Program-made: the position numbers and the translations under genes
Notes under the pieces: model-generated
What the model was told of the DNA's origin: nothing
Database searches by the model: none
The model's input: the letters and a program-made list of their open reading frames with translations, nothing else
Assembly: GCA_017999835.1 (NCBI GenBank)
Contig: JAGNLA010000010.1
Location: 1 to 61,109, forward strand
Length of the DNA: 61,109 bases
Reading direction: 5' to 3'
Source: Caldisericia bacterium
Lineage (GTDB): Bacteria; Caldisericota; Caldisericia; JAAYUI01
In this document: in pieces, positions 1 to 61,109 of the stretch
Numbering within the stretch: the first letter of the stretch is position 1
How the letters are laid out: the number at the start of each line of letters is the position of its first letter

Positions 1-153
1 ACTTGCAGGAGCTGCACTTGAGCTTCTGTCTTCTTACTTTATACAGTTTTGTGTTGCCACACCTTGGGCATGTTTTCATAGTCACCACCATTGTAATGCA
101 TTTGGTGGCTCATTTGGAGAATTACCCCAATTCTTAAAGCAACTCTCATCTCG

Positions 154-660
154 ATGCCAGAAGGCGATTTCAATGAAAATTTGAATCTAATGCTCAAGAC
201 TGTTCTTGGTAGGTATGGCAGGGTAATTGGTCTTTTCCTAATCGTTGCACTTCTCTATATCGCATTGATTATTGCTTTCGTCATCCTTGCGGTTATCTTT
301 GGCTTGCTCGCAAAATTGATCGGTATTGTCGCAGTATGGCTGATGGTGCTGGTCATTATCGCAGCAGCACTCTTCATCGCCTACTTTGCAATTCCAATTT
401 TCTACTTTGCACCATTTGATGTAGTGCTCACAGACAAGCCGTTGATGGCATGCGTCACAGATGCCTTGAATGCAAAAGCTTACAGGTTCCCGCTCATCGG
501 AATCTTGATTTTGTTTGGAATAGCCAGCGGGATAGTCACATCGATTTTTGGATTCATCCCAATCCCACTATTGCTCCCAATCATTGCCTCAGTGCTTTCA
601 GTGATTCTCTACACAATCATCTACCCATTCTACAAGGAATACGCAGGCGCACCACTCTGA
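154..660 (+). CDS. polytopic membrane protein, possibly 5'-truncated
   Basis: Unrecognised integral membrane protein of 168 residues. After a short polar N-terminus there are two long hydrophobic stretches (about residues 22-55 and 60-92) and two or three more near the C-terminus (about 112-160). The stretch around residues 17-30 (LGRYGRVIGLF) resembles FSKYGRLLGIF in the middle of the next gene's product, so the two are probably paralogues. In that alignment this reading frame begins only at the paralogue's midpoint. The ATG has no ribosome binding site and stops lie just upstream in the same frame, so the N-terminal half may be lost to a frameshift or sit in another frame beyond the window edge. 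It ends at a strong terminator. Function unknown. Confidence 0.6.
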   Translation: MPEGDFNENLNLMLKTVLGRYGRVIGLFLIVALLYIALIIAFVILAVIFGLLAKLIGIVAVWLMVLVIIAAALFIAYFAIPIFYFAPFDVVLTDKPLMACVTDALNAKAYRFPLIGILILFGIASGIVTSIFGFIPIPLLLPIIASVLSVILYTIIYPFYKEYAGAPL

Positions 661-677
661 TTTTGTTTGATGCTATC

Positions 678-709
678 AATACCCCCGCAAAATGCGGGGG
701 TATTTTTTT
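678..709 (+). terminator. Rho-independent terminator
   Basis: A perfect 12-bp stem (678-689 with 693-704, core CCCCCGC/GCGGGGG) with a three-base loop is followed by a run of seven T. It lies 18 bp after the first membrane-protein gene and closes that transcript. Confidence 0.93.
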
Positions 710-717
710 AGAAACCA

Positions 718-745
718 TTGCCTAAAAATAGTTTTTTGTTATAAG
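718..745 (+). promoter_or_regulatory. candidate sigma-70-type promoter
   Basis: TTGCCT at 718-723 and TATAAG at 740-745 are separated by 16 bp. It follows directly on the terminator and precedes the next membrane-protein gene, leaving a leader of about 35 nt that contains a GGAGG ribosome binding site. Confidence 0.5.
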
Positions 746-786
746 TTTATCGAAGCAAATATTGTTTTGAAAAATGGAGGATTGTA

Positions 787-1644
787 ATGATTGGGATTTT
801 TGATTCATTAAAGAAAATGTTCAGGGACAACGGGCCTGCGTTGATTGTTTATTGCGTTACAAGTCTTCTCCTGATGTCCATGCTTTTACTGCCAGTGTTA
901 AAGATCGTTGAAATAGGCACAAGTGTAGAATGGAAGTTCTCAGAACACTTTTTCATGTCCCAAATTGTTGGTTTGGGTGCCTCAACTTACATGCTATGGA
1001 TAATATACATTTTCTTTGTATCTCCTTTTCTGTATGGCTATATCATGGCAATGCTTGGGCAGGATAATATCGGTCCAATCCAAGCTATCAAGGCCTGCTT
1101 CTCAAAGTATGGCAGGCTCCTCGGAATATTCTCGCTTTATTATGTTGCTCAGGTTGCCATCTCTTCAATTGGTGGTTTTGTGTTGTATTTGTTCTTTGTC
1201 ATTCCATTGTTTTTGGTGCTTTACTACTCATCGGTTTTGACAATTGGATTACTGGTAATTGTTACGCTGATCGTGTGGTTCTTCTATATTTATTTTATAG
1301 AGTCAACTTTTAAGGTTTGTGTTTTTGAAGCCTTCTTTTCAAAAGACACTGTCGTAAAGGCTATTGACAACTCATTCTCCAAAACAGGAAAGCACAGAAC
1401 CAGGTTTGCAGCAGTAATTTTTTGCTGTGATGTTGGTATGTTGATACTGGTTGCCCTGTCGGTTGTTTTAGCTTTCTATGGTTTTTCGTATATGCCAATC
1501 GTGGGAGTAGCCATCTATTTGCTGGTTTATCCGTTGCTGGTAATGAGTTTGTGTCATCCGGTTTATCAGGATTTCAGAAAGCAGTTTGACGAACCTGCGC
1601 CAGTTCTTCAGGCAACAGAGCAGATTACAAACACAAATCTGTAA
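787..1644 (+). CDS. polytopic membrane protein (paralogue 2)
   Basis: A 285-residue integral membrane protein without a recognised catalytic motif. About six hydrophobic segments are visible: roughly residues 18-40, 55-92, 108-140, 143-180, 215-240 and 243-262. The start is fixed by GGAGG at 776-780, six bases before the ATG. It resembles the flanking membrane proteins in its general plan (cytoplasmic N-terminal amphipathic helix, a luminal loop, then a block of helices), so the region looks like a tandem-duplicated family. Families such as DUF4013 or Yip1-like membrane proteins have a similar look, but I see no diagnostic motif. Function unknown. Confidence 0.8.
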   Translation: MIGIFDSLKKMFRDNGPALIVYCVTSLLLMSMLLLPVLKIVEIGTSVEWKFSEHFFMSQIVGLGASTYMLWIIYIFFVSPFLYGYIMAMLGQDNIGPIQAIKACFSKYGRLLGIFSLYYVAQVAISSIGGFVLYLFFVIPLFLVLYYSSVLTIGLLVIVTLIVWFFYIYFIESTFKVCVFEAFFSKDTVVKAIDNSFSKTGKHRTRFAAVIFCCDVGMLILVALSVVLAFYGFSYMPIVGVAIYLLVYPLLVMSLCHPVYQDFRKQFDEPAPVLQATEQITNTNL

Positions 1645-1659
1645 AATCAGCATCCTTAT

Positions 1660-1688
1660 TTGATTTGTCCAGTTCATGACGGTATAAT
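1660..1688 (+). promoter_or_regulatory. promoter for a leaderless transcript
   Basis: TTGATT (1660-1665), a 17-bp spacer and a consensus TATAAT (1683-1688). Only eight bases separate the -10 box from the ATG at 1697 and no ribosome binding site is present, so transcription should begin at or next to the start codon. Confidence 0.65.
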
Positions 1689-1696
1689 CCAAACTC

Positions 1697-2500
1697 ATGG
1701 AACATGTCAGTAACGGACTGAAAAAAGTGATGGGGTTGGTTACCAAGAAACCAAGAGATATGCTTGGTTTTGTGATAATCGTCATGATTGTAGCTTTCTT
1801 GGGTTTTTTGCCAGTTCTTTTGCTCAACAAATCCTGGCTGGATTCATCGCAATTCATAAAGACATTCTATGACGCAGCAAGAAACAGCGTTGCAGGCGGT
1901 ACTGATGTTTTGGCATCCCTCAATCCGTCCAACCTTGGCGCTGCCGGATACTGGGTTTTTGCCAGCTCACTTTGGAGATATCTTATTCTAATTCCACTTG
2001 AAATCGCTCTTTTGCTGCCGATGCTAAAGTACGAAAAAACCACAAATATTTTAAAAAACCTGCGATTTTTCCCTGCCGTTGTGGCAACTCAAGTCATTTC
2101 TGGTTTTATAATCATTGCAACTGCCTTGGTTGGCATATTGGTAACCATTGCCCTTGTGGCGGGTGCTGCAGCTCCGTTTTTCATGATCATTGTTTTGTTG
2201 GCGGTATTGTCTTTGGTGGTGGTGCTGATTATAGCTCCTTTCGGATTTGTGCTTGATGGGATGCCATTGTTCAAGTCTATTGGTTTTTCTTTCAACAACT
2301 CGCTGCGGCATGGTATGGTTATTTTCCTTACGCTGATTGTCCCATCTGTTATCGTGTCGACGGTTAACAGTTGGATTGGAAACATCGGTTTGGTCAGTGA
2401 TTTCATCTCTCTGGCGTTCTTTGTGCCGCAGTATTGCATCTTGCATTCGGTTTATGAAAGGATGATTCAAGATGTTGCAAAAAATCCTGCAAACATTTAA
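1697..2500 (+). CDS. polytopic membrane protein (paralogue 3)
   Basis: Integral membrane protein of 267 residues with no recognised family motif. Hydrophobic segments lie near residues 25-48, 82-112, 128-185, 210-228 and 235-255. It has a separate promoter rather than sharing the previous gene's transcript, and it lacks a Shine-Dalgarno sequence, so leaderless translation is inferred. Its 3' end overlaps the next gene by 29 bp, which implies coupled expression. The N-terminal plan (short amphipathic helix, first membrane span, 50-residue loop) is shared with the following protein. Function unknown. Confidence 0.8.
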   Translation: MEHVSNGLKKVMGLVTKKPRDMLGFVIIVMIVAFLGFLPVLLLNKSWLDSSQFIKTFYDAARNSVAGGTDVLASLNPSNLGAAGYWVFASSLWRYLILIPLEIALLLPMLKYEKTTNILKNLRFFPAVVATQVISGFIIIATALVGILVTIALVAGAAAPFFMIIVLLAVLSLVVVLIIAPFGFVLDGMPLFKSIGFSFNNSLRHGMVIFLTLIVPSVIVSTVNSWIGNIGLVSDFISLAFFVPQYCILHSVYERMIQDVAKNPANI

Positions 2501-3353
2501 AACTGCATTCAAGCTCGTTCGCATGACGTGGTTGAGATTGATTCTCCTTTGGATTATTTTGACTGTCGTTGCATACGGTATCAACTTTTTTATTCCTAGG
2601 ATATCATCCTATGTCTCAGGTAAAGGATTCAACGATACGGGTTCGCCATTCTACCAGTGGTCGAATTTCGAAAACAAACTCCTTGACAATGGCATGTCGG
2701 AGCTGAAGAATCTTAGCAAGACCAATGTATTCTTCCTTGCAATATACGGTTTGATGGAGTTTGTTGTTCACAACACACTGTTGTCGCTGATAGCAGGTTT
2801 GTACGCTTTCTTTATGCTTGGCGCACTCAAGCGTAACGATTTTGGCTTAAGGATGATGGCTTCGTCGATCAAACCAGCTTTTAGATTCGCATTTGGCCTG
2901 TGGTTCGTCATCATTCTGCTGCTTTTTGCCGGATTAATTGGGGCGGTGGAGCAGATTTACTACTATTCCCAATCGTCTCCTGATTCGCTTTCAATGCTTG
3001 CTGCCTGGTCGTTAGCTGGTTCTGTGGTCGTTATTGCTTTGTGTGTGCTTTTTATCAGGCTGTCTCCGCTACCATATGTTAGGGCCGAATCATCCGAACG
3101 TTTCGTAGATTCTATTAGATATGCCTTCCATCTGACGTCTGCCAACTTCTGGTTCATCATCATTATGTTGGCTCCGTTTGTTGTTGGCTCATTCGTCCTA
3201 TTCCATTACACCAGGTCGATTCCGGTTGTCAGCACTGTCACGCAACAATTCGGAATCCTCATGGTTATAGTTGTTGAATCATGCGTTTACAACACTCTCA
3301 CCACTTTCAAGGAGAGCGCAAAGACAAACGAGAATGCGCTAAGACTGGGTTAG
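2472..3353 (+). CDS. polytopic membrane protein (paralogue 4)
   Basis: A 293-residue membrane protein, last of the tandem group. The first span is at about residues 20-42, followed by a polar loop of some 70 residues and then about five spans (roughly 92-118, 135-160, 178-200, 225-245, 255-275). Its start lies inside the end of the previous gene (29-bp overlap), so translational coupling is likely. The polar stretches carry no conserved acidic or metal-binding motif that would suggest an enzyme. A transporter-accessory or membrane-organising role is possible but not shown. Function unknown. Confidence 0.8.
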   Translation: MLQKILQTFKTAFKLVRMTWLRLILLWIILTVVAYGINFFIPRISSYVSGKGFNDTGSPFYQWSNFENKLLDNGMSELKNLSKTNVFFLAIYGLMEFVVHNTLLSLIAGLYAFFMLGALKRNDFGLRMMASSIKPAFRFAFGLWFVIILLLFAGLIGAVEQIYYYSQSSPDSLSMLAAWSLAGSVVVIALCVLFIRLSPLPYVRAESSERFVDSIRYAFHLTSANFWFIIIMLAPFVVGSFVLFHYTRSIPVVSTVTQQFGILMVIVVESCVYNTLTTFKESAKTNENALRLG

Positions 3354-3354
3354 T

Positions 3355-3381
3355 TTGACAGCTTGAATATAATTCTATAGA
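3355..3381 (+). promoter_or_regulatory. possible promoter of the sensor kinase gene
   Basis: A consensus TTGACA (3355-3360) starts just after the preceding stop codon. With a 15-bp spacer it faces TATAGA (3376-3381). A better-looking TATAAT (3368-3373) lies too close to this -35 box. No ribosome binding site precedes the ATG at 3394. The short spacer makes this call weak. Confidence 0.35.
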
Positions 3382-3393
3382 ATTCTAGCATCT

Positions 3394-5145
3394 ATGAATC
3401 TGTGGACTAGACTTTTTCTGATCTTTATGGTTTGTATGTTAATGACCCTGATTTTTCTGGGTATATATTTGACGTTGAACCTAAGGGATTTTCAGATTAA
3501 GCAAACTCAGACCTGGCTGTTGCTTCAAGGTAGGATAATTGAACCCAAGATAAGAAACATCCTCACTTCTACGCCAACTTTTACTACAGACTACGATATG
3601 CAAAGTGAGCTGGATGATTACACCAGATTTGTCGGAATTACGGTTTTAGATTCGAATGGAAGAGTTATTTATAGCTCCGTAACGACTAAATCTGATGACT
3701 GGAGTCAGAAACCGGAGATATCTTCAATTCTTGAACGTAGGGAAAATGGCGTTTCGCGACGGTCGGTTTCAAGCAAGGAGATGATTTTTGTTTCTTTACC
3801 AGTCGTATCGTACTCTTCTGCTGAAAAAATTGTTGGCATCATCGACTTGAATCTCCCCCTGGGCAATTTAGGTGACCAAACGAACCAATCGGTGAGATTT
3901 ATTTTTGCAACTTTCCTTATCGCAATGCTGCTTGGCGTATTGTTTATTTACAATGTCGTACAGGTGCAGACAGAACCCCTCAGAAAACTTATCATGGTTG
4001 CATCAGCAATTTCAGCTGGGGAGTACAAAAAAGAATTTGAAGTCCATGGTACCGATGAGGTTGGTCAACTCTCCAAAGCGCTTCAGGTGATGGTTACCAA
4101 GCTAAAGGCTGCCATCTCGATAGCGGCAAACGAGAGGTCTACTCTTCAAGGGGTTTTTGAGGGTGTAGTCGACGGCCTTGTGCTTATAGACATGGATGGC
4201 AGGGTTCAGTTGGCAAACCTCGCGACGTTTACCATGTTTGGTATTGAAGAAAAAAACCTTGATGGCATGCTAATTGAGGATACTGATTTTCCTCAGGATT
4301 TTATAGATTTCATCAAGCAGGCAAAGGCAAACTCCGAGACCGAAATCAGATTCAACAAGCCACAGAGAAGATTCGTTAGAATCAGGGTTGCTCAGGTAAC
4401 TCAGGAAGACGAAACTCTCGGCATGCTGGCTATCTGCGAGGACGTAACCAGAATAAGGCTTTTAGAGGCAAATGAGCGTGAGTTTACGCAGTACATCAGC
4501 CATGAGCTCAAGACCCCACTGGCATCATTGTCTGCCTCGGTGGAAACAATCCAGACGTCAGCCAAAAATGACCCAAAGGCACAAGCACATTTCCTTAACA
4601 ACATCAATGAAGACATAGTCAGGCTGACAAAGCTCGTTAATTCACTGCTCACATACCAAAGAATTCAGGCTGCTCCTGATGAAATGAACAGATTCGGTGT
4701 GGTAGAGTTGATATTGGAAGTACACTCAAAATTCCTTGCCTATGCCAACAAAAAGGGCATATTACTCGACATCGATGTTCCAGACGATGAGTATGAGATC
4801 ATTGCTGCCAGAGACAGGATAACCCAGGTGTTGATAAATCTTGTCGACAACGCTTTGAGGTTTACCAAGAAAAATGGAACCGTTGCCTTGAAGGTGGAAG
4901 CCTTGACCAAAAGTGTCAGGATTTCGGTTATTGATACCGGCGTAGGCATACCCAAAGAGTATCTTGGCAGGCTGGGTGAGCGTTTCATCAAAATTCCGCG
5001 CAAAGACCATCAGTTTGATACCAACATCGGTTTGGGTGTGGCAATCTGCAAGGAAATCCTTAAGCGGCACGGTTCAATTCTGGAGATTGATTCAGAAGAA
5101 AATATCGGGACAACATTCAGCTTCACGCTTAAAAGAGCTTCCTGA
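3394..5145 (+). CDS. membrane sensor histidine kinase (HAMP-PAS-HisKA-HATPase)
   Basis: A two-component sensor kinase of 583 residues. A transmembrane segment near residues 5-26 and a second near 168-190 enclose a small extracytoplasmic sensor domain of about 140 residues. HAMP (about 190-240) and a PAS domain (about 250-350) follow. The dimerisation domain carries the phosphoacceptor His370 in SHELKTPLA. The ATPase domain shows an N-box (INLVDNALRF) and a G1 box (DTGVGIP). This is the PhoR/WalK-like layout. No response-regulator gene is adjacent, so the partner must be encoded elsewhere. The gene sits directly upstream of the rpsB operon but has its own spacing and no shared function with it. 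Signal unknown. Confidence 0.92.
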   Translation: MNLWTRLFLIFMVCMLMTLIFLGIYLTLNLRDFQIKQTQTWLLLQGRIIEPKIRNILTSTPTFTTDYDMQSELDDYTRFVGITVLDSNGRVIYSSVTTKSDDWSQKPEISSILERRENGVSRRSVSSKEMIFVSLPVVSYSSAEKIVGIIDLNLPLGNLGDQTNQSVRFIFATFLIAMLLGVLFIYNVVQVQTEPLRKLIMVASAISAGEYKKEFEVHGTDEVGQLSKALQVMVTKLKAAISIAANERSTLQGVFEGVVDGLVLIDMDGRVQLANLATFTMFGIEEKNLDGMLIEDTDFPQDFIDFIKQAKANSETEIRFNKPQRRFVRIRVAQVTQEDETLGMLAICEDVTRIRLLEANEREFTQYISHELKTPLASLSASVETIQTSAKNDPKAQAHFLNNINEDIVRLTKLVNSLLTYQRIQAAPDEMNRFGVVELILEVHSKFLAYANKKGILLDIDVPDDEYEIIAARDRITQVLINLVDNALRFTKKNGTVALKVEALTKSVRISVIDTGVGIPKEYLGRLGERFIKIPRKDHQFDTNIGLGVAICKEILKRHGSILEIDSEENIGTTFSFTLKRAS

Positions 5146-5161
5146 TTTAATCTTTACCAGT

Positions 5162-5190
5162 TTGACATGCATTTTGCTTCACTATAAAAT
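5162..5190 (+). promoter_or_regulatory. promoter of the rpsB operon
   Basis: A consensus TTGACA (5162-5167), 17-bp spacer and TAAAAT (5185-5190). The predicted leader is about 78 nt, long enough for a ribosomal-protein S2 autoregulatory structure, though I see no clear conserved fold. Confidence 0.65.
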
Positions 5191-5274
5191 CTCACAGTTG
5201 GAGTACTCACATCGCGGATGCTTTCGGTGAAAGTAAATAATGACCGTGATGGCGGAAAAACCGGAAGGAGTAAT

Positions 5275-6105
5275 ATGAGCGTAGTAAATATGAAGCATTT
5301 GCTCGAAGCAGGCGTGCACTTTGGTCACCAGACAAAGAGATGGAACCCGAGGATGAAACAGTTCATCTTCACGGCCAGGAATGGCATCCACATCATCGAC
5401 TTGAGAATCACAGCCGAAAAGTGCGAAGAAGCTTATGCAAGAGTCCGTGACATTGCATCAAGGGGCGGAAACATCATCTTCATCGGCACCAAGAAGCAGG
5501 CACAGGACATCGTAAAAGAAGAAGCAAAGCGTTGCGGTGCCCACTATGTAAACCAGAGATGGTTCGGTGGCACACTGACAAACTTCACAACAATCCACAC
5601 AAGAATCGAAAGGCTCCGTGAGCTTGAAGAAAAAGAAGTAACCGGAGAACTCAAGCGCCTTCCAATCAAGGAATACATGAGGATGAAGAACCTCCGCGAA
5701 AAACTTACAAAGTTCCTTGATGGCCTCAAGCATATGGATACCCTGCCAGAAGCGATTTTTGTCACCGACACAATCAAAGACCACGCTGCCGTCATTGAAG
5801 CAAAAAAGATTGGCATCACAGTCATCGGCATCACTGATACCAACTCAGATCCTGGCGAAGTCAACATCCCAATCCCAGGCAACGACGACGCAATCCGTTC
5901 AATCAAGTACTTCACACAGCTCATCGCCAACGCAATGATCGAAGGTCGTGAAGGTGTCGACCAGCTCCAGCAGGATGATTCAAACAAGAGCGAAGAAGAT
6001 ATCGAAGGCGAAGACGCAATGAAGGAAATTGAAAAGATAACAGACGACACGATCCTGCATGAAGCGGAAGAGAAGTGGTCTGAATACGACGAAGAGGAGG
6101 CATAA
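5275..6105 (+). CDS. rpsB: 30S ribosomal protein S2
   Basis: Ribosomal protein S2, 276 residues, a component of the small-subunit head and platform. The N-terminus shows the signature MKHLLEAGVHFGHQT, followed by W-N-P-R-M and later FVTDT and GITDTNSDP, all typical of the family. An upstream in-frame ATG at 5218 is rejected because AGGAG lies just before the ATG at 5275 and the family begins there. It has an acidic C-terminal tail of about 45 residues rich in Glu and Asp. It heads a conserved operon with tsf, pyrH and frr. Only four bases separate it from tsf. Confidence 0.98.
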   Translation: MSVVNMKHLLEAGVHFGHQTKRWNPRMKQFIFTARNGIHIIDLRITAEKCEEAYARVRDIASRGGNIIFIGTKKQAQDIVKEEAKRCGAHYVNQRWFGGTLTNFTTIHTRIERLRELEEKEVTGELKRLPIKEYMRMKNLREKLTKFLDGLKHMDTLPEAIFVTDTIKDHAAVIEAKKIGITVIGITDTNSDPGEVNIPIPGNDDAIRSIKYFTQLIANAMIEGREGVDQLQQDDSNKSEEDIEGEDAMKEIEKITDDTILHEAEEKWSEYDEEEA

Positions 6106-6109
6106 AAAT

Positions 6110-6961
6110 ATGTCAGCAGAACTTGTTAAGCAACTTAGAGAGATAACCGGCGCCGGAATCATGGAGTGCAAGAAGGCACTTGAGGAGTCAGCATACGACA
6201 TCGACAAAGCAATCGACGTCCTTAAGCAGAAGGGTATCGTAAAGGCAGCAAAAAAAGCAGATAGAAGTACGTCTGAAGGCAGAATTGGCATTGCCCTCTC
6301 AGCTGACAGGAAATCACTTGCCTACATCAGTCTCAGCTGTGAAACCGACTTTGTAGCCAAGAATTCAGAGTTTGTCGCTCTGGCTGATAAAGTTGCAAAG
6401 ATAGCCCTTGATGGAAATATCGTAGATCTCAACAAACTTCTTTCGGCAAAGACATCCGATGGCACAGTTGACGAAGTTATCAAAGCCGCAATCGCAAAGA
6501 TTGGCGAAAACATCAAGTGCGACGATGTCAAAATCGTCACTGCCGAAAAAGGCATCCTTGAATACTACGCCCACCTGGGATCAAAGCTTATAGTCATAAT
6601 GGAGATCAAGGGTGACGAATCCAAGAAAGATGGACTCGTAAAACTCGCTCATGAGCTCTCACTGCAAATTGCAATGGACAATCCGGAATATGTCAACAGA
6701 GACCAGGTTCCATCTGATATCGTTGACAGAGAAAAGAACAATCTCATGCAGACACCGGAAATTCAGTCCAAGCCAGAAGGCGTAAGGGCAAAAGTCATTG
6801 AAGGAAAGCTTGTTGCATTCTTTGAAACATGCTGCCTTCTCGACCTTCCGTACATCAGGGAACAGAAAAAGAGAGTTTCCGAAGTTGTCGCAGAGACTTC
6901 AAAGGAAATTGGCTCACCAATAGAAATTGTTTCATTCAAGAGAGTATCTATCGGAAAGTAG
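6110..6961 (+). CDS. tsf: translation elongation factor Ts
   Basis: EF-Ts, 283 residues, the guanine-nucleotide exchange factor that regenerates EF-Tu-GTP in the cytoplasm. The N-terminal UBA-like domain carries ELREITGAGIM-type sequence (here LREITGAGIMECKKAL), and the core contains the EF-Tu contact motif SCETDFVAKN. The start at 6110 follows an AGAGGAGG ribosome binding site, and the family begins with MSAELVKQLRE-like sequence. It lies four bases after rpsB, the standard partner, and seven bases before pyrH. Length is normal for a bacterial EF-Ts with a complete C-terminal domain. Confidence 0.98.
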   Translation: MSAELVKQLREITGAGIMECKKALEESAYDIDKAIDVLKQKGIVKAAKKADRSTSEGRIGIALSADRKSLAYISLSCETDFVAKNSEFVALADKVAKIALDGNIVDLNKLLSAKTSDGTVDEVIKAAIAKIGENIKCDDVKIVTAEKGILEYYAHLGSKLIVIMEIKGDESKKDGLVKLAHELSLQIAMDNPEYVNRDQVPSDIVDREKNNLMQTPEIQSKPEGVRAKVIEGKLVAFFETCCLLDLPYIREQKKRVSEVVAETSKEIGSPIEIVSFKRVSIGK

Positions 6962-6967
6962 GTCTTT

Positions 6968-7699
6968 ATGCCAGTTGGCGGATCGGAACCTAAGTATCGC
7001 AGAATATTGCTGAAACTTTCAGGCGAATCGCTTTTAGGTGAAAAGGGTTTTGGCATTGATGTCAATTTTATCACCAAGGTGGCTCAGGTGCTTATCGATC
7101 TGCACAACCAAAACGTCCAGATTGCCATCGTTGTTGGAGGTGGCAATATCTGGAGAGGCAAAGACGGAGTGGCTCTTGGCATGGACAAAGTCAATGCCGA
7201 CTATATGGGCATGCTCGCAACCTGCATGAATGGACTTGCGTTGCAAACTGTCATCGAAAAGATGGGTACTCCAACCCGTCTTCAGACGGCTATAGCGATG
7301 CACCAGCTTGCAGAACCATACATTCAAAGAAAGGCAATCCGACACTTGGAAAAGGGTCGGATTGTCATTTTCGCAGCCGGGACTGGCAACCCGTTCTTTT
7401 CAACCGACACATCGGCTGCCCTTCGTGCTGCAGAAATCAAGGCCGACTGTCTGATGAAAGCAACGAAAATTGACGGCATCTATACGGATGATCCGGCAAA
7501 AAACCACGACAGTAAAAAACTTGAGCGAGTCACTTACACTGACATTCTTGCCAAGAATCTACAGGTAATGGATGGTGCAGCCGTGGCCATTTGCCGTGAA
7601 AATAATATTCCGATAGTTGTCTTCTCGCTCGTTGACCCAGCAAACATCATCAAAGTCGTTTATGGAGAAGAAATCGGTTCAACTGTTAATGGAGGCTAG
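6968..7699 (+). CDS. pyrH: uridylate kinase (UMP kinase)
   Basis: UMP kinase, 243 residues, which phosphorylates UMP to UDP with ATP in pyrimidine nucleotide synthesis. It belongs to the amino-acid-kinase fold: LLKLSGESLLG near the N-terminus, VVGGGNIWRG for phosphate binding, and GTGNPFFSTDTSAALRA, the bacterial PyrH signature. Placement between tsf and frr is the common bacterial order. The stop lies two bases before the frr start, so the two are translated together. Confidence 0.98.
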   Translation: MPVGGSEPKYRRILLKLSGESLLGEKGFGIDVNFITKVAQVLIDLHNQNVQIAIVVGGGNIWRGKDGVALGMDKVNADYMGMLATCMNGLALQTVIEKMGTPTRLQTAIAMHQLAEPYIQRKAIRHLEKGRIVIFAAGTGNPFFSTDTSAALRAAEIKADCLMKATKIDGIYTDDPAKNHDSKKLERVTYTDILAKNLQVMDGAAVAICRENNIPIVVFSLVDPANIIKVVYGEEIGSTVNGG

Positions 7700-7700
7700 C

Positions 7701-8249
7701 ATGGATACAAAAATGATTGAACAGAAGATGGACAAAACCATCCAGTCTTTGCAGCAGAATTTCGTAGGCTTGAGGGCTGGCAGAGTAACGCCGGCCATTG
7801 TTGGCAAAGTCACAGTCGATGCTTATGGTTCTCAGATGCCTCTTCCGCAGGTGGCAAACGTCGGTTGTCCTGATGGAAGAACCGTCATAATTGAACCATG
7901 GGACAAGGGTCTAATAAAAGAGGTTGTCACTTCACTCCAGAAAGCCAACCTTGGCGCAAATCCGATATCTGATGGAAACTTAATCAAACTACCTTTCCCT
8001 CCACTTTCTCAGGAGCGCAGACAGGAACTGGCAAAGTTAGTCAAGAAATATGGCGAAGAAGCGAAAGTTGCCATCAGAAACATCAGACGCGACCTTATCG
8101 AAGAAACGAAAAAGGCCGAAAAAAACAAGGAAATCTCTGAGGACGAGAAGTTCAAAAGAGAAGATGAAATCTCCAAAGTGGCAGAAAAGTTTACAAAAGA
8201 TATTGACAAACTAACTGCCGCCAAGGAAAAGGAAATTCTTGAACTCTGA
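7701..8249 (+). CDS. frr: ribosome recycling factor
   Basis: Ribosome recycling factor, 182 residues, which with EF-G splits the post-termination ribosome. It shows LRAGRVTPAI near the N-terminus, the domain II region around IEPWDKG, and the C-terminal three-helix-bundle motif with RRDLIEETKKAEK. The start at 7701 is chosen because GGAGG lies at 7691-7695; a further upstream frame extension runs over pyrH and lacks family similarity. It overlaps the next gene uppS by 11 bp. Confidence 0.98.
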   Translation: MDTKMIEQKMDKTIQSLQQNFVGLRAGRVTPAIVGKVTVDAYGSQMPLPQVANVGCPDGRTVIIEPWDKGLIKEVVTSLQKANLGANPISDGNLIKLPFPPLSQERRQELAKLVKKYGEEAKVAIRNIRRDLIEETKKAEKNKEISEDEKFKREDEISKVAEKFTKDIDKLTAAKEKEILEL

Positions 8250-8931
8250 CAGGATTCCAAAACATGTAGCCATCATCATGGATGGCAATGGGAGATGGGC
8301 GCAGAGTAGAGGTTTACAAAGGAATATCGGTCATAAAAGAGGAGTTTTTGCTGTCAGGTCGACGGTTGAGAAAGCTGCCGAGCTGGGCATTGAGGTTTTA
8401 ACTCTCTACTGTTTTTCAACTGAAAACTGGAAACGTGACCCAAACGAAGTCCATTTTCTCATGGACATGTTTCTCCAGTCCCTGTTTGACGAAAGACCGC
8501 TCATTCTCGACAACAACATAAGATTCAAGCTCATCGGTGACAGAAGCAAACTTTCGGATGAATTGATAAAGGCTGCTGAATTACTGGAACATGACGCTTC
8601 AGTTAACACCGGTATGTGGCTTTTGTTGGCCATCAACTATGGAGGCAGAGCGGAAGTTCTGAGGGCCGTCAAAGAGATTGTCAAAAGTGGCATTGACCCC
8701 GATTCAATTAATTCAGATACAATGGGGAATTATCTCTATACGGCTGGGTTACCTGATCCCGACATGATCATTCGAACATCCGGTGAGATGCGATTATCGA
8801 ATTTCCTCATCTGGCAGGGGGCTTACTCGGAACTAATTTTTATAAAAAAGATGTGGCCGGATTTTTCCGGGAAAGATTTGCAAGGGGCGATAAAAATATA
8901 TAATAGACGTAACAGAAGATTTGGAGGATGA
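8239..8931 (+). CDS. uppS: isoprenyl (undecaprenyl) diphosphate synthase
   Basis: cis-Prenyltransferase of 230 residues that condenses isopentenyl units onto farnesyl diphosphate to make undecaprenyl diphosphate, the lipid carrier for peptidoglycan. The substrate-binding motif HVAIIMDGNGRWA, the GHKRG element and the C-terminal PDMIIRTSGEMRLSNF region are all present. The start is TTG at 8239, inside the end of frr, with AAGGAAA just upstream; no ATG or GTG gives a complete N-terminus. The next gene, cdsA, starts two bases after its stop. Confidence 0.97.
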   Translation: MNSDRIPKHVAIIMDGNGRWAQSRGLQRNIGHKRGVFAVRSTVEKAAELGIEVLTLYCFSTENWKRDPNEVHFLMDMFLQSLFDERPLILDNNIRFKLIGDRSKLSDELIKAAELLEHDASVNTGMWLLLAINYGGRAEVLRAVKEIVKSGIDPDSINSDTMGNYLYTAGLPDPDMIIRTSGEMRLSNFLIWQGAYSELIFIKKMWPDFSGKDLQGAIKIYNRRNRRFGG

Positions 8932-8932
8932 C

Positions 8933-9754
8933 GTGTCGAGAGTAGTTGTAGCTCTAATTCTTGCCCCGATCGTGCTGGCTCTGACCTGGGTTTCAGGTTG
9001 GCCATTCCTTGTCATGGTTTGTTTGTTTTCGACTTTTGTCGCTATCGAAGCTGCAAAAGTGATGAGGAAAGCTGGCATGAAAGCAGAGATTTTTGCGCTT
9101 ATTCCGGCAAATCTCGCCATCCAGCTAGCGGTGTACTTCAAATATTGGATAGTCATCCCATTGGTCTTTTTTACTTTTATTGCTGTACTTTTTCTAATTG
9201 AAATATTTCGTGGCAACACAACAGGAGCATCATCCAGATTGGGTGCCAATCTTCTGGCTTTATCAATATCATCATTGCTGTCATTTATGACATTGATAGA
9301 ATTCCTTGGACAGGCTCCAGGCGAGAAAGCTCCAGGCTGGCGCTTCCTTTTCATTCTGTTTGTAGGAGTCTGGAGTTTTGACATTTTCAGCTATTATGGT
9401 GGAAAACTTGCCGGAAAACACAAACTGGCTCCAAAAATCTCGCCAGGCAAGACCTGGGAAGGTCTCATTGTTGGTTTTATGCTTGGCGTGACGTTGTTTG
9501 TTGTGGCCGGACTGTATCTTATTCCTTACGATGTTATCCCAAATCTTGGTATAGAGAAGCTTGTTGCTGGCGGGTTCATAGTCGTTGGAGCATCATTGCT
9601 TGGCGACTTGAGTGAGTCAGTCCTCAAGCGAGATGCCAACATGAAAGATTCTGGCAAAATACTTGTTGGTCACGGCGGAGTGCTGGACAGACTCGATTCA
9701 CTCCTCTTTGCTGCACCGGCTTTGTACTTCTTCCTTGAAAAGGTCATATTTTGA
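8933..9754 (+). CDS. cdsA: phosphatidate cytidylyltransferase
   Basis: Membrane enzyme of 273 residues that makes CDP-diacylglycerol from phosphatidate and CTP, the branch point of phospholipid synthesis. It has about seven membrane spans and the family's C-terminal signature region, here LGDLSESVLKRDANMKDSG followed by GHGGVLDRLDS. The start is GTG at 8933, placed five bases after GGAGG; a TTG at 8921 in frame would put the ribosome binding site inside the gene. The last bases overlap dxr by four bp (TTGA). Confidence 0.95.
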   Translation: MSRVVVALILAPIVLALTWVSGWPFLVMVCLFSTFVAIEAAKVMRKAGMKAEIFALIPANLAIQLAVYFKYWIVIPLVFFTFIAVLFLIEIFRGNTTGASSRLGANLLALSISSLLSFMTLIEFLGQAPGEKAPGWRFLFILFVGVWSFDIFSYYGGKLAGKHKLAPKISPGKTWEGLIVGFMLGVTLFVVAGLYLIPYDVIPNLGIEKLVAGGFIVVGASLLGDLSESVLKRDANMKDSGKILVGHGGVLDRLDSLLFAAPALYFFLEKVIF

Positions 9755-10902
9755 AGAGAATTGCAATCATCGGTTCAACCGGATCGATTGGCAGGCAGAC
9801 CCTCGAAGTTGTTGAACAAAATTTTTCAAGCTACAAAATCGTCGCCCTGTCGGCTGACAGCTCCGATGATCTCATGGCCCAGCAGGCGGTTAGGTTTGGC
9901 GTAAAAAACATCTGTATGTACAGCCGCGAAGGCGCATCCAGGCTTGGGGCAAAATTCAAGGATGCAAACATCACTTACGGCGACGAAGGCCTAAAAGAGA
10001 TTGCTCTTATGGACGTTGATCTGCTCATTGTTGCTGGCAACGGGTCATCATGTATTGAACCGACATTTCAGGCTTTAAAAAATGGTACAGACGTTGCGCT
10101 TGCCACAAAAGAAGTCATCGTTTGTGCCGGTCATCTGATTGACCGGAGCGTTTACGACAGGCAGATAATTCCCATCGATTCAGAGCCATCAGCAATTTTT
10201 CAGTCCCTTGCAGGGGAAGACCGTTTTAGAATAAAAGAAATACTCTTGACTGCCTCTGGTGGTCCTTTCTTTTCAAAAGGACTCAACTGGGGCGATCTGA
10301 AACTGGTAAAACCAGAAGAGGCTCTCGAGCATCCTCGTTGGAGAATGGGCAGAAAAATTACCATCGATTCATCGACGCTAGCCAACAAAGCCTTGGAAAT
10401 GGTTGAAATCGCTTACATGTTTGGCGTCGAACCCGACAACATCAGGATCATGCTTCATCGTGAATCCGAGATTCACTCCGGAGTGACGTTTATCGACGGT
10501 TCGACAAAACTTCAGGCATCACCTCCAGACATGCGAATCCCGATCTCCTATGCCCTCAACTGTCCTGCCCGCAACTTCTCCACTTTCCATGGACTCAGGT
10601 TTCCAGTCAGATGGGTGCTTGAGGATTTGCCAGAATCCATGTCGCGCTGCGTTGAGCTTGGCAAGAGAGCCTGGAGCCTTGGCCCCAAAGGGCTCATCAC
10701 CTATGCGGCAGCTGACGAAGCGGCAGTCGAACTGTTTCTGGCAAAAAAGCTTTCATTCCACATCATTCCTGAGGTCATCGCAAAGTGCCTGGCCCAGGTT
10801 CGTGATTTCCCAACAACCACCCCTGCACAGGTCGTGCAGGGATATCAATTTTCAAAACAAACTGCAATGGAGATAGGAAAGAGATTATGTCTATCATATT
10901 GA
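9751..10902 (+). CDS. dxr: 1-deoxy-D-xylulose 5-phosphate reductoisomerase
   Basis: DXP reductoisomerase, 383 residues, the NADPH-dependent second step of the MEP isoprenoid pathway that yields 2-C-methyl-D-erythritol 4-phosphate. The N-terminal dinucleotide fold begins IGSTGSIGRQTLEV, and the central metal and substrate region holds PIDSEPSAIFQ, TASGGPF and ITIDSSTLANKALE. The TTG start overlaps the cdsA stop in a four-base TTGA. With ispG three genes on, the operon encodes two MEP steps next to the consumer uppS. It overlaps rseP by 16 bp. Confidence 0.97.
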   Translation: MKRIAIIGSTGSIGRQTLEVVEQNFSSYKIVALSADSSDDLMAQQAVRFGVKNICMYSREGASRLGAKFKDANITYGDEGLKEIALMDVDLLIVAGNGSSCIEPTFQALKNGTDVALATKEVIVCAGHLIDRSVYDRQIIPIDSEPSAIFQSLAGEDRFRIKEILLTASGGPFFSKGLNWGDLKLVKPEEALEHPRWRMGRKITIDSSTLANKALEMVEIAYMFGVEPDNIRIMLHRESEIHSGVTFIDGSTKLQASPPDMRIPISYALNCPARNFSTFHGLRFPVRWVLEDLPESMSRCVELGKRAWSLGPKGLITYAAADEAAVELFLAKKLSFHIIPEVIAKCLAQVRDFPTTTPAQVVQGYQFSKQTAMEIGKRLCLSY

Positions 10903-12200
10903 GCATTCTGCTTACACTGTTGATTTTGAGCATCCTTGTGCTTGTTCACGAGTGGGGTCATTTTTCTGCAGCCAGGTCAATCGGCCTTCCGGTTGAGAGT
11001 TTCTCTATCGGCATGGGACCAGTCATAAAACGATGGAAAACCGCCAGATATGGCGACACCGAGTTTAGGTTGTCAGCCATTCCATTTGGTGGCTATGTCA
11101 TGGTTCCGGGCGAGCAGGAAGCCAGCGACAACCCAAACAATTTCTATTCAAAAACCCCATGGCAGAGAATCTGGTACGCCGGTGCCGGTGTACTGATGAA
11201 CTTTTTATTTGCAATCGTGATCTTTGTTGTTGGCTCAGTTGCCTTTGGCGACATTGGCATTGCGTACAATCAGGTTGGCATGCTCCAGCCGGGTGCAGCC
11301 AGAAACGCGGGGATAAAGCAGGGCGAGTGGATTCTCAAGGTCAATGAGGTCTATACGCCTGAGTGGAATAGCATTCCTACAGAAATTAGGAAGTTCCCAA
11401 ACCAGAAGATCAAGCTCACATTGGGTGAAGATGTTGAATCAGAAACAATGGTCAGCATTTCTTCAATCTCAAAAGCATGGATTTTTGGTCAGGCAGAAGC
11501 TGAATTTTCCAGTATAAAGTTGCCAGAAGCCAAAGATGTGATGGAAAACACTTTCCTGGTCGTTAGTCAGGATGACAAACTCAATTTTTATCATCTGAAT
11601 TCGATTACAAAGATTGGTTCAACAGAAGTTTCCGGTTTCAGTGATATTCTTTCTGAACTAAAAAAAATAACCGCAGACACGCAAATCACCTTTTCTAAAT
11701 CAGTAAAAACCAGAATGGTTGAGCTGACACCAGGCATTGGTCATGATGAAAAAGGTAATGAGGTTGGTTTAATCGGCGTTGGGCCGTCAGGTTCCACGAT
11801 TCGTCTGCCGTTCTTTGAGGCAATCTGGTTTGGCCTCCAAAAGTTCTGGTTCTATATACTTGCAGTGTTTGGCGCTATTGGTTCACTTTTTAAAGGCAAC
11901 CTTGAAAACGTTGGCAGCCTAGTTGCCATCGGCGACATGGTCGGTCAATCGGCAAACCTTGGCATCAACTGGATATTCAACCTTGCTGGCCAGCTCTCGG
12001 TTGCCCTTGCTATCTTCAACCTCATCCCGTTCCCAGGGCTTGATGGAAGCAGAATCTTCTTCACACTCATCGAAGGCATAACCGGCAAAAAGCTGCCAAG
12101 AGTTGTTGAAAACGTCATACACTTTGTTGGTTTCGTCATACTGATGATTTTGCTCGTTGCGCTTGTCGGAAGGGACATTTTCCTAAGACTGTTCAAATGA
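10887..12200 (+). CDS. rseP: site-2 membrane metalloprotease RseP/RasP
   Basis: M50-family zinc metalloprotease of 437 residues that cleaves substrates inside the membrane, typically anti-sigma factors and signal-peptide remnants. HEWGH at residues 21-25 in the first membrane span supplies two zinc ligands, and NLIPFPGLDGSR near residue 375 supplies the third (aspartate). A PDZ-like region with GAARNAGIKQGEWILKVN follows the first spans, and the segment between it and the C-terminal spans is long enough for a second divergent one. An ECF sigma factor is encoded later in the window at 32017, but nothing links the two directly. Confidence 0.95.
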   Translation: MSIILSILLTLLILSILVLVHEWGHFSAARSIGLPVESFSIGMGPVIKRWKTARYGDTEFRLSAIPFGGYVMVPGEQEASDNPNNFYSKTPWQRIWYAGAGVLMNFLFAIVIFVVGSVAFGDIGIAYNQVGMLQPGAARNAGIKQGEWILKVNEVYTPEWNSIPTEIRKFPNQKIKLTLGEDVESETMVSISSISKAWIFGQAEAEFSSIKLPEAKDVMENTFLVVSQDDKLNFYHLNSITKIGSTEVSGFSDILSELKKITADTQITFSKSVKTRMVELTPGIGHDEKGNEVGLIGVGPSGSTIRLPFFEAIWFGLQKFWFYILAVFGAIGSLFKGNLENVGSLVAIGDMVGQSANLGINWIFNLAGQLSVALAIFNLIPFPGLDGSRIFFTLIEGITGKKLPRVVENVIHFVGFVILMILLVALVGRDIFLRLFK

Positions 12201-13282
12201 CAAAACCTGTTCGTATCGGTAGTAACCTGGTCATTGGAGGCGGGGCGCCTGTCGTCGTGCAGTCGATGACCAAGACCGACACGAGGGACGCAAAAGCTAC
12301 AACAGAACAGATAAAAAGACTTGCCCAGGCAGGTTGTGAGTTGGCAAGGTGTGCGGTTCCGGATATGGAGGCTGCACTCTCACTTAAAGAAATAGTTAAA
12401 TGCAGTCCAATTCCAGTATGCGCCGACATTCATTTCGATGGCAAGCTAGCGCTTGCAAGCCTGGACTCGGGAGTCCAGAAACTCAGGCTGAACCCGGGGA
12501 ATATCCGTGACAAGGACATGGTCAGGGTCATCGCCAGGGAGTGCTTGCAAAGAGGGGTTCCAATCCGTATAGGTGTAAACGCAGGCTCCCTTCCTCACGG
12601 CCAAGACGACATCGCCAAAGCGATGGTCGACGCCGCAATAAAAGAGGCTGGGATTTTGGAGGACGCAGGATGTTCATTATTGATTTTATCGGTGAAAACC
12701 TCTGATATAGAGGCAACCATCAGAGCCAACAGGCTCCTTGCTCAATCCTGCGATTATCCGCTTCACATCGGATTAACCGAGGCCGGAACGTTAGTTTCCG
12801 GACTCATTCGCTCAACAAAAGCCCTGATGCCACTTTTGGAAGCTGGCATCGGTGACACTATAAGAGTATCGCTGACTGAAGAACCTGAACTTGAAGTGCA
12901 CGCCGCATGGGAACTGCTCGAAGTGACCAATCGCCGGCATGCCAACCCGATAATCATCTCCTGTCCAACATGTGGCAGGACTCATGGAAAACTTAGGGAA
13001 AACGTTCTAAAGGTTTCACAGTCGTTGCGGGGATTGACCGGCATAACCGTCGCAGTCATGGGCTGCGAAGTCAACGGGCCGGGTGAAGCAAAAGACGCAG
13101 ATTGCGGCATAGCTTTCGGGGAGTCCAAAGCGATGGTGGTAGAGGCAGGCAAAATCGTTGGCGCATTGTCACACGATCAGGCCATCAAAATGCTCACAGA
13201 AATCGCAAGGAGAATATATGACACAAAGAATTTACTGTGTGGGACTAAGGATGAAGGAGGACGACCAGGCGGAAGCCATTGA
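12197..13282 (+). CDS. ispG: 4-hydroxy-3-methylbut-2-enyl diphosphate synthase
   Basis: IspG (GcpE), 361 residues, an iron-sulfur enzyme that converts MEcPP to HMBPP in the MEP pathway. The TIM-barrel part contains VVVQSMTKTDTRD, ADIHFDGKLAL and KLRLNPGNI. The C-terminal cluster domain has ISCPTCGRTHG and AVMGCEVNGPGEAKDADCG, giving the cluster cysteines and the conserved glutamate. It starts in an ATGA overlap with rseP. Its 3' end overlaps hflX by 65 bp, which is unusually long for this operon. Confidence 0.97.
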   Translation: MTKPVRIGSNLVIGGGAPVVVQSMTKTDTRDAKATTEQIKRLAQAGCELARCAVPDMEAALSLKEIVKCSPIPVCADIHFDGKLALASLDSGVQKLRLNPGNIRDKDMVRVIARECLQRGVPIRIGVNAGSLPHGQDDIAKAMVDAAIKEAGILEDAGCSLLILSVKTSDIEATIRANRLLAQSCDYPLHIGLTEAGTLVSGLIRSTKALMPLLEAGIGDTIRVSLTEEPELEVHAAWELLEVTNRRHANPIIISCPTCGRTHGKLRENVLKVSQSLRGLTGITVAVMGCEVNGPGEAKDADCGIAFGESKAMVVEAGKIVGALSHDQAIKMLTEIARRIYDTKNLLCGTKDEGGRPGGSH

Positions 13283-14303
13283 GTCGTTCCGTGAACTCGT
13301 CTCACTTGCACAAACACTTGATTACACCATAACAGGCCAGAACTTTCAGGTCATCAGGGAACCAAATCACTCGCACCTGATAGGAAAGGGCAAAGTCGCA
13401 GAAATTGCTGAAGAGATTTCAAAACTGAAGCCTGACGTTGTTTTTGTTGACTACCATCTGACCCCGCTTCAAAGCAGGAACCTTGAAGAAGACTGGAATG
13501 TTCCTGTTATCGACAGGTCAGGGTTGATTATTGAAGTATTCAGAAAACATGCCACAACCAATGAAGGCAAGCTGCAAGTCGAATTGGCAAAACTTAAGTA
13601 CCAATTGCCTAGGTTGACCCAGAAAAACCTGGCTTACGATCAGCAGGTTGGCGGTGGAGCGGTCACCAGGGGTTCCGGTGAAAGGGCAATAGAGCTCGAG
13701 AGAAGGCATTTAAAGGAACGAATGCGCAGGCTTGAGTTTCGAATAAAGGTTCTTGCCAAAAACCGCGAAACAAGGTCAAAGCAAAGGCTTAGGGCTCACA
13801 TGCCGATCGTGGCACTTGTTGGTTACACCAATGCAGGCAAATCGACGCTGATGAATGCTCTGACTGGGGCAAATGTTCTTATTCAGAACAAGCTGTTTTC
13901 AACGCTCGACACTACGGTCAGACAGAGGATGATAGGTGATAGAAGGGTGCTTTTTGTTGATACCGTAGGGTTTATTCGAAATCTTCCTCACGAACTGATT
14001 GCCGCTTTCAAGTCCACACTTGAAGAAGTACTGTCGGCATGGCTGATAATCCATGTTTTTGACAGTTCCGACCCTGACTATGAAAGGCATATCGAGATAG
14101 CAGACAAAGTCTTGAGTGACCTTGGCGCAGACTGTATTCCAAAGCTGTTGGTGGCCAACAAGAAAGACCGCATATCTGACGAAAACATCGAGCAGGTTGG
14201 CAGGCAAGTGAACCCTGATCTGTTCATCAGCGCATCGGAAAAAGCTGGAACTGACAAACTGTTGGAGCTGGTCAGCCAGAATTTGAACCAACCCGAAGTT
14301 TAA
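13218..14303 (+). CDS. hflX: GTPase HflX
   Basis: Ribosome-associated GTPase of 361 residues that rescues or splits stalled ribosomes under stress. The N-terminal HflX domain includes HLIGKGKVAEI and VFVDYHLTPLQSRNLE, with the GGGAVTRGSGE linker. The G domain follows: G1 GYTNAGKSTL, G3 DTVGFIRNLP and G4 NKKD. The start is the ATG at 13218 after AAGGAG, which overlaps the end of ispG; a longer in-frame reading would overlap ispG by 125 bp and lacks a binding site. The residue lysine-rich C-terminal extension of some homologues is absent. Confidence 0.95.
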   Translation: MTQRIYCVGLRMKEDDQAEAIESFRELVSLAQTLDYTITGQNFQVIREPNHSHLIGKGKVAEIAEEISKLKPDVVFVDYHLTPLQSRNLEEDWNVPVIDRSGLIIEVFRKHATTNEGKLQVELAKLKYQLPRLTQKNLAYDQQVGGGAVTRGSGERAIELERRHLKERMRRLEFRIKVLAKNRETRSKQRLRAHMPIVALVGYTNAGKSTLMNALTGANVLIQNKLFSTLDTTVRQRMIGDRRVLFVDTVGFIRNLPHELIAAFKSTLEEVLSAWLIIHVFDSSDPDYERHIEIADKVLSDLGADCIPKLLVANKKDRISDENIEQVGRQVNPDLFISASEKAGTDKLLELVSQNLNQPEV

Positions 14304-14311
14304 ATGGCCTT

Positions 14312-14342
14312 TTGCCTTTGTTTTGCTGTTTGAAAGTATAAT
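14312..14342 (+). promoter_or_regulatory. candidate promoter of the S8 protease gene
   Basis: TTGCCT (14312-14317) and a consensus TATAAT (14337-14342) separated by 19 bp. The leader is short (about 15 nt) but carries an AGGAG ribosome binding site. The -10 box is convincing, the -35 spacing is not. Confidence 0.45.
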
Positions 14343-14363
14343 TGTTCCAAAGGAGAATTCATA

Positions 14364-17300
14364 ATGAATAAAAAACTAACCTTAGTAGTAATCTTCTCGC
14401 TTCTGATCTCAATGTTCCAGTTTGCACCAATTGGCGCAAAGGCACTTGAGCCAGGACATTTTGAGCCGGACATCACCGATGAATTGCTCAATATTGTCAA
14501 CGACGCCAAACCTTCACAAAACATTGATGTAATTGTCTGGTCCAACAGCAATGTAGAACGTAATCTCCAGGCAATATCTCAAGCTGTTAAGGCTTTCCCG
14601 AAATTTGGCTGCTACAGCGTGACGATAAGCAAAGACATGTTTGACAGTCTTGATGATATTCCAGGTGTAACCAGAATCACTCAGGACTACAAAATAACCA
14701 CGCCAAAAGTCAAAATTGATGAAGATGGTGACGATGAAGATCAAACTGACTTCAACTGGGGTCTTGTCGATCTTGGTGTTAAGAAACTTTGGGACAAAGG
14801 ATTGACAGGCAAGGGTGTAAAAGTTGGCTTGCTTGACACCGGTGTTGACGCTGACCACCCGGCACTCAAGGGTAAAGTCGAAAAGTTTGTCGTGTTTGAA
14901 ATGGATGGAACCAAGGTTGATTCGAAACCGTTTGACAACATTGGGCATGGAACCCATTGTGCTGGAATCATCTGCGGCTCTGACCCAAAGAAAAAGAATG
15001 GCCCAGGTGTTGCGCCAGATGCAAAGCTTATTGTAGGTTCAGTTCTTCCAAACGGAAGCGGCATGTTTGCCCAGGTTCTCGGTGGCATGGAATGGATTCT
15101 TGACCCAGACGGCAATCCGAAAACAGACGACGCTCCAGATATTGTCTCGATGTCACTCGGTGGTGTACCGGATGCTGAAATGACAGTCGTGGCTGATGCT
15201 TTCCAAAAGCAGGGCGTTTGCCTTGTGGCTTCGATCGGCAATGATGGGCCAGGCTCGGTTGGTTCTCCAGGAAGCATACCTTCGGTTTATTCCGTGGGTT
15301 CATATGATGTCAACAGAAAAATTGCATACTCTTCAAGTGGTGCTGTTATAGATTGGGAGATGGATCCATACCATGACATCACAGTGACAAAACCCGACAT
15401 TGCAGCTCCAGGCGTGAGCATTTATTCGTGCTATCCCGGTGGCGAATATGTTAAAATGTCAGGCACATCAATGGCCTGCCCACATGTTGCTGGTTCTGCA
15501 GCGCTTCTTCTCCAGGCAAAACCCGATCTTTCAAATATCGATGTTGGTTATGTGCTCTCAAAAACTGCCGATGACCTTGGCGCAAAAGGTTGGGACACCA
15601 GATGGGGCAACGGTGCCATCAACATCAACAAGGCCATTGAATACATCCCAAACCTTGCAACTATCAACATAAATCTGACAGGCAAAATTGATCAGTCTGT
15701 TGTAGTGAACATCAATGGAAAAATCATCAGAACAAACAAATCAACAGTTCTCCATGTTGATCCGGGCAACATTTCAATTGAAATGTCATCCTTTGGATAT
15801 GCGCCAGTCTCAAAAAAACTGAGCCTCAAAGCAAATGCCAGCGAAACAATTGATTTTGACACAACAAAACTGCCAACCATAACCTACAAGGGAACACTTG
15901 TTGGAAAAAATGGTGAAGATGCACGAGGTACGGTAACTGTAGTCGGAGCGCCGAATACATACATGACCGATGAAATGGGCGATTTTGAAATCGAACTCCC
16001 CAAGACTCAGCTTGACATACAGTTTTGGGCAATTGGATTCAAGCCTGTGCAAAAGACTTTGGATATGGGTTCAAACCCTGACAAGATCATTGAATTGGAA
16101 CCAACAAAAACACTTGTTGCCACAAGTCAACTGACAACACCAAGCAGCTCGATTCTTCGAAGATTCGACAAGTTTGTCTATAAAACCCTGGATGAATTGA
16201 AATTTGACTACTGCCCTGTGAATCCAAGAACATTCAAAATCTCGTATTCAATGTTAAAGAAATTCGACAAGGTTTACTGGTTTGGTGGTGAAGCATCACT
16301 CAAGCTCAACGATGCGAATGCCTTGCACAAATACCTTGTCAATGGTGGCAAGCTTGTCATGTCGGGCAGAAACTTGCTCTACTACGAAGCATACAGGAGA
16401 GAGCACAACTTTATCCAGTATCATTTCCAGGTAAGACCTTTCCCGGATGACACATACACAACAACATCCGTTGGACTTAAAGGTGACACAATCGGTGACG
16501 GTATGGCCCTCTCGCTCTCTGGTGGAGACGGTGCTGCAAACCAGATCGGTTATGACACCTTCACTGTTCCTCAGAAAGCCAAAAACTTGACCCCATTCAT
16601 GTCTGTCTTGACTCCAAGCGACAAAGATTTTGGTGATTACGGCTATACAGGCATAAGAATTGTAAACCCGACATACCTTGGCGTGTTCCTTTCCTTCGGC
16701 GTTGAAGGAATTGGCAATAAAGATGCGAGACTCGATCTCCTCAAAAGAATTGATGGCTGGTTGGATTCTTATGGTGGAATCGACGCTTCATTTGTTGACG
16801 ACAAGGGTAAACCAGTTTTTACCAAAGTCTCTGTTGAAGACATGCCGGACAACACAACTGATGACAATGGAACAATCAAGCTTCATTATCTCCCGAAGGG
16901 CTGGGTCAACATTAAGGCCAGCGCAATGGGCTTTGACGAGCAAACATTCAAGGCCGAAGTGGTCCCTGGCAAGACTAAAACCGTCCAGTTCCAGTTGATG
17001 AACCCAAGAACAATCACAATCTCTGGTCAGGTATTTGACCCATCGACAAAACAACCAATAGCATGCCAGATAAAAGTTTCAGGCAAGGATTCAAAGATTT
17101 ACAAAACCGATGATGATGGAAAATTCAATCTCAAGCTTCCAAAGTTTGCCTACTCGCTCAAGTTCTTCAAAAAAGGGTACATCAATTCGGTAGCATCTGC
17201 CATCGATGACAATGACAAAATGGTTATTAACCTTCAAAAAACAATCAATACGACGGCTTTTGTCCAGCAGTTTACTCCAAGCTGGGAATCTGCGGCATTT

Positions 17301-17888
17301 GCAGGAATTGGCCAGACATATGACAGAATAGCAAGAAACTCCAGCGTTAACATGGATACAATAAGTATTTCTCCAGGTGCATCCGTTTCAATCGAGGATC
17401 TCGAGCAGTACCAGTCAGTTATCTGGATGTGCGGATTTAACGACGAGATCGGAGAAGACTGGTGGTTCGATGTGATGACTCAGTACATCAAAAATGGCGG
17501 CAAGATCGCTCTTATTGGAGAACTGGTTCCGGTTACGATAATGAATCGTCCTGAATTTGCAAAGCTTCTTGGTGTTGAGGTCATCAACGAAGACGCAAAA
17601 ACCTACACAATCAAAGGTGTAGATGGAGATCCTCTTGGTGACGGCATGCTGTTCTCATTGTGGCATCCATACATCAGATCAGGATTTATTGCCACTACAC
17701 CATCGCTAAAGCCTGTAGGAAATGGCATTTCTTGCTTTAACCTTCTTGGTTCTGGCTCTGCGGCCATTCGCGTAAAGACCGAAAAACAGACCTCGCTTGT
17801 CATGAGTTTTGGTTTTGAGCAGATGTTCACTTCAATGGCAGAGGATAAAACCCTGTTCTTGAGAATTATCGACTATCTCAATAAGTAA
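14364..17888 (+). CDS. secreted multidomain subtilisin-like serine protease (S8)
   Basis: A 1174-residue secreted protease. A signal peptide (residues 1 to about 26) is followed by an inhibitor-like propeptide and the S8 domain with Asp158 (LLDTGVD), His195 (GHGTHCAG), oxyanion Asn293 (IGNDGPG) and Ser369 (SGTSMACPHVAGSAA), so it should be active. Downstream come two carboxypeptidase-regulatory/PEGA-like beta-sandwich repeats (about 433-580), a roughly 220-residue module (about 583-805), two more beta-sandwich repeats (about 806-955) and a second copy of that module (about 960-1174). The module resembles a glutamine-amidotransferase-like Rossmann fold (YLVNGGKLVMSG versus YIKNGGKIALIG). It likely degrades external protein and feeds the peptidase and 2-oxoacid oxidoreductase encoded later. 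Monocistronic. Confidence 0.93.
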   Translation: MNKKLTLVVIFSLLISMFQFAPIGAKALEPGHFEPDITDELLNIVNDAKPSQNIDVIVWSNSNVERNLQAISQAVKAFPKFGCYSVTISKDMFDSLDDIPGVTRITQDYKITTPKVKIDEDGDDEDQTDFNWGLVDLGVKKLWDKGLTGKGVKVGLLDTGVDADHPALKGKVEKFVVFEMDGTKVDSKPFDNIGHGTHCAGIICGSDPKKKNGPGVAPDAKLIVGSVLPNGSGMFAQVLGGMEWILDPDGNPKTDDAPDIVSMSLGGVPDAEMTVVADAFQKQGVCLVASIGNDGPGSVGSPGSIPSVYSVGSYDVNRKIAYSSSGAVIDWEMDPYHDITVTKPDIAAPGVSIYSCYPGGEYVKMSGTSMACPHVAGSAALLLQAKPDLSNIDVGYVLSKTADDLGAKGWDTRWGNGAININKAIEYIPNLATININLTGKIDQSVVVNINGKIIRTNKSTVLHVDPGNISIEMSSFGYAPVSKKLSLKANASETIDFDTTKLPTITYKGTLVGKNGEDARGTVTVVGAPNTYMTDEMGDFEIELPKTQLDIQFWAIGFKPVQKTLDMGSNPDKIIELEPTKTLVATSQLTTPSSSILRRFDKFVYKTLDELKFDYCPVNPRTFKISYSMLKKFDKVYWFGGEASLKLNDANALHKYLVNGGKLVMSGRNLLYYEAYRREHNFIQYHFQVRPFPDDTYTTTSVGLKGDTIGDGMALSLSGGDGAANQIGYDTFTVPQKAKNLTPFMSVLTPSDKDFGDYGYTGIRIVNPTYLGVFLSFGVEGIGNKDARLDLLKRIDGWLDSYGGIDASFVDDKGKPVFTKVSVEDMPDNTTDDNGTIKLHYLPKGWVNIKASAMGFDEQTFKAEVVPGKTKTVQFQLMNPRTITISGQVFDPSTKQPIACQIKVSGKDSKIYKTDDDGKFNLKLPKFAYSLKFFKKGYINSVASAIDDNDKMVINLQKTINTTAFVQQFTPSWESAAFAGIGQTYDRIARNSSVNMDTISISPGASVSIEDLEQYQSVIWMCGFNDEIGEDWWFDVMTQYIKNGGKIALIGELVPVTIMNRPEFAKLLGVEVINEDAKTYTIKGVDGDPLGDGMLFSLWHPYIRSGFIATTPSLKPVGNGISCFNLLGSGSAAIRVKTEKQTSLVMSFGFEQMFTSMAEDKTLFLRIIDYLNK

Positions 17889-17928
17889 CAAATTTGAGAA
17901 GATAGCAAATTGAGTGAAATTTAAAAAT

Positions 17929-17957
17929 AAACCCCCATCATATAAGATGGGGGTTTT
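17929..17957. terminator. bidirectional Rho-independent terminator
   Basis: A perfect 11-bp stem (17929-17939 with 17946-17956, core CCCCCATC/GATGGGGG) with T-rich flanks on both strands: TTTT on the forward side and an interrupted T-rich tract on the reverse side. It lies between the convergent protease and pckA genes and suits the pckA transcript in particular. Confidence 0.85.
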
Positions 17958-17963
17958 AAATTG

Positions 17964-17999
17964 ATAAGCCCCTTGGAATTCCAAGGGGCTTATTTGTTT
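17964..17999 (+). terminator. Rho-independent terminator
   Basis: A perfect 13-bp inverted repeat (17964-17976 with 17981-17993) around the loop AATT, followed by T-rich sequence on the forward strand. It is the second hairpin after the protease gene and probably its main terminator. Confidence 0.8.
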
Positions 18000-18015
18000 C
18001 GAGATGAAATTAAAA

Positions 18016-19500
18016 TCAGATTGTGTCTGTGATTGCCTTGTCAAGAACTGGATACTTTGAAAGCCAGGCTCTTCTTTCTTCCCTGAGCTTGTCATTCATG
18101 GCCTTAATCTGGTCTGCGCTGTAGTAATTGGCTGGGTCGAATCTCTTCATGTCCACACCAGGAACTTCGGCTGGAACTTCGTATCCCCAGTATTCATCCT
18201 TGCGCCACTTGACGTTGTCTTTTGCAATGTTTGTCAGGAATGATGCTGAATCGACGACTGTGATTTTTTCCTTGCCGCCGATTTTTCCAGTGTTGAGCAG
18301 GTAGCACTTCATGTGTGGGTTGGTTTTGAGGATGTTCATGATGTAGTTGCCTTCGTCGTCGCATGGGCCAACGATGAATGGGTTGGTGCCGACTTCGCGT
18401 TTGCTCTGTCCTGCTTTTGTTGGGTCGCCTGCTGATGTTTCGATGGATTCACCAAGCATGAAGAATGCGGCACCCTGCTCAGGTGTGAGTCTGACAAGCG
18501 GTGGGATGATGTCTTCGCGTCTGGTGATAAAAACCATCAGGTCGCATCTTGGAAGGTCAATATTGTTGTCGGTGTACATTACTTCGGATCTTTGAACAAT
18601 GCCACGACCGTTTGATGTGAATTCGGCGTTGTCAAAGTCCACCGAACCGTCGGCATTAACCCAGACGTTTTCAAGCACTGCGTTTGGTGAAGTGGCTGCC
18701 TTGTAAAGAACTGGCTGACCTTTTGGCTCAAGACCCTCGGTCTTGATGTAGTAGTTGTTCTCGGTACCGATGCATCTTGTGTCTGGATACATGAAGATTA
18801 CGTCATCCTGACGGATGATTACGCCTTCATCGCCTTCGAGGAAGTGGTGGTGGCAGGTGAGGGTGGTCTTGCCTGTGCCTGAGAGGCCGAATAGGATCAT
18901 GCCCTTTTCTACGATTTTGCCATTGTTATCCTTGATCTTAAGGACTTTCGAGCCTGCATGAAGGCCAAGTCCGCCCTTCATCTTTGTGCGATACATACCC
19001 ATTCTCAGGAATGATTTCTTGATTTCACCGAAATAATCCGTGCCAAGAATGTAAGTTACACCATCGATTGGGTTGACAATAATCTTTCTCTCCGGCCATT
19101 CCGGTATGTCAATTGATGTCAATGGCTTTTCTGTGAGATTTTTTTCTTGCGGGAGGAAAAGGTTTGACCACATGTATGGAAGTCTTGGGTATGCGGCTGA
19201 CATGTAGAGGTTGCATGGAATCTTGTAACCTTCTGTCATACAAAGCTGTCTCTGGGTCAGGATAAGCTCCTTGTCTTTGAGGTATTCCCTGACTTTGAGA
19301 AGTGTCTGAACCTGGTCAGCGGTTGGTTCGATGCCAGTGACTTCTGTGTTTTTGGCAGAACGGTTTCTGACTTTTGACGTGTACATCGGCGAACCAAAAA
19401 CGGTTGTTTTTTCATCTGCCTTGCCCATCTTCCTGAGTTCGTCAGTTGACAGGTTTACAAGTAACTTTCCAGCTTCAATCGGCTTTGTAAAAATATCCAT
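18016..19500 (-). CDS. pckA: phosphoenolpyruvate carboxykinase (ATP)
   Basis: ATP-dependent PEP carboxykinase, 494 residues, which interconverts oxaloacetate plus ATP and PEP plus CO2 plus ADP. The kinase P-loop is FGLSGTGKTTL, followed by the metal/nucleotide region EGDEGVIIRQDDV; the C-terminal part has ITRREDIIPPLVRLTPEQGA, typical of the family. It is a little shorter than the usual 520-540 residues. AGGAGG lies before the ATG. It is the last gene of the cobO operon, 12 bases after the mutase subunit, which suggests it handles C4 acids derived from methylmalonyl-CoA. Direction in vivo cannot be told from sequence. Confidence 0.95.
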   Translation of the reverse strand: MDIFTKPIEAGKLLVNLSTDELRKMGKADEKTTVFGSPMYTSKVRNRSAKNTEVTGIEPTADQVQTLLKVREYLKDKELILTQRQLCMTEGYKIPCNLYMSAAYPRLPYMWSNLFLPQEKNLTEKPLTSIDIPEWPERKIIVNPIDGVTYILGTDYFGEIKKSFLRMGMYRTKMKGGLGLHAGSKVLKIKDNNGKIVEKGMILFGLSGTGKTTLTCHHHFLEGDEGVIIRQDDVIFMYPDTRCIGTENNYYIKTEGLEPKGQPVLYKAATSPNAVLENVWVNADGSVDFDNAEFTSNGRGIVQRSEVMYTDNNIDLPRCDLMVFITRREDIIPPLVRLTPEQGAAFFMLGESIETSAGDPTKAGQSKREVGTNPFIVGPCDDEGNYIMNILKTNPHMKCYLLNTGKIGGKEKITVVDSASFLTNIAKDNVKWRKDEYWGYEVPAEVPGVDMKRFDPANYYSADQIKAMNDKLREERRAWLSKYPVLDKAITDTI

Positions 19501-19512
19501 TATTCCTCCTTA

Positions 19513-19902
19513 TTACTTTGAAACCACCTTCTTAATAAATTCTGCAACCTGTCCGGTGGGTGTGCCCGGACCAAAAACCTCTGCAACACCCATTTTCTTC
19601 AATTCGATGGCATCCTCTTCAGGGATAATGCCGCCGACAAAAAGAACCTTGTTTGAAACTCCGTTTTCTTTCAGCTTTTCAATGATCTTTGGGACAATGG
19701 TCATATGAGCGCCTGAAAGGATGGAGATGCCTATGACGTCAACGTTTTCTTGAATAGCCGTTTTGACGATCATTTCCGGCGTCTGGTGAAGGCCTGTGTA
19801 AACAACTTCCATTCCAGCGTCTCTGAGAGCCTGGGCGATAACTTTGGCTCCGCGATCATGTCCATCAAGTCCGGGTTTTGCAACCAATACCTTTATTTGC
19901 AT
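19513..19902 (-). CDS. methylmalonyl-CoA mutase, cobalamin-binding subunit
   Basis: A 129-residue stand-alone B12-binding domain. The cobalamin motif DGHDRG (the DxHxxG signature whose histidine coordinates cobalt) is at residues 14-19, followed by GISILSGAH and later GGIIPEEDA, matching the small subunit or C-terminal domain of methylmalonyl-CoA mutase. In two-gene systems it pairs with a catalytic subunit of about 550 residues; that partner is not in this window. MeaB and CobO directly upstream support a methylmalonyl-CoA mutase role (R-methylmalonyl-CoA to succinyl-CoA). Another acyl-CoA mutase such as isobutyryl- or ethylmalonyl-CoA mutase cannot be excluded. Overlaps meaB by ten bases. 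Confidence 0.93.
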
Positions 19903-20828
19903 TTCGATTCCTCCAATACTTCAAGCCACAAGCTTTTTGCAATCTCCCAAGGTGGTTGCCCAAGCTCGATGGCTCGTTCTGATAACTTTTTCTTCAACGG
20001 TTCATACGAATTGCCAAAAATATTTCCCAAAAGCCAGAAATCAACTTCGGCCTGGTATCTCTCATTTATTTTGGTTGCGCGTTCGTTTGTTCTAATTAGA
20101 TAATCGAAGTGATTTGTTATCTGGTCATAGAGATCTGCTATACCAATATCTTCCTTTGCTACTGTTCTGACAATTGGAGGAACCCAGGCTTTTCTCCACA
20201 GTGATACGGCAAACTGGAGTTCGGCGTCGAGCTGATCAGCCCCCGATTTGTCAGATTTGTTGATGCAGAAAATATCTGCTCCTTCGAGCAGTCCTGCCTT
20301 CATCATCTGAATAGAGTCGCCTGAATCTGGAGTCATGACAACAACCACGGTGTCAGATTTGGAAACGACGTCTACCTCGGTTTGACCAACGCCGACCGTT
20401 TCGATGATGATTATTGGATAACCGCAGATGTCGAGGAAATCAGCAACTATCGACGATTTAGGAGCCATGCCACCCAGATGTCCGCGCGTTGCCATCGAAC
20501 GGATGAACACGCCATTATCAGTGAAATGCTGGGTCATTCTTGTCCTGTCACCGAGCAGTGCGCCATGGGTGTAAGGTGAGCTTGGGTCGCAAGCGATAAT
20601 TGCAACTTTCTTGTCCAATCTCCTGATTACTGAGATGAGTCTTGAGATAAGTGAGCTTTTGCCAGCACCAGGCGAACCGGTGATACCTATCCTGTGCGCT
20701 TTTCCTATGTTGTTGTAGCTATTTCCAAATATGATGTCAGGATCGCCACCGTCTTCCAGGTATGAAATTATTTCGGCTTGAGCGCCGTGGTTTCCTGCAA
20801 TAGCATTTTTGACCGTATTAGAATTCAA
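19893..20828 (-). CDS. meaB: GTPase MeaB/ArgK, mutase chaperone
   Basis: G3E-family GTPase of about 311 residues that protects and reloads the B12 cofactor of methylmalonyl-CoA mutase. Motifs in order: P-loop [27 protein letters not shown]-type switch ([10 protein letters not shown]), ETVGVGQ and base-recognition NKSD. I prefer a TTG start at 20828, preceded by GGAGAGAAGG, since it leaves an 11-bp overlap with cobO; an ATG at 20861 would add eleven residues and a longer overlap. The old name ArgK is a misnomer. Gene order cobO-meaB-mutase subunit makes the function clear. Confidence 0.93.
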
Positions 20829-21339
20829 TGCCTTCTCTCCCGTCAAGTCCTTCAGTATCAAAATAATGTTTGATAGGGTTCATTTCAGTGACCAAATCTG
20901 CGGATTCAATGAGCTCCGGTGGGGCATATCTGCCTGATAGTACAAGCTCTGTTTTTGGATTCCTGACTGCAAGAACCTGGATAACCCTGTTGAGCGGCAA
21001 CAGACCAAACTTGATGGCCACATTGATCTCGTCTGCAATGACAAGATCCCAGTCCCCGGAAATGATTGCTTCCCTTAACTCGTCCAGCCCCTGCAAGGCA
21101 ATGTCTATGTCGGTCTGTTCTGGCTGCTTTGGGTTGACAAAAGATGGCCTACCAAATTGAATTACTGTTATTCCGAGTTTTTTTGCGCTTGTCAACTCGC
21201 CGTAATGCTGGGAGCCTTTGAGAAATTGGATAATGAGAACTTTTTTATTGTGCCCGGCAGCTCTCATGGCAAGACCAAAACATGCTGTTGTCTTGCCCTT
21301 TCCGTTTCCAGTATAAATCTGCAATCTGCCGGTATTCAC
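20818..21339 (-). CDS. cobO: corrinoid adenosyltransferase
   Basis: CobO/BtuR-type cob(I)alamin adenosyltransferase, 173 residues, which transfers the adenosyl group of ATP to reduced corrinoid to form the coenzyme used by the mutase. The N-terminal P-loop TGNGKGKTTA and the following FGLAMRAAGH, IQFLKG and VIADEINVA are family signatures. The start is a GTG six bases from a -10 box, with no ribosome binding site, so a leaderless transcript is predicted. It heads the operon cobO-meaB-mutase subunit-pckA. No other cobalamin synthesis gene is nearby, which fits corrinoid salvage. Confidence 0.95.
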   Translation of the reverse strand: MNTGRLQIYTGNGKGKTTACFGLAMRAAGHNKKVLIIQFLKGSQHYGELTSAKKLGITVIQFGRPSFVNPKQPEQTDIDIALQGLDELREAIISGDWDLVIADEINVAIKFGLLPLNRVIQVLAVRNPKTELVLSGRYAPPELIESADLVTEMNPIKHYFDTEGLDGREGIEF

Positions 21340-21345
21340 GTTCTC

Positions 21346-21373
21346 ATGATAAGTTCGGTAGGGTTAATGTCAA
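21346..21373 (-). promoter_or_regulatory. promoter of the cobO operon (leaderless)
   Basis: Reading the reverse strand: TTGACA (21373-21368), 16-bp spacer, TATCAT (21351-21346), then six bases to the GTG start of cobO. No ribosome binding site is present. Its -35 box lies four bases from that of the forward promoter for the next gene. Confidence 0.65.
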
Positions 21374-21376
21374 CTG

Positions 21377-21405
21377 TTGATTAGTTTTACTGCGTAAAAT
21401 ATAAT
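21377..21405 (+). promoter_or_regulatory. promoter of the FtsB/DivIC-like gene (leaderless)
   Basis: TTGATT (21377-21382), 17-bp spacer, consensus TATAAT (21400-21405), then only six bases to the ATG at 21412. No Shine-Dalgarno sequence. The geometry predicts that transcription starts at the first base of the start codon. Confidence 0.7.
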
Positions 21406-21411
21406 TAGGTC

Positions 21412-21822
21412 ATGCCTACAAAAGCAAAGAAGATTAGAAAGGTTACAGCCAGAGTCTTAATCTTGGTGTTTGTGTTGGTGGCTTTGTATTTTTTAATAAA
21501 ACCTTTGGCAGTCATTGACTTCAAGATTGTCAGGCTTTTAGACGAAAATGAAAGGCTGACGGCTGAAAAAACCAGACTCGAAAAAACGCTGGAGAAACTT
21601 GATTCTGAAATAGAAAAAGGCAAAACCATGGCAGGATACGAGCAAAAAGCCAGAGAAAAACTCCAGATGATATACGAAGGCGAACAAATCTACATTTGTA
21701 AAGACTCTCTAGGGATGGATCTGAGACAGGAAAGTGATGTGATAAGCGTTGAAATGTCATCACGTACCCAAAAATCTGTTTTCTCAAAGATTTGGGATAT
21801 GGTTCTTAGTTTGTTCCGTTAA
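21412..21822 (+). CDS. FtsB/DivIC-like septum-formation protein
   Basis: A 136-residue bitopic membrane protein. A basic cytoplasmic N-terminus of about 12 residues precedes one membrane span (about 14-30), then a coiled coil (about 37-72, leucine heptads with ENERLTAEKTRLEK) and a short extracytoplasmic region containing AREKLQMIYEGEQIY. This matches the layout and the A-R-E-xL-x-M motif of FtsB/DivIC, which link the cell-division synthase complex to the septum. The C-terminal 45 residues have no known motif. It is transcribed divergently from cobO. No other division gene is adjacent. Confidence 0.75.
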   Translation: MPTKAKKIRKVTARVLILVFVLVALYFLIKPLAVIDFKIVRLLDENERLTAEKTRLEKTLEKLDSEIEKGKTMAGYEQKAREKLQMIYEGEQIYICKDSLGMDLRQESDVISVEMSSRTQKSVFSKIWDMVLSLFR

Positions 21823-21903
21823 CTTTTTAAAATATGCCAACGCTTAACAATTATCTGAGAACTGTTGTTTAAACCAGTATCGGTTATTTTGGTGCACTCA
21901 ATC

Positions 21904-21931
21904 TTGAAATCAGGTTTTTTTCTGGTATACA
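21904..21931 (+). promoter_or_regulatory. promoter of the tRNA gene
   Basis: TTGAAA (21904-21909), 16-bp spacer, TATACA (21926-21931), placed 15 bases before the tRNA 5' end, a normal distance for a tRNA promoter. Confidence 0.55.
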
Positions 21932-21946
21932 TTTGAACTCGACGAC

Positions 21947-22019
21947 GGCGAGGTAGCTCAGCGGTCAGAGCACGCGGCTCATACCCGCGGTGTCGTGGGT
22001 CCGATTCCCACCCTCGCCA
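21947..22019 (+). tRNA. tRNA with CAT anticodon (Met, or lysidine-modified Ile)
   Basis: A 73-nt cloverleaf: acceptor GGCGAGG/CCTCGCC with discriminator A, D arm GCTC/GAGC, anticodon stem CGCGG/CCGCG with loop CTCATAC, five-base variable loop and T stem GTGGG/CCCAC. The G1:C72 pair and the absence of a GGG/CCC anticodon stem argue against initiator tRNA, leaving elongator Met or tRNA-Ile(CAU). The T-loop reads TCCGATT, so position 55 is C where almost all tRNAs have T (pseudouridine 55). The CCA end is not encoded; a run of seven T begins at once after the discriminator base and probably ends transcription. Confidence 0.93.
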
Positions 22020-22231
22020 TTTTTTTATGCCCCCTTATAATTAAGTCTTGAATTATGATTTTCTACAAACATATCACTCAATTTTACCAATATATTCGTA
22101 TAGAGTTTATATTTAGCCGAAAATATGACGAAAATGACCCCAAGATAATAAAACTGTAAACACTAACTATTATCAATAAACAAGATAGATTATGTTACTA
22201 CATCGATATTTTTGAAAATTAAGCTAACCTA

Positions 22232-22259
22232 TTGCAAAAAGAAATTATTATGCAACAAT
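22232..22259 (+). promoter_or_regulatory. weak candidate promoter of the HTH regulator gene
   Basis: TTGCAA (22232-22237), 16-bp spacer, AACAAT (22254-22259), then six bases to the ATG at 22266. The -10 box is poor, but the position repeats the leaderless pattern seen at other genes and no ribosome binding site is present. Confidence 0.35.
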
Positions 22260-22265
22260 AGGGTT

Positions 22266-22649
22266 ATGAGCAGACAAACATCAACGCTAGGTGACTTTTT
22301 GAACCAAAAAAGGCTTGCCAAGAAGGTTACATTCAGCCAACTTGCCAAGGCCTGCAAAATGGCAACGCCAACCATTTGGAAAGTGATAAAAGACAGGGCA
22401 AAACCAAAAGATTTAACCCTGCAGGCACTTTCTGAAGCTCTTGACGTTACCGTTTCAGAGCTGTTCGAGATGAGAGACAAGACCCCTTATAAAACCAGCA
22501 AGAGAAGGCCAGGAAGACCGCCAAAAATCAAAGAAACGGTTTCAGACTCTCCTGTTGATAAGGGGAAACTGATTGAAACGATCAGAAATTCAAAGCTTTC
22601 AGACCAAACCATCGAAGCGCTCTATTACCTCATTACAACAATCGCATAA
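22266..22649 (+). CDS. XRE-type HTH regulator with AT-hook-like segment
   Basis: DNA-binding protein of 127 residues. The N-terminal 65 residues form a Cro/C1-type helix-turn-helix (TFSQLAKACKMATPTIWKVI, then LTLQALSEALDVTVSELFE). A basic linker holds RRPGRPPK, with the GRP core of an AT-hook that binds the minor groove of AT-rich DNA. The C-terminal 40 residues form predicted helices without a known ligand domain. I use the ATG at 22266 since the HTH domain starts there; an in-frame upstream ATG adds 18 unrelated residues. It stands alone between the tRNA gene and a terminator, so its targets are unknown; autoregulation is possible. Confidence 0.85.
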   Translation: MSRQTSTLGDFLNQKRLAKKVTFSQLAKACKMATPTIWKVIKDRAKPKDLTLQALSEALDVTVSELFEMRDKTPYKTSKRRPGRPPKIKETVSDSPVDKGKLIETIRNSKLSDQTIEALYYLITTIA

Positions 22650-22675
22650 GCTCTGCAGCCCTGTCTGCACCCCGT

Positions 22676-22699
22676 ACCCCTGCTTTTGCAGGGGTTTTT
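22676..22699 (+). terminator. Rho-independent terminator
   Basis: Stem ACCCCTGC/GCAGGGGT (22676-22683 with 22688-22695) with loop TTTT and a run of five T, following the HTH regulator gene by 27 bp. Confidence 0.9.
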
Positions 22700-22842
22700 C
22701 ATTAAGTTAAATAAAGCTTATAAAAGCAAATCATTGAAATGTATGATTAACAATTTAGAAATAAAAAATATTATTAGTTTATCTGAGATAATTCTTGTAC
22801 AGAAATTGTCTTCAAATATTGTTTATTTGTATCTGTGATTGA

Positions 22843-25800
22843 CTAGCTTCCGACGATTTCGTCGGATAAGGATTTCAAGTTAGCCCTGACTATTTGTAAT
22901 TCTTTTGAGATTTGGTCTGGTTCTTGCTTTCTTATCGTATTCTCAAGTTTGACTATGGCTTTGTGAAGTTCTTCAACGTAAGCCATACCTTTGATCGTGT
23001 GTGTGAGTTTGAGCGCCTGAGAAAAATCACCTTTAGCAATGAGTTTTTCTGCTTCGTCAAGCGATTTGTAGCTGTTGGCAACAAAACTTCCGAGCACCTC
23101 TTTAAGTTTGTTGGGGTCAATGAGTAATCTTTCGGCAAGTTTCTCAATGACACCCTTCTGGTTGTCAAGCATGGCCTTTTGCAGCACAATCGATAATGTT
23201 CTAAGCAACTCATTGATTTTGAATGGTTTTGCAACGAAGTCATCCATGCCTGCGTTCATACATCTTTCTTTGTCCTCTGAGGTGGCATAGGCTGTCAGTG
23301 CGATGATAGGGAGCCTGTTGCGCGTGGTTGTTTCTTCAAAATATCTGATCTGCATGGTAGCATCCAATCCTGAAAGGTCGGGCATCTGTACATCCATCAG
23401 ACATGCGTCGAAATCGCCCTGCTTTATCATTTCGATTGCCTGCGTTCCGCTCATGGAAACTGATGTCACGCACCCCATTCTTTTGAGAACATCCCGCAAA
23501 AGCATGATATTGAGTTGGTTGTCTTCGACAATGAGAATTTTTTTTCCGAACAAATTCAGCAATGACATCTCAGGTTCGTTTGGGAACAGTTTTGCAATTG
23601 CCGAAACCAGTTCTTCTTTGTCTGGTTTTTGGCTTGTGGATACAACATTTTTGGCTTTAAGCGAATGTCCGATGAGAATAACCTTTGGTTCATCTTCATT
23701 CTTGCATTGAGCAAGAAGTTTTTCTATAACGTTGGGATGGGAGTCTGTGACAACGAGTTTGCAATGCCTAAGGTTTTCGAGGTTGGCATCACAAATTGTC
23801 ACTGCCATATCGGTTTTGGCAAATATTGAGATCAAAATCTCTTTGGTATCTTGGTCGTTTACATTTATCAAGATTGTTTTCTTATCAATATCGGTTGTGG
23901 ATTTGTCCATTGTTCTCTCCAGCTCAAGGCGAATCCGGAACAGGGTGCCTGGCTCCTGCTTGTCGATTATGTCAATGCTGCCGTTCATTTTTTCTACTAA
24001 ACCCTTGACGATAGCAAGTCCTAGACCTGAACCACCAAATTTCCTGGTTGCAGAGCTATCGACCTGCATGAAAGGCTCAAAAACGATCTTCCTCATCTCT
24101 TTTGGGATACCGATGCCTGTGTCATCGACTTCAATCTGCACCAAATCTTTTCTCTCGCCGATATTTGAAACATTGAGTGAAACTGAAATTCGGCCGTTTT
24201 TGGTGAATTTTGTGGCGTTTCCAAGTAGGTTAATCATTATCTGTTTGAACTTGTCAGGGTCGATCAAATGGCTTGAGGTATCGTTGTTTGAGGTGAATTC
24301 AATTGAATTGCTTGATTCTTTTGTTTTTTGTTCAACGAGCAAAATGCTTTCCTTAATCAGATTGGACAGAATTTGCTGTGAGGATTCTATAGATAATTTG
24401 CCTGCCTCGATTTTTGAGATATCCAACAAACTCGAGGTCATTGAGTTGAGCGCCTGGGCTGCTGTTTCGATGGCGTTCATATACTTTCTTTGATTTTCTT
24501 CAACGATGTCTGCGGAGAGCAACTGGACAAACCCAAGAAGGGCATTGAGCGGAGTTCTGATTTCATGAGACATGTTGGCAAGGAACTCGGATTTGGCTGA
24601 TGACGCTGATTCGGCTTGGCTGATTGCATGTTTGAGTTCTTTCTCGACTATCTTTGTTATTGTGATGTCCTCGAAGATTAGATGAACTCTTTGTACCTGG
24701 TCTTGTTGGCTTGAATATGGAATCAGATAAACGATAACAAACAATTCAGAACCGTTGACATAGATTGACTTTTCATTGACGACAGTCTCATTTTTCTCTA
24801 TGCATGCCTTGAAATCATCCAAAATTCCCGAATCCTTGAAGATTTTGTAATCAGAGAGCATGGATCCAAGCATTTGTTCCTGATTACCTATAGAGATCAT
24901 TGAAAGCAGTGATTTGTTGACACTGATGATCTTGCCGTCGATGTCGGTTATCATTGTCCCGAGCGGAGAATTCTCAACAAGCAGTCTGTATCGTTCCTCG
25001 GATTCCCGAATGGCAATGCTGGCATTCTGCAGGAGTGTAATGTCTTGGTATGTGCTAAGAATACACTCTCTTCCATTGAAACGGATTAGTTCGGATGAGT
25101 AAATGATTTCTTTTTTGGTTTCATCCGCAAGAGTGAAGGTGTCGATTCTACTTTTTACGCAGCCGTATTCTTTCAGATCCTTTATAAAAGATTCGTGTTC
25201 GGTTCGAGTAAGAATTTTCAATTCGTGAAGATTCTTGCCTACAATCTGCTCTTTGCTCAATTCGGTCATTTTACAGAAATCATCATTGCAGAGAATGATC
25301 TTTCCGGTGTCGTATTCCATGATTATTGAAGGGAAGTTCGAATTCAAAACGGTTGTTCTGAAACGTTCGTCCGATTTCATCAAGTCAAGCTGGATCTGTT
25401 TGAATTCGGAAATATCTGAAACAGTGATTATGTAGATGCTGTCATTGCCAATGTCTGTCGAAGTGGCGTTGAAAAGGTATGTCAGTTCCTGTCCGTCAAC
25501 ATCGTACGAAATCTCCTGCTTGACATTACGTTTTTCCCTGACCAGTCTTTCGATGAAGTCCCCTGTTTCAGGATTATTTTTGAATCTTGAGAGATTGGCG
25601 AATTGTTCGCCGATGACTTGGGCAAAATCCGAGCCTACTATTTTAACAAATTTCAGGTTGCAGTCGATTATCTTCAAACTTGAACAGTCGATGATGGCAA
25701 GGCCAAGCGGGGAAAAATGAAAAACGGTGTAGAATTTCTCCCTGGCAACGTTGAGGTTGAACTGGTTTCTTCTGGTTTCAGTCATGTTGTTTATTACAAC

Positions 25801-27306
25801 AACGATGTTCCCGGAACCTGTTTTTGTCAGTTGAGCTTCGAAGAATTTCTTCTGATCATAGTCGAAGCCGGTTTCAAAACTGAATGATTGAGTATTGTCA
25901 GTTTTTAACAGCTTTATGACTCTGGATGAAAAAATGTTAGAGACATTTTCTGGTAAAAGATGGTATAAGTTTTTGCCGATCAGAACCTGGTCACCAAGTG
26001 ACTGATCGGTGTCCAATCCGTTTTCGGCGTTGAGAATAATTCCATTTTTGTCTATTACGAGAATTTTTTCAGGAATTGATTTAATAATGGATTTGACTAC
26101 GTCGTCGCTTTTTGCCAGCTCCTCCTCAAGCTTTTTTTCTGGGGCGATGTCTTTGATGACGGCTACGATATAAATTTCATCATTGGAGTTAATCTCCTGC
26201 GTGATAACCCTAACAGGCTTTTTCGCTCCGTTTATAGTTGTTAAATTGGACTCTGACGGTATGACGAATTCGTCCTTTTTTGTTTGTGGGAAGATCGATT
26301 CGTGCCAGTTGGACTGACTTGTTATATTTATCTGTTCAAGTGATTTCCCCATCAGGTTGTTTCTTGACTGACCTGATAATTTCTCGAAATTCCTGTTCAC
26401 ATCGATAATGAACCTGTCTTTTTTTGATACCACGACTATTGGGTCTATGATGTCGATTGACATCAGCTTGTCTATTTCCACAATCCCGGTCATGTTTATT
26501 TGAGATTGGGGCAATTCCTGTTTTGGAAACGATTCAATACCCGATTGCCCGAAAAGATGGATGAAAAGCTTGTTGTTCTTGTAGTTGGTCAGACTGCTTA
26601 CACAGTATGTTCTGTCAACCTTCCCTCTGACTGCGAGATTATATGACAATGGGAATCTTGAGTGGTCGATCTCCTGCACGCTGTTGCCGAACACTCCTTT
26701 TAAGAATTCAAGCTGGCCAATCTGCGTCCATTTTTTGTTCTCTATATCTTTGGGTGTCAGCGAGAACATCTCAAGGAAATCCTTGTTTGCTTCCAGAATG
26801 ACATCATTCTCGTCGGTCATCATCATGGCTGGCAGAAATTTGAATAAAACCTCATGATTTTTGTCTGGGGGTAGCTTGTTTATGATGAAACTTATCTTGT
26901 CGGACAGGATGAACGATGAACATTCAAGCTGGTAAGTTCCTTTGTCTGTGAAATCATGCCTTTTTCTGTCTGGAAATATGAAAGCGCCGATTGCGTTTCC
27001 AGAAATGATTATTGGCAATATAACAAGACTCTTGAAACCAATTCTGGCGATCTCCCCCCACGGAGGAGGAAGAGTGTCGTTGATGATGGTAATCTTCTCT
27101 GGCATTGCTTTGAAAATGATTGCCTCAATATCCTTGAATTGTTTTTCTGGAATATTGCCAGGCGTCTCAGTCATCTGTTTGTCAAACGAGACAATGCAAT
27201 AACCTGGGAAATTGAAATAATCGGACAAAAGCTTGGAGGCATTAGAAACAAATGACTTTATGTCAGTGTTGTCATCCAGCTGAAACAAAGCTTTGACTAT
27301 GTCCAA
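22843..27306 (-). CDS. multi-PAS hybrid histidine kinase with two receiver regions and HPt
   Basis: A 1487-residue hybrid sensor kinase without a membrane span, so probably cytoplasmic. A GAF-like domain (about 1-145) is followed by six PAS domains in tandem (about 150-890). HisKA carries SHEIRTPLNALLGF (about 915), then the ATPase domain with ATKFTKNGR and DTGIGIPKE. A first receiver-like region (about 1140-1235) lacks a clear phosphoacceptor context and looks degenerate; the second (about 1258-1375) has ILIVEDNQ, LMDVQMPD and the lysine in AKPF. A C-terminal HPt-like helical domain contains THTIKGMA. All elements of an internal phosphorelay are present. TTG start after AGGAGG. It ends the methyltransferase/DUF4091 operon, eight bases after that gene. 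Confidence 0.95.
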   Translation of the reverse strand: MDIVKALFQLDDNTDIKSFVSNASKLLSDYFNFPGYCIVSFDKQMTETPGNIPEKQFKDIEAIIFKAMPEKITIINDTLPPPWGEIARIGFKSLVILPIIISGNAIGAFIFPDRKRHDFTDKGTYQLECSSFILSDKISFIINKLPPDKNHEVLFKFLPAMMMTDENDVILEANKDFLEMFSLTPKDIENKKWTQIGQLEFLKGVFGNSVQEIDHSRFPLSYNLAVRGKVDRTYCVSSLTNYKNNKLFIHLFGQSGIESFPKQELPQSQINMTGIVEIDKLMSIDIIDPIVVVSKKDRFIIDVNRNFEKLSGQSRNNLMGKSLEQINITSQSNWHESIFPQTKKDEFVIPSESNLTTINGAKKPVRVITQEINSNDEIYIVAVIKDIAPEKKLEEELAKSDDVVKSIIKSIPEKILVIDKNGIILNAENGLDTDQSLGDQVLIGKNLYHLLPENVSNIFSSRVIKLLKTDNTQSFSFETGFDYDQKKFFEAQLTKTGSGNIVVVINNMTETRRNQFNLNVAREKFYTVFHFSPLGLAIIDCSSLKIIDCNLKFVKIVGSDFAQVIGEQFANLSRFKNNPETGDFIERLVREKRNVKQEISYDVDGQELTYLFNATSTDIGNDSIYIITVSDISEFKQIQLDLMKSDERFRTTVLNSNFPSIIMEYDTGKIILCNDDFCKMTELSKEQIVGKNLHELKILTRTEHESFIKDLKEYGCVKSRIDTFTLADETKKEIIYSSELIRFNGRECILSTYQDITLLQNASIAIRESEERYRLLVENSPLGTMITDIDGKIISVNKSLLSMISIGNQEQMLGSMLSDYKIFKDSGILDDFKACIEKNETVVNEKSIYVNGSELFVIVYLIPYSSQQDQVQRVHLIFEDITITKIVEKELKHAISQAESASSAKSEFLANMSHEIRTPLNALLGFVQLLSADIVEENQRKYMNAIETAAQALNSMTSSLLDISKIEAGKLSIESSQQILSNLIKESILLVEQKTKESSNSIEFTSNNDTSSHLIDPDKFKQIMINLLGNATKFTKNGRISVSLNVSNIGERKDLVQIEVDDTGIGIPKEMRKIVFEPFMQVDSSATRKFGGSGLGLAIVKGLVEKMNGSIDIIDKQEPGTLFRIRLELERTMDKSTTDIDKKTILINVNDQDTKEILISIFAKTDMAVTICDANLENLRHCKLVVTDSHPNVIEKLLAQCKNEDEPKVILIGHSLKAKNVVSTSQKPDKEELVSAIAKLFPNEPEMSLLNLFGKKILIVEDNQLNIMLLRDVLKRMGCVTSVSMSGTQAIEMIKQGDFDACLMDVQMPDLSGLDATMQIRYFEETTTRNRLPIIALTAYATSEDKERCMNAGMDDFVAKPFKINELLRTLSIVLQKAMLDNQKGVIEKLAERLLIDPNKLKEVLGSFVANSYKSLDEAEKLIAKGDFSQALKLTHTIKGMAYVEELHKAIVKLENTIRKQEPDQISKELQIVRANLKSLSDEIVGS

Positions 27307-27314
27307 GAATCCTC

Positions 27315-29813
27315 CTAAAACTTTTTTCCTACCTCAAAGGATATTGTTGCTGTCCGAGTGTTTGCATTCCAGTCTACTGATGCTCCGAGAAGAGTCGATG
27401 CGCTGCGAAGCGGAATCAATGTCCTACCGGAAACGATAACCGGAGAGTCGCTCATGTCAATACTCTTTCCATCCAGGAAAGCTTTCTTTGAGCCAATTGT
27501 CAGTTTGATCTGATGGTTGAGAGCGTTGGCTGTGATTGTTTTTGTTGCCTGATCCCAGGCGACTTCTCCGCCAAGAGGCTCGATAAGGTATCTGGCTGGG
27601 ATATAGGTCTTGCCTGCAATAACGGCTGGTTCAACAGTCATTTGTGCAGATTGTCCATCAAACGAATACGTTTTGGATTGCAGCGTGAAGGTGATTGTGT
27701 GTTTAAAAACCTCTGGCTCAACTTGCTTTCCGCCGTTCATCCAATCAAGGTATTTCATCCCCTGATCCCAGAACCAGTCCTGCCAGTCCGGTGTGCAGAA
27801 AACCGCACACATTCTACTCGAAAGCTCTTTTGGAATCTGGCTTGTGAAATTGCCTGTTTTTGCAGAATCGCTTGCCAGTTTCTCAAGCAAACCCCAGTCA
27901 CAGAGCCCACGTTTGAAACATTCCCATGTGATCGAAGGCATCAGCTCATAGCTTTCGGTTTTGTATGCCATGGTCAGGTCGCCAGGTGTGTAGGAGCCGT
28001 CGCCAAGCATCTGGTCAAAGTCATCAAATTGATTGCCATAGGTTGATTGATATTCAGAAATGGCAATAAGTGCCGGTTTTTGCATGTAGTTGTATATACC
28101 GGAGATGATCTTGGACAAGCCCTGCTGACCCCAGTGCGGTCTTGGCTCCCAGACCGTGTTGTACGATTTTGCGGCTGTGTACTTCCAGTCAAAATCGCCA
28201 AGGTCGAATATTTGGATGTCTACCGGGTTGTAGTTGCCAATTTTAGTGAAGGTTCCAGCGGTTTCGACCTTTGTTGGGAGACTGTTGAGCAGGTCGATGA
28301 GGTTGAAGTGTGACGATTCCAGCTCGGAGATTCCACGACCGATAACGTAGACTGGCCTGAAACCGTTTGATTTGAGTATGCCAGTGGTGTTTTCAATGGA
28401 ATCCCTGAATTCCTGTTTGCCATCCTCTTTTGCCAAAAGGCAATCAGACCAGGGGGCTGAAATGTCCACATAAACTTCTTGAAATCCGGCTTTTTTGGCA
28501 AGTCCAACAATTGTTGAAAACACATCAGCGTCGACAACGAAATTTGGTCTGGTGATACAAGGCAGTGCCAGACTGATTTTTTTGATACCATGTTTAACGA
28601 TGTCATCAAAATCGGTTTTGTATCTTTCCCATGCCTGTCCTTTGTCCAGTTTGCCGTTTTTTGCCAATAGATAATGGCTCGTGCTGTGAAAAATAAGGAA
28701 GTTGCTTGGTTTTGAGAGCGCGAAATCCAAAACGTTGATTGTGAGCTTTATCTGGTAGTCCGAGCTGTTTTCGGTTCTTATCCTCAACTCGGTGCTGTAG
28801 AGTCCTGGTTTGGCATTTTCTGGAACGATTGTGTTGACCCAGAAAAATTCAGTTTTGCCCAAACTGATGATGGCTTCGTTTCCCAGCTTTAGGTACTCTG
28901 CCATCTCGGTTTTAAGCTCTACCGGACTGTTACGGATCCAGCGTTTTTTAAGGAAACTGACGATGTAGATGTCAGATTTCAAAGTATTGGAGCCGTTTTT
29001 TAGAGGGTTGTCGATGTAAAGTGTCGATTTGCCAAGGTTTGCACCACCAGTGACAGCCAGAACAAACGGCATCTCCATCCCTCGCACACAGGTCAGGTTT
29101 ACATTTTTCACTATTCTATCCAGTGGCGCAACCATTGTTCTGTCGAACTTTTCAGTGATTGGCACCAGCCATGGCAAAACCTTTTCAGGGTTGTCCACGA
29201 CTATGCCTGAGCGAAGCGGACGGTTTCTGTTCTGGGGCTCGTTTGTACCATCACAAAGATAGATAGCGTCAATCCGAAGCTTGAAGGCAAACTTGGCAGA
29301 AATCAGCAAGGTAAGTTTGTATGTTGCAGGTTGGGCGTATCTGAGGTTGAACGGCACCTCGAAACACTCCCAGATGTACTTCATATCGCCGTAGCTTGGA
29401 CCACGTTTTATGGATTTTGAAGAAACTGTAAGTGAAGGATTGTTATATCCGCCTACAAGTTCGCCTTTGAATGAGAATACTGGTCTCCTGCTGTCTTGAG
29501 CAGACCATGAAACCCACAGTTGCTTGAACTTTATGCCATAGTCATCGATGAATGTGAACTCCACCGGAAGGTTTCCATCTTCATCAAGTTTGAATGCGTC
29601 AGTGTCTGGGTCAAAATTGATGTCCAGGTATGAAGAATCTGATGCTTCTTTATCATAACCAGATACCTGGCAACCGTAGAGTTTTTGAAGTCCTATCCAG
29701 CTGAACTCAGTGTCTTCCAGCCAGATTCCGTGCTTGTCAAGAAACGATTGAGAACCAAATGAAGGCGGGATCAGAACAATCAATGCAATTATCAAAGCAA
29801 GTGTTTTTTTCAT
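27315..29813 (-). CDS. secreted DUF4091-like protein with copper amine oxidase N-terminal-type domain
   Basis: An exported protein of 832 residues with a signal peptide (about 1-20). Residues 40-360 look like beta-sandwich domains (for example NTIVPENAKPGLYSTELRI), and 370-690 resemble the DUF4091 TIM-barrel associated with glycoside hydrolases. The C-terminal 115 residues are a copper amine oxidase N-terminal-type domain (PARYLIEPLGGEVAWDQATKTIT and the second repeat PLRSASTLLGASVDWNANTRTATI), which in anaerobes is usually a cell-surface or glycan-associated module and does not imply amine oxidase activity. A polysaccharide-related role is inferred. It starts in an ATGA overlap with the methyltransferase gene. 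Confidence 0.8.
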   Translation of the reverse strand: MKKTLALIIALIVLIPPSFGSQSFLDKHGIWLEDTEFSWIGLQKLYGCQVSGYDKEASDSSYLDINFDPDTDAFKLDEDGNLPVEFTFIDDYGIKFKQLWVSWSAQDSRRPVFSFKGELVGGYNNPSLTVSSKSIKRGPSYGDMKYIWECFEVPFNLRYAQPATYKLTLLISAKFAFKLRIDAIYLCDGTNEPQNRNRPLRSGIVVDNPEKVLPWLVPITEKFDRTMVAPLDRIVKNVNLTCVRGMEMPFVLAVTGGANLGKSTLYIDNPLKNGSNTLKSDIYIVSFLKKRWIRNSPVELKTEMAEYLKLGNEAIISLGKTEFFWVNTIVPENAKPGLYSTELRIRTENSSDYQIKLTINVLDFALSKPSNFLIFHSTSHYLLAKNGKLDKGQAWERYKTDFDDIVKHGIKKISLALPCITRPNFVVDADVFSTIVGLAKKAGFQEVYVDISAPWSDCLLAKEDGKQEFRDSIENTTGILKSNGFRPVYVIGRGISELESSHFNLIDLLNSLPTKVETAGTFTKIGNYNPVDIQIFDLGDFDWKYTAAKSYNTVWEPRPHWGQQGLSKIISGIYNYMQKPALIAISEYQSTYGNQFDDFDQMLGDGSYTPGDLTMAYKTESYELMPSITWECFKRGLCDWGLLEKLASDSAKTGNFTSQIPKELSSRMCAVFCTPDWQDWFWDQGMKYLDWMNGGKQVEPEVFKHTITFTLQSKTYSFDGQSAQMTVEPAVIAGKTYIPARYLIEPLGGEVAWDQATKTITANALNHQIKLTIGSKKAFLDGKSIDMSDSPVIVSGRTLIPLRSASTLLGASVDWNANTRTATISFEVGKKF

Positions 29814-30553
29814 TTTCCAACTCTTCCTATCAATATCATCCTTGGAACCTCAAGACCGTAGGCATTGCCGTCCCAATCTCCAAAAACCGTGTCAAAGCGA
29901 ATCCCGCATGTTGCACCCATCTGAATCATTTCTGTCAGGGTGTAGAGCCTAACCTCGCGCTTGTAGACACTTCTTGTGCCGTCAGGCGCAACGATTGTCC
30001 TGGTGCATTTGTTCATTGAGGTGAAGGCGTCGAACTTGTTTCTTTCCAGTATAAGAAAACCATCTCTGTCACGGTATTTGTCAACAATGAAATGTCTCAT
30101 TATGTACTCTCGGTTTTCCAGGTCGATGACCATGAAACCGCCCGGTTTCAACGATTTTGCCATTCGACAGAGCACATCAAGGTTGGTTTTGTCGTCAAAG
30201 TAGCCGAAGCTGACCCACAGACTTGTGACCATGTCAAACTTTGCAACTTCGTCAAATTCCCTTGCATCTTTCTTGATAAAGATACAGTCGGTGACACTTG
30301 ACAAAACGGCAGATTGTTTTGCTTTTTCTATGTAAAGCTCGCTAAAATCGTAACCGTATGCTTTGTAGCCACGTTTTGCAAAGTTGATGGCATGACGACC
30401 AAGACCACAGCCAATATCGGCCACGACGCTTCCGGGTACGATACCGGTTTTCCCGATTATTAGGTCAATTTGCGATGATGTTCGCAAGTCGTCAACGCTT
30501 TCAAGAAAGAACCTTGCGTATACTTCGTCAAAATATTTGGCTGTCCAGTCCAT
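29810..30553 (-). CDS. class I SAM-dependent methyltransferase
   Basis: A 247-residue methyltransferase. Motif I VADIGCGLGRHAINFA (about residue 44) binds S-adenosylmethionine, with the acidic residue of motif II in YGYDFS, KKDAREF and the post-I region, then SLKPGGFMVIDLEN as motif III. This is the Methyltransf_11/25 class of small-molecule or lipid methyltransferases; the substrate cannot be deduced. It heads an operon with the DUF4091-like exported protein and the giant hybrid kinase, linked by a four-base overlap. It diverges from dnaB across 81 bp; upstream, a TATGAT box lies 12 bases before the ATG. Confidence 0.85.
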   Translation of the reverse strand: MDWTAKYFDEVYARFFLESVDDLRTSSQIDLIIGKTGIVPGSVVADIGCGLGRHAINFAKRGYKAYGYDFSELYIEKAKQSAVLSSVTDCIFIKKDAREFDEVAKFDMVTSLWVSFGYFDDKTNLDVLCRMAKSLKPGGFMVIDLENREYIMRHFIVDKYRDRDGFLILERNKFDAFTSMNKCTRTIVAPDGTRSVYKREVRLYTLTEMIQMGATCGIRFDTVFGDWDGNAYGLEVPRMILIGRVGK

Positions 30554-30599
30554 TGTTTCATTTTTATCATAATTTGGAGATCATATCAACAACCAACAC

Positions 30600-30628
30600 T
30601 TTCTTGAAGAGTAAAAAAATGCTATCAT
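30600..30628 (+). promoter_or_regulatory. possible leaderless promoter of dnaB
   Basis: TATCAT (30623-30628) lies six bases before the dnaB ATG, the same box and spacing as at cobO. The matching -35 position (30600-30605) is TTTCTT, a weak match. No ribosome binding site precedes the gene. Confidence 0.4.
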
Positions 30629-30634
30629 ATAACC

Positions 30635-31984
30635 ATGCCAGACATACGCATACCACCGTTTTCAATTGATGCTGAGCAGGCTACTCTTGGTGGTCTACTC
30701 GTTGATCCTGATGGATTTATAAAACTTAAAGCCGGAGTTTCTGCTGAAGATTTCTATGAGCCAAGACACAGAATAATTTTCGGTGCCATGATGGTGTTGT
30801 ATGAGTCAGGCAAACCTGTCGACCTGCTGACTGTGTCGGAAGCGCTTAAAGGTACAGCTCAGCTTGAGAAAATCGGTGGCACAGGTTACCTGATGGATTT
30901 GACGGCCGCCATGCCAACCTCGGCAAATATTGGCTACTACAGTGAAATTGTAATTGAAAAATCGGTTTTGCGCAGAGTCATTGAAACAGGCGGCAACATT
31001 GCAAAGCTTGCCTATGAAGACGGCGCAAACGCAGACCAGGTGCTTGATGAGGCTGAAAAACAGATTTTTGGCATAGCCAGCTCCAACAGCCGCGCAGGTT
31101 TCATCCAGATAAAGGATTTGTTATCACCTGTTTTTAACAGGATAGAAGAGATTAACAAAAATAAATCAGGCATAACCGGTGTTCCCACCGGCTTTTACGA
31201 CTTAGACAAAATGACAGCAGGACTTCAGAAATCCGATCTTATTATCTTGGCTGCAAGGCCATCGGTTGGTAAATCGGCTTTTGGTTTGAACGTTGCGTGC
31301 AACATAGCTGTTAGAGAAAAAAAACCTGTTGCAATATTCAGTCTTGAAATGTCAAAAGAGTCGCTTGTGGAGCGCATGATGGCCTCCGAGGCAAGGGTTA
31401 ATGCCCAGGACATGAGGCGCGGAGCCCTCAGCGACGATGCCTGGCCAAAACTGAGCCACTGCATTGGAGAGCTCTACAATGCGCCAATTTTTGTCGATGA
31501 CACGCCTGAGCTTTCCGCCCTCGAGCTTCGTGCTAAAGCCAGAAAATTGGCAATTGAGCATGGTCTTTCGCTTATCATCATTGACTACCTCCAGCTTATG
31601 CACACCAAGATGAAGGTTGAAAACAGGGTTCAGGAAGTTGCCCAGATAACAAGGTCTCTCAAGTCGCTGGCAAGAGAGCTGAACGTGCCTATCATTGTCC
31701 AATCCCAGCTGTCAAGAACCATCGAACAGCGAACTGACCACAGGCCTGTGCTTTCAGACCTGAGGGAATCAGGCTCAATCGAGCAGGACGCAGACGTTGT
31801 AATGTTTCTGTCCAGACCAGCCTCTGAAAAAGAGATGCAGCTTGGTTTGATTGACCTGACGCTTGCCAAACAGAGGAATGGTCCGGTTGGCAACATTAAA
31901 CTCAAATTCATGCGTCAGTACACAAGGTTTGAAAACGTCACTTCAACCGGTGGAGACGAGTCGGTTCCGGATGTGGACTTCTGA
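30635..31984 (+). CDS. dnaB: replicative DNA helicase DnaB
   Basis: Hexameric replication-fork helicase of 449 residues. The N-terminal domain begins PPFSIDAEQATLGGLL and the C-terminal RecA-like domain has Walker A AARPSVGKSAF, Walker B LSLIIIDYLQLM, and SDLRESGSIEQDADVVMF (arginine finger region). Length is normal and no intein is present. The common neighbours rplI and the S6/SSB/S18 cluster are missing; it is followed at 32 bp by an ECF sigma factor gene. The gene lacks a Shine-Dalgarno sequence. Confidence 0.97.
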   Translation: MPDIRIPPFSIDAEQATLGGLLVDPDGFIKLKAGVSAEDFYEPRHRIIFGAMMVLYESGKPVDLLTVSEALKGTAQLEKIGGTGYLMDLTAAMPTSANIGYYSEIVIEKSVLRRVIETGGNIAKLAYEDGANADQVLDEAEKQIFGIASSNSRAGFIQIKDLLSPVFNRIEEINKNKSGITGVPTGFYDLDKMTAGLQKSDLIILAARPSVGKSAFGLNVACNIAVREKKPVAIFSLEMSKESLVERMMASEARVNAQDMRRGALSDDAWPKLSHCIGELYNAPIFVDDTPELSALELRAKARKLAIEHGLSLIIIDYLQLMHTKMKVENRVQEVAQITRSLKSLARELNVPIIVQSQLSRTIEQRTDHRPVLSDLRESGSIEQDADVVMFLSRPASEKEMQLGLIDLTLAKQRNGPVGNIKLKFMRQYTRFENVTSTGGDESVPDVDF

Positions 31985-32016
31985 ACCGGAAAGCCTTCCT
32001 GTTCGTTTTATAGATA

Positions 32017-32532
32017 GTGGATGTCAATTCTGAGCTTGAGCTTGTCAGTGAAGCCCTTGGAGGTAACGAGGGGGCATTCATGACGCTTGTCTCCGACTGC
32101 AAGGACACGGTGGCAAGGGTTGCCTATTTCATTGCATGCAACAAAGATGAGGCCGACGACATCGCTTCGGAGGCGTTTCTCAAGGCCTGGACAGGGTTGA
32201 GAACCAAGAAAAACGACATCCCTTTCCGCATCTGGGTTTGTAGAATTGCAAAAAACATTGCAATCGACAGATACAGAAAAAGAAAACAGAAAATCATCGA
32301 AGATTTCTCGACTGAAACCGACATTTCTGAAGAGGTCATGGATGTCAGGCTGGCTCTGATTGACCTTCCACCGGAGCAGAGATTACCGATAACCATGATG
32401 TATTTTGATGACATGACTGTTTCTGACATCTCAAAGGTGCTTCAGATACCACCAGGGACGGTTAAGTCAAGAATTCACAGCGCAAAGGCAAAAATGAGAA
32501 AGAGGCTAGGGGATGATGGACAAACTGATTGA
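32017..32532 (+). CDS. ECF-type RNA polymerase sigma factor
   Basis: Extracytoplasmic-function sigma factor of 171 residues with region 2 (ADDIASEAFLKAWTGL, then IWVCRIAKNIAIDRYRKRK for -10 recognition) and region 4 (LPPEQRLPITMMYFDDMTVSDIS with the helix-turn-helix IPPGTVKSRIHSAKAKMRKRL). Start is GTG; the ATG four bases on is in another frame. It overlaps the next small gene by 20 bp, which is how sigma/anti-sigma pairs are often arranged. The downstream genes encode three membrane-associated proteins, so the regulon may respond to envelope conditions. SigW/RpoE-like in size; the exact ECF group is not resolved. Confidence 0.93.
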   Translation: MDVNSELELVSEALGGNEGAFMTLVSDCKDTVARVAYFIACNKDEADDIASEAFLKAWTGLRTKKNDIPFRIWVCRIAKNIAIDRYRKRKQKIIEDFSTETDISEEVMDVRLALIDLPPEQRLPITMMYFDDMTVSDISKVLQIPPGTVKSRIHSAKAKMRKRLGDDGQTD

Positions 32533-32755
32533 GAAGGCAAAACCCGAAGCGATTCTGAAAGATGATTTCATAGACAGGCTCAGGGTTGCCATCGGCAACG
32601 CCGGAAGGGCGAGCATGGCAAATCCTTTTGCCAGTGCTGCTGGCTGGACTCTGGCTGGATTGGTCGGAACCTTTGCAGTGCTGGTGGCGATCGGCAGGGC
32701 TGACCTTCTGCCTGATATTGTTGCCGGGCTTGTCAGGCTGGTTGGAGGATCATGA
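32513..32755 (+). CDS. small single-span membrane protein, candidate anti-sigma factor
   Basis: An 80-residue protein overlapping the sigma-factor gene by 20 bp. The first 38 residues are polar and amphipathic (LKDDFIDRLRVAIGNA), followed by a hydrophobic region (about 42-62, GWTLAGLVGTFAVLVAIG) and a short hydrophobic tail. The lack of the zinc-binding HxxxCxxC motif rules out a classic ZAS anti-sigma domain. Size, overlap and one membrane span make a minimal membrane-bound anti-sigma factor plausible, but I see no sequence signature. The start could be either of two adjacent ATG codons. Confidence 0.7.
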   Translation: MMDKLIEKAKPEAILKDDFIDRLRVAIGNAGRASMANPFASAAGWTLAGLVGTFAVLVAIGRADLLPDIVAGLVRLVGGS

Positions 32756-33339
32756 GCGCATTCATTAATCAGCTAAAACTCCTGTTCTCAAAACCGTCCC
32801 AGGCGGTTGACGATCCCCCTTCAGCCACAACATCTTTGCTCTGGTTTTGCGTCATCCTTTTGGCAACGTTTGCGTTGCTATTCAAAAATACATTCAACAC
32901 CAGCATTGTCAGCGTCTCCCCTGTCCAGCTTGTCATTGGCATCGGCAGGCTTGAGATGTTTCTGGCAAATGTCAGCGTCCAGCTGATTGTTTTGTGCGTG
33001 CCGTTTGCAATTGTCCTGGGTATGGATGGGTTAAAAAAACTGGTTTCAAATCTGGCTTTGCTTCAGATTCCAGGGCTAGTGATTGCTATCTTTGGGTTTG
33101 TTTACGAAATCGTACTCTGGCCGCTGTATAAAAAGCTGCCTGTTTCAGGTTTGGAAGCCAAAGCAGCATTCGATGCGGTTTTCCTGCTCTATCCGGCGCT
33201 TCTGATGATGGTCTACCGTTACGTCCTCATCTGGATTGTCGCCATCAAATCAGGTGCAAGTGGCGCCAAGGTATCACTGATGGTTGCAATTCATCTTGTT
33301 CTCTGCCTGCTGCTTTATCTGGCCGGAGGTGTGCTGTGA
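32752..33339 (+). CDS. polytopic membrane protein (Yip1-like plan)
   Basis: A 195-residue membrane protein with a cytoplasmic N-terminus of about 28 residues (FINQLKLLFSKPSQAVDDPP) and five hydrophobic segments (about 29-45, 58-92, 95-118, 140-165, 172-192). The N-terminal F-x-x-P-x-x-A-like segment before the first helix, and five spans, are typical of Yip1-family membrane proteins. It starts in an ATGA overlap with the small protein and ends in a GTGA overlap with the next gene, so the four genes from the sigma factor onward form one translational unit. Function unknown. Confidence 0.8.
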   Translation: MSAFINQLKLLFSKPSQAVDDPPSATTSLLWFCVILLATFALLFKNTFNTSIVSVSPVQLVIGIGRLEMFLANVSVQLIVLCVPFAIVLGMDGLKKLVSNLALLQIPGLVIAIFGFVYEIVLWPLYKKLPVSGLEAKAAFDAVFLLYPALLMMVYRYVLIWIVAIKSGASGAKVSLMVAIHLVLCLLLYLAGGVL

Positions 33340-34772
33340 AGAAGAGCTACTACTGGATTCTTGTCGTTGTCGGTTTGATTGTTTTTACGGCTGTTTATTC
33401 GCTGGTTTTCCCACAGAGCCAGATACCCGTAAGGTTGACAAGACGCGGAATATGTGCCAGCTATGTCCCACAAAAAGGCAATGTTTACTGTGGCAATTGG
33501 TTTATCATTGACGACAAGGGTGAAAGAATTGACCTGCCTCAAACATCTGCCAAACTCCCTGACGGATTGCGCTGGGACAAGCCAAACCTTGTAAGCTATC
33601 AAGAAGATAATGGGGTTATCTACGCAACCTTGCTTGACAACACCTACGCTTTTGATGGCAAATCCTGGATGAAAACTGATAAAAAAGAAGCATCTGGAAT
33701 CAATATCGAAAAATCAGGATTCGAAGGGAAACGTGTTGGCAGCGTAAAAAATGGCAAGATAGAGCTTGTTGGCGCAGCCCATAATGGCAAAGTCACTGAG
33801 TATGCAGTTAATGATTCGGTGCACATTGATGATTTTAACCTTCTGAAGGATTCTGAGGGGTATTCTGGCGTCAAAATAGGTTCAGACGAGTATTATCTCA
33901 CCGAGCCGAGCATTGGAAGAATTAGGTGGTTTTCAAACGGCAAGGAGACACTTCTTGATCGGAGCTACCTGGAAGCTCAGGCGGTACCAGGTGACATTGT
34001 TACCGACGGAAAATTTATCTATGCAATGCTTTCCGACTATGGAAACTCACGAGGCAAGTTTGCCAGGGTTCAGGTTTACGACAAAAAACTGGAATACGTC
34101 AGAGAGTTTGCTCCGTCAAGAGAAAATGCTGTGCCAGCTGCCATAGAGTGTTACAAATCAATGATTCTTTTGCTCTGGAGCGATGGTTTGCTTGAGGCTT
34201 ATTCGTTGGATGGTAACCTGCTGGCTTCCTGGAGTTTTGGCGACTCCGGTGTTGACCTGGCGTCAAACGGCAATGACCTGCTTGTTATGGATGACACAAA
34301 AATAGAGCTTGCAAACATCACGGTTGTCAAACCGGAGATGCCTGTTTGGCCGAGAATTGTTACCCTTGGACCGATAAAAGGTACAGCAAAAACGAGCATT
34401 GTTGTGAAGTCGAAAACTCAACCAGCCGTCACCGTCAAAGGCGAAAACATAGAACTAGATAAGATAACAAACAAAAATGGTGTATGGCAGATAGACATAT
34501 CTGTTAAAACCGAGGGTCTGCCAGCTTTTGAAAACCTGAACGCTGAACTGGCGCTGGACATCGACAACGTTCATGAGATCGTGCCGATTTCGTTTGTCCC
34601 GTACGGCAAAGCAACAAACATCCAAATTTTTGAAAAGTTTGCCTTCGACCGTGAATCCGGCGAAAACATAAGCCTTGACAAGCTGAGTGATTATGGAACA
34701 ATCATCAAAAATGAGTACTCAAGCCAGGCATTCATCCTTTCACCCAATCCTGGCAAACCTGTCGGTAAATGA
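33336..34772 (+). CDS. membrane-anchored extracytoplasmic beta-propeller-like protein
   Basis: A 478-residue protein with one N-terminal membrane anchor or signal peptide (about residues 5-24). The rest is extracytoplasmic and repetitive in beta-strand character; segments such as GKFIYAMLSDY, KFARVQVYDKKLEYVREF and LLEAYSLDGNLLASWSFG resemble blades of a propeller. The last 130 residues look like beta-sandwich domains. No catalytic motif. It is last in the sigma-factor operon (GTG start, four-base overlap), so it may be the sensory output or target of that system. Its 3' end overlaps the convergent gene by 33 bp. Confidence 0.75.
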   Translation: MKKSYYWILVVVGLIVFTAVYSLVFPQSQIPVRLTRRGICASYVPQKGNVYCGNWFIIDDKGERIDLPQTSAKLPDGLRWDKPNLVSYQEDNGVIYATLLDNTYAFDGKSWMKTDKKEASGINIEKSGFEGKRVGSVKNGKIELVGAAHNGKVTEYAVNDSVHIDDFNLLKDSEGYSGVKIGSDEYYLTEPSIGRIRWFSNGKETLLDRSYLEAQAVPGDIVTDGKFIYAMLSDYGNSRGKFARVQVYDKKLEYVREFAPSRENAVPAAIECYKSMILLLWSDGLLEAYSLDGNLLASWSFGDSGVDLASNGNDLLVMDDTKIELANITVVKPEMPVWPRIVTLGPIKGTAKTSIVVKSKTQPAVTVKGENIELDKITNKNGVWQIDISVKTEGLPAFENLNAELALDIDNVHEIVPISFVPYGKATNIQIFEKFAFDRESGENISLDKLSDYGTIIKNEYSSQAFILSPNPGKPVGK

Positions 34773-35627
34773 GAAAACAGAACCTAGTTTTTCAATTGTA
34801 TCAGTGTTTGAGCTTGACTGGACAACCATAAAAACTGGTTTACTGTAGTCGATTGACTGACAAAGCTTGGTTGAAGGGATGTTTTTGGCATGACATGGCA
34901 TGTGGTTTGTTAGAGACATCTGCCATTTTGAATTTGGGAGTGGCAAAGCCTGGCAAACTTTGCCAAGGGATTCGAATTCAAAAAAAGGCTTGTTGCTGTC
35001 ACATTGAAGCCGGCTGCCCAAAAGGGGCATGGAATCTGGATTCAGTTCAGCTCCATGCAGGCCAAAGATTCTGGGGTTGGAAACATCGAGCTTTGTTATG
35101 ACCCGAAGTTGGTTTTTTGAAGGTTTTGATTCTAAAAACCTGGTAATGCATGTTCCGTCGTCAAAAAAATTTCCCTGGATGAGAAAGTGGGTAGTGTCCC
35201 TGATGCTGTAGAAAGCGTTCACTGAAAAACCATCGTGATGATGAACAAGGAATGGTCCAAGTTTGCAATAGCTGCGTTTGACGGTAAAGCCAAGCGGGTA
35301 GATTTTTTGGTTGGCAAAACCGGTTCTTGTTGTTTTAAAAAGGGCTTGAGTTATTTCAAGCCCTTCCTTTTGAGAAATCCTTGCTTTTACTTTCCAACAC
35401 TTCCCATGATGAAAATAAACCGTCTCCCAACGATTTTTGCTGTCTCCCAGCACGTTGCCCTTTGCTGTTTTTGATTGAACGTTTGAAGAAAGCCTTACCT
35501 TGAATGCTGGTATATCCCCAATGCCAGCACAAATTTTGATACCATCGACAAGAAAGTCGTATTCTGTTTGGGAAAGTTTCCCATCCGCCAATTCGCTGAT
35601 ACTGTCAAGCCCCAATAATTTTTTCAT
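34740..35627 (-). CDS. hypothetical protein
   Basis: Unrecognised 295-residue soluble protein with no signal peptide or membrane span. Composition is mixed, with several histidines (LVHHHDG, YFHHGK) and scattered cysteines but no known metal-binding pattern. I prefer the ATG at 35627, seven bases after a TAGAAT -10-like box; a GTG at 35657 adds ten residues. A terminator-like hairpin lies inside the coding sequence (35335-35365), and the 3' end overlaps the convergent gene by 33 bp. The neighbours give no hint of function. The long open frame supports a real gene, but expression is less certain than for its neighbours. Confidence 0.6.
   Translation of the reverse strand: MKKLLGLDSISELADGKLSQTEYDFLVDGIKICAGIGDIPAFKVRLSSNVQSKTAKGNVLGDSKNRWETVYFHHGKCWKVKARISQKEGLEITQALFKTTRTGFANQKIYPLGFTVKRSYCKLGPFLVHHHDGFSVNAFYSIRDTTHFLIQGNFFDDGTCITRFLESKPSKNQLRVITKLDVSNPRIFGLHGAELNPDSMPLLGSRLQCDSNKPFFEFESLGKVCQALPLPNSKWQMSLTNHMPCHAKNIPSTKLCQSIDYSKPVFMVVQSSSNTDTIEKLGSVFSFTDRFARIG
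35335..35365 (-). terminator. terminator-like hairpin inside a coding region
   Basis: A perfect 10-bp stem (AAGGGCTTGA/TCAAGCCCTT, 35340-35349 with 35356-35365) with a six-base loop. On the coding (reverse) strand the stem is followed by a short T run (TTTTT) then AAAAC, the shape of a Rho-independent terminator, in the first third of the gene. Confidence 0.4.
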
Positions 35628-35905
35628 GCCAGTGATTCTAATCAAGGCATGCGACACCTATTTGTCGTAATAAAAAAACCGTTTAATGTTTAGATAGTAT
35701 TTGTTGAATGCTACTGACAGATTATACTACCAAAAGATAATCTTCTCTCAGAGCTAATTATTTGATTTTTCTTTGAAAGGTTGAACAGGAATTATCGAAG
35801 TCGACATGGGTGAGGTTAGTTGTCTCATCCGGGTCACGCATTGGCATGCATGGCTTTCTCCATCTCTCCTCCATTTAACTTTACCTCTGCCCATCAAGTA
35901 AGTGT

Positions 35906-37102
35906 TTAGATACCATAAATAAAAGTATTGTAGTTGTATGTGATAATGTCATCATTATCAGAAACATTAATACTTTCAATGGATATGCAAGAGTCACTTG
36001 TATATAAAGTAGGCATAGATATTACTGGCATCTCTTTGATTATTGTTAGGGATTTGTCATATAATACAATTTTGTTCAAGGATTCGAGAGCAATGTAATC
36101 GCCAAAAAAACTCATACCTGCGAACCTGTCAATTTGAATTTTAGAAAGCACGTTGCCATTGATGATGTCTTTGCAACTTAAGAAATATTGTTTATTAGCA
36201 TCGCAACCAACAGGTTCTTGATAATATGCTAAATTTCCATTGCATAAGAACTCATCTCCGCATTCCTGGTTCCAGAGTTCCTTGCCATTATCCAGGTTGA
36301 TTGCCTTTAATCTTCGGGTAGAATCATCGCATGTGTATGAAAAATCAAGATTGTTTAACACTAAAACATTGTTGAAAATGTTACCATTCACATAGACAGG
36401 CTCTTTGAATTTATGTAATATTTTCTCCGATGAAAGGTCAAAGTAGTACATTGTATTATCAAGATAAAACAGTATTTTGCTAATACTAACATTCAAAATA
36501 TCATTTCCCAATATATAGGGGAAGAATTCTATTTTTGTTAACTTGCTCAAATCAAATTTTCTTCTTACATATCCATTTCTAATATCAATTTCAATTAGCT
36601 TTTTTGGATAGTACTCATCTCCACCATAACAAATAATGTAAGCAAAATCGTTGTCATTAATCGCATCATTTTCTGGCAACTCCTCCAATGTTTTGTTGTG
36701 CCACAACCTTTTTCCGTTATCCAAATTGTAACATGTTGTTCCTTTGTTTCTTATCATCAAATAGTTGTCATGAAGCAAATAGCAGTCTTTTTCGAATTGA
36801 ATCTTGCCTGCTTCAAGATCATTTTTCAGTTGGTTAGGTTCCTGTGACCAAACAGATTTTAGAGTTTTCAAGTCTATCAAATCGAGATTACTTTCGTAGA
36901 CCTTTGATTCTACATCTTCAGTACCTGGATTATTTACTTGGAAAATTCTTTTTTCAATGAGCATGCAACCATCGTAAACTAGCAAAGGATATCTATCCTT
37001 TATGACTTTTGGCTCTGATAAGACCATGTCACTGCCGATATTGCTGGTAATGATTTGGCAAATAGCAATAATGGCAAGGAATATAGGTTTAATCATTTTC
37101 AT
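35906..37102 (-). CDS. exported PQQ-like beta-propeller protein, AT-rich gene
   Basis: A 398-residue protein with an N-terminal signal peptide (about 1-23) and propeller-type repeats: CYNLDNGKRLWHNKT, INLDNGKELWNQECG and IIDLKT-like strands fit the G-K-x-x-W pattern of PQQ-like (quinoprotein-like) blades. No lipobox cysteine is evident after the signal sequence. The family often acts as a scaffold or envelope assembly factor and rarely binds PQQ. The gene is visibly more AT-rich than its neighbours, which could mean recent transfer. It starts 24 bases after the hydrogenase maturation protease gene and may share its transcript. Related proteins are encoded at 48477-52316 and 60779. Confidence 0.8.
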   Translation of the reverse strand: MKMIKPIFLAIIAICQIITSNIGSDMVLSEPKVIKDRYPLLVYDGCMLIEKRIFQVNNPGTEDVESKVYESNLDLIDLKTLKSVWSQEPNQLKNDLEAGKIQFEKDCYLLHDNYLMIRNKGTTCYNLDNGKRLWHNKTLEELPENDAINDNDFAYIICYGGDEYYPKKLIEIDIRNGYVRRKFDLSKLTKIEFFPYILGNDILNVSISKILFYLDNTMYYFDLSSEKILHKFKEPVYVNGNIFNNVLVLNNLDFSYTCDDSTRRLKAINLDNGKELWNQECGDEFLCNGNLAYYQEPVGCDANKQYFLSCKDIINGNVLSKIQIDRFAGMSFFGDYIALESLNKIVLYDKSLTIIKEMPVISMPTLYTSDSCISIESINVSDNDDIITYNYNTFIYGI

Positions 37103-37126
37103 CTTATGCCTCTCGGTACAATCTTC

Positions 37127-37582
37127 TCAAACCAGCTCCCTTCCTGCTATCTCCTCAATGATTGAAGGCAGGTTTTCGGCAACTTCCTTGGTCATCTCTA
37201 TGCCAAAGGTGAGAACTTCCTTGACCTCAATTGCATAGATTGTGAATTTCTTTGGAATCCTGACGCCCATCTCCTCGCCCATCTTAAGCGCTGTTGCAAA
37301 ATTGATGTCGTGAACGTTGCTTATGTGCAGCGTTTCTGAAAAATTCTCAGGTGTGAGAATGGCAAGCGAACCGACCGGAAACTGGCCAGAATAGATTGTA
37401 TCGACAAGCACAGCCTCGTCATAACCGTCTGAGGCGTCGACGATTGTCATGCCACCAGAACTGAGTCTGACAAACGAAATGTCAGGGTTGGTATTTCGTT
37501 TCTCCAGTTCGTCAATTATCAAAAGACCGACGCGGTCGTCAGAGAGTATTGGGTTGCCAAGGCCGATTATCACTTTTTTCAT
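37127..37582 (-). CDS. hydrogenase maturation protease (HycI/HyaD family)
   Basis: A 151-residue endopeptidase that removes the C-terminal extension of a NiFe hydrogenase large subunit after nickel insertion. It shows GLGNPILSDDRVG at the N-terminus, with the nickel-sensing aspartate, and the second acidic ligand region LVDTIYSG, plus HISNVHDIN near the third metal-ligand histidine. The partner is the large subunit encoded just upstream, whose sequence ends with a 26-residue tail after its DPCxxCxxH motif. A terminator separates the two genes, so the protease may rely on read-through or its own promoter. Confidence 0.93.
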   Translation of the reverse strand: MKKVIIGLGNPILSDDRVGLLIIDELEKRNTNPDISFVRLSSGGMTIVDASDGYDEAVLVDTIYSGQFPVGSLAILTPENFSETLHISNVHDINFATALKMGEEMGVRIPKKFTIYAIEVKEVLTFGIEMTKEVAENLPSIIEEIAGRELV

Positions 37583-37600
37583 AATGTTTTCACCACCAAT

Positions 37601-37635
37601 AAAAAAGAGCCTCCGATGTGCTTTCGGAGGCTCTT
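37601..37635 (-). terminator. Rho-independent terminator of the Hdr/Mvh operon
   Basis: A 12-bp stem (37605-37616 with 37624-37635, core AGAGCCTCCGA/TCGGAGGCTCT) with a seven-base loop, followed on the reverse strand by six T. It lies 17 bases after the hydrogenase large-subunit gene and before the maturation protease gene. Confidence 0.88.
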
Positions 37636-37651
37636 GATTTTACGCTCGAAT

Positions 37652-39157
37652 TTACCTGTTTGAAAGGGTCTGGACTACTGTGCCGTCTTTGGACTTCAAC
37701 TCGATTTCCATTGGCATTGAGCCTGGAAGCGAGTGTGTTGCGCAAGAGAAGCATGGGTCATAAGACCTGAAGACCATTTCGATGAGATTGAAGATGCCAT
37801 CGCTGACCTGACCGTTCTTGATAAAAGCTTTGGCTGTTTTTGTGGTCTCAAAGCAGATGGTTCCGTGATTGAAGGCGGTTGCAACGATTAAGTTGGCTTT
37901 TGTAACATAGCCGTTGTCGTCGCATTCGTAGTGGTGGATGAGTGTGCCGCGTGGAGCCTCAACTGAACCCATACCAAACTTCTTGTTTGTTGTTGGGATG
38001 GTTCTGACGTTTGGGTCGAGTATCTGCGGGTCGGTCATCAGCTCCTGCAGCCTTTCGGACGCGTAGAGGAGTTCGATGAGCCTTGCCCAGTGGTTGGCAA
38101 GTGAGAATTGAACTGGCCTTGTGCCAAAGGTTTTCATGAACCTTTCCCATTCGGCGTTTGCAAGCGGGGTTGCCATGCCGTCTGAGACGTTGATTCTTGA
38201 AAGTGGTGCAACTCTTACCATACCGGATTTTGGTCCATCAGTGATGCCATTCCAGCCGACTTTCTTGAGATACGGGAACTTCAGATAGCTCCATGGGAGA
38301 ACCTGTTCACCGATGTATTCAAGGTAGTCTTTGGCGTGGAATTTGGCAACTTCTTTGCCCTGTTGATCCATGACTCTCATGTTGCCGGAGTAAAAGTTGC
38401 AATGGTTTTTGTCGTCAACCATGCCCATGTGGTAGCTGTCGCTCTGGTAGAGGTCTTTGTTGGTTATGATGTCTAGATAGGCTTTGTTGCCAAGCACGAC
38501 CTGGTTGAAGATTTCGATGGTCTTTTTTGAGAATGAGATGAAATCCTTGGAGAGTTCCAGGATTTCCTTCTGCTGATCTTTTGTGATTGGCTTGCTGATT
38601 CCACCTGGAAGACCGAATACCGGATGGGTTGCCCTTCCGCCAATGATCTCCTGGATTTTCTGGGCAAGGCATCTCATGTGAAGGACTTCCTTGACCAAGT
38701 CTGCACCGACAGCGCCGATCAGGCCAATGACGTTTCTTTCTGCAACCGGTGCGCCAGGTCCAAGAACAAAGTCAGGAGCGGCAAGAGCGTAGAAGTGGAG
38801 GATGTGGGAGTGAATCATGTGGGCAGCGTAGGCTGCTTCCCTGAGCATGTGACCCGTTTTTGGTGGTTCTGCATCAAACATCATATCGAGAACTTTTGAT
38901 GATGCCAGATGGTGAGCCCATGGGCAGATGCCGCAGAGAGCCGTGACGATTCTTGGCATTTCCTCAACTGGTCTGCCTTTACAGAATTCTTCGAAACCTC
39001 TAAGTTCTACGACCTGGAAGTATGCTTCGTCAACATTTCCGGCGTCGTCGAGGAAAATTTCGATTTTTGCGTGACCGTCAAGCCTTGAAACAGGCGAGAT
39101 GGTCAGGTGGTTTGACTCTGCTTTGTGTGTCTTGTCAAAAATGATTGGTTCTGCCAT
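37652..39157 (-). CDS. mvhA: NiFe hydrogenase large subunit, MvhA type (group 3c-like)
   Basis: Catalytic subunit of 501 residues that binds the NiFe active site and cleaves or forms H2. The N-terminal L1 motif is ALCGICPWAHH (Cys ligands in CGIC) and the C-terminal L2 motif is DPCFSCATH. A tail of 26 residues follows the last histidine and should be cut off by the maturation protease encoded next door. No selenocysteine: all four ligands are cysteine. It is the last gene of the hdrC-to-mvhA operon, paired with the small subunit just upstream. Methanogen MvhAGD is the classic homologue. The subunit layout argues for cytoplasmic, F420-independent hydrogenase. Confidence 0.95.
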   Translation of the reverse strand: MAEPIIFDKTHKAESNHLTISPVSRLDGHAKIEIFLDDAGNVDEAYFQVVELRGFEEFCKGRPVEEMPRIVTALCGICPWAHHLASSKVLDMMFDAEPPKTGHMLREAAYAAHMIHSHILHFYALAAPDFVLGPGAPVAERNVIGLIGAVGADLVKEVLHMRCLAQKIQEIIGGRATHPVFGLPGGISKPITKDQQKEILELSKDFISFSKKTIEIFNQVVLGNKAYLDIITNKDLYQSDSYHMGMVDDKNHCNFYSGNMRVMDQQGKEVAKFHAKDYLEYIGEQVLPWSYLKFPYLKKVGWNGITDGPKSGMVRVAPLSRINVSDGMATPLANAEWERFMKTFGTRPVQFSLANHWARLIELLYASERLQELMTDPQILDPNVRTIPTTNKKFGMGSVEAPRGTLIHHYECDDNGYVTKANLIVATAFNHGTICFETTKTAKAFIKNGQVSDGIFNLIEMVFRSYDPCFSCATHSLPGSMPMEIELKSKDGTVVQTLSNR

Positions 39158-39159
39158 GT

Positions 39160-40176
39160 TTATTCCTCCACGTCTTCCACGACTTCGTTTACAAGCGCTG
39201 AACCGAAGCTGTAGCGGTAGAATGTTCCAAGTGGATCCGGAACCATCTCGGCGATTTTGTCGATCTCGTTTTCTTCGAGGTTCAACTCGTCGTCTCTGTA
39301 GTCAAGAACCGAGGCAAGACCGGAAAGAGTCGAGAGACCCTGATCCATGACGTTGCCTGTTGGTCCATAGCAACCTCTGCATGGCATGTTGCCGATGTTG
39401 GTGCACTGTGCACCACAGCCGGCGCGAGTTGCGATGCCTGGGCAGATGATGCCCTGATCGAGGAAACATTTTTCCTGATCAAGTGGAACCATGTGTGGTC
39501 TGTTGATCTTTTTGATGTTGTAACGGTCGGATTTTTTCCTCTTGCACTCATCGCAAAGCGATTTCTCTGAAGCGATGATTGTTCCCTTTGGCGGGAGTGG
39601 AGTGCCAGCAGTTACGAATCCGTGAACTGCCATTATGAGGGCTGTGATGGTTGGGACTGATGGCGGGCAGCCTGGCAGATAATAATCGACATCGATTATT
39701 TCGTCCATTCTCACGATTTTCTGGTTTGCCTTTGGGAGGGTGAGGATGTTGCCCTTTGGTGTCTTCCACTCGTAATTCGGACGTTCGCTTTTTTCGTTTG
39801 TTGTGGAGGCTGTTTCACCATAAACGGTGTCCCATATCTTTTTCATGCCACCCTTGACCGAGTTGGCAAGTGACGGGATGCCACCAAAAGCTGAGCATGC
39901 ACCGAAAGCCACAATCAGCTGTGATTTCTTGCGAAGAAGCTTGACCATGTGGACATTCTCTTCGTCTCTCATGCAGCCGTGGATGAGCGTTGCAGTGATA
40001 TGACCATCTGGCATTGCCTCAACGTCTTTGTACTTGGCGTCCATGTAGGTTGGGCCGAATGCAAGGTCAGCGATACCAAAAAGATCAAGCAGGAGCGAGT
40101 CTATGTCGAGCAGTGCCATGTCGCAGCCGTCGCATGTGGCTGCCCTGTTGACAGCGATTCTGATTTTGTCAGACAT
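39160..40176 (-). CDS. mvhG: NiFe hydrogenase small subunit, MvhG type
   Basis: A 338-residue small subunit that carries iron-sulfur clusters and passes electrons from the large subunit. The proximal cluster ligands are seen in ATCDGCD, GCMRDEE, FGACSAFGG and LPGCPPS. Toward the C-terminus further cysteines (SLCDECK, KCFLDQGIICPG, AGCGAQCTN, MPCRGCYGPT) provide more clusters, as in MvhG. No twin-arginine signal is present, so the enzyme is cytoplasmic. It lies two bases from mvhA and overlaps mvhD by eight bases. Confidence 0.95.
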   Translation of the reverse strand: MSDKIRIAVNRAATCDGCDMALLDIDSLLLDLFGIADLAFGPTYMDAKYKDVEAMPDGHITATLIHGCMRDEENVHMVKLLRKKSQLIVAFGACSAFGGIPSLANSVKGGMKKIWDTVYGETASTTNEKSERPNYEWKTPKGNILTLPKANQKIVRMDEIIDVDYYLPGCPPSVPTITALIMAVHGFVTAGTPLPPKGTIIASEKSLCDECKRKKSDRYNIKKINRPHMVPLDQEKCFLDQGIICPGIATRAGCGAQCTNIGNMPCRGCYGPTGNVMDQGLSTLSGLASVLDYRDDELNLEENEIDKIAEMVPDPLGTFYRYSFGSALVNEVVEDVEE

Positions 40177-40624
40177 GAGCTTCCTCCTTTACGTTTTTTG
40201 ATTCAATCAGTTTTTTTCTGATTGGGGAGATGCCGAGTTTGTCTATTTGCTTTGAAAACTCTCTCATGGTGTCGGCAAACTTTTGTCCTTCCGAAGCTGA
40301 AATCCATTCGAGTCTGAAGCGTTTTGGTGAGATGCCAAGCTGCTTGATCATTCTCTCAAGGAGGGCAATTCTTCTTCTTTCCCTGTAGTTGCCTGAGATA
40401 TAGTGGCAATCTCCTGGGTGGCAACCGGCAACGATGACGCCGTCTGCGCCTTTTGAGAAGGCACGGAGAACAATTTCCGGGTCGATTCTGGCAGAACACA
40501 TTGTTCGAATCATCCTGAAGTTTGTTGGCATCTGGAATCTTGACACACCGGCAAGGTCAGCGCCGGCGTATGTGCACCAGTTGCATGAAAGGACTACAAT
40601 GACTGGTTTTTTCTCTTCACTCAC
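40169..40624 (-). CDS. mvhD: MvhD, hydrogenase delta subunit (2Fe-2S)
   Basis: A 151-residue protein of the MvhD/delta family that connects the hydrogenase to HdrA. The N-terminal LSCNWCTYAGADLAG, then MCSARIDPE and GCHPGDCHY, give the cysteines of the [2Fe-2S] cluster. It overlaps hdrA by four bases and mvhG by eight. A second, longer MvhD-like protein is encoded beyond hdrA; this one is the conventional short form and most likely the direct hydrogenase linker. Confidence 0.95.
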   Translation of the reverse strand: MSEEKKPVIVVLSCNWCTYAGADLAGVSRFQMPTNFRMIRTMCSARIDPEIVLRAFSKGADGVIVAGCHPGDCHYISGNYRERRRIALLERMIKQLGISPKRFRLEWISASEGQKFADTMREFSKQIDKLGISPIRKKLIESKNVKEEAHV

Positions 40625-43600
40625 TGGGCCACCTCCTCCAATGCTGCGTCAATCATGTTGACCAGCTGTTTGGTTGTGAATCCGTACTGTTCCATGGCTC
40701 CTGACGGGCAGGCTCCGGCGCAGGCGCCGCAACCCTTGCAAAGCGCCTCGTCAACCTTGACTCTGCCGCGCTCGGTTTCCTTGTCCAGGATTTCGAGCGA
40801 CAGCGCCTGGTATGGGCACATCGGGATGCAGATTCTGCAACCATCGCAGATGTCAGGGTTGACTGTTGCGATTGCCGCTTCAGCCATGAGCCTGTCCTTG
40901 CTGATGATGGTGAGGGCTCTTGCCGATGCTGCCGATGCCTGGGCGATTGACTCGTCAAGCATCCTTGGGTGGTATGCCATACCTGCAAGGAAGATGCCTT
41001 CGGTTGCAAAGTCGACCGGTCTGAGCTTGACGTGGGCTTCAAGGAAGAAGCCTTCGTCGTTGGTTGGAACCTTGAGGAATGTTGAGAGAACTTTGTTGTC
41101 CGGGTTAGCTTCAACGCCAGCCGAAAGAACAACCAGGTCTGCTGGGATTTCTAGCCAGCCGTGAAGAACCGGGTCGTGTGTCCTGACTATGAGTTTGCCG
41201 TCTTTTTCGATGACTTCCGGCTGATTCTCTGGATCCCATCTTGAGAAGATGACGCCTTTTTCACGGGCTTTGTTGTAGTAGTGTTCCCTGAAACCATAGG
41301 TTCTGACGTCTCTGTAGAGAACGTAGACCTCGGTTTTTGGCAGGTCTTCCTTGATCAGATTGGCGTTTGCCATTGCTGTTGAGCAGCAGATCCTTGAGCA
41401 GTATGGGTGCTCGTCGTTTCTGGAACCTACGCACTGAATCATGACCACTGACTTGATGTCTTTTGAAAGCTCTTTTTTGATGAGCTTTTCTTCAAGTTCA
41501 ATCTGGGTTATGACCTTCGGGTTTTTGCCATAGAGGAATTCTTTTGGCTTGTGCTGGTTTGCACCTGTGGCAACGATGATAGAGCCAACAGAGAGTTCCT
41601 TTGTTTCGTTTGTTTTTGAGCTCTTGACTACTGGCACAAAATTGCCAACCGAGCCTGAAAGATCTGAGAGAACCGTGTTTTTGAGAATTGTGATGTTTTT
41701 GTTTCTCTCGACTTCAAAGATCAGACTCTTGAGATATGCCTGCATGTCGCCGACTTCGTTGGTGTAATAGGAATGATTGAGGTTTCCACCGAGTTTGTCT
41801 TCTCTTTCGATGACTGTGACCGGAAAACCGTTCTTTGCGATGTCGAGAGCTGCGTTGAGGCCGGCTGCTCCACCGCCGATGACCAATGCTGACTGGGTGA
41901 CAGGCAGCGATGCCCTCTTGAGTGGCTGAAGCATTCTTGTCTTGGCGATTGCTATCCTGACGAGGTCTTTTGCTTTCTGGGTTGCTTCGGCAGGTGACTG
42001 CTGATGAATCCAGGAGCAATGCTCACGGATGTTTGCCATTTCGACAAGATACGGGTTGAGCCCTGTTTCCCTGAGCGTTTCCTGGAACAATGGCTCGTGG
42101 GTTCTTGGAGTGCAGGAAGCGATGACCACGCGGTTGAGGTTGTTTTCCTTGATCATCTTTGAGATCAGACTCTGGGTGTCCTGGGAGCAGGTGTAGAGGT
42201 TGTGTTCTGCAATGATCACGTTTGGAAGGTTTTTTGCGTAATTCATTACGTCAACAACGTCAACAGTGTTTGCGATGTTGATGCCGCAATGACAGACAAA
42301 TACGCCAATCCTGGGCTCTTCACCGGTGACGTCTTTTTCTTTTGGATACTCTTTTTCAACAAGAGCGGTTCTTCTGCCTTCGGCACAATCTGCGCCTGCC
42401 TTTGCGGCTGCGCCGATTGCCTGGGCTACCGTTTCCGGGATGTCCTTTGGACCTTCAAACACGCCTGCCACATAGATGCCTTGACGGCTTGTCTGAAGCG
42501 GGTTGGTGTAGTCGGTCTTGGCAAATCCATCCTGGGTAAGGTCAATGCCGAGGTTGTCAGCAAGGGTCTTTACCGATTCTGAAATTTGGAGTCCAACGCT
42601 GAGAACGCACAGGTCAAAGACTTCGGTCTTTTCCGATCCGTCTTCGCTCTCGTATCTGATGATGATGTCGTGCGTTGTTGGGTCTTCCATGACTTCGGCG
42701 ATGCGGTTTCTGACGTAGCGGATGCCCCACTCGCCTTTTGCTCTGTTGTAATACTGTTCAAAGCCTTTGCCGACAGCTCTCATGTCCATGATAAATATTG
42801 TGGATTCAATATCTGGAACATGCTCGCGTGTCATGATGGCTTCTTTGGTTGCGTACATGCAGCAAACGCCTGAGCAGTAAGGTTTGTTGATCTTTGGATC
42901 CCTTGAACCAACGCACTGGATCCAGGCGATTCTCTTTGGAACCTTGCCGTCTGACGGTCTCAGAACGTGACCCTGATACGGACCTGATGCGTTGAGAATT
43001 CTTTCGTACTGGATTGAGCTGATGACGTTGGGGAATCTGCCGTAGCCGTATTCCTGTTTGAGCCTTGGGTCGAATTCGTCAAAGCCTGGGCAAAGAATAA
43101 CTGAGCCGACATCGATTGTCTTTTCAGTTTCAGTGTCGTCGTACTTGACGGCTTTTGCCAAGCAGACGTTTTCGCACATCTGGCAACCGATGCAGGCTTC
43201 CCTGTCGATTGTCGCCACAAGCGGGATTGCCTGTGGGAATTCGATGTAGATGGCTTTACGGTTTACAAGCGATTCGTTGAATGCCGATTCTCTTTCAATT
43301 GGGCAGTAGGTCATGCAGGTTCCGCAACCTGTGCACAGGGTTCTGTCAACGAACCTTGGGTGCACTTTCACGGTTGCCTTGAATTCACCTGGCCTGCCTG
43401 TGATTTTTGAGATTTCGGCGTTCGGGATGATGTCGATGTTCTGGTTTCTGCCGCAAGCAACAAGCTTTGGGGACAGGATGCACATCGAGCAGTCGTTGGT
43501 TGGGAAGGTTTTGTCCAGCTGAGCCATGACTCCGCCGATTGCCGGTGATTTTTCAACCATGTAGACATGGAATCCGGCTTCGACAAGGTCAAGTGATGTC

Positions 43601-43671
43601 TGGATACCTCCGATGCCTCCGCCTACAACCAGAACCGAGCCTGAACTTTTTGCGCCTTTTTTTGTGTCCAT
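40621..43671 (-). CDS. hdrA: HdrA-like flavoprotein, tandem-module form
   Basis: Flavoprotein of 1016 residues, about 350 longer than methanogen HdrA. It has two FAD modules. The first begins with GGGIGGIQ (residues 17-24) and has a cluster set CSMC (61-64) plus two [4Fe-4S] motifs at 113-123 and 160-170. Next is an HdrA N-domain-like stretch (about 460-590, VFVCHCGINIA). The second FAD module (GGGAAGLNAA, about 605) ends with two ferredoxin motifs, at about 942-952 and 978-988. In HdrABC the flavin bifurcates electrons between ferredoxin and a disulfide acceptor. Long HdrA forms are known in sulfate reducers. It lies between two MvhD genes and supplies the centre of the complex. Confidence 0.93.
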   Translation of the reverse strand: MDTKKGAKSSGSVLVVGGGIGGIQTSLDLVEAGFHVYMVEKSPAIGGVMAQLDKTFPTNDCSMCILSPKLVACGRNQNIDIIPNAEISKITGRPGEFKATVKVHPRFVDRTLCTGCGTCMTYCPIERESAFNESLVNRKAIYIEFPQAIPLVATIDREACIGCQMCENVCLAKAVKYDDTETEKTIDVGSVILCPGFDEFDPRLKQEYGYGRFPNVISSIQYERILNASGPYQGHVLRPSDGKVPKRIAWIQCVGSRDPKINKPYCSGVCCMYATKEAIMTREHVPDIESTIFIMDMRAVGKGFEQYYNRAKGEWGIRYVRNRIAEVMEDPTTHDIIIRYESEDGSEKTEVFDLCVLSVGLQISESVKTLADNLGIDLTQDGFAKTDYTNPLQTSRQGIYVAGVFEGPKDIPETVAQAIGAAAKAGADCAEGRRTALVEKEYPKEKDVTGEEPRIGVFVCHCGINIANTVDVVDVMNYAKNLPNVIIAEHNLYTCSQDTQSLISKMIKENNLNRVVIASCTPRTHEPLFQETLRETGLNPYLVEMANIREHCSWIHQQSPAEATQKAKDLVRIAIAKTRMLQPLKRASLPVTQSALVIGGGAAGLNAALDIAKNGFPVTVIEREDKLGGNLNHSYYTNEVGDMQAYLKSLIFEVERNKNITILKNTVLSDLSGSVGNFVPVVKSSKTNETKELSVGSIIVATGANQHKPKEFLYGKNPKVITQIELEEKLIKKELSKDIKSVVMIQCVGSRNDEHPYCSRICCSTAMANANLIKEDLPKTEVYVLYRDVRTYGFREHYYNKAREKGVIFSRWDPENQPEVIEKDGKLIVRTHDPVLHGWLEIPADLVVLSAGVEANPDNKVLSTFLKVPTNDEGFFLEAHVKLRPVDFATEGIFLAGMAYHPRMLDESIAQASAASARALTIISKDRLMAEAAIATVNPDICDGCRICIPMCPYQALSLEILDKETERGRVKVDEALCKGCGACAGACPSGAMEQYGFTTKQLVNMIDAALEEVAQ

Positions 43672-43686
43672 CTGTTTCTACTCCTT

Positions 43687-44463
43687 TCAGGCCTGAATGT
43701 ACTGGAAGTAACGTCCTGACATGCCTGCCTCGTGAACCATGCCTTTATGTTCAAGAAGCTGCACCAGGCCAAAGACCTGCGGCTCAGGCATACAAGCCTG
43801 GGCGGCGATCTGCGGGATTGTCATCGGGACTTTTTCGATTGTTGAGAGAACGTGGTAAAGCTGATATTTCTCTTCAATCGACTTGAGGATCATCTCGTCA
43901 AACTGCTCTGGCGAGATGGTTTCGTTGTAAGTGTTCCCAGAAATCGTCAGTTTTGGCTCTTTGCCAACCAACCAACCAATCTCGGGGTCGCTTGTGACTT
44001 TTCTTGCGCAGCAGATGCGATGTCTGGTTTCCTCTGGGGTGAGGCCTTCAGTTGCGGCTGTGCCAAGTGGTCCGAGCGTGTTAACTTTGCTTCTGAACTT
44101 GTCCAGTGGGTCTGCGATAAGCTGAAGGAACCCAAGCGAGAGCTCAACTCTTGCTGGATCAAATCCTGCAAACTGAAGGAGGTTCTTTGCAAAATGAACT
44201 CTGCGCTGGGCGATGAGGTTGCCAGTTCTGTAGTTGCACTCGAGAGGTGAGCAGCCGGCGATAAACACGCCATCGGCTCCCATTTCAAGCGCTTCAAGAA
44301 CGTTGTCGGCAAGAATTCTGCCTGAGCAGATGACTCTGACAATCTTGCTGATGCCTTTGTAAGGTGTCCTGACGGTTCCGACAAGGTCGCCCGAGGCAGA
44401 GGAGCACCAGTTGCAGACGAAAGCCACTACTTTTGGTACATATCTTTTCTTTGTATCTGCCAT
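43687..44463 (-). CDS. MvhD-like protein with C-terminal winged-helix-like domain
   Basis: A 258-residue protein. Residues 1-125 are an MvhD delta-type domain with VCNWCSSASGDLVG, ICSGRI and AGCSPLECNY, so the [2Fe-2S] ligand set is kept. A linker of about 70 residues follows, with CCARK inside it. The C-terminal 60 residues (LSTIEKVPMTIPQIAAQACMPEPQVFGLVQLLEHKGMVHE in part) read like a winged helix, usually a DNA- or protein-binding fold. It sits between the ferredoxin gene and hdrA. It may be a second electron entry to HdrA, or a redox-coupled regulator. Domain fusion assigned by eye; function is inferred. Confidence 0.8.
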   Translation of the reverse strand: MADTKKRYVPKVVAFVCNWCSSASGDLVGTVRTPYKGISKIVRVICSGRILADNVLEALEMGADGVFIAGCSPLECNYRTGNLIAQRRVHFAKNLLQFAGFDPARVELSLGFLQLIADPLDKFRSKVNTLGPLGTAATEGLTPEETRHRICCARKVTSDPEIGWLVGKEPKLTISGNTYNETISPEQFDEMILKSIEEKYQLYHVLSTIEKVPMTIPQIAAQACMPEPQVFGLVQLLEHKGMVHEAGMSGRYFQYIQA

Positions 44464-44472
44464 GTGTCCTCC

Positions 44473-45138
44473 TTAAAAGCTCTCGATGACTTCCCTGACA
44501 TGGTCTGTCAGTTTGTCAGTCGTGTGGAAGTTCATAAATATCGCGCCGTATGGGCATGAGGTTGCACAAAGCGAGCATCCCCTGCATAGGTCACGGTTCG
44601 TTCTGGACTTGAGTCCGCGTTCGGTCTTGACCATTGTGATCGCTTCAAATGGGCAGACTTCAACGCAAAGACCGCAACCAACACAAAGATTGTCGTCTCT
44701 CATCTCGACTTCTTCGAAAATGAGGGCGTCTTTCGGGCAAGCGTCAACACAGGCCGGGACATCGAGGTCAAGGCATCTGTCGCACTTGAGAACGTGCGTA
44801 TAGTCTTCGTTTGGAAGAACTCCACCGTACGGGCAGTTCATTATGCACATCCAGCAGGCAATGCACTTGTCGTAATCGATGTTGACCATGCCGGTTTCGT
44901 TGTCATAGTGCATGGCGCCTGTCATGCAGGCTGTAACGCATGGGGCATCGTCACAGTGGCGGCAGCGAAGCGGATACGGCCTTGTTCCGGCAAGTTCAAC
45001 GTGAACTCTCTGTTTAGTGAGTTCCTTCTCAATGCCATCACCGTTTCCGTTTGTCGGTGCTGTATGTTTTTTAAGGCAGGCTCTCTCGCAGAGTCTGCAG
45101 CCGACGCATTTTTCGAAATCAACTAGGATAGTTTTCAT
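44473..45138 (-). CDS. polyferredoxin with six [4Fe-4S] motifs
   Basis: A 221-residue iron-sulfur protein with 24 motif cysteines in six CxxCx(2-7)CxxxC groups: near residues 11-21, then CRHC...C...C, CIACWMCIMNC, CDRC...C...C, CVGCGLCVEVC and CRGCSLCATSC. The layout resembles the electron-transfer subunits of DMSO-reductase-type enzymes and CooF/HycB. Six clusters would make a molecular wire. It lies between the FAD oxidoreductase and MvhD-like genes, and probably moves electrons between them and HdrA. No signal peptide, so cytoplasmic. Confidence 0.92.
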   Translation of the reverse strand: MKTILVDFEKCVGCRLCERACLKKHTAPTNGNGDGIEKELTKQRVHVELAGTRPYPLRCRHCDDAPCVTACMTGAMHYDNETGMVNIDYDKCIACWMCIMNCPYGGVLPNEDYTHVLKCDRCLDLDVPACVDACPKDALIFEEVEMRDDNLCVGCGLCVEVCPFEAITMVKTERGLKSRTNRDLCRGCSLCATSCPYGAIFMNFHTTDKLTDHVREVIESF

Positions 45139-45151
45139 CTCTCCATACCTC

Positions 45152-46387
45152 CTAGAAGATCAGAAGTGCCAATTTGTCTTCGAGCACTTCTTCCTTATGT
45201 CCTTTTATCGAGATCTGCTTTTTGACCAAACCGTTGATCGTTCCGATTGTTGCAATCTTGCCAACAAAGAGAGCGCCAGCGATTCTGTCGTTGTTTATGA
45301 CAACCTTGCGATAAAGGCCTTCTTTGATGTTTTGTGAGATCATGACTTCGTGGGTGCCGCCTGCTGGCCTGACATCGCCGATGCTGATGCAGGAGAGACC
45401 GTAGAACTGGAATGAGTTCATCCAGAACCAACCACGATATTCCTTTGGAATGCCGACCATGTTGAGTCCGGCAACCTGTCCCTGCTCGGATGCTCTTGGC
45501 CAGACGAGGTTTGTTGTGGACTTACCAAACGATTCTTCGTACGTCTCGGTGCAGTCGCCTGCAGCCCAGACGTTTGGAATGTTGGTTCTCATGTGGTTGT
45601 CCACAACGATGCCTGAACCGCACTTGACTTCTGTCCCCTTGATGTATTTAAGGTCTGGGGCAACACCCTTGGCAAACACGACGATGTCTGTTTCGTGTTC
45701 ATCGCCTGATTCAAGAACCACGCCCTCAACCTTGTCCTTGCCTGTGATGGCAGAAATAGAGGTGTTGAGGATGATTCTGATGCCTTTTCTGTCGAGCCTT
45801 CTTTTGACGATGGACGCTGCTGTTTCGTCAAGGAGCTGGCTCATGATCTGACCTGATGCGATGACAGCTGTAACATCTACGCCAGCGTCGACAAGACCCT
45901 GACAGGCCTTGAGACCAACGAGTCCACCACCAACAACCATTGCTCTCTTGATCTGACCTTTTTTGATTTTGTCCATGATCTCGAGTGTTGGGCCCAGATG
46001 TGTGAAAGTGTAGACGCCTGGAAGGTTTGCGCCTGGTGTGTCTGGAATTTGCGTTTTTCCGCCAGTTGCAATCAGGAGCTTCTCGTATGAGATTTCTGTT
46101 CCGTCTTCAAGGGCGAGTTTGTTTTCAATTGGCATGTACTTTGTGACCGGTTTGCCAAGCATGAGTTTTATGTTTCTCTTGTCGTACCAGTCTTTGTCAT
46201 GATAGTACATCTTGTCTTGAGTGGTCTCTCCGCCGATGAGGTAGGAGATCAGTGGTCTGGAATAGCTTAGGTATGGCTCCTCGGAGATCATCAGGATGGT
46301 GTTTTCCTTGTCATGAAGGCGGATGGTGTCGGCGGCGCGAAGTCCGGCTATACCGTTGCCGATGATTACATATTTATATTTTTCCAT
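45152..46387 (-). CDS. FAD-dependent NAD(P)H oxidoreductase (rubredoxin reductase-like)
   Basis: Flavoprotein of 411 residues from the pyridine-nucleotide-disulfide oxidoreductase family. It has an FAD Rossmann motif GNGIAGLRAA at the N-terminus, a second dinucleotide motif VGGGLVGLKA near residue 150 for NAD(P)H, and the C-terminal FAD motif VWAAGDCTE. It lacks the redox-active CxxC of thioredoxin or dihydrolipoamide reductases; homologues include NADH:rubredoxin reductase and the N-terminal part of NirB. In this operon it is well placed to link the Hdr/hydrogenase complex to the NAD(P)H pool, a role inferred from position. Confidence 0.9.
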   Translation of the reverse strand: MEKYKYVIIGNGIAGLRAADTIRLHDKENTILMISEEPYLSYSRPLISYLIGGETTQDKMYYHDKDWYDKRNIKLMLGKPVTKYMPIENKLALEDGTEISYEKLLIATGGKTQIPDTPGANLPGVYTFTHLGPTLEIMDKIKKGQIKRAMVVGGGLVGLKACQGLVDAGVDVTAVIASGQIMSQLLDETAASIVKRRLDRKGIRIILNTSISAITGKDKVEGVVLESGDEHETDIVVFAKGVAPDLKYIKGTEVKCGSGIVVDNHMRTNIPNVWAAGDCTETYEESFGKSTTNLVWPRASEQGQVAGLNMVGIPKEYRGWFWMNSFQFYGLSCISIGDVRPAGGTHEVMISQNIKEGLYRKVVINNDRIAGALFVGKIATIGTINGLVKKQISIKGHKEEVLEDKLALLIF

Positions 46388-46396
46388 CGTGCCTCC

Positions 46397-47305
46397 TTAT
46401 TGAGCTGGCGCGGCTTCTGGAGCCGGGGCAAATTTTTCAAGCAGCGTTTTTGGCTTTATCTTGTGCTGGTTGAATCCGAGTTCGGATTCTGGAATGCCAA
46501 GCGCAAGACCGATAATCTGCGGGAGGAAAAGGACTGGAATGTCGATTGACTTGCCGCTGTCGCGCTCTAGTTTCTTCTGGTGTGCCTCGTACTGGATGTT
46601 GCAAAACGGGCAGTGAAGGACTAAACCGTCGATGTCGCCAGCGTATTGTTTGATCCTGTCAAGTTTACCTGCAGCAATTGATACAGCCGTGTTTTCCTTG
46701 ATGCCAAGGATGCCACCGCCACAGCATTCGTTTGGATTGACGATTGTTTTGACAGTTGCGCCTGTTGCCTTGACCAGATCGTTGAGCGTTGATGGTGATT
46801 CTGGATCGTCGAACTTGGAGAAAACTTCTGATGGCTTAAGATAGTGGCAACCTGAATGGGTTACAAATGTTGCACCCTTGAGTGGTTTTACCACTTTTTC
46901 CTTCAAACCTTTTGGTCCGATGGCTTCAAATAGCATCTTTGAGAAATGAACAACCTTGGCTTCGCCCTTGTAACCTTTTTTGCCAGCTTTGGCAAGTTCG
47001 GCATTAACTTTTTCTCGTTCAGCCTTGTCGTGCCTTAGATGCTCGGAAACCTCTGAAAGGGTGGAGTTGCAAGCTGAGCAAAGGGTTACGATGTTTAAAC
47101 CCATCTCCTCAGCCTGAGCAAGAGCGCCGGCTGACATAACCATCGAGGCGTGCCTGTTGACATTGACCATTGGCATGCCACAGCAGGATGCTCCTGGCAT
47201 ATCGACGAGTTCGATACCGAGTTTTTCAGCGACTTTTCTTGCTGAAAGCTCGTAATGGAGAGCGCGTGCTGGTATCGTGCAACCTAGAAAGAGAGCATAT
47301 TTCAT
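46397..47305 (-). CDS. hdrB: HdrB-like subunit (two CCG domains)
   Basis: Heterodisulfide-reductase subunit B homologue of 302 residues. It has both CCG motifs complete: Cys9, Cys41-Cys42, Cys76 and Cys79 in the first, and SGCHYL, NECCGGG and HCPFC in the second. These bind the pair of noncubane [4Fe-4S] clusters that cleave the CoM-S-S-CoB heterodisulfide in methanogens. Since bacteria lack those coenzymes, the true disulfide acceptor here is unknown. The C-terminal tail is rich in Ala and Pro. The ATG shares one base with the hdrC stop. Confidence 0.94.
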   Translation of the reverse strand: MKYALFLGCTIPARALHYELSARKVAEKLGIELVDMPGASCCGMPMVNVNRHASMVMSAGALAQAEEMGLNIVTLCSACNSTLSEVSEHLRHDKAEREKVNAELAKAGKKGYKGEAKVVHFSKMLFEAIGPKGLKEKVVKPLKGATFVTHSGCHYLKPSEVFSKFDDPESPSTLNDLVKATGATVKTIVNPNECCGGGILGIKENTAVSIAAGKLDRIKQYAGDIDGLVLHCPFCNIQYEAHQKKLERDSGKSIDIPVLFLPQIIGLALGIPESELGFNQHKIKPKTLLEKFAPAPEAAPAQ

Positions 47306-47817
47306 TATTTTGCCTCCTTCTTGAGATCGTTTGCCACCAAAACAGCTTCAATGAACTCCTTCTTGTTTTCCAAAGCCGGGAGACCCATCTTTGCTCTCTT
47401 TTTGTTGTCGAAATCGGAAACTTCATACATTCTTCCGAAGTTGGCAAGTACATCAATCTGAGGAGCGTAGGATGGATGCATATATCCTTCCCTTGCAGCT
47501 AGATTCTTGAGTGCAAACAGCAGGTCAGTGATGCCGACGTCCTGGGGACAACGTTCCTGGCAAGTATAGCAGTAGGTGCAAAGCCAAATCGGCTCGCTTC
47601 CCAGAACTTCATCCCTCATGCCCAAAAGCACCATTCTGATGATTTTTCTTGGGTTGTAGCTCTCATCAGTTGCTCTTACAGGACAAGAGGCTGTGCACGT
47701 TCCGCACTGGAAACAGCTTTTGATGCGTTCACCGCCGGCAAGTCCTGCAACCTCGTACTTAAAATTCGGGTTGAGACGGCTAACCGGGATGGTGGAGGCG
47801 TCTTTCTGTTCGCTCAC
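47305..47817 (-). CDS. hdrC: HdrC-like iron-sulfur subunit
   Basis: A 170-residue protein with two [4Fe-4S] motifs: Cys35-x2-Cys38-x2-Cys41-x3-Cys45 and Cys80-x2-Cys83-x2-Cys86-x3-Cys90, which wires HdrA to HdrB. I take the GTG at 47817 (MSEQKDAS) as start, because GGGGTGA lies before it and a promoter sits between it and an ATG 120 bases further upstream; the longer version would start upstream of that promoter. It heads the operon hdrC-hdrB-FAD protein-polyferredoxin-MvhD/wHTH-hdrA-mvhD-mvhG-mvhA. The intergenic region to the next, divergent gene has a dyad that may be an operator. Confidence 0.93.
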   Translation of the reverse strand: MSEQKDASTIPVSRLNPNFKYEVAGLAGGERIKSCFQCGTCTASCPVRATDESYNPRKIIRMVLLGMRDEVLGSEPIWLCTYCYTCQERCPQDVGITDLLFALKNLAAREGYMHPSYAPQIDVLANFGRMYEVSDFDNKKRAKMGLPALENKKEFIEAVLVANDLKKEAK

Positions 47818-47888
47818 AAAATCACCCCTTTCAACAAAAAAACTAATTGTCGTCTTTATTTTAAAAAAATGCTTTACATACGAAATAG

Positions 47889-47916
47889 ATTGTATTTTCC
47901 AAAAACACGCAGTCAA
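47889..47916 (-). promoter_or_regulatory. promoter of the Hdr/Mvh operon
   Basis: On the reverse strand: TTGACT (47916-47911), 16-bp spacer, TACAAT (47894-47889). The leader to the GTG start is about 65 nt and carries a ribosome binding site. It lies inside the longest reading-frame version of hdrC, which supports the shorter start. Confidence 0.6.
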
Positions 47917-47959
47917 GTGGAAAACCAAGGGTTCCAACGGTTAAAATAGAGTAAATCTA

Positions 47960-47978
47960 TTGACCAAAATTTTGTCAA
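47960..47978. promoter_or_regulatory. near-palindromic candidate operator
   Basis: A 19-bp dyad TTGAC-N-AAAATTTT-GTCAA, with the perfect 10-bp palindrome CAAAATTTTG at its centre. It lies between the divergent promoters of the Hdr/Mvh operon and the small membrane protein gene, 44 bp upstream of the first -35 box and 25 bp upstream of the second. It could be a redox- or hydrogen-responsive regulator site; its half-sites do not match FNR spacing or Rex. Confidence 0.35.
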
Positions 47979-48002
47979 TTCACGATTTTGATTTGTCAAG
48001 TC

Positions 48003-48031
48003 TTGACCGTTGAAGGCGAATCCAATAAAAT
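48003..48031 (+). promoter_or_regulatory. promoter of the DUF4870-like gene (leaderless)
   Basis: TTGACC (48003-48008), 17-bp spacer, TAAAAT (48026-48031), then six bases to the ATG at 48038 with no ribosome binding site. Confidence 0.7.
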
Positions 48032-48037
48032 CAGGCC

Positions 48038-48454
48038 ATGGAAATGACACAGACTAAAAGTGAATCATCAGTTGACAAAAGGCATCAAATTACGGAAGAC
48101 GCAAAATTGTTTTCTGTTCTTTCACACGCATCGATGGGTATCATGGGTTTGTTTGTCATGTTTGGAGCGTTCGGAAGCGTCAGGGGGAATAAATTCACAG
48201 GCAAACAAGCCGTTTCTTCTGTTGTAAACGGGGTTATCACTATATTGGCTCTCCTACTGGTGGACTTGGCGTACAAAGCAATTGGGCAGTTTACTGGTCC
48301 GCAAACCGTCTATTTCATTCCTCAGTATGGCAGCATGGGACTGCTTGTCATGTTTTATGGAACAGCTTTCTGGAGTGCGATCCAGGCATCAAAAGGCAAA
48401 CAAGCCAACATAATCTGGGTCGAACCCATTGTCAGAAGGATCTTCAGAGATTAG
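48038..48454 (+). CDS. small membrane protein (DUF4870-like)
   Basis: A 138-residue membrane protein with a polar N-terminus of about 22 residues and three or four hydrophobic segments (about 27-47, 60-85, 98-120). The arrangement, the sequence FSVLSHASMGIMGLF at the first segment and the Ala-rich end (FWSAIQASKGKQANIIW) resemble DUF4870/Tic20-like proteins. It starts from a leaderless promoter and is followed 22 bases later by the first of three propeller lipoproteins, so it may head that operon. Function unknown. Confidence 0.75.
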   Translation: MEMTQTKSESSVDKRHQITEDAKLFSVLSHASMGIMGLFVMFGAFGSVRGNKFTGKQAVSSVVNGVITILALLLVDLAYKAIGQFTGPQTVYFIPQYGSMGLLVMFYGTAFWSAIQASKGKQANIIWVEPIVRRIFRD

Positions 48455-48476
48455 CATTTAAAATAGGGGGTGGGAT

Positions 48477-49688
48477 TTGAAAAAAATATTCACAACATTG
48501 GTCATTGCAACAATTATATTGTCAGGATGCAGTGACCAACCAATAAAAGAGGAGTCGAGGATTATGGATGAACCACAAATATCTACTATAAACCTTGATA
48601 CAAAAAACATGTTTTATCCTTCTCCAAGAATCGAACCTTTCAAAGGATTGATTCCAATTCTTGATGTGTCAACAATGGCAGGCAACTTTCCTGATGGTGT
48701 TTTATACTGTTTCGACCTTATCAATGGAAAGATTGCATGGAAAAAGGAAATTGAAAAAGGTTATCACGGAAAGCTTGAGTATGCAGGATTGGATGGCAGT
48801 GTGTTTGTAAAGCTTGATGGAAAACTGACCTGTCTTGATCTTTTTACCGGGAAAACCACATGGCAGTCCAAAGAAAGCATTGATTGGATTGAGAAATCTG
48901 TTGGCAATCGCGTTTTTTGCGTCAGCACCGAAGAGAACAGGCGCAATGACGACACATACAGGAATCTTTTATGTTTTAATGCTATCAATGGAAAAAACAT
49001 CTGGTCGGTTGAGATTACTATAAGCTTCCTGAGTGGTTTTTACAGCAATGATGAAGTGGCATACTTTGACTGGCTGGAAGACGGACGCAATCTTTTAACA
49101 AGGGATGCAAAAACAGGCGTTCAAAAACAAAAGATTCAGGGAGCGGACATGATTGGTCATAATTATGACAGTCAAACCAATGTCTTGTACAGGCTTTGGA
49201 ATGACCTTTTCATGCACACATCCGAAAAAGAAGTTTCAATATACAGATTTGGCAGGATTGACAAAAAGATACCGGCTGCTGCGGCGGTTTCCCAAGAAAA
49301 GCTATTGCTGCAGGTGAAAAACAATGAAACACAAATAATTGATCTTGGTACAGAAAAGGTTATCTCGACAATCCCGGAAAACATTATGCAGTCAAGAATC
49401 ATTTCTGGCAAAGCCTGTTTTGTTTCAGATGGCAAATTCAATGTTTATGATCAAGAAACCGGCAAACTGCTCTGGTTTTTCGGGCAGGTTGCAAACTTTA
49501 ATGACGACGTGATCCTTGTGCCAGCAGACAACAAATCTTTGAGACTCCATTCAATGCGCGATGGTTCTTTGATCTCAGAACTCAAACTTGAAGATGAAAT
49601 CTACGAAACAGCCCCAATAGACGGTTTTGGATTCGTCGTTTCCACAAAAAACGGTAAAGCAGTTATCATTAAAACTTACCAACAATAA
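48477..49688 (+). CDS. PQQ-like beta-propeller lipoprotein (1 of 3)
   Basis: Exported lipoprotein of 403 residues. The signal peptide ends in the lipobox LSGC, with the lipidated cysteine at about residue 18. The rest has PQQ-like propeller blades with the family spacing: DLINGKIAWKKE, DLFTGKTTWQSK, NAINGKNIWSVE and DQETGKLLWFFG. Homologues include BamB, but there is no evidence of an outer-membrane complex here. The start is a TTG after a GGGGGTGGG ribosome binding site. It is the first of three tandem paralogues and follows the DUF4870-like gene. Confidence 0.88.
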   Translation: MKKIFTTLVIATIILSGCSDQPIKEESRIMDEPQISTINLDTKNMFYPSPRIEPFKGLIPILDVSTMAGNFPDGVLYCFDLINGKIAWKKEIEKGYHGKLEYAGLDGSVFVKLDGKLTCLDLFTGKTTWQSKESIDWIEKSVGNRVFCVSTEENRRNDDTYRNLLCFNAINGKNIWSVEITISFLSGFYSNDEVAYFDWLEDGRNLLTRDAKTGVQKQKIQGADMIGHNYDSQTNVLYRLWNDLFMHTSEKEVSIYRFGRIDKKIPAAAAVSQEKLLLQVKNNETQIIDLGTEKVISTIPENIMQSRIISGKACFVSDGKFNVYDQETGKLLWFFGQVANFNDDVILVPADNKSLRLHSMRDGSLISELKLEDEIYETAPIDGFGFVVSTKNGKAVIIKTYQQ

Positions 49689-49781
49689 TTGAAAGAAAAA
49701 AGTGTTTTGTAACCATGATGTTAAATAGTCGATGAGAATGAGTTATGTTCGATGAGGGATTTCTCGTCCTGGAGGAAAAAA

Positions 49782-51017
49782 ATGGTAAAGAAACTGGTTT
49801 TGGTTGTTATGATGTGTGCACTTGAGGCATCCTGTTCGTCAGGAAACGTTGGCAATGGAGAATATATTCAGTCAGAACCGTCCTCGATGACCGACCAGAT
49901 GTCGGTGACAATGTACCCTGTGTGTCTGGCAAAACCTTTCAATGGTCTTGTCGCAATAGCAAATGTTACGCCTGTAAATGACAAAACCACAACCGACCTT
50001 TTCTGTTTTGACATCAAAACCTCCAAAATCCAGTGGGAAACCGTCATCGAGAACGGCATTCACGGAAAGCTCTCCTACTCAGGGTTCGAGGATGCAGTTT
50101 ATGCCAGGCAGGACAGTAAATTGAAAAAGGTCGACCTTGCTTCCGGTAAAACTGTCTGGGAATCGGCTGAAAACATTATCAGCGTCGAAAAAGCTTTTGG
50201 CGACTTTGTTTATTGCACAGGAGACAACATGAACCAGGAAACCGAGTCCCTGAACAAAACCCTCATGGCTTTTGACGCAAAAATTGGGAACCTTGTGTGG
50301 ACAAGTGAAATATCGCTATATTTTGTGAATCCACAGTTTGGTGACAAGGAGATTGTGTTTGTTGATGACCTTGGCTCAGGCAGCCAGCTTTTTGTGCTGG
50401 ACAGGCAAACAGGGAAAACGAAGAAAACCATAGAAAGGGCAACATTTGCCGGTTACAACGACACTGAAAGCTCAAACATCCCTTACATTCTTGAAGACAA
50501 AATAATAATGCACACCCCTGAAAAAGAGGTTGAATTGATGAGTGCCGGCCTACCATCGCAGGCAAAGAAAATGATGGCTTTTATCCACAAAAGTTTTGCC
50601 CTGATTGGTGAAGATTCTGACAAATCCAAAATCATTGACGTTTTAACAGGAAAAATTCTGTGCGAACCGAATTTTTTTGTAATGAATACACTTGGCACAC
50701 ACGAGAACATGGTTATTTTCAAAAGCGCAGGTAAAGACGCAAACAAACCAGCAGTGGCACTGACAGCTATCGATATGGCTGATGGTTCAATAAAATGGCA
50801 GACTGAGGCTGACGTTTCAGCTGGCAATGTGCTTGTGCTTGACGATGCGATAGCGGTTGCCACAAGCACCGAGAATGTCCAGTTGCTGTCATTGGAAACC
50901 GGGAAGCTGACCAAGGAATTTGACACTGGTAAGACCGTCTACATCCTTTCAAAACTGGACGAAAAGACATTTCTCGCGGTTTTCAACGGCAACAGTGTAT
51001 CATTTTGGAGCAAGTAG
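49782..51017 (+). CDS. PQQ-like beta-propeller lipoprotein (2 of 3)
   Basis: Second of three paralogous lipoproteins, 411 residues. The ATG at 49782 follows GGAGG; an in-frame ATG 30 bases upstream would put extra charged residues before the signal peptide. The lipobox is EASC. Propeller strands show DIKTSKIQWETV, DLASGKTVWESA, DAKIGNLVWTSE, DMADGSIKWQTE and a typical SLETGKLTKEF. It shares order and spacing of blades with its neighbours, pointing to tandem duplication and divergence. Role may be scaffold or substrate recognition in the envelope; no catalytic residues seen. Confidence 0.88.
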   Translation: MVKKLVLVVMMCALEASCSSGNVGNGEYIQSEPSSMTDQMSVTMYPVCLAKPFNGLVAIANVTPVNDKTTTDLFCFDIKTSKIQWETVIENGIHGKLSYSGFEDAVYARQDSKLKKVDLASGKTVWESAENIISVEKAFGDFVYCTGDNMNQETESLNKTLMAFDAKIGNLVWTSEISLYFVNPQFGDKEIVFVDDLGSGSQLFVLDRQTGKTKKTIERATFAGYNDTESSNIPYILEDKIIMHTPEKEVELMSAGLPSQAKKMMAFIHKSFALIGEDSDKSKIIDVLTGKILCEPNFFVMNTLGTHENMVIFKSAGKDANKPAVALTAIDMADGSIKWQTEADVSAGNVLVLDDAIAVATSTENVQLLSLETGKLTKEFDTGKTVYILSKLDEKTFLAVFNGNSVSFWSK

Positions 51018-51086
51018 AAAAAATCAATTATTTTTCCACGGTGTCTAATCCTGTAGATGCTGTTTTTGGCATCTGGAGGAGGAACT

Positions 51087-52316
51087 TTGAAAAAGCATTT
51101 TATTGCAGTCGCAATGGTCGTTGCCGTTGTGTGTGGGTGCTCAGGCAAGGGTGACAATGTGTCCTTTGCATATCGCCAGGTTGCTTCGACAAACATTTCT
51201 ATTCCAAAAAATGCTGAATTTCTAAACACTTTCATCCATTCAAGCGGAAAGTATGCCGTGTTTATCAACCCTTATTCAATGCCTAACGACAAACCAACGC
51301 TTTATTGCGTGAATTTGGATAGCGGCAAACTGTTGTGGGCAAAAGACATAGTGGTAGAGAGCAAAGTTAATTTTGCTGTGTTTGATGATGCAGCTTACGC
51401 CGTGATAAATTCGAGATTGACCAGGATCGACCTTTCGACAGGAAAGCAAAACAATGTGACCGATGATAAGGTTGAGCATCTGGATGATTACGATGAAAAC
51501 TCGATATATTGCATGCAGAATGCTTTCCAGCAGAAAGAAAACCAGGACTTCAAGTTTGATTTCCATTGCCTCAGCTTTGACCCCAAACAGGGAAAATTGA
51601 ATTGGAACACAAAAATTGACATGAGCTATGGCTCGATAACTTCAGGGAAATCGATGGTTGCAATTTTCACCACAAACACAATTGACAAAAAGTTTGCCAT
51701 CTTGGACAAAACAACAGGCAAGGTTGTCAGATATGAACCAATATCTTCCAGAAAACAGTTTTACAACATCGATGACAAAGCCAATGTGATTTTCTTTCAC
51801 GACAACGCTGTGAGAATGGGCACTGACTCAGGAGTGATAAAACTCATTGACTATGACAAGCTGCCAGACTGGGCAAATGTCGGTGGAATGTATTACAAGG
51901 GCGAATTGTACATTTGGCGCGACAACGGTCAGATACAAAAACTTGACACAAACTCTGGCAAGCCAAAATTTGTTATCGAGTCGGACAAGGCTGGCCGAGT
52001 AAGGTTCGACCATTATTTCAACAATTTCATATCGACTACAGACAAAGCATTCAAGCTCATTTCAGCTGACAGCGGAAAGATAGTTGCGCAGATGCCTTTG
52101 GATGAACCAATCAAAACGTTTGATAGAACAAAAGATGAATTCATTATTCAGGTAACTGACAAGAAGATTGTGGTTGCAAGCAAAAAGGACATGGTTGTAA
52201 AGCAAACCATCGACACCGGAAAAAAGATAATAAACCTGGTTGGTTCAGAAACGGATTTGTTTGGAGTGGTTTTTGAAGACGGGCAGTACGCTGTCTACTC
52301 TGGCTCAAAACACTGA
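51087..52316 (+). CDS. PQQ-like beta-propeller lipoprotein (3 of 3)
   Basis: Third tandem paralogue, 409 residues. TTG start at 51087 following AGGAGGA. The signal peptide ends in VCGC as lipobox. Blade motifs are weaker than in the other two: NLDSGKLLWAKD, DPKQGKLNWNTK, DTNSGKPKFVIE and SADSGKIVAQMP. The 3' end overlaps the convergent HD-domain gene by 22 bp, so there is no room for a terminator. Function unknown, probably envelope-localised like the others. Confidence 0.87.
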   Translation: MKKHFIAVAMVVAVVCGCSGKGDNVSFAYRQVASTNISIPKNAEFLNTFIHSSGKYAVFINPYSMPNDKPTLYCVNLDSGKLLWAKDIVVESKVNFAVFDDAAYAVINSRLTRIDLSTGKQNNVTDDKVEHLDDYDENSIYCMQNAFQQKENQDFKFDFHCLSFDPKQGKLNWNTKIDMSYGSITSGKSMVAIFTTNTIDKKFAILDKTTGKVVRYEPISSRKQFYNIDDKANVIFFHDNAVRMGTDSGVIKLIDYDKLPDWANVGGMYYKGELYIWRDNGQIQKLDTNSGKPKFVIESDKAGRVRFDHYFNNFISTTDKAFKLISADSGKIVAQMPLDEPIKTFDRTKDEFIIQVTDKKIVVASKKDMVVKQTIDTGKKIINLVGSETDLFGVVFEDGQYAVYSGSKH

Positions 52317-53707
52317 AGACAATCCGTTACAAACATCTCCAGACCTGCATCACCAGCCTGATCGAGTTTGAGGGCAAGCCATCTGCCAAGGGTAAGTCTG
52401 CGGCCAAGAATCCACTTTATAGCTGATTCTTTGGAATCGTATGGGTCTTCGTCCAGAATCCGCCTTGCCCAGGTGACTGGCGATGTCGGTCTGATCGGGG
52501 ACATGGTTTTTGAGAGGAAGAACCACGCCCATTCAAAACCCTCAGGCGCATCCCTCCAGTGGTGTTTCTCCAAAATGGATTTTGACGAACCAACGGCTGC
52601 CAAAACTTCATCGATTTTTGCAAGGCTGGCTTCAATTGACCTGGTGTGCTCAATCCATTCCTGATTCAGTTTGCCAAGCGTTTCGGCTTTGCGAAGGTTT
52701 TTAAGGTGTCTGCTCCAGGCTCTTTTTTTGTCCTCGAACTCGACAGCATAGGAAAGTTTTGCTAAATCCTTAAGTTTTTCAACATCCCCGGTCAGTTTGT
52801 CAAAAGTGTAGTCAGGCTCTATGTCTTCCGGTTGTTTGACCCAAAAAGACCTGCAGCGGTCAATTATCTCTGGCAGTTGTGGGTTATGGTTTGGCAAAGC
52901 ATCCGAAAGCCAGATGAATTCATCAAAAGGGGTGAACCTGTCGTGGATTATTTCGTCTGGAAGCAAGTTTCTTTGGGTGGTTATTATCGCTTTTTCGTTT
53001 GCGTCAGCTCCGATCTGGTAACCGTGCTTGATTGGAGCATTTATCGGCATTGAGGTGCAAAGGATTGGTTTTTCAAATATCCCAAGTGAAAACAGCAAGG
53101 CCGTAGACAGGAGATGCGCACCAAGAGTCATGTCAGTGGCGTGTTTTCTTGTCTCTGAGAAGGCATTGTTTGTGGCCTTCAATGTTTCGATTGCAAAGCC
53201 GATTATGAGCTCTGACGGTGATTTGGATGATTCAAGTAAAAGACTTAGCTTTTTGTAAAGTTGAAGTCTCGTTTTGTCAAAAAGCAAAGGGTTGACAGGA
53301 ATCTTGCGACCGAGCAAGGTTTCAATCTCCATGTTATTGGTAAATTGTTTTCCACAGTCAGCCGGGTTTGAGGTGTCACAACGGTCGTAGGTCTGAAGGA
53401 TCTTTTTGATCGGATGGTCTTCGAGACCTTTGCAGTCTGCTGGACCCAGACACCTTTGACAGCCATGATGGGAACAAACCAGTTTGGCTATCGATATGTC
53501 AGGGTTGTCAAGCCATTGCTCAGTCAGGAAATCCCAAAGATTTTGTGGAATCGATTCTCTGTCCTGCCAGAGAACCTGACCGTGGAAATCAGTTGTTTGT
53601 GATGCGGGTTCCTTGGATTTTACAAACTCAAATGAAAGCTTGCCAATGTCATGCAAAAGACCAGCAACAAATGCCTGTTGCTGAAAGGTTAGATCGCGTA
53701 GCCGCAC
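52295..53707 (-). CDS. HD-domain protein with Cas10-like N-terminal region
   Basis: A 470-residue cytoplasmic protein. The first 130 residues are an HD phosphohydrolase-like domain: AGLLHDIGKLSFEF with His19-Asp20, then a cysteine-rich insertion CSHHGCQRCLGPADC with the HH pair, then ILQTYDRCDT where Cas10/Csm1-type HD domains have an AD-x-L-S-S-like motif. The rest is unrecognised; no GGDD polymerase motif is seen, so it is not a full Cas10. No CRISPR array or cas gene is in the window. Function unknown, perhaps nucleotide or nucleic-acid phosphohydrolase. GTG start, overlapping the CPBP gene by 19 bp. Confidence 0.7.
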   Translation of the reverse strand: MRLRDLTFQQQAFVAGLLHDIGKLSFEFVKSKEPASQTTDFHGQVLWQDRESIPQNLWDFLTEQWLDNPDISIAKLVCSHHGCQRCLGPADCKGLEDHPIKKILQTYDRCDTSNPADCGKQFTNNMEIETLLGRKIPVNPLLFDKTRLQLYKKLSLLLESSKSPSELIIGFAIETLKATNNAFSETRKHATDMTLGAHLLSTALLFSLGIFEKPILCTSMPINAPIKHGYQIGADANEKAIITTQRNLLPDEIIHDRFTPFDEFIWLSDALPNHNPQLPEIIDRCRSFWVKQPEDIEPDYTFDKLTGDVEKLKDLAKLSYAVEFEDKKRAWSRHLKNLRKAETLGKLNQEWIEHTRSIEASLAKIDEVLAAVGSSKSILEKHHWRDAPEGFEWAWFFLSKTMSPIRPTSPVTWARRILDEDPYDSKESAIKWILGRRLTLGRWLALKLDQAGDAGLEMFVTDCLQCFEPE

Positions 53708-54672
53708 CTTCTTGCCTTTCTCTTTTCAGCAGCGTAGAAGGCAAGCATTATACCGATGAAGAAGATGATGGCAAAAATATAGTCAAAATCAGCCAACGGG
53801 AATGCAGTTTGACCGTAGTTGATGTAGATTTTTGGAACAAGGTACCTTGGGGAGAAAAATAAATTCCAAAATGCGTGGACAATGGTAGTTGTGAGGACTG
53901 ATTTTGTCAGTTTATAAAGCAAACCCATCCCAATACCAAACATTGAGCAAAACATTATGTAGGACAGGATGTAGCCAACAGGATCAGTGCCGTGGTAAGA
54001 GATGATATAGTTTACATGATAAAGACCAAACAATCCTGATGAAATCAGCAGCGCTATCCAGAAATTGGTCGATTGTTCGAGCTTGGTTAGCACATATCCC
54101 CTGAAAAACAGCTCCTCAGAGAAATTCCATAGCAGCATGGTGAGAGCATAAACAAAGAAATTGAGGTCAAATGTTGGTAATTCAACAATCATTCCTGTGG
54201 ATTGCGAGCCGAGAATGAGCGGAAGTCCAAACCTGTAGAGGGTAAAACCGAGCCATATTATCACTAATGCCATAATGATCCAGAGAATCTGAAATAGCGG
54301 TTTCCTGAACTGGATGCCAAAGTATTTTGTTGATGATCTGTCGATAAGAACGATTGATGAAATGGTAAGCGCAATAGTGCATGCTTTTTCAGCAAATATA
54401 TAATCTTGCCAGTAACCAAAAAACCTGACAAGCATAATCAATCCAAAAAAGATCAGCATTATGACGATATCTTTTTTAAAATTGCTATCTTTGAAAGGTA
54501 TCGGGGTCACTTTGCGCTCTGAGAGCCAGGCAAAGGTGAACGACATGGCTGTAACGGCAATGATGAAGACAAGCTGGATGTAGTTGGAGATGGAAAATGT
54601 TAGAAGCAAGGCGCATATGGCAACGACTAAAAAAATTAGTATTGTGCCAATAAATCGTTTGTCAGAAATCAT
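53689..54672 (-). CDS. CPBP-family intramembrane metalloprotease
   Basis: A 327-residue membrane protein of the CPBP (CAAX protease and bacteriocin-processing) family, with about eight membrane spans. The family motifs are present: EELFFRG (EExxxR) near residue 193, the histidine motif LYHVNY near 222 and VHAFWN near 265. These form the glutamate-histidine active site in the membrane. It overlaps the HD-domain gene at its 3' end and the next membrane-protein gene by four bases at its start (ATGA). Substrate unknown; family members process CAAX-type or bacteriocin precursors, or confer immunity. Confidence 0.92.
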   Translation of the reverse strand: MISDKRFIGTILIFLVVAICALLLTFSISNYIQLVFIIAVTAMSFTFAWLSERKVTPIPFKDSNFKKDIVIMLIFFGLIMLVRFFGYWQDYIFAEKACTIALTISSIVLIDRSSTKYFGIQFRKPLFQILWIIMALVIIWLGFTLYRFGLPLILGSQSTGMIVELPTFDLNFFVYALTMLLWNFSEELFFRGYVLTKLEQSTNFWIALLISSGLFGLYHVNYIISYHGTDPVGYILSYIMFCSMFGIGMGLLYKLTKSVLTTTIVHAFWNLFFSPRYLVPKIYINYGQTAFPLADFDYIFAIIFFIGIMLAFYAAEKRKARRCGYAI

Positions 54673-56120
54673 TTTGATGTTTTCCTTTTGCTTGGAGGCT
54701 TCTTGTCGGTTTTTGACGGTGTGTTGGTAGGTTTGGCTTTGCCAGGTGATTTCTTTGAGGAAGAACCGGTGTTACTGGATTTGGCTTTTTCAATCTTCTC
54801 GATAGCTTCCTCTATACGTTTTCTCTTAGAGGATGTTTTTGGTTTGGATTCTTGAGATACCGTTGGCAATTCGACCGGCTGAGACGGGATGACAACTATC
54901 GATTCCTGAATTGATTCAATTGGTTCGTTGACCTGGGAGAGTTCGGTTGAAGGTTCCTGCATAATGGGTGAAGGAGCTGAATCCTGACGCGTTGCCTCTT
55001 GCCTCTCGGGTTTGTTGCTCGGGTTTGTTTGTTGAGTTGCCTGCGCTTTTTTTGTTTGTTTTCCAACAACCACGTTAGGAATGCTTTCAACGTCAATTGT
55101 GTTTGCAAGCAACAGTCTGTTATGAACGTAGAGGAAACATGACATCAGAACTAGAATCATTGCGGCAAGGATTATCCACCAAGTTTTTTCAAGCGCAACA
55201 ATATTTTCCTGATATGTGTCAATTTTCCCAAGCGCAAGATTGGATTTGACGTCATCATCTTGAGAGATAAACATCAATGCCGTGTCGAGATCCTTCATTG
55301 CATCAAGATGAAGCTGGATGTCTGTTTTGTTTGGACGGAAATGCATGCTTGCGGCTATCTGTTTGCGTTTGTTTTCGACTTCGATCAGCACATCCTTGAT
55401 TTTGGTGTTTGGAATGCTTGTGCGTGCTGAACGTATAAAAATAGGGAATTCAGAGTAATTCTTCTCGCATGCCTCAAAAATTCCATTCTCAAGGCAATCG
55501 GAAATGAAAGACAAGAGTTTTGGATCAGATCTGGCATCAAGTTCGCTTATTTTTGCGACAGCCAGCATTTTAACTGTCTGGTTTAGTGGATGTGAGTAGC
55601 AGCTTTTCAAACAGTAGTCGTACAGATATTGGTTTGGAAAACAATATCTGTACAAACCAGCAATTTTAGAGACGTTGACTCCGTAATACTTGAATTTTAG
55701 AAAACTTGATATGATTTTGGCTGACTCAAAGTCGGCATTCGGTTTGTTGATAAATATCAGTTGCTCAAAAATTGTGTTGAATTTTCCAATATTAGAGTAA
55801 TCATCAGATGTTTGGATTAGATAAATTGTGTTACCGGTCACAAGAGGCTTGTCAGGATTGAAATTTGGCATGTCATTGCCTGATAGAATGACCTTGATGC
55901 CAGGAGCAAATGTCATTTTGCCAAAATATTGTTCATATAGGTGTAGCTGGTTGATTAGTTCGTTTAAAAGGATATTCCTTCGCTGTTCGAAGGATTGTTT
56001 TTCAAAAAGTCCGTCAGGGATAGCAAGAGAATCAAAGTGTATCTCTGGAGCGGCAAAAACGTGGGTTGCCGGGAGGATGCACAATACTATGAGGGTGAGA
56101 AGGGCTATGAGTTTCCTCAC
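54669..56120 (-). CDS. exported membrane-anchored protein with long charged tail
   Basis: An unrecognised 483-residue protein. From the GTG at 56120 (GTGA overlap with the peptidase stop, with GGGGAGGG just upstream) there is a good signal peptide ending near VFA. An extracytoplasmic domain of about 290 residues follows, then one membrane span near 317-340 (WWIILAAMILVLMSCFL), then a cytoplasmic tail of about 140 residues, low in complexity and rich in Pro, Ser, Thr, Gln, Glu and Lys. I see no HExxH or other catalytic motif. Longer in-frame starts run over the neighbouring gene and would spoil the signal peptide. It lies between a peptidase and a CPBP protease. Function unknown. Confidence 0.72.
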   Translation of the reverse strand: MRKLIALLTLIVLCILPATHVFAAPEIHFDSLAIPDGLFEKQSFEQRRNILLNELINQLHLYEQYFGKMTFAPGIKVILSGNDMPNFNPDKPLVTGNTIYLIQTSDDYSNIGKFNTIFEQLIFINKPNADFESAKIISSFLKFKYYGVNVSKIAGLYRYCFPNQYLYDYCLKSCYSHPLNQTVKMLAVAKISELDARSDPKLLSFISDCLENGIFEACEKNYSEFPIFIRSARTSIPNTKIKDVLIEVENKRKQIAASMHFRPNKTDIQLHLDAMKDLDTALMFISQDDDVKSNLALGKIDTYQENIVALEKTWWIILAAMILVLMSCFLYVHNRLLLANTIDVESIPNVVVGKQTKKAQATQQTNPSNKPERQEATRQDSAPSPIMQEPSTELSQVNEPIESIQESIVVIPSQPVELPTVSQESKPKTSSKRKRIEEAIEKIEKAKSSNTGSSSKKSPGKAKPTNTPSKTDKKPPSKRKTSK

Positions 56121-57226
56121 CAGCCCTCCCCTACGAGTTCGACGATTCTTACGACCCATTCGGTGGTCTTTTCGAGATCGCAAACAAGGATTTTTTCTTC
56201 CAACGTGTGTGGGTTTTCCATGCCACAGCTGACAACGCAGGTTTCAAGGCCTTTTGCGTTGAAAACGTTTGCTACCGACCCGCCGCCAGATATTTCAAGG
56301 GATGGTTTGATTGAGACGTCTCCGGCCGATTTTGTTAGCAGCTTGAGAAGCTTGCTGTCAGTGGAGAAATTGTATCCCTTGAACACATGCTCACGTTCAA
56401 CGGTAAATTTTGCTCCAGTTTTTGCGCATGCTTTCTCTATTTCAGAGAGCATATGCTCAACCTGGTTGTTCAGTTTGTCCTCGGAAATCGATCTGGCTTC
56501 AAAGCTAAAGAAACATTCGGCAGCCACGATGTTGGTTGCTTTGCCACCTGTGATTATGCCGATGTTTGCCGTTGTCTCTGAGTCCAGTCTGCCAAGTTTC
56601 ATGTTTGCTATCGCTATTGCAGCTGTCTGGATGGCCGAGATGCCCTTTTCCGGGACAATACCGGCGTGAGCAGGTTTCCCGTCAATCTTAACCTTGCATA
56701 TGTCTTGATATGGAGCTGTAGTGATTATGCGACCTGGAGCGCCATCGACGTCGAGGATGATAGCTTTTTTGCTCTCAAGTTTTGACAGGTCAATCTGGAA
56801 TGCGCCGCGAAGTCCAATTTCTTCGCAGATATCAAGGGCAAGCTCGATTGTTGGATGTGGCTTGTCCTGATAATGCTGGAGCATCTCGAGGATTGCGGCA
56901 AGTCCTGCTTTGTCATCGGCGCCGAGAATGGTAGTGCCGTCAGATGTTATCAAACCGTCTTTTATTTGCGGTTTGACGTTGATGCCTGGAACAACCGTGT
57001 CCTGGTGAGATGAAAAGCAAATTGCTCCCGGAAGGGTTCCCGGGAGCTTTGCGATGATGTTTCCTGTGTCAGAGCCGACTTTTGAACCGGCATCATCAAC
57101 ATGTACCTCGAGTCCAAGACCTTCAAGTTTTGGAACGAGGTAGTCGGTCACCGGTTTCTCGTGCTGAGATTCCGATGAAATCTTTACCAGCTCGAGAAAG
57201 GTGTCCAGGAGTCTTTGTTTATTCAT
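56117..57226 (-). CDS. M20-family metallopeptidase (PepT-like)
   Basis: A 369-residue zinc exopeptidase. It has the M20 motifs SSHQDTV (first zinc ligand and catalytic Asp), LGADDKAG (bridging Asp), CEEIG (catalytic Glu pair) and a dimerisation domain with KIDGKPAHAG. This is the PepT/YqjE-like group acting on tripeptides or short peptides. I start at the ATG at 57226, overlapping the oxidoreductase gamma-subunit stop by eight bases; the longer frame begins inside that gene. Placed after the 2-oxoacid oxidoreductase genes it supports use of peptides as carbon source. Confidence 0.93.
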   Translation of the reverse strand: MNKQRLLDTFLELVKISSESQHEKPVTDYLVPKLEGLGLEVHVDDAGSKVGSDTGNIIAKLPGTLPGAICFSSHQDTVVPGINVKPQIKDGLITSDGTTILGADDKAGLAAILEMLQHYQDKPHPTIELALDICEEIGLRGAFQIDLSKLESKKAIILDVDGAPGRIITTAPYQDICKVKIDGKPAHAGIVPEKGISAIQTAAIAIANMKLGRLDSETTANIGIITGGKATNIVAAECFFSFEARSISEDKLNNQVEHMLSEIEKACAKTGAKFTVEREHVFKGYNFSTDSKLLKLLTKSAGDVSIKPSLEISGGGSVANVFNAKGLETCVVSCGMENPHTLEEKILVCDLEKTTEWVVRIVELVGEGW

Positions 57227-57755
57227 TATATTCGAAGCCGGCGTCCAAAGCTTTGCAGTTGACGTCGAAGTATTTTGCTTTGGCTTCGCCGAGTTTGTGC
57301 TTGATTGCTGCTTTTGCTGAATCAACTGTGATTGCGCCAGTATTCTTTATGAATACTCCAAGCATGATGATGTTTGCAGCTTTGGACATTCCAACTTTTT
57401 CTGCGATTTCGTTTGCCGGGATGTAGTGAACTGTAATGTCAGTCCTATTCGATTTAAGATTGATAAGCGAAGAGTTAATGAACAGGTGTCCACCCTTTGC
57501 AACCTTTGGTTCGAATGATGTGAATGATGGGGCATTCATAACCACTACGTTTGTTGGGTTTGGAACAACTGGAGACGCAATCTCTTCGTCAGAAGCGATG
57601 ACTGTACAGTTTGCTGTTCCGCCTCTCATGGCCGGGCCATAAGAGGGAAGATAAACGGCATTCCTGCCTTCAAGAACGGCTGAGTCGGCAAAAAGCATAC
57701 CGAGCATCATGACGCCCTGTCCACCAAAACCTGAAACTAGTAAATCGTGTTGCAT
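57219..57755 (-). CDS. 2-oxoacid:ferredoxin oxidoreductase, gamma subunit
   Basis: A 178-residue gamma domain of a 2-oxoacid:ferredoxin oxidoreductase (KorC/VorC-like) that contributes to CoA binding in the assembly. The N-terminus shows SGFGGQGVMMLGMLFADSA, and later PSYGPAMRGGTANCTV, both typical of the family. It shares one base with the end-to-start junction of the beta-subunit gene and lies last of three subunit genes. Together they form the enzyme that oxidises 2-oxoacids to acyl-CoA and CO2. Confidence 0.94.
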   Translation of the reverse strand: MQHDLLVSGFGGQGVMMLGMLFADSAVLEGRNAVYLPSYGPAMRGGTANCTVIASDEEIASPVVPNPTNVVVMNAPSFTSFEPKVAKGGHLFINSSLINLKSNRTDITVHYIPANEIAEKVGMSKAANIIMLGVFIKNTGAITVDSAKAAIKHKLGEAKAKYFDVNCKALDAGFEYNE

Positions 57756-58498
57756 CAGAGTCCCTCCGCTACCTTGAATTCACCGAGTGGATAGTACTTC
57801 ATCGTTTCTTCTTTAACCCTCTTGAGTGCGTCGACTGGAGTCATTCCCCAGTTTGTTGGGCATGTTGAGAGGATTTCAACCACAGAATAGCCAAGACCCT
57901 TGATTTGTGCAGTGAAGGCTTTCTTGATTGCGGCTTTTGTTTTGTTGATACCTGCAACCGAGACAACGTCTGTTCTGGCAATGTAGGCTGGGCCGTTGAG
58001 TTGGGAGAGCATCTCTGAAACCTTGAGAGGATAACCGTTCCATTCGGCTTTTCTGCCATATGGTGAGGTTTCTGTCTTCCAGCCCATAAGGGTTGTTGGT
58101 GCCATCTGGCCGCCGGTCATGCCGTAGATGCCATTGTTGACGAATATGGTTGTGATGTTTTCACCACGGCCGGCTGCGTGAACCATCTCTGCAGCACCGA
58201 TTGAGGCAAAATCACCATCGCCCTGGTATGTCATGACAAATTTGTCAGGAAAGGATCTCTTTACGCCTGTTGCTACTGCTGGAGCCCTGCCGTGAGGAGC
58301 AGAAATTGTGTCAAATTCCCAATAGTTGACTGAGAGTGTCGAGCAACCTACTGGAATGACAATTATTGCTTTCTGAAGCAGATCCATCTCCTCGATGACT
58401 TCGGCCACGAGTCTGTGGATTACACCATGAGTGCAACCTGGGCAGTACGAAATTTGATTTTTAGTTAGTGGAAGCGGATGATGCGTAAGCTGTTCCAT
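57755..58498 (-). CDS. 2-oxoacid:ferredoxin oxidoreductase, beta subunit (TPP-binding)
   Basis: A 247-residue thiamine-diphosphate-binding subunit. The N-terminal ISYCPGCTHGVIHRL is the conserved cluster or TPP-proximal motif of KorB-like proteins. The TPP/Mg motif appears as YQGDGDFASIGAAEMVH, then FVNNGIYGMTGGQMAPTT. It sits between the alpha and gamma genes with one-base junctions. As in bacterial Kor/Vor enzymes the substrate could be 2-oxoglutarate, branched-chain or other amino-acid-derived 2-oxoacids; sequence inspection cannot separate them. Confidence 0.95.
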   Translation of the reverse strand: MEQLTHHPLPLTKNQISYCPGCTHGVIHRLVAEVIEEMDLLQKAIIVIPVGCSTLSVNYWEFDTISAPHGRAPAVATGVKRSFPDKFVMTYQGDGDFASIGAAEMVHAAGRGENITTIFVNNGIYGMTGGQMAPTTLMGWKTETSPYGRKAEWNGYPLKVSEMLSQLNGPAYIARTDVVSVAGINKTKAAIKKAFTAQIKGLGYSVVEILSTCPTNWGMTPVDALKRVKEETMKYYPLGEFKVAEGL

Positions 58499-59571
58499 TA
58501 TTTTGCCTCCTTGAGAATCTTTTTGAATTCAGTGGCAATTTCAGCTGGAGCCGGAACCATGCCGCCCTGTCTGCCGTAGAAGTGGATTGGCTTCTTGAAC
58601 TGTGTTGCAAGCTGGACGTCTTCGATCATCTGACCAAAGCTGAGTTCGATGTCCATGAAGAACTTGACTTCTGGCTTGTTGGCAAGATCAAGCAGCTGCT
58701 TTTTTGGGAATGGATAGAGGGTGATCGGTCTAAAGAGTCCGACTTTGATTCCTTCAGCTCGCAGTGACTTGAGTACAGTTTTGATAATTCTGGCGACTGT
58801 GCCGTAGGCAACAAAGATATACTCTGCATCGTCTGTCATGACGGCTTCATATCTGACTTCATCGCGCTCGATGATTGGATATTTTGCCCACATCTTATTG
58901 TTCATCTTCTCAAGACCTTCTGGAAGGAGGTCGAATGAGTTGACGACATTTTTGCCACGTTTGCCCTGCATGCCATCGGTTGCCCAAGCCTTGTGAGGAA
59001 GGGTTGCCGGGTCGGTCATTGGTGGGAATTCGATTGCTTCCATCATCTGGCCAAGAAGGCCGTCTGAGAGCATCATGACCGGGTTTCTGTACTTGTCTGC
59101 CACATCGAAGGCAACGCCCATGAGATCAACGCTTTCCTGGATTGTTGAAGGAGCGAGTACGACAAGGTGATAATCACCATGTCCGCCGCCTTTGACAGCC
59201 TGGAAATAGTCGCACTGTGCCGGAGCAATGTCGCCAAGTCCTGGTCCGCCTCTTACGACGTTAACCACGACCAATGGGATTTCTGCGCCAGCAATGTAGG
59301 AGAGGCCTTCCTGCATCAGCGAGATGCCTGGAGAGGATGATGTTGTAATTACTCTCTTGCCCGTAGATGCGCAGCCGTAGATCATGTTTACGGCGGCAAC
59401 TTCTGATTCAGCCTGAAGGAATACACCGTCAACCTCTGGCATTCTTCTGCTCATGTACTGTGGTGATTCGTTCTGTGGTGTAATGGGGTAACCGAAGAAA
59501 TGTCTGCAGCCAGCTCTGATTGCTGCTTCTCCGATTGCCTCTGCACCTTTCATTAAGATTCTTTCGCCCAT
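58498..59571 (-). CDS. vorB: 2-oxoacid:ferredoxin oxidoreductase, alpha subunit (VorB-like)
   Basis: A 357-residue pyrimidine-binding subunit of a 2-oxoacid:ferredoxin oxidoreductase. It begins MGERILMKGAEAIGEAA and has GYPITPQNE, the YPITP substrate/TPP loop, and later SSSPGISLMQEG and GPGLGD. The opening with GERILMKG and GYPITPQNE is typical of proteins annotated VorB. Usually a small ferredoxin subunit (delta) is encoded just upstream; here it is missing and a haem-type lipoprotein precedes it instead, so electrons must leave by a separate ferredoxin. Substrate specificity uncertain. Confidence 0.93.
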   Translation of the reverse strand: MGERILMKGAEAIGEAAIRAGCRHFFGYPITPQNESPQYMSRRMPEVDGVFLQAESEVAAVNMIYGCASTGKRVITTSSSPGISLMQEGLSYIAGAEIPLVVVNVVRGGPGLGDIAPAQCDYFQAVKGGGHGDYHLVVLAPSTIQESVDLMGVAFDVADKYRNPVMMLSDGLLGQMMEAIEFPPMTDPATLPHKAWATDGMQGKRGKNVVNSFDLLPEGLEKMNNKMWAKYPIIERDEVRYEAVMTDDAEYIFVAYGTVARIIKTVLKSLRAEGIKVGLFRPITLYPFPKKQLLDLANKPEVKFFMDIELSFGQMIEDVQLATQFKKPIHFYGRQGGMVPAPAEIATEFKKILKEAK

Positions 59572-59581
59572 TATCTTTTTC

Positions 59582-60610
59582 CTACTTTCCTACGAATTGT
59601 AGTGTGATTGCGTCAGCCGTATAAATATGCCCTGCGGCACTCTGGTTGTCAAATATTGAGAATCCAAGCATGTAATAAGCATCTTCTGCTGGATCGTGGC
59701 TGAACTGGACCTGGAGCGGATTGTTTGTGCGAAGCGATCTCTTCATCTCGAGAGTCCAAGTTTTTGCTGTTTCATCGTATGCTGCCCTTGCTTTGATGCA
59801 TCCCTGGCCTGGGAGTTTGATATAGTATGGAGCTTTTGCGTCTGATCCGAGTGTCTTTGGATCTGTTGGTGCAACGGTCATGAATTCGAGTTCGCCGATT
59901 GTGTGGTTGTCATACAGAAGACCCGGGTCGAGCACATAGAGTGGAGAACGTGTGTCGCGTTTGTTCTGGATGAGTGCGCCTGGCATATATTCATAGCCAG
60001 CTTTGACGTCCATGGTTTCGGTGTCCAGTTTTGGATTTGGTGCGCCGACAACGTAGTTATTTGCTGTGCCAAGCTGAGACGACTCTGCAGCCATCCAGGT
60101 CCACATGTCGAGTGTTTCGCCTGGTTTGTTGGTATACATGGATTTGCTGTTGTGGCAGATTGCATTGCAACCGCCCTGCTTGTCAAAGTCGGTTATCTTG
60201 TTTGAAACAAATCCGACCGAGAACATGTCCTGTTTTGTAAGAGAGATGGATGAACCCCATCTTTCGCCCTTTATTTCCCATGGTTTGCCGGAGAAATCAG
60301 CGCCTTCGTCCGCCCATGTGAACTGGAGATAAATGTTTTCTGCGTCGTAGCATGCCTTGGCCGCGGTTTTTGTTTTTGATTCGCCAACTTCAAGCTCAAG
60401 CGGGACTGCGTTTGCCCATGCTTCTTCCACAGGGTCTGCAACGCCGTCGATCATTGGTGCGATTTCGGTGAATTCTGCATTGATAATTGATGAGGTTGGT
60501 GTGTCGTACATTGTTGGTGTGTATGATGTCTCAACAACCGGTGCGCTTCCACCGCATCCTGCCAAAACGACAAGTGACATTGCAACAGCGATAAATACAG
60601 TTTTCTTCAT
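59582..60610 (-). CDS. ethylbenzene dehydrogenase-type haem-binding lipoprotein
   Basis: A 342-residue exported lipoprotein. The ATG at 60610 follows AAGGAG; the signal peptide ends in LAGC, the lipobox. The mature part fits the haem-binding subunit family of ethylbenzene dehydrogenase and related cytochromes: IDGVADPVEEAWANA at the start, an internal GGCNAICHN, and WTWMAAES further on. The motif CNAICH is CxxxCH rather than CxxCH, a variant c-type haem site. It begins the operon with the oxidoreductase subunits 11 bases later. A link between a periplasmic or surface cytochrome and the cytoplasmic enzyme is unusual. Confidence 0.82.
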   Translation of the reverse strand: MKKTVFIAVAMSLVVLAGCGGSAPVVETSYTPTMYDTPTSSIINAEFTEIAPMIDGVADPVEEAWANAVPLELEVGESKTKTAAKACYDAENIYLQFTWADEGADFSGKPWEIKGERWGSSISLTKQDMFSVGFVSNKITDFDKQGGCNAICHNSKSMYTNKPGETLDMWTWMAAESSQLGTANNYVVGAPNPKLDTETMDVKAGYEYMPGALIQNKRDTRSPLYVLDPGLLYDNHTIGELEFMTVAPTDPKTLGSDAKAPYYIKLPGQGCIKARAAYDETAKTWTLEMKRSLRTNNPLQVQFSHDPAEDAYYMLGFSIFDNQSAAGHIYTADAITLQFVGK

Positions 60611-60700
60611 TCCCAAACTCCTTCTTTATTATTTTACATATTAATCATAACAAGATAGCAAGTTTCAATTTTATTTCGGCACACGGTCAAATCCTATCAT

Positions 60701-60730
60701 TTGAAAAATGAAGAGTCAAGGAATTATAAA
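60701..60730 (+). promoter_or_regulatory. candidate promoter of the last gene
   Basis: TTGAAA (60701-60706), 18-bp spacer, TATAAA (60725-60730), with a leader of about 40 nt and a GGAGG ribosome binding site before the ATG at 60779. A TTGACT close downstream has too short a spacer to pair with a -10 box. Confidence 0.5.
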
Positions 60731-60778
60731 TCTTGACTGAGTAAAGTCTGCAGATAATCTTTTTTTGGAGGTTATCAT

Positions 60779-61109
60779 ATGAGACCGAAAAAATTGTTAA
60801 CTCTGGCAGTATTACTAGTTTTGGCTGGATGTTCTGCCAATACTGACACGGCAGGAACACAACTTTGGCAAGGAGCCGGGATGAACAGCTGGCATACAGG
60901 TCAATCGCAAGGACAGCTGCTTGGACCGTTTGGCAAAGACTGGAATGCAAAACTTGGTGGTATAGGATTCAGTGCTTTCGCTGTTGCTGATGTACCCGAT
61001 ATCCCTTTGAGAAACGCCAAACTTGTTATGAGGTTAGCGTTTGTTAGCACGAAAGACGGCGTCTTGTATGCTCTTGATTGGCAGACAGGCGAGATAATCT
61101 GGCACCAGA
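60779..61109 (+). CDS. PQQ-like beta-propeller lipoprotein, partial
   Basis: The first 110 residues of a gene that continues past the window end. The signal peptide ends in the lipobox LAGC. The last residues, STKDGVLYALDWQTGEIIW, are a textbook PQQ-like propeller blade. It is the fifth propeller-type exported protein recognised here but is more canonical than the tandem trio. It is divergent to the haem lipoprotein gene across a 168-bp region. Confidence 0.85.
   Translation, partial: MRPKKLLTLAVLLVLAGCSANTDTAGTQLWQGAGMNSWHTGQSQGQLLGPFGKDWNAKLGGIGFSAFAVADVPDIPLRNAKLVMRLAFVSTKDGVLYALDWQTGEIIWHQ

Follow-up and report, generated by a model that had tools for sequence, protein, structure and literature searches.

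Our main finding is that a nine-gene operon in the draft genome of a member of the Caldisericota (1.89 Mb, 93% completeness) may encode a two-arm Hdr complex, in which a H2 arm and an FNOR arm (FNOR being a FAD-containing, NAD(P)-type oxidoreductase) are carried by one fused HdrA with HdrBC; we give this reading a probability of about one half. The operon lies in a window of 61,109 nucleotides, that is, the whole stretch of DNA that was analyzed. All of its parts are already known, and what appears to be new, judging from the sequence, is their combination and the HdrA-type tail carried by an adaptor ferredoxin, neither of which was found in the genomes sampled or in the open-access literature searched.

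Profile searches and translations located all nine genes, from HdrC to MvhA, where the earlier note had placed them, on the minus strand and with intergenic gaps of -8 to +15 bp (gene coordinates given here include stop codons). Directly after mvhA comes an intrinsic-terminator-like hairpin with a 12-pair stem and a T run (37605-37635, minus strand; a match to the consensus only), and a tenth conserved gene (37127-37582, minus strand), for a hydrogenase maturation protease of the HyaD/HycI type (TIGR00072, E 1.2e-27), occupies the same position in relatives. The search for the same gene order in other genomes, which the note had recommended, found the ten genes in intact order in 4 Caldisericota genomes of the same family, which belong to a second genus (two genera in all), with protein identities of 51-84%. 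The tight gaps, the hairpin and the order kept in relatives all argue for the single transcription unit that had been proposed. When two of the four second-genus relatives were compared, dN was 0.003-0.028 and dS 0.20-0.58 for every operon gene; dN is so far below dS that chance or decay is excluded.

As in the MvhADG-HdrABC complexes of methanogens and their bacterial forms, all six core subunits are encoded together, with their cofactor motifs and the link from MvhD to the HdrA C-terminal ferredoxin. HdrC (47305-47817) begins with a GTG codon, in a start region that matches that of relatives, and carries two [4Fe-4S] motifs with 8 Cys (CoB_CoM_SS_C, E 4e-38). HdrB (46397-47305) has two CCG domains (PF02754, E 7e-23; CoB_CoM_SS_B, E 2e-69) and aligns full length to methanogen HdrB (9SFI chain C); this alignment and the cysteine map agree with the previous claim that no noncubane-cluster cysteine has been lost, as all ten are kept (C9, C41, C42, C76 and C79; C153, C194, C195, C232 and C235), and the spacings of both noncubane motifs (31/33 and 40/36) come near the consensus CX31-39CCX35-36CXXC. 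MvhA, the [NiFe]-hydrogenase large subunit (37652-39157; VhuA model, E 1.5e-120), has all four Ni-ligand cysteines (C75/C78 and C469/C472), and is encoded beside the small subunit MvhG (39160-40176; VhuG model, E 8.5e-56) and the [2Fe-2S] connector MvhD (40169-40624; PF02662, E 5e-54).

The sixth core subunit, HdrA (40621-43671; HdrA2 model, 1021 bits), is a fusion of 1016 aa with two FAD modules, and the double-module architecture suggested before is borne out by a three-block alignment with 8RVU HdrA and by its cysteine map. Module 1 (residues 8-431) contains FAD, an inserted ferredoxin and Cys64, which corresponds to Cys197, while module 2 (450-1016) contains the N-domain, a second FAD fold and the sole C-terminal ferredoxin; Cys64 is confined to module 1, and the N-domain and C-terminal ferredoxin to module 2. 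The methanogen protein, in contrast, consists of a single module of approximately 650 aa, in which an N-domain, an insert and a C-terminal ferredoxin are all present. Fusion as such is nothing unusual, since many HdrAs across 386 genomes are of similar length, with identities of up to 56% to the one described here. Indeed, fused HdrAs with complementary domain loss are known in ANME archaea and in Moorella (PMC9012536), and that of Moorella holds two FAD (PMC5861303). In published structures, electrons pass from MvhAG to MvhD, then to the HdrA C-terminal ferredoxin and the FAD (PMC9012536). Other differences from the methanogen complex are the bacterial host and the added carriers, which had been counted as two but are in fact three: FNOR, a polyferredoxin (polyFd) and a second, long MvhD (MvhDL), since the latter is also missing from methanogen MvhADG-HdrABC.

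FNOR (45152-46387; PF07992, E 1.5e-56) is of the AorC/CODH-FNOR type. Its best PDB match is 8C0Z chain E (AorC, 166 bits), from a NAD-reducing tungsten aldehyde oxidoreductase in which FS4, the last cluster of AorA, is 9.5 A from the AorC FAD (PMC10413684). The polyFd gene (44473-45138) encodes 24 Cys in six 4-Cys motifs, in agreement with the six-cluster ferredoxin first described. Residues 1-145 (44704-45138) resemble a four-cluster adaptor ferredoxin of the AorA/CooF type: they match several four-cluster ferredoxins in the PDB, 8C0Z chain C (AorA) among them, and share 36-48% identity with ferredoxins that adjoin FNOR in other genomes. Around the best FNOR homologues elsewhere, a four-cluster ferredoxin gene adjoins FNOR in 19 of 20 neighbourhoods. 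Partners identified there by Pfam are CODH (L109, L110 and L120), glutamate synthase with glutamine synthetase (L113) and parts of glutamate synthase (L118 and L124), other cases being recognised by eye only. FNOR with its four-cluster ferredoxin is thus a general and widespread adaptor. FNOR was found in none of 50 HdrA or MvhD neighbourhoods outside the family, a sample that is small relative to the known species and in which some neighbourhoods end at contig edges. The protein is 75-77% identical to those of family-level kin, MAGs named Caldisericales/Caldisericia; a scan of the genome collection with FNOR went no further than its near relatives and a single 34% match that lacks hdr, and the FNORs of the Caldisericota family form one clade in a quick tree that included CODH- and GS-linked FNORs.

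The rest of polyFd, residues 146-221 (44473-44703 with the stop codon), is no generic ferredoxin but one of the HdrA C-terminal type, tail helix included, and is the proposed docking domain for MvhDL. Against an HMM built from 74 HdrA C-termini of other loci (some duplicated), it scored 70.7 bits, with a match reaching through the tail helix; the operon's own HdrA scored 86 bits, and the other ferredoxin domains tested reached at most 43 bits, without the tail helix. Its best single-domain PDB matches are HdrA C-termini, at 55-57 bits. MvhB leads the ranking of whole proteins only through summed domains, its best single domain scoring 42 bits, and polyFd was not retained as an MvhB-type protein. 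The number of clusters is no novelty either, as CooF-like six-cluster ferredoxins also adjoin CODH (L047, L049 and L050), but these lack an HdrA-like C-terminus (28-40 bits): among the adaptor ferredoxins examined, residues 146-221 are found only in the Hdr-linked polyFd. A single-chain structure model of polyFd (pLDDT 30) was unusable.

MvhDL (43687-44463; PF02662, E 9e-31) consists of a FlpD [2Fe-2S] domain, in which the five FlpD cysteines are kept, and a helical tail. Full-length homologues exist in other phyla, and conservation of the tail in them rules out a generic long MvhD. The structure model of MvhDL is moderate, and its only good matches by Foldseek are MvhD chains; these cover the FlpD part alone, although the tail looked like a winged helix. 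In HdrA neighbourhoods outside the family, a FlpD gene directly follows the HdrA-type C-terminal ferredoxin in 64 of 66 cases. The operon has this arrangement twice, with HdrA followed by MvhD and polyFd by MvhDL, and MvhDL-type proteins adjoin HdrA in other phyla. The C-termini of MvhDL-paired HdrAs are also closer to the polyFd tail (mean 57.8 bits, n = 7) than the others (41.3 bits, n = 61; Mann-Whitney p 4.7e-5, a value that overstates independence because MvhDL-paired HdrAs may share ancestry, the ranking being unaffected); ranks 5 to 7 are held by HdrA-type ferredoxins without MvhDL pairing. We conclude that the polyFd tail and MvhDL are probably a matched docking pair that was brought in together.

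These features would best be explained by one soluble complex, bifurcating or confurcating, organized around a two-FAD HdrA and HdrBC. In the first arm, electrons would flow from H2 through MvhA, MvhG, MvhD and the HdrA C-terminal ferredoxin to FAD, and in the second from NAD(P)H through the FAD of FNOR, four clusters of polyFd, its HdrA-type C-terminal ferredoxin and MvhDL to HdrA. PolyFd would supply, as a separate protein, the C-terminal ferredoxin that is missing from HdrA module 1, and because it would provide a second docking domain, both halves of the HdrA pseudo-dimer would gain a donor arm. Restoring the second HdrA arm is the simplest role for a second ferredoxin that comes with its own MvhD. 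The inserted ferredoxin domain of HdrA would be the exchange site for ferredoxin, and HdrB that for the disulfide. The domains, the HdrA fusion, the pairing of an HdrA-type ferredoxin with MvhD and the conservation of the gene set are seen in the sequences themselves; what we infer is that the parts assemble into a single complex, that NAD(P)H is a substrate, that the second arm binds to HdrA module 1, and which way the electrons flow.

The earlier note had seen in this operon a possible hub, linking a disulfide with H2, ferredoxin and NAD(P)H. Its Mvh-Hdr core stands, as does, from the gene and domain content, a FAD-protein/polyferredoxin pair apparently built to feed or drain this core, but the note had overlooked that the second MvhD adds a third carrier and that polyFd is of modular origin. 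In its amended form, a four-way hub for these substrates with two input arms on one HdrA and a docking domain provided in trans, the proposal is a tentative one, which we hold at somewhat less than even odds.

The main rival explanation places the FNOR arm on the hydrogenase, with electrons going from H2 through MvhG, MvhDL, polyFd and FNOR to NAD(P)+. The enzyme would then have two parallel outlets, bifurcation via MvhD and HdrA and simple reduction of NAD(P)+ via MvhDL and polyFd. There are indeed two MvhD paralogues for one hydrogenase, in Mvh-Hdr, MvhD bridges MvhG and the C-terminal ferredoxin of HdrA (PMC9012536), and, because polyFd 146-221 mimics that ferredoxin, the closest analogy is an MvhDL flanked by MvhG; MvhDL could contact MvhG instead of HdrA. 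However, MvhG need not be the partner of MvhDL, as three loci (L098, L100 and L101) have MvhDL beside HdrA, with MvhA and MvhG undetected there, and a group-3b-like hydrogenase already in the cell would link H2 and NAD(P)H. We consider this wiring unlikely, though it deserves serious attention.

It is also conceivable that FNOR acts with polyFd as an independent enzyme of the NAD(P)H:ferredoxin type, merely co-transcribed with the rest and serving another catalytic subunit or free ferredoxin, in the way that FNOR/ferredoxin pairs serve CODH/ACS and glutamate synthase elsewhere. Yet the operon is without another catalytic partner, the HdrA-type docking tail is limited, among the adaptors examined, to the Hdr-linked version, and the gene order is conserved across two genera. 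Given the docking domain that polyFd carries and the presence of a second MvhD, a shared complex is much likelier than mere co-transcription, and we find the separate enzyme improbable. Slightly more improbable still is a flavoprotein that uses a carrier other than NAD(P)H, which would leave a three-way H2/ferredoxin/disulfide enzyme with an extra electron outlet. NAD(P)H is only a presumed substrate of the FAD protein: GxGxxG and the FAD motifs are intact, but the acidic residue that NAD-linked relatives carry at the end of the second strand is missing (VIAS/VVIAS instead of VELAD) and Gln stands where AorC has Arg179, both changes being conserved within the Caldisericota family. The VxxS pattern is, however, common to CODH/ACS-linked FNORs, a type annotated as NAD(P)-dependent, without biochemical proof there (PMC6344411). 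Nucleotide use by FNOR is what we would infer, with NADP(H) or another carrier possible.

In FlxABCD-HdrABC of Desulfovibrio and other anaerobes, a pyridine-nucleotide module feeds HdrABC via the MvhD-type FlxD. The outline is alike, from nucleotide module to MvhD-type subunit to HdrABC, but the nucleotide module of the Caldisericota operon belongs to the AorC/FNOR type, which is unrelated, and a hydrogenase is also present; profile searches detected no FlxA/B/C-type subunit, including the FlxA-type, sulfhydrogenase-gamma-like one, among the operon proteins. MetFV-HdrABC-MvhD of Moorella thermoacetica, for which NADH reactivity has been reported (PMC5861303; PMC9012536), likewise has a fused HdrA with two FAD modules, but the operon is without MetF and MetV, in whose stead it has one arm for the hydrogenase and a dedicated one for FNOR. 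Both their sequences and the adjacency of their genes place FNOR and polyFd 1-145 with the CODH-CooF-FNOR and AorABC adaptors; they differ in that the partner is Hdr-Mvh, no CODH or W-dependent AOR catalytic subunit being encoded in the operon, and in that polyFd is extended by an HdrA-type ferredoxin, which brings two further clusters. In Elp-Hdr and Fdh-Hdr of methanogens, FAD-containing donor arms reach HdrA via a MvhD homologue (PMC12350162), but they do so in place of Mvh and draw on F420H2 or formate, whereas the Caldisericota operon encodes both arms. A precedent for two simultaneous donors is the methanogen HdrABC dimer that binds hydrogenase and formate dehydrogenase at once, as cited in PMC9012536.

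For many Hdr complexes of bacteria, donors and substrates are not known, and the present case suggests a plug-in rule by which new electron modules could be added to HdrA, namely an HdrA-type C-terminal ferredoxin with a matching MvhD; other genomes can be searched for this pairing, and structure prediction offers a test of it. If there are indeed two arms, a four-substrate member would be added to flavin-based electron bifurcation, such a four-way hub not being described in the open-access literature searched, and a poorly studied phylum could couple oxoacid-derived ferredoxin, NAD(P)H and H2.

As to the cellular context, DsrC is absent from all five genomes (that of the operon and its four relatives), which rules it out as the disulfide partner. 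The operon is not the cell's only link between NAD(H) and H2, as NfnAB and the group-3b-like hydrogenase offer other NAD(P)H/ferredoxin/H2 routes; a Complex1_51K protein is present in relatives, and neither it nor a [FeFe] hydrogenase was found in the source genome (93% complete). Lastly, the window contains genes for a VorB-type oxoacid:ferredoxin oxidoreductase, and since these suggest plentiful reduced ferredoxin, confurcation toward H2 or thiols and bifurcation are equally likely.

The Hdr/Mvh complex, the assembly proposed from the nine-gene operon, is likely to draw reduced ferredoxin from a VorB-type 2-oxoacid:ferredoxin oxidoreductase whose three subunits are encoded near the end of the window (57219-59571, minus strand). 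Its genes are adjoined by one for a lipoprotein-like protein with an ethylbenzene-dehydrogenase-type (EB_dh) domain (59582-60616, minus strand). Elsewhere in the same genome, contig 26 carries a second [NiFe] hydrogenase (L132), of the HydBGDA sulfhydrogenase kind and group 3b-like, accompanied by a protease of its own, and contig 4 carries an NfnAB-type pair (L139), which by its sequence is a further enzyme coupling ferredoxin and NAD(P)H.

At three loci of other genomes (L047, L049 and L050), a CO dehydrogenase gene is adjoined by that of a six-cluster CooF-like ferredoxin, and HdrCBA-MvhD lies in the same cluster; the L049 cluster also holds Wood-Ljungdahl genes, formate-THF ligase and FolD, as judged by sequence resemblance. 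When the C-termini of these three ferredoxins were compared, they were not HdrA-like, that is, not of the domain type found at residues 146-221 of the operon's polyferredoxin. In long MvhD proteins from other lineages that are homologous to the operon's MvhDL (L098, L100, L101, L078 and L099), the position of the second Cys in CNWC is occupied by an in-frame TGA codon, which probably encodes selenocysteine at the [2Fe-2S] site.

The window further contains three tandem paralogues encoding BamB/PQQ-like beta-propeller lipoprotein-like products (48477-52316, plus strand), a fourth propeller-like gene (35906-37102) for which a Pfam search returned no match, and a gene for an HD-domain protein (52295-53707, minus strand) with a sub-threshold match to Cas3_HD.
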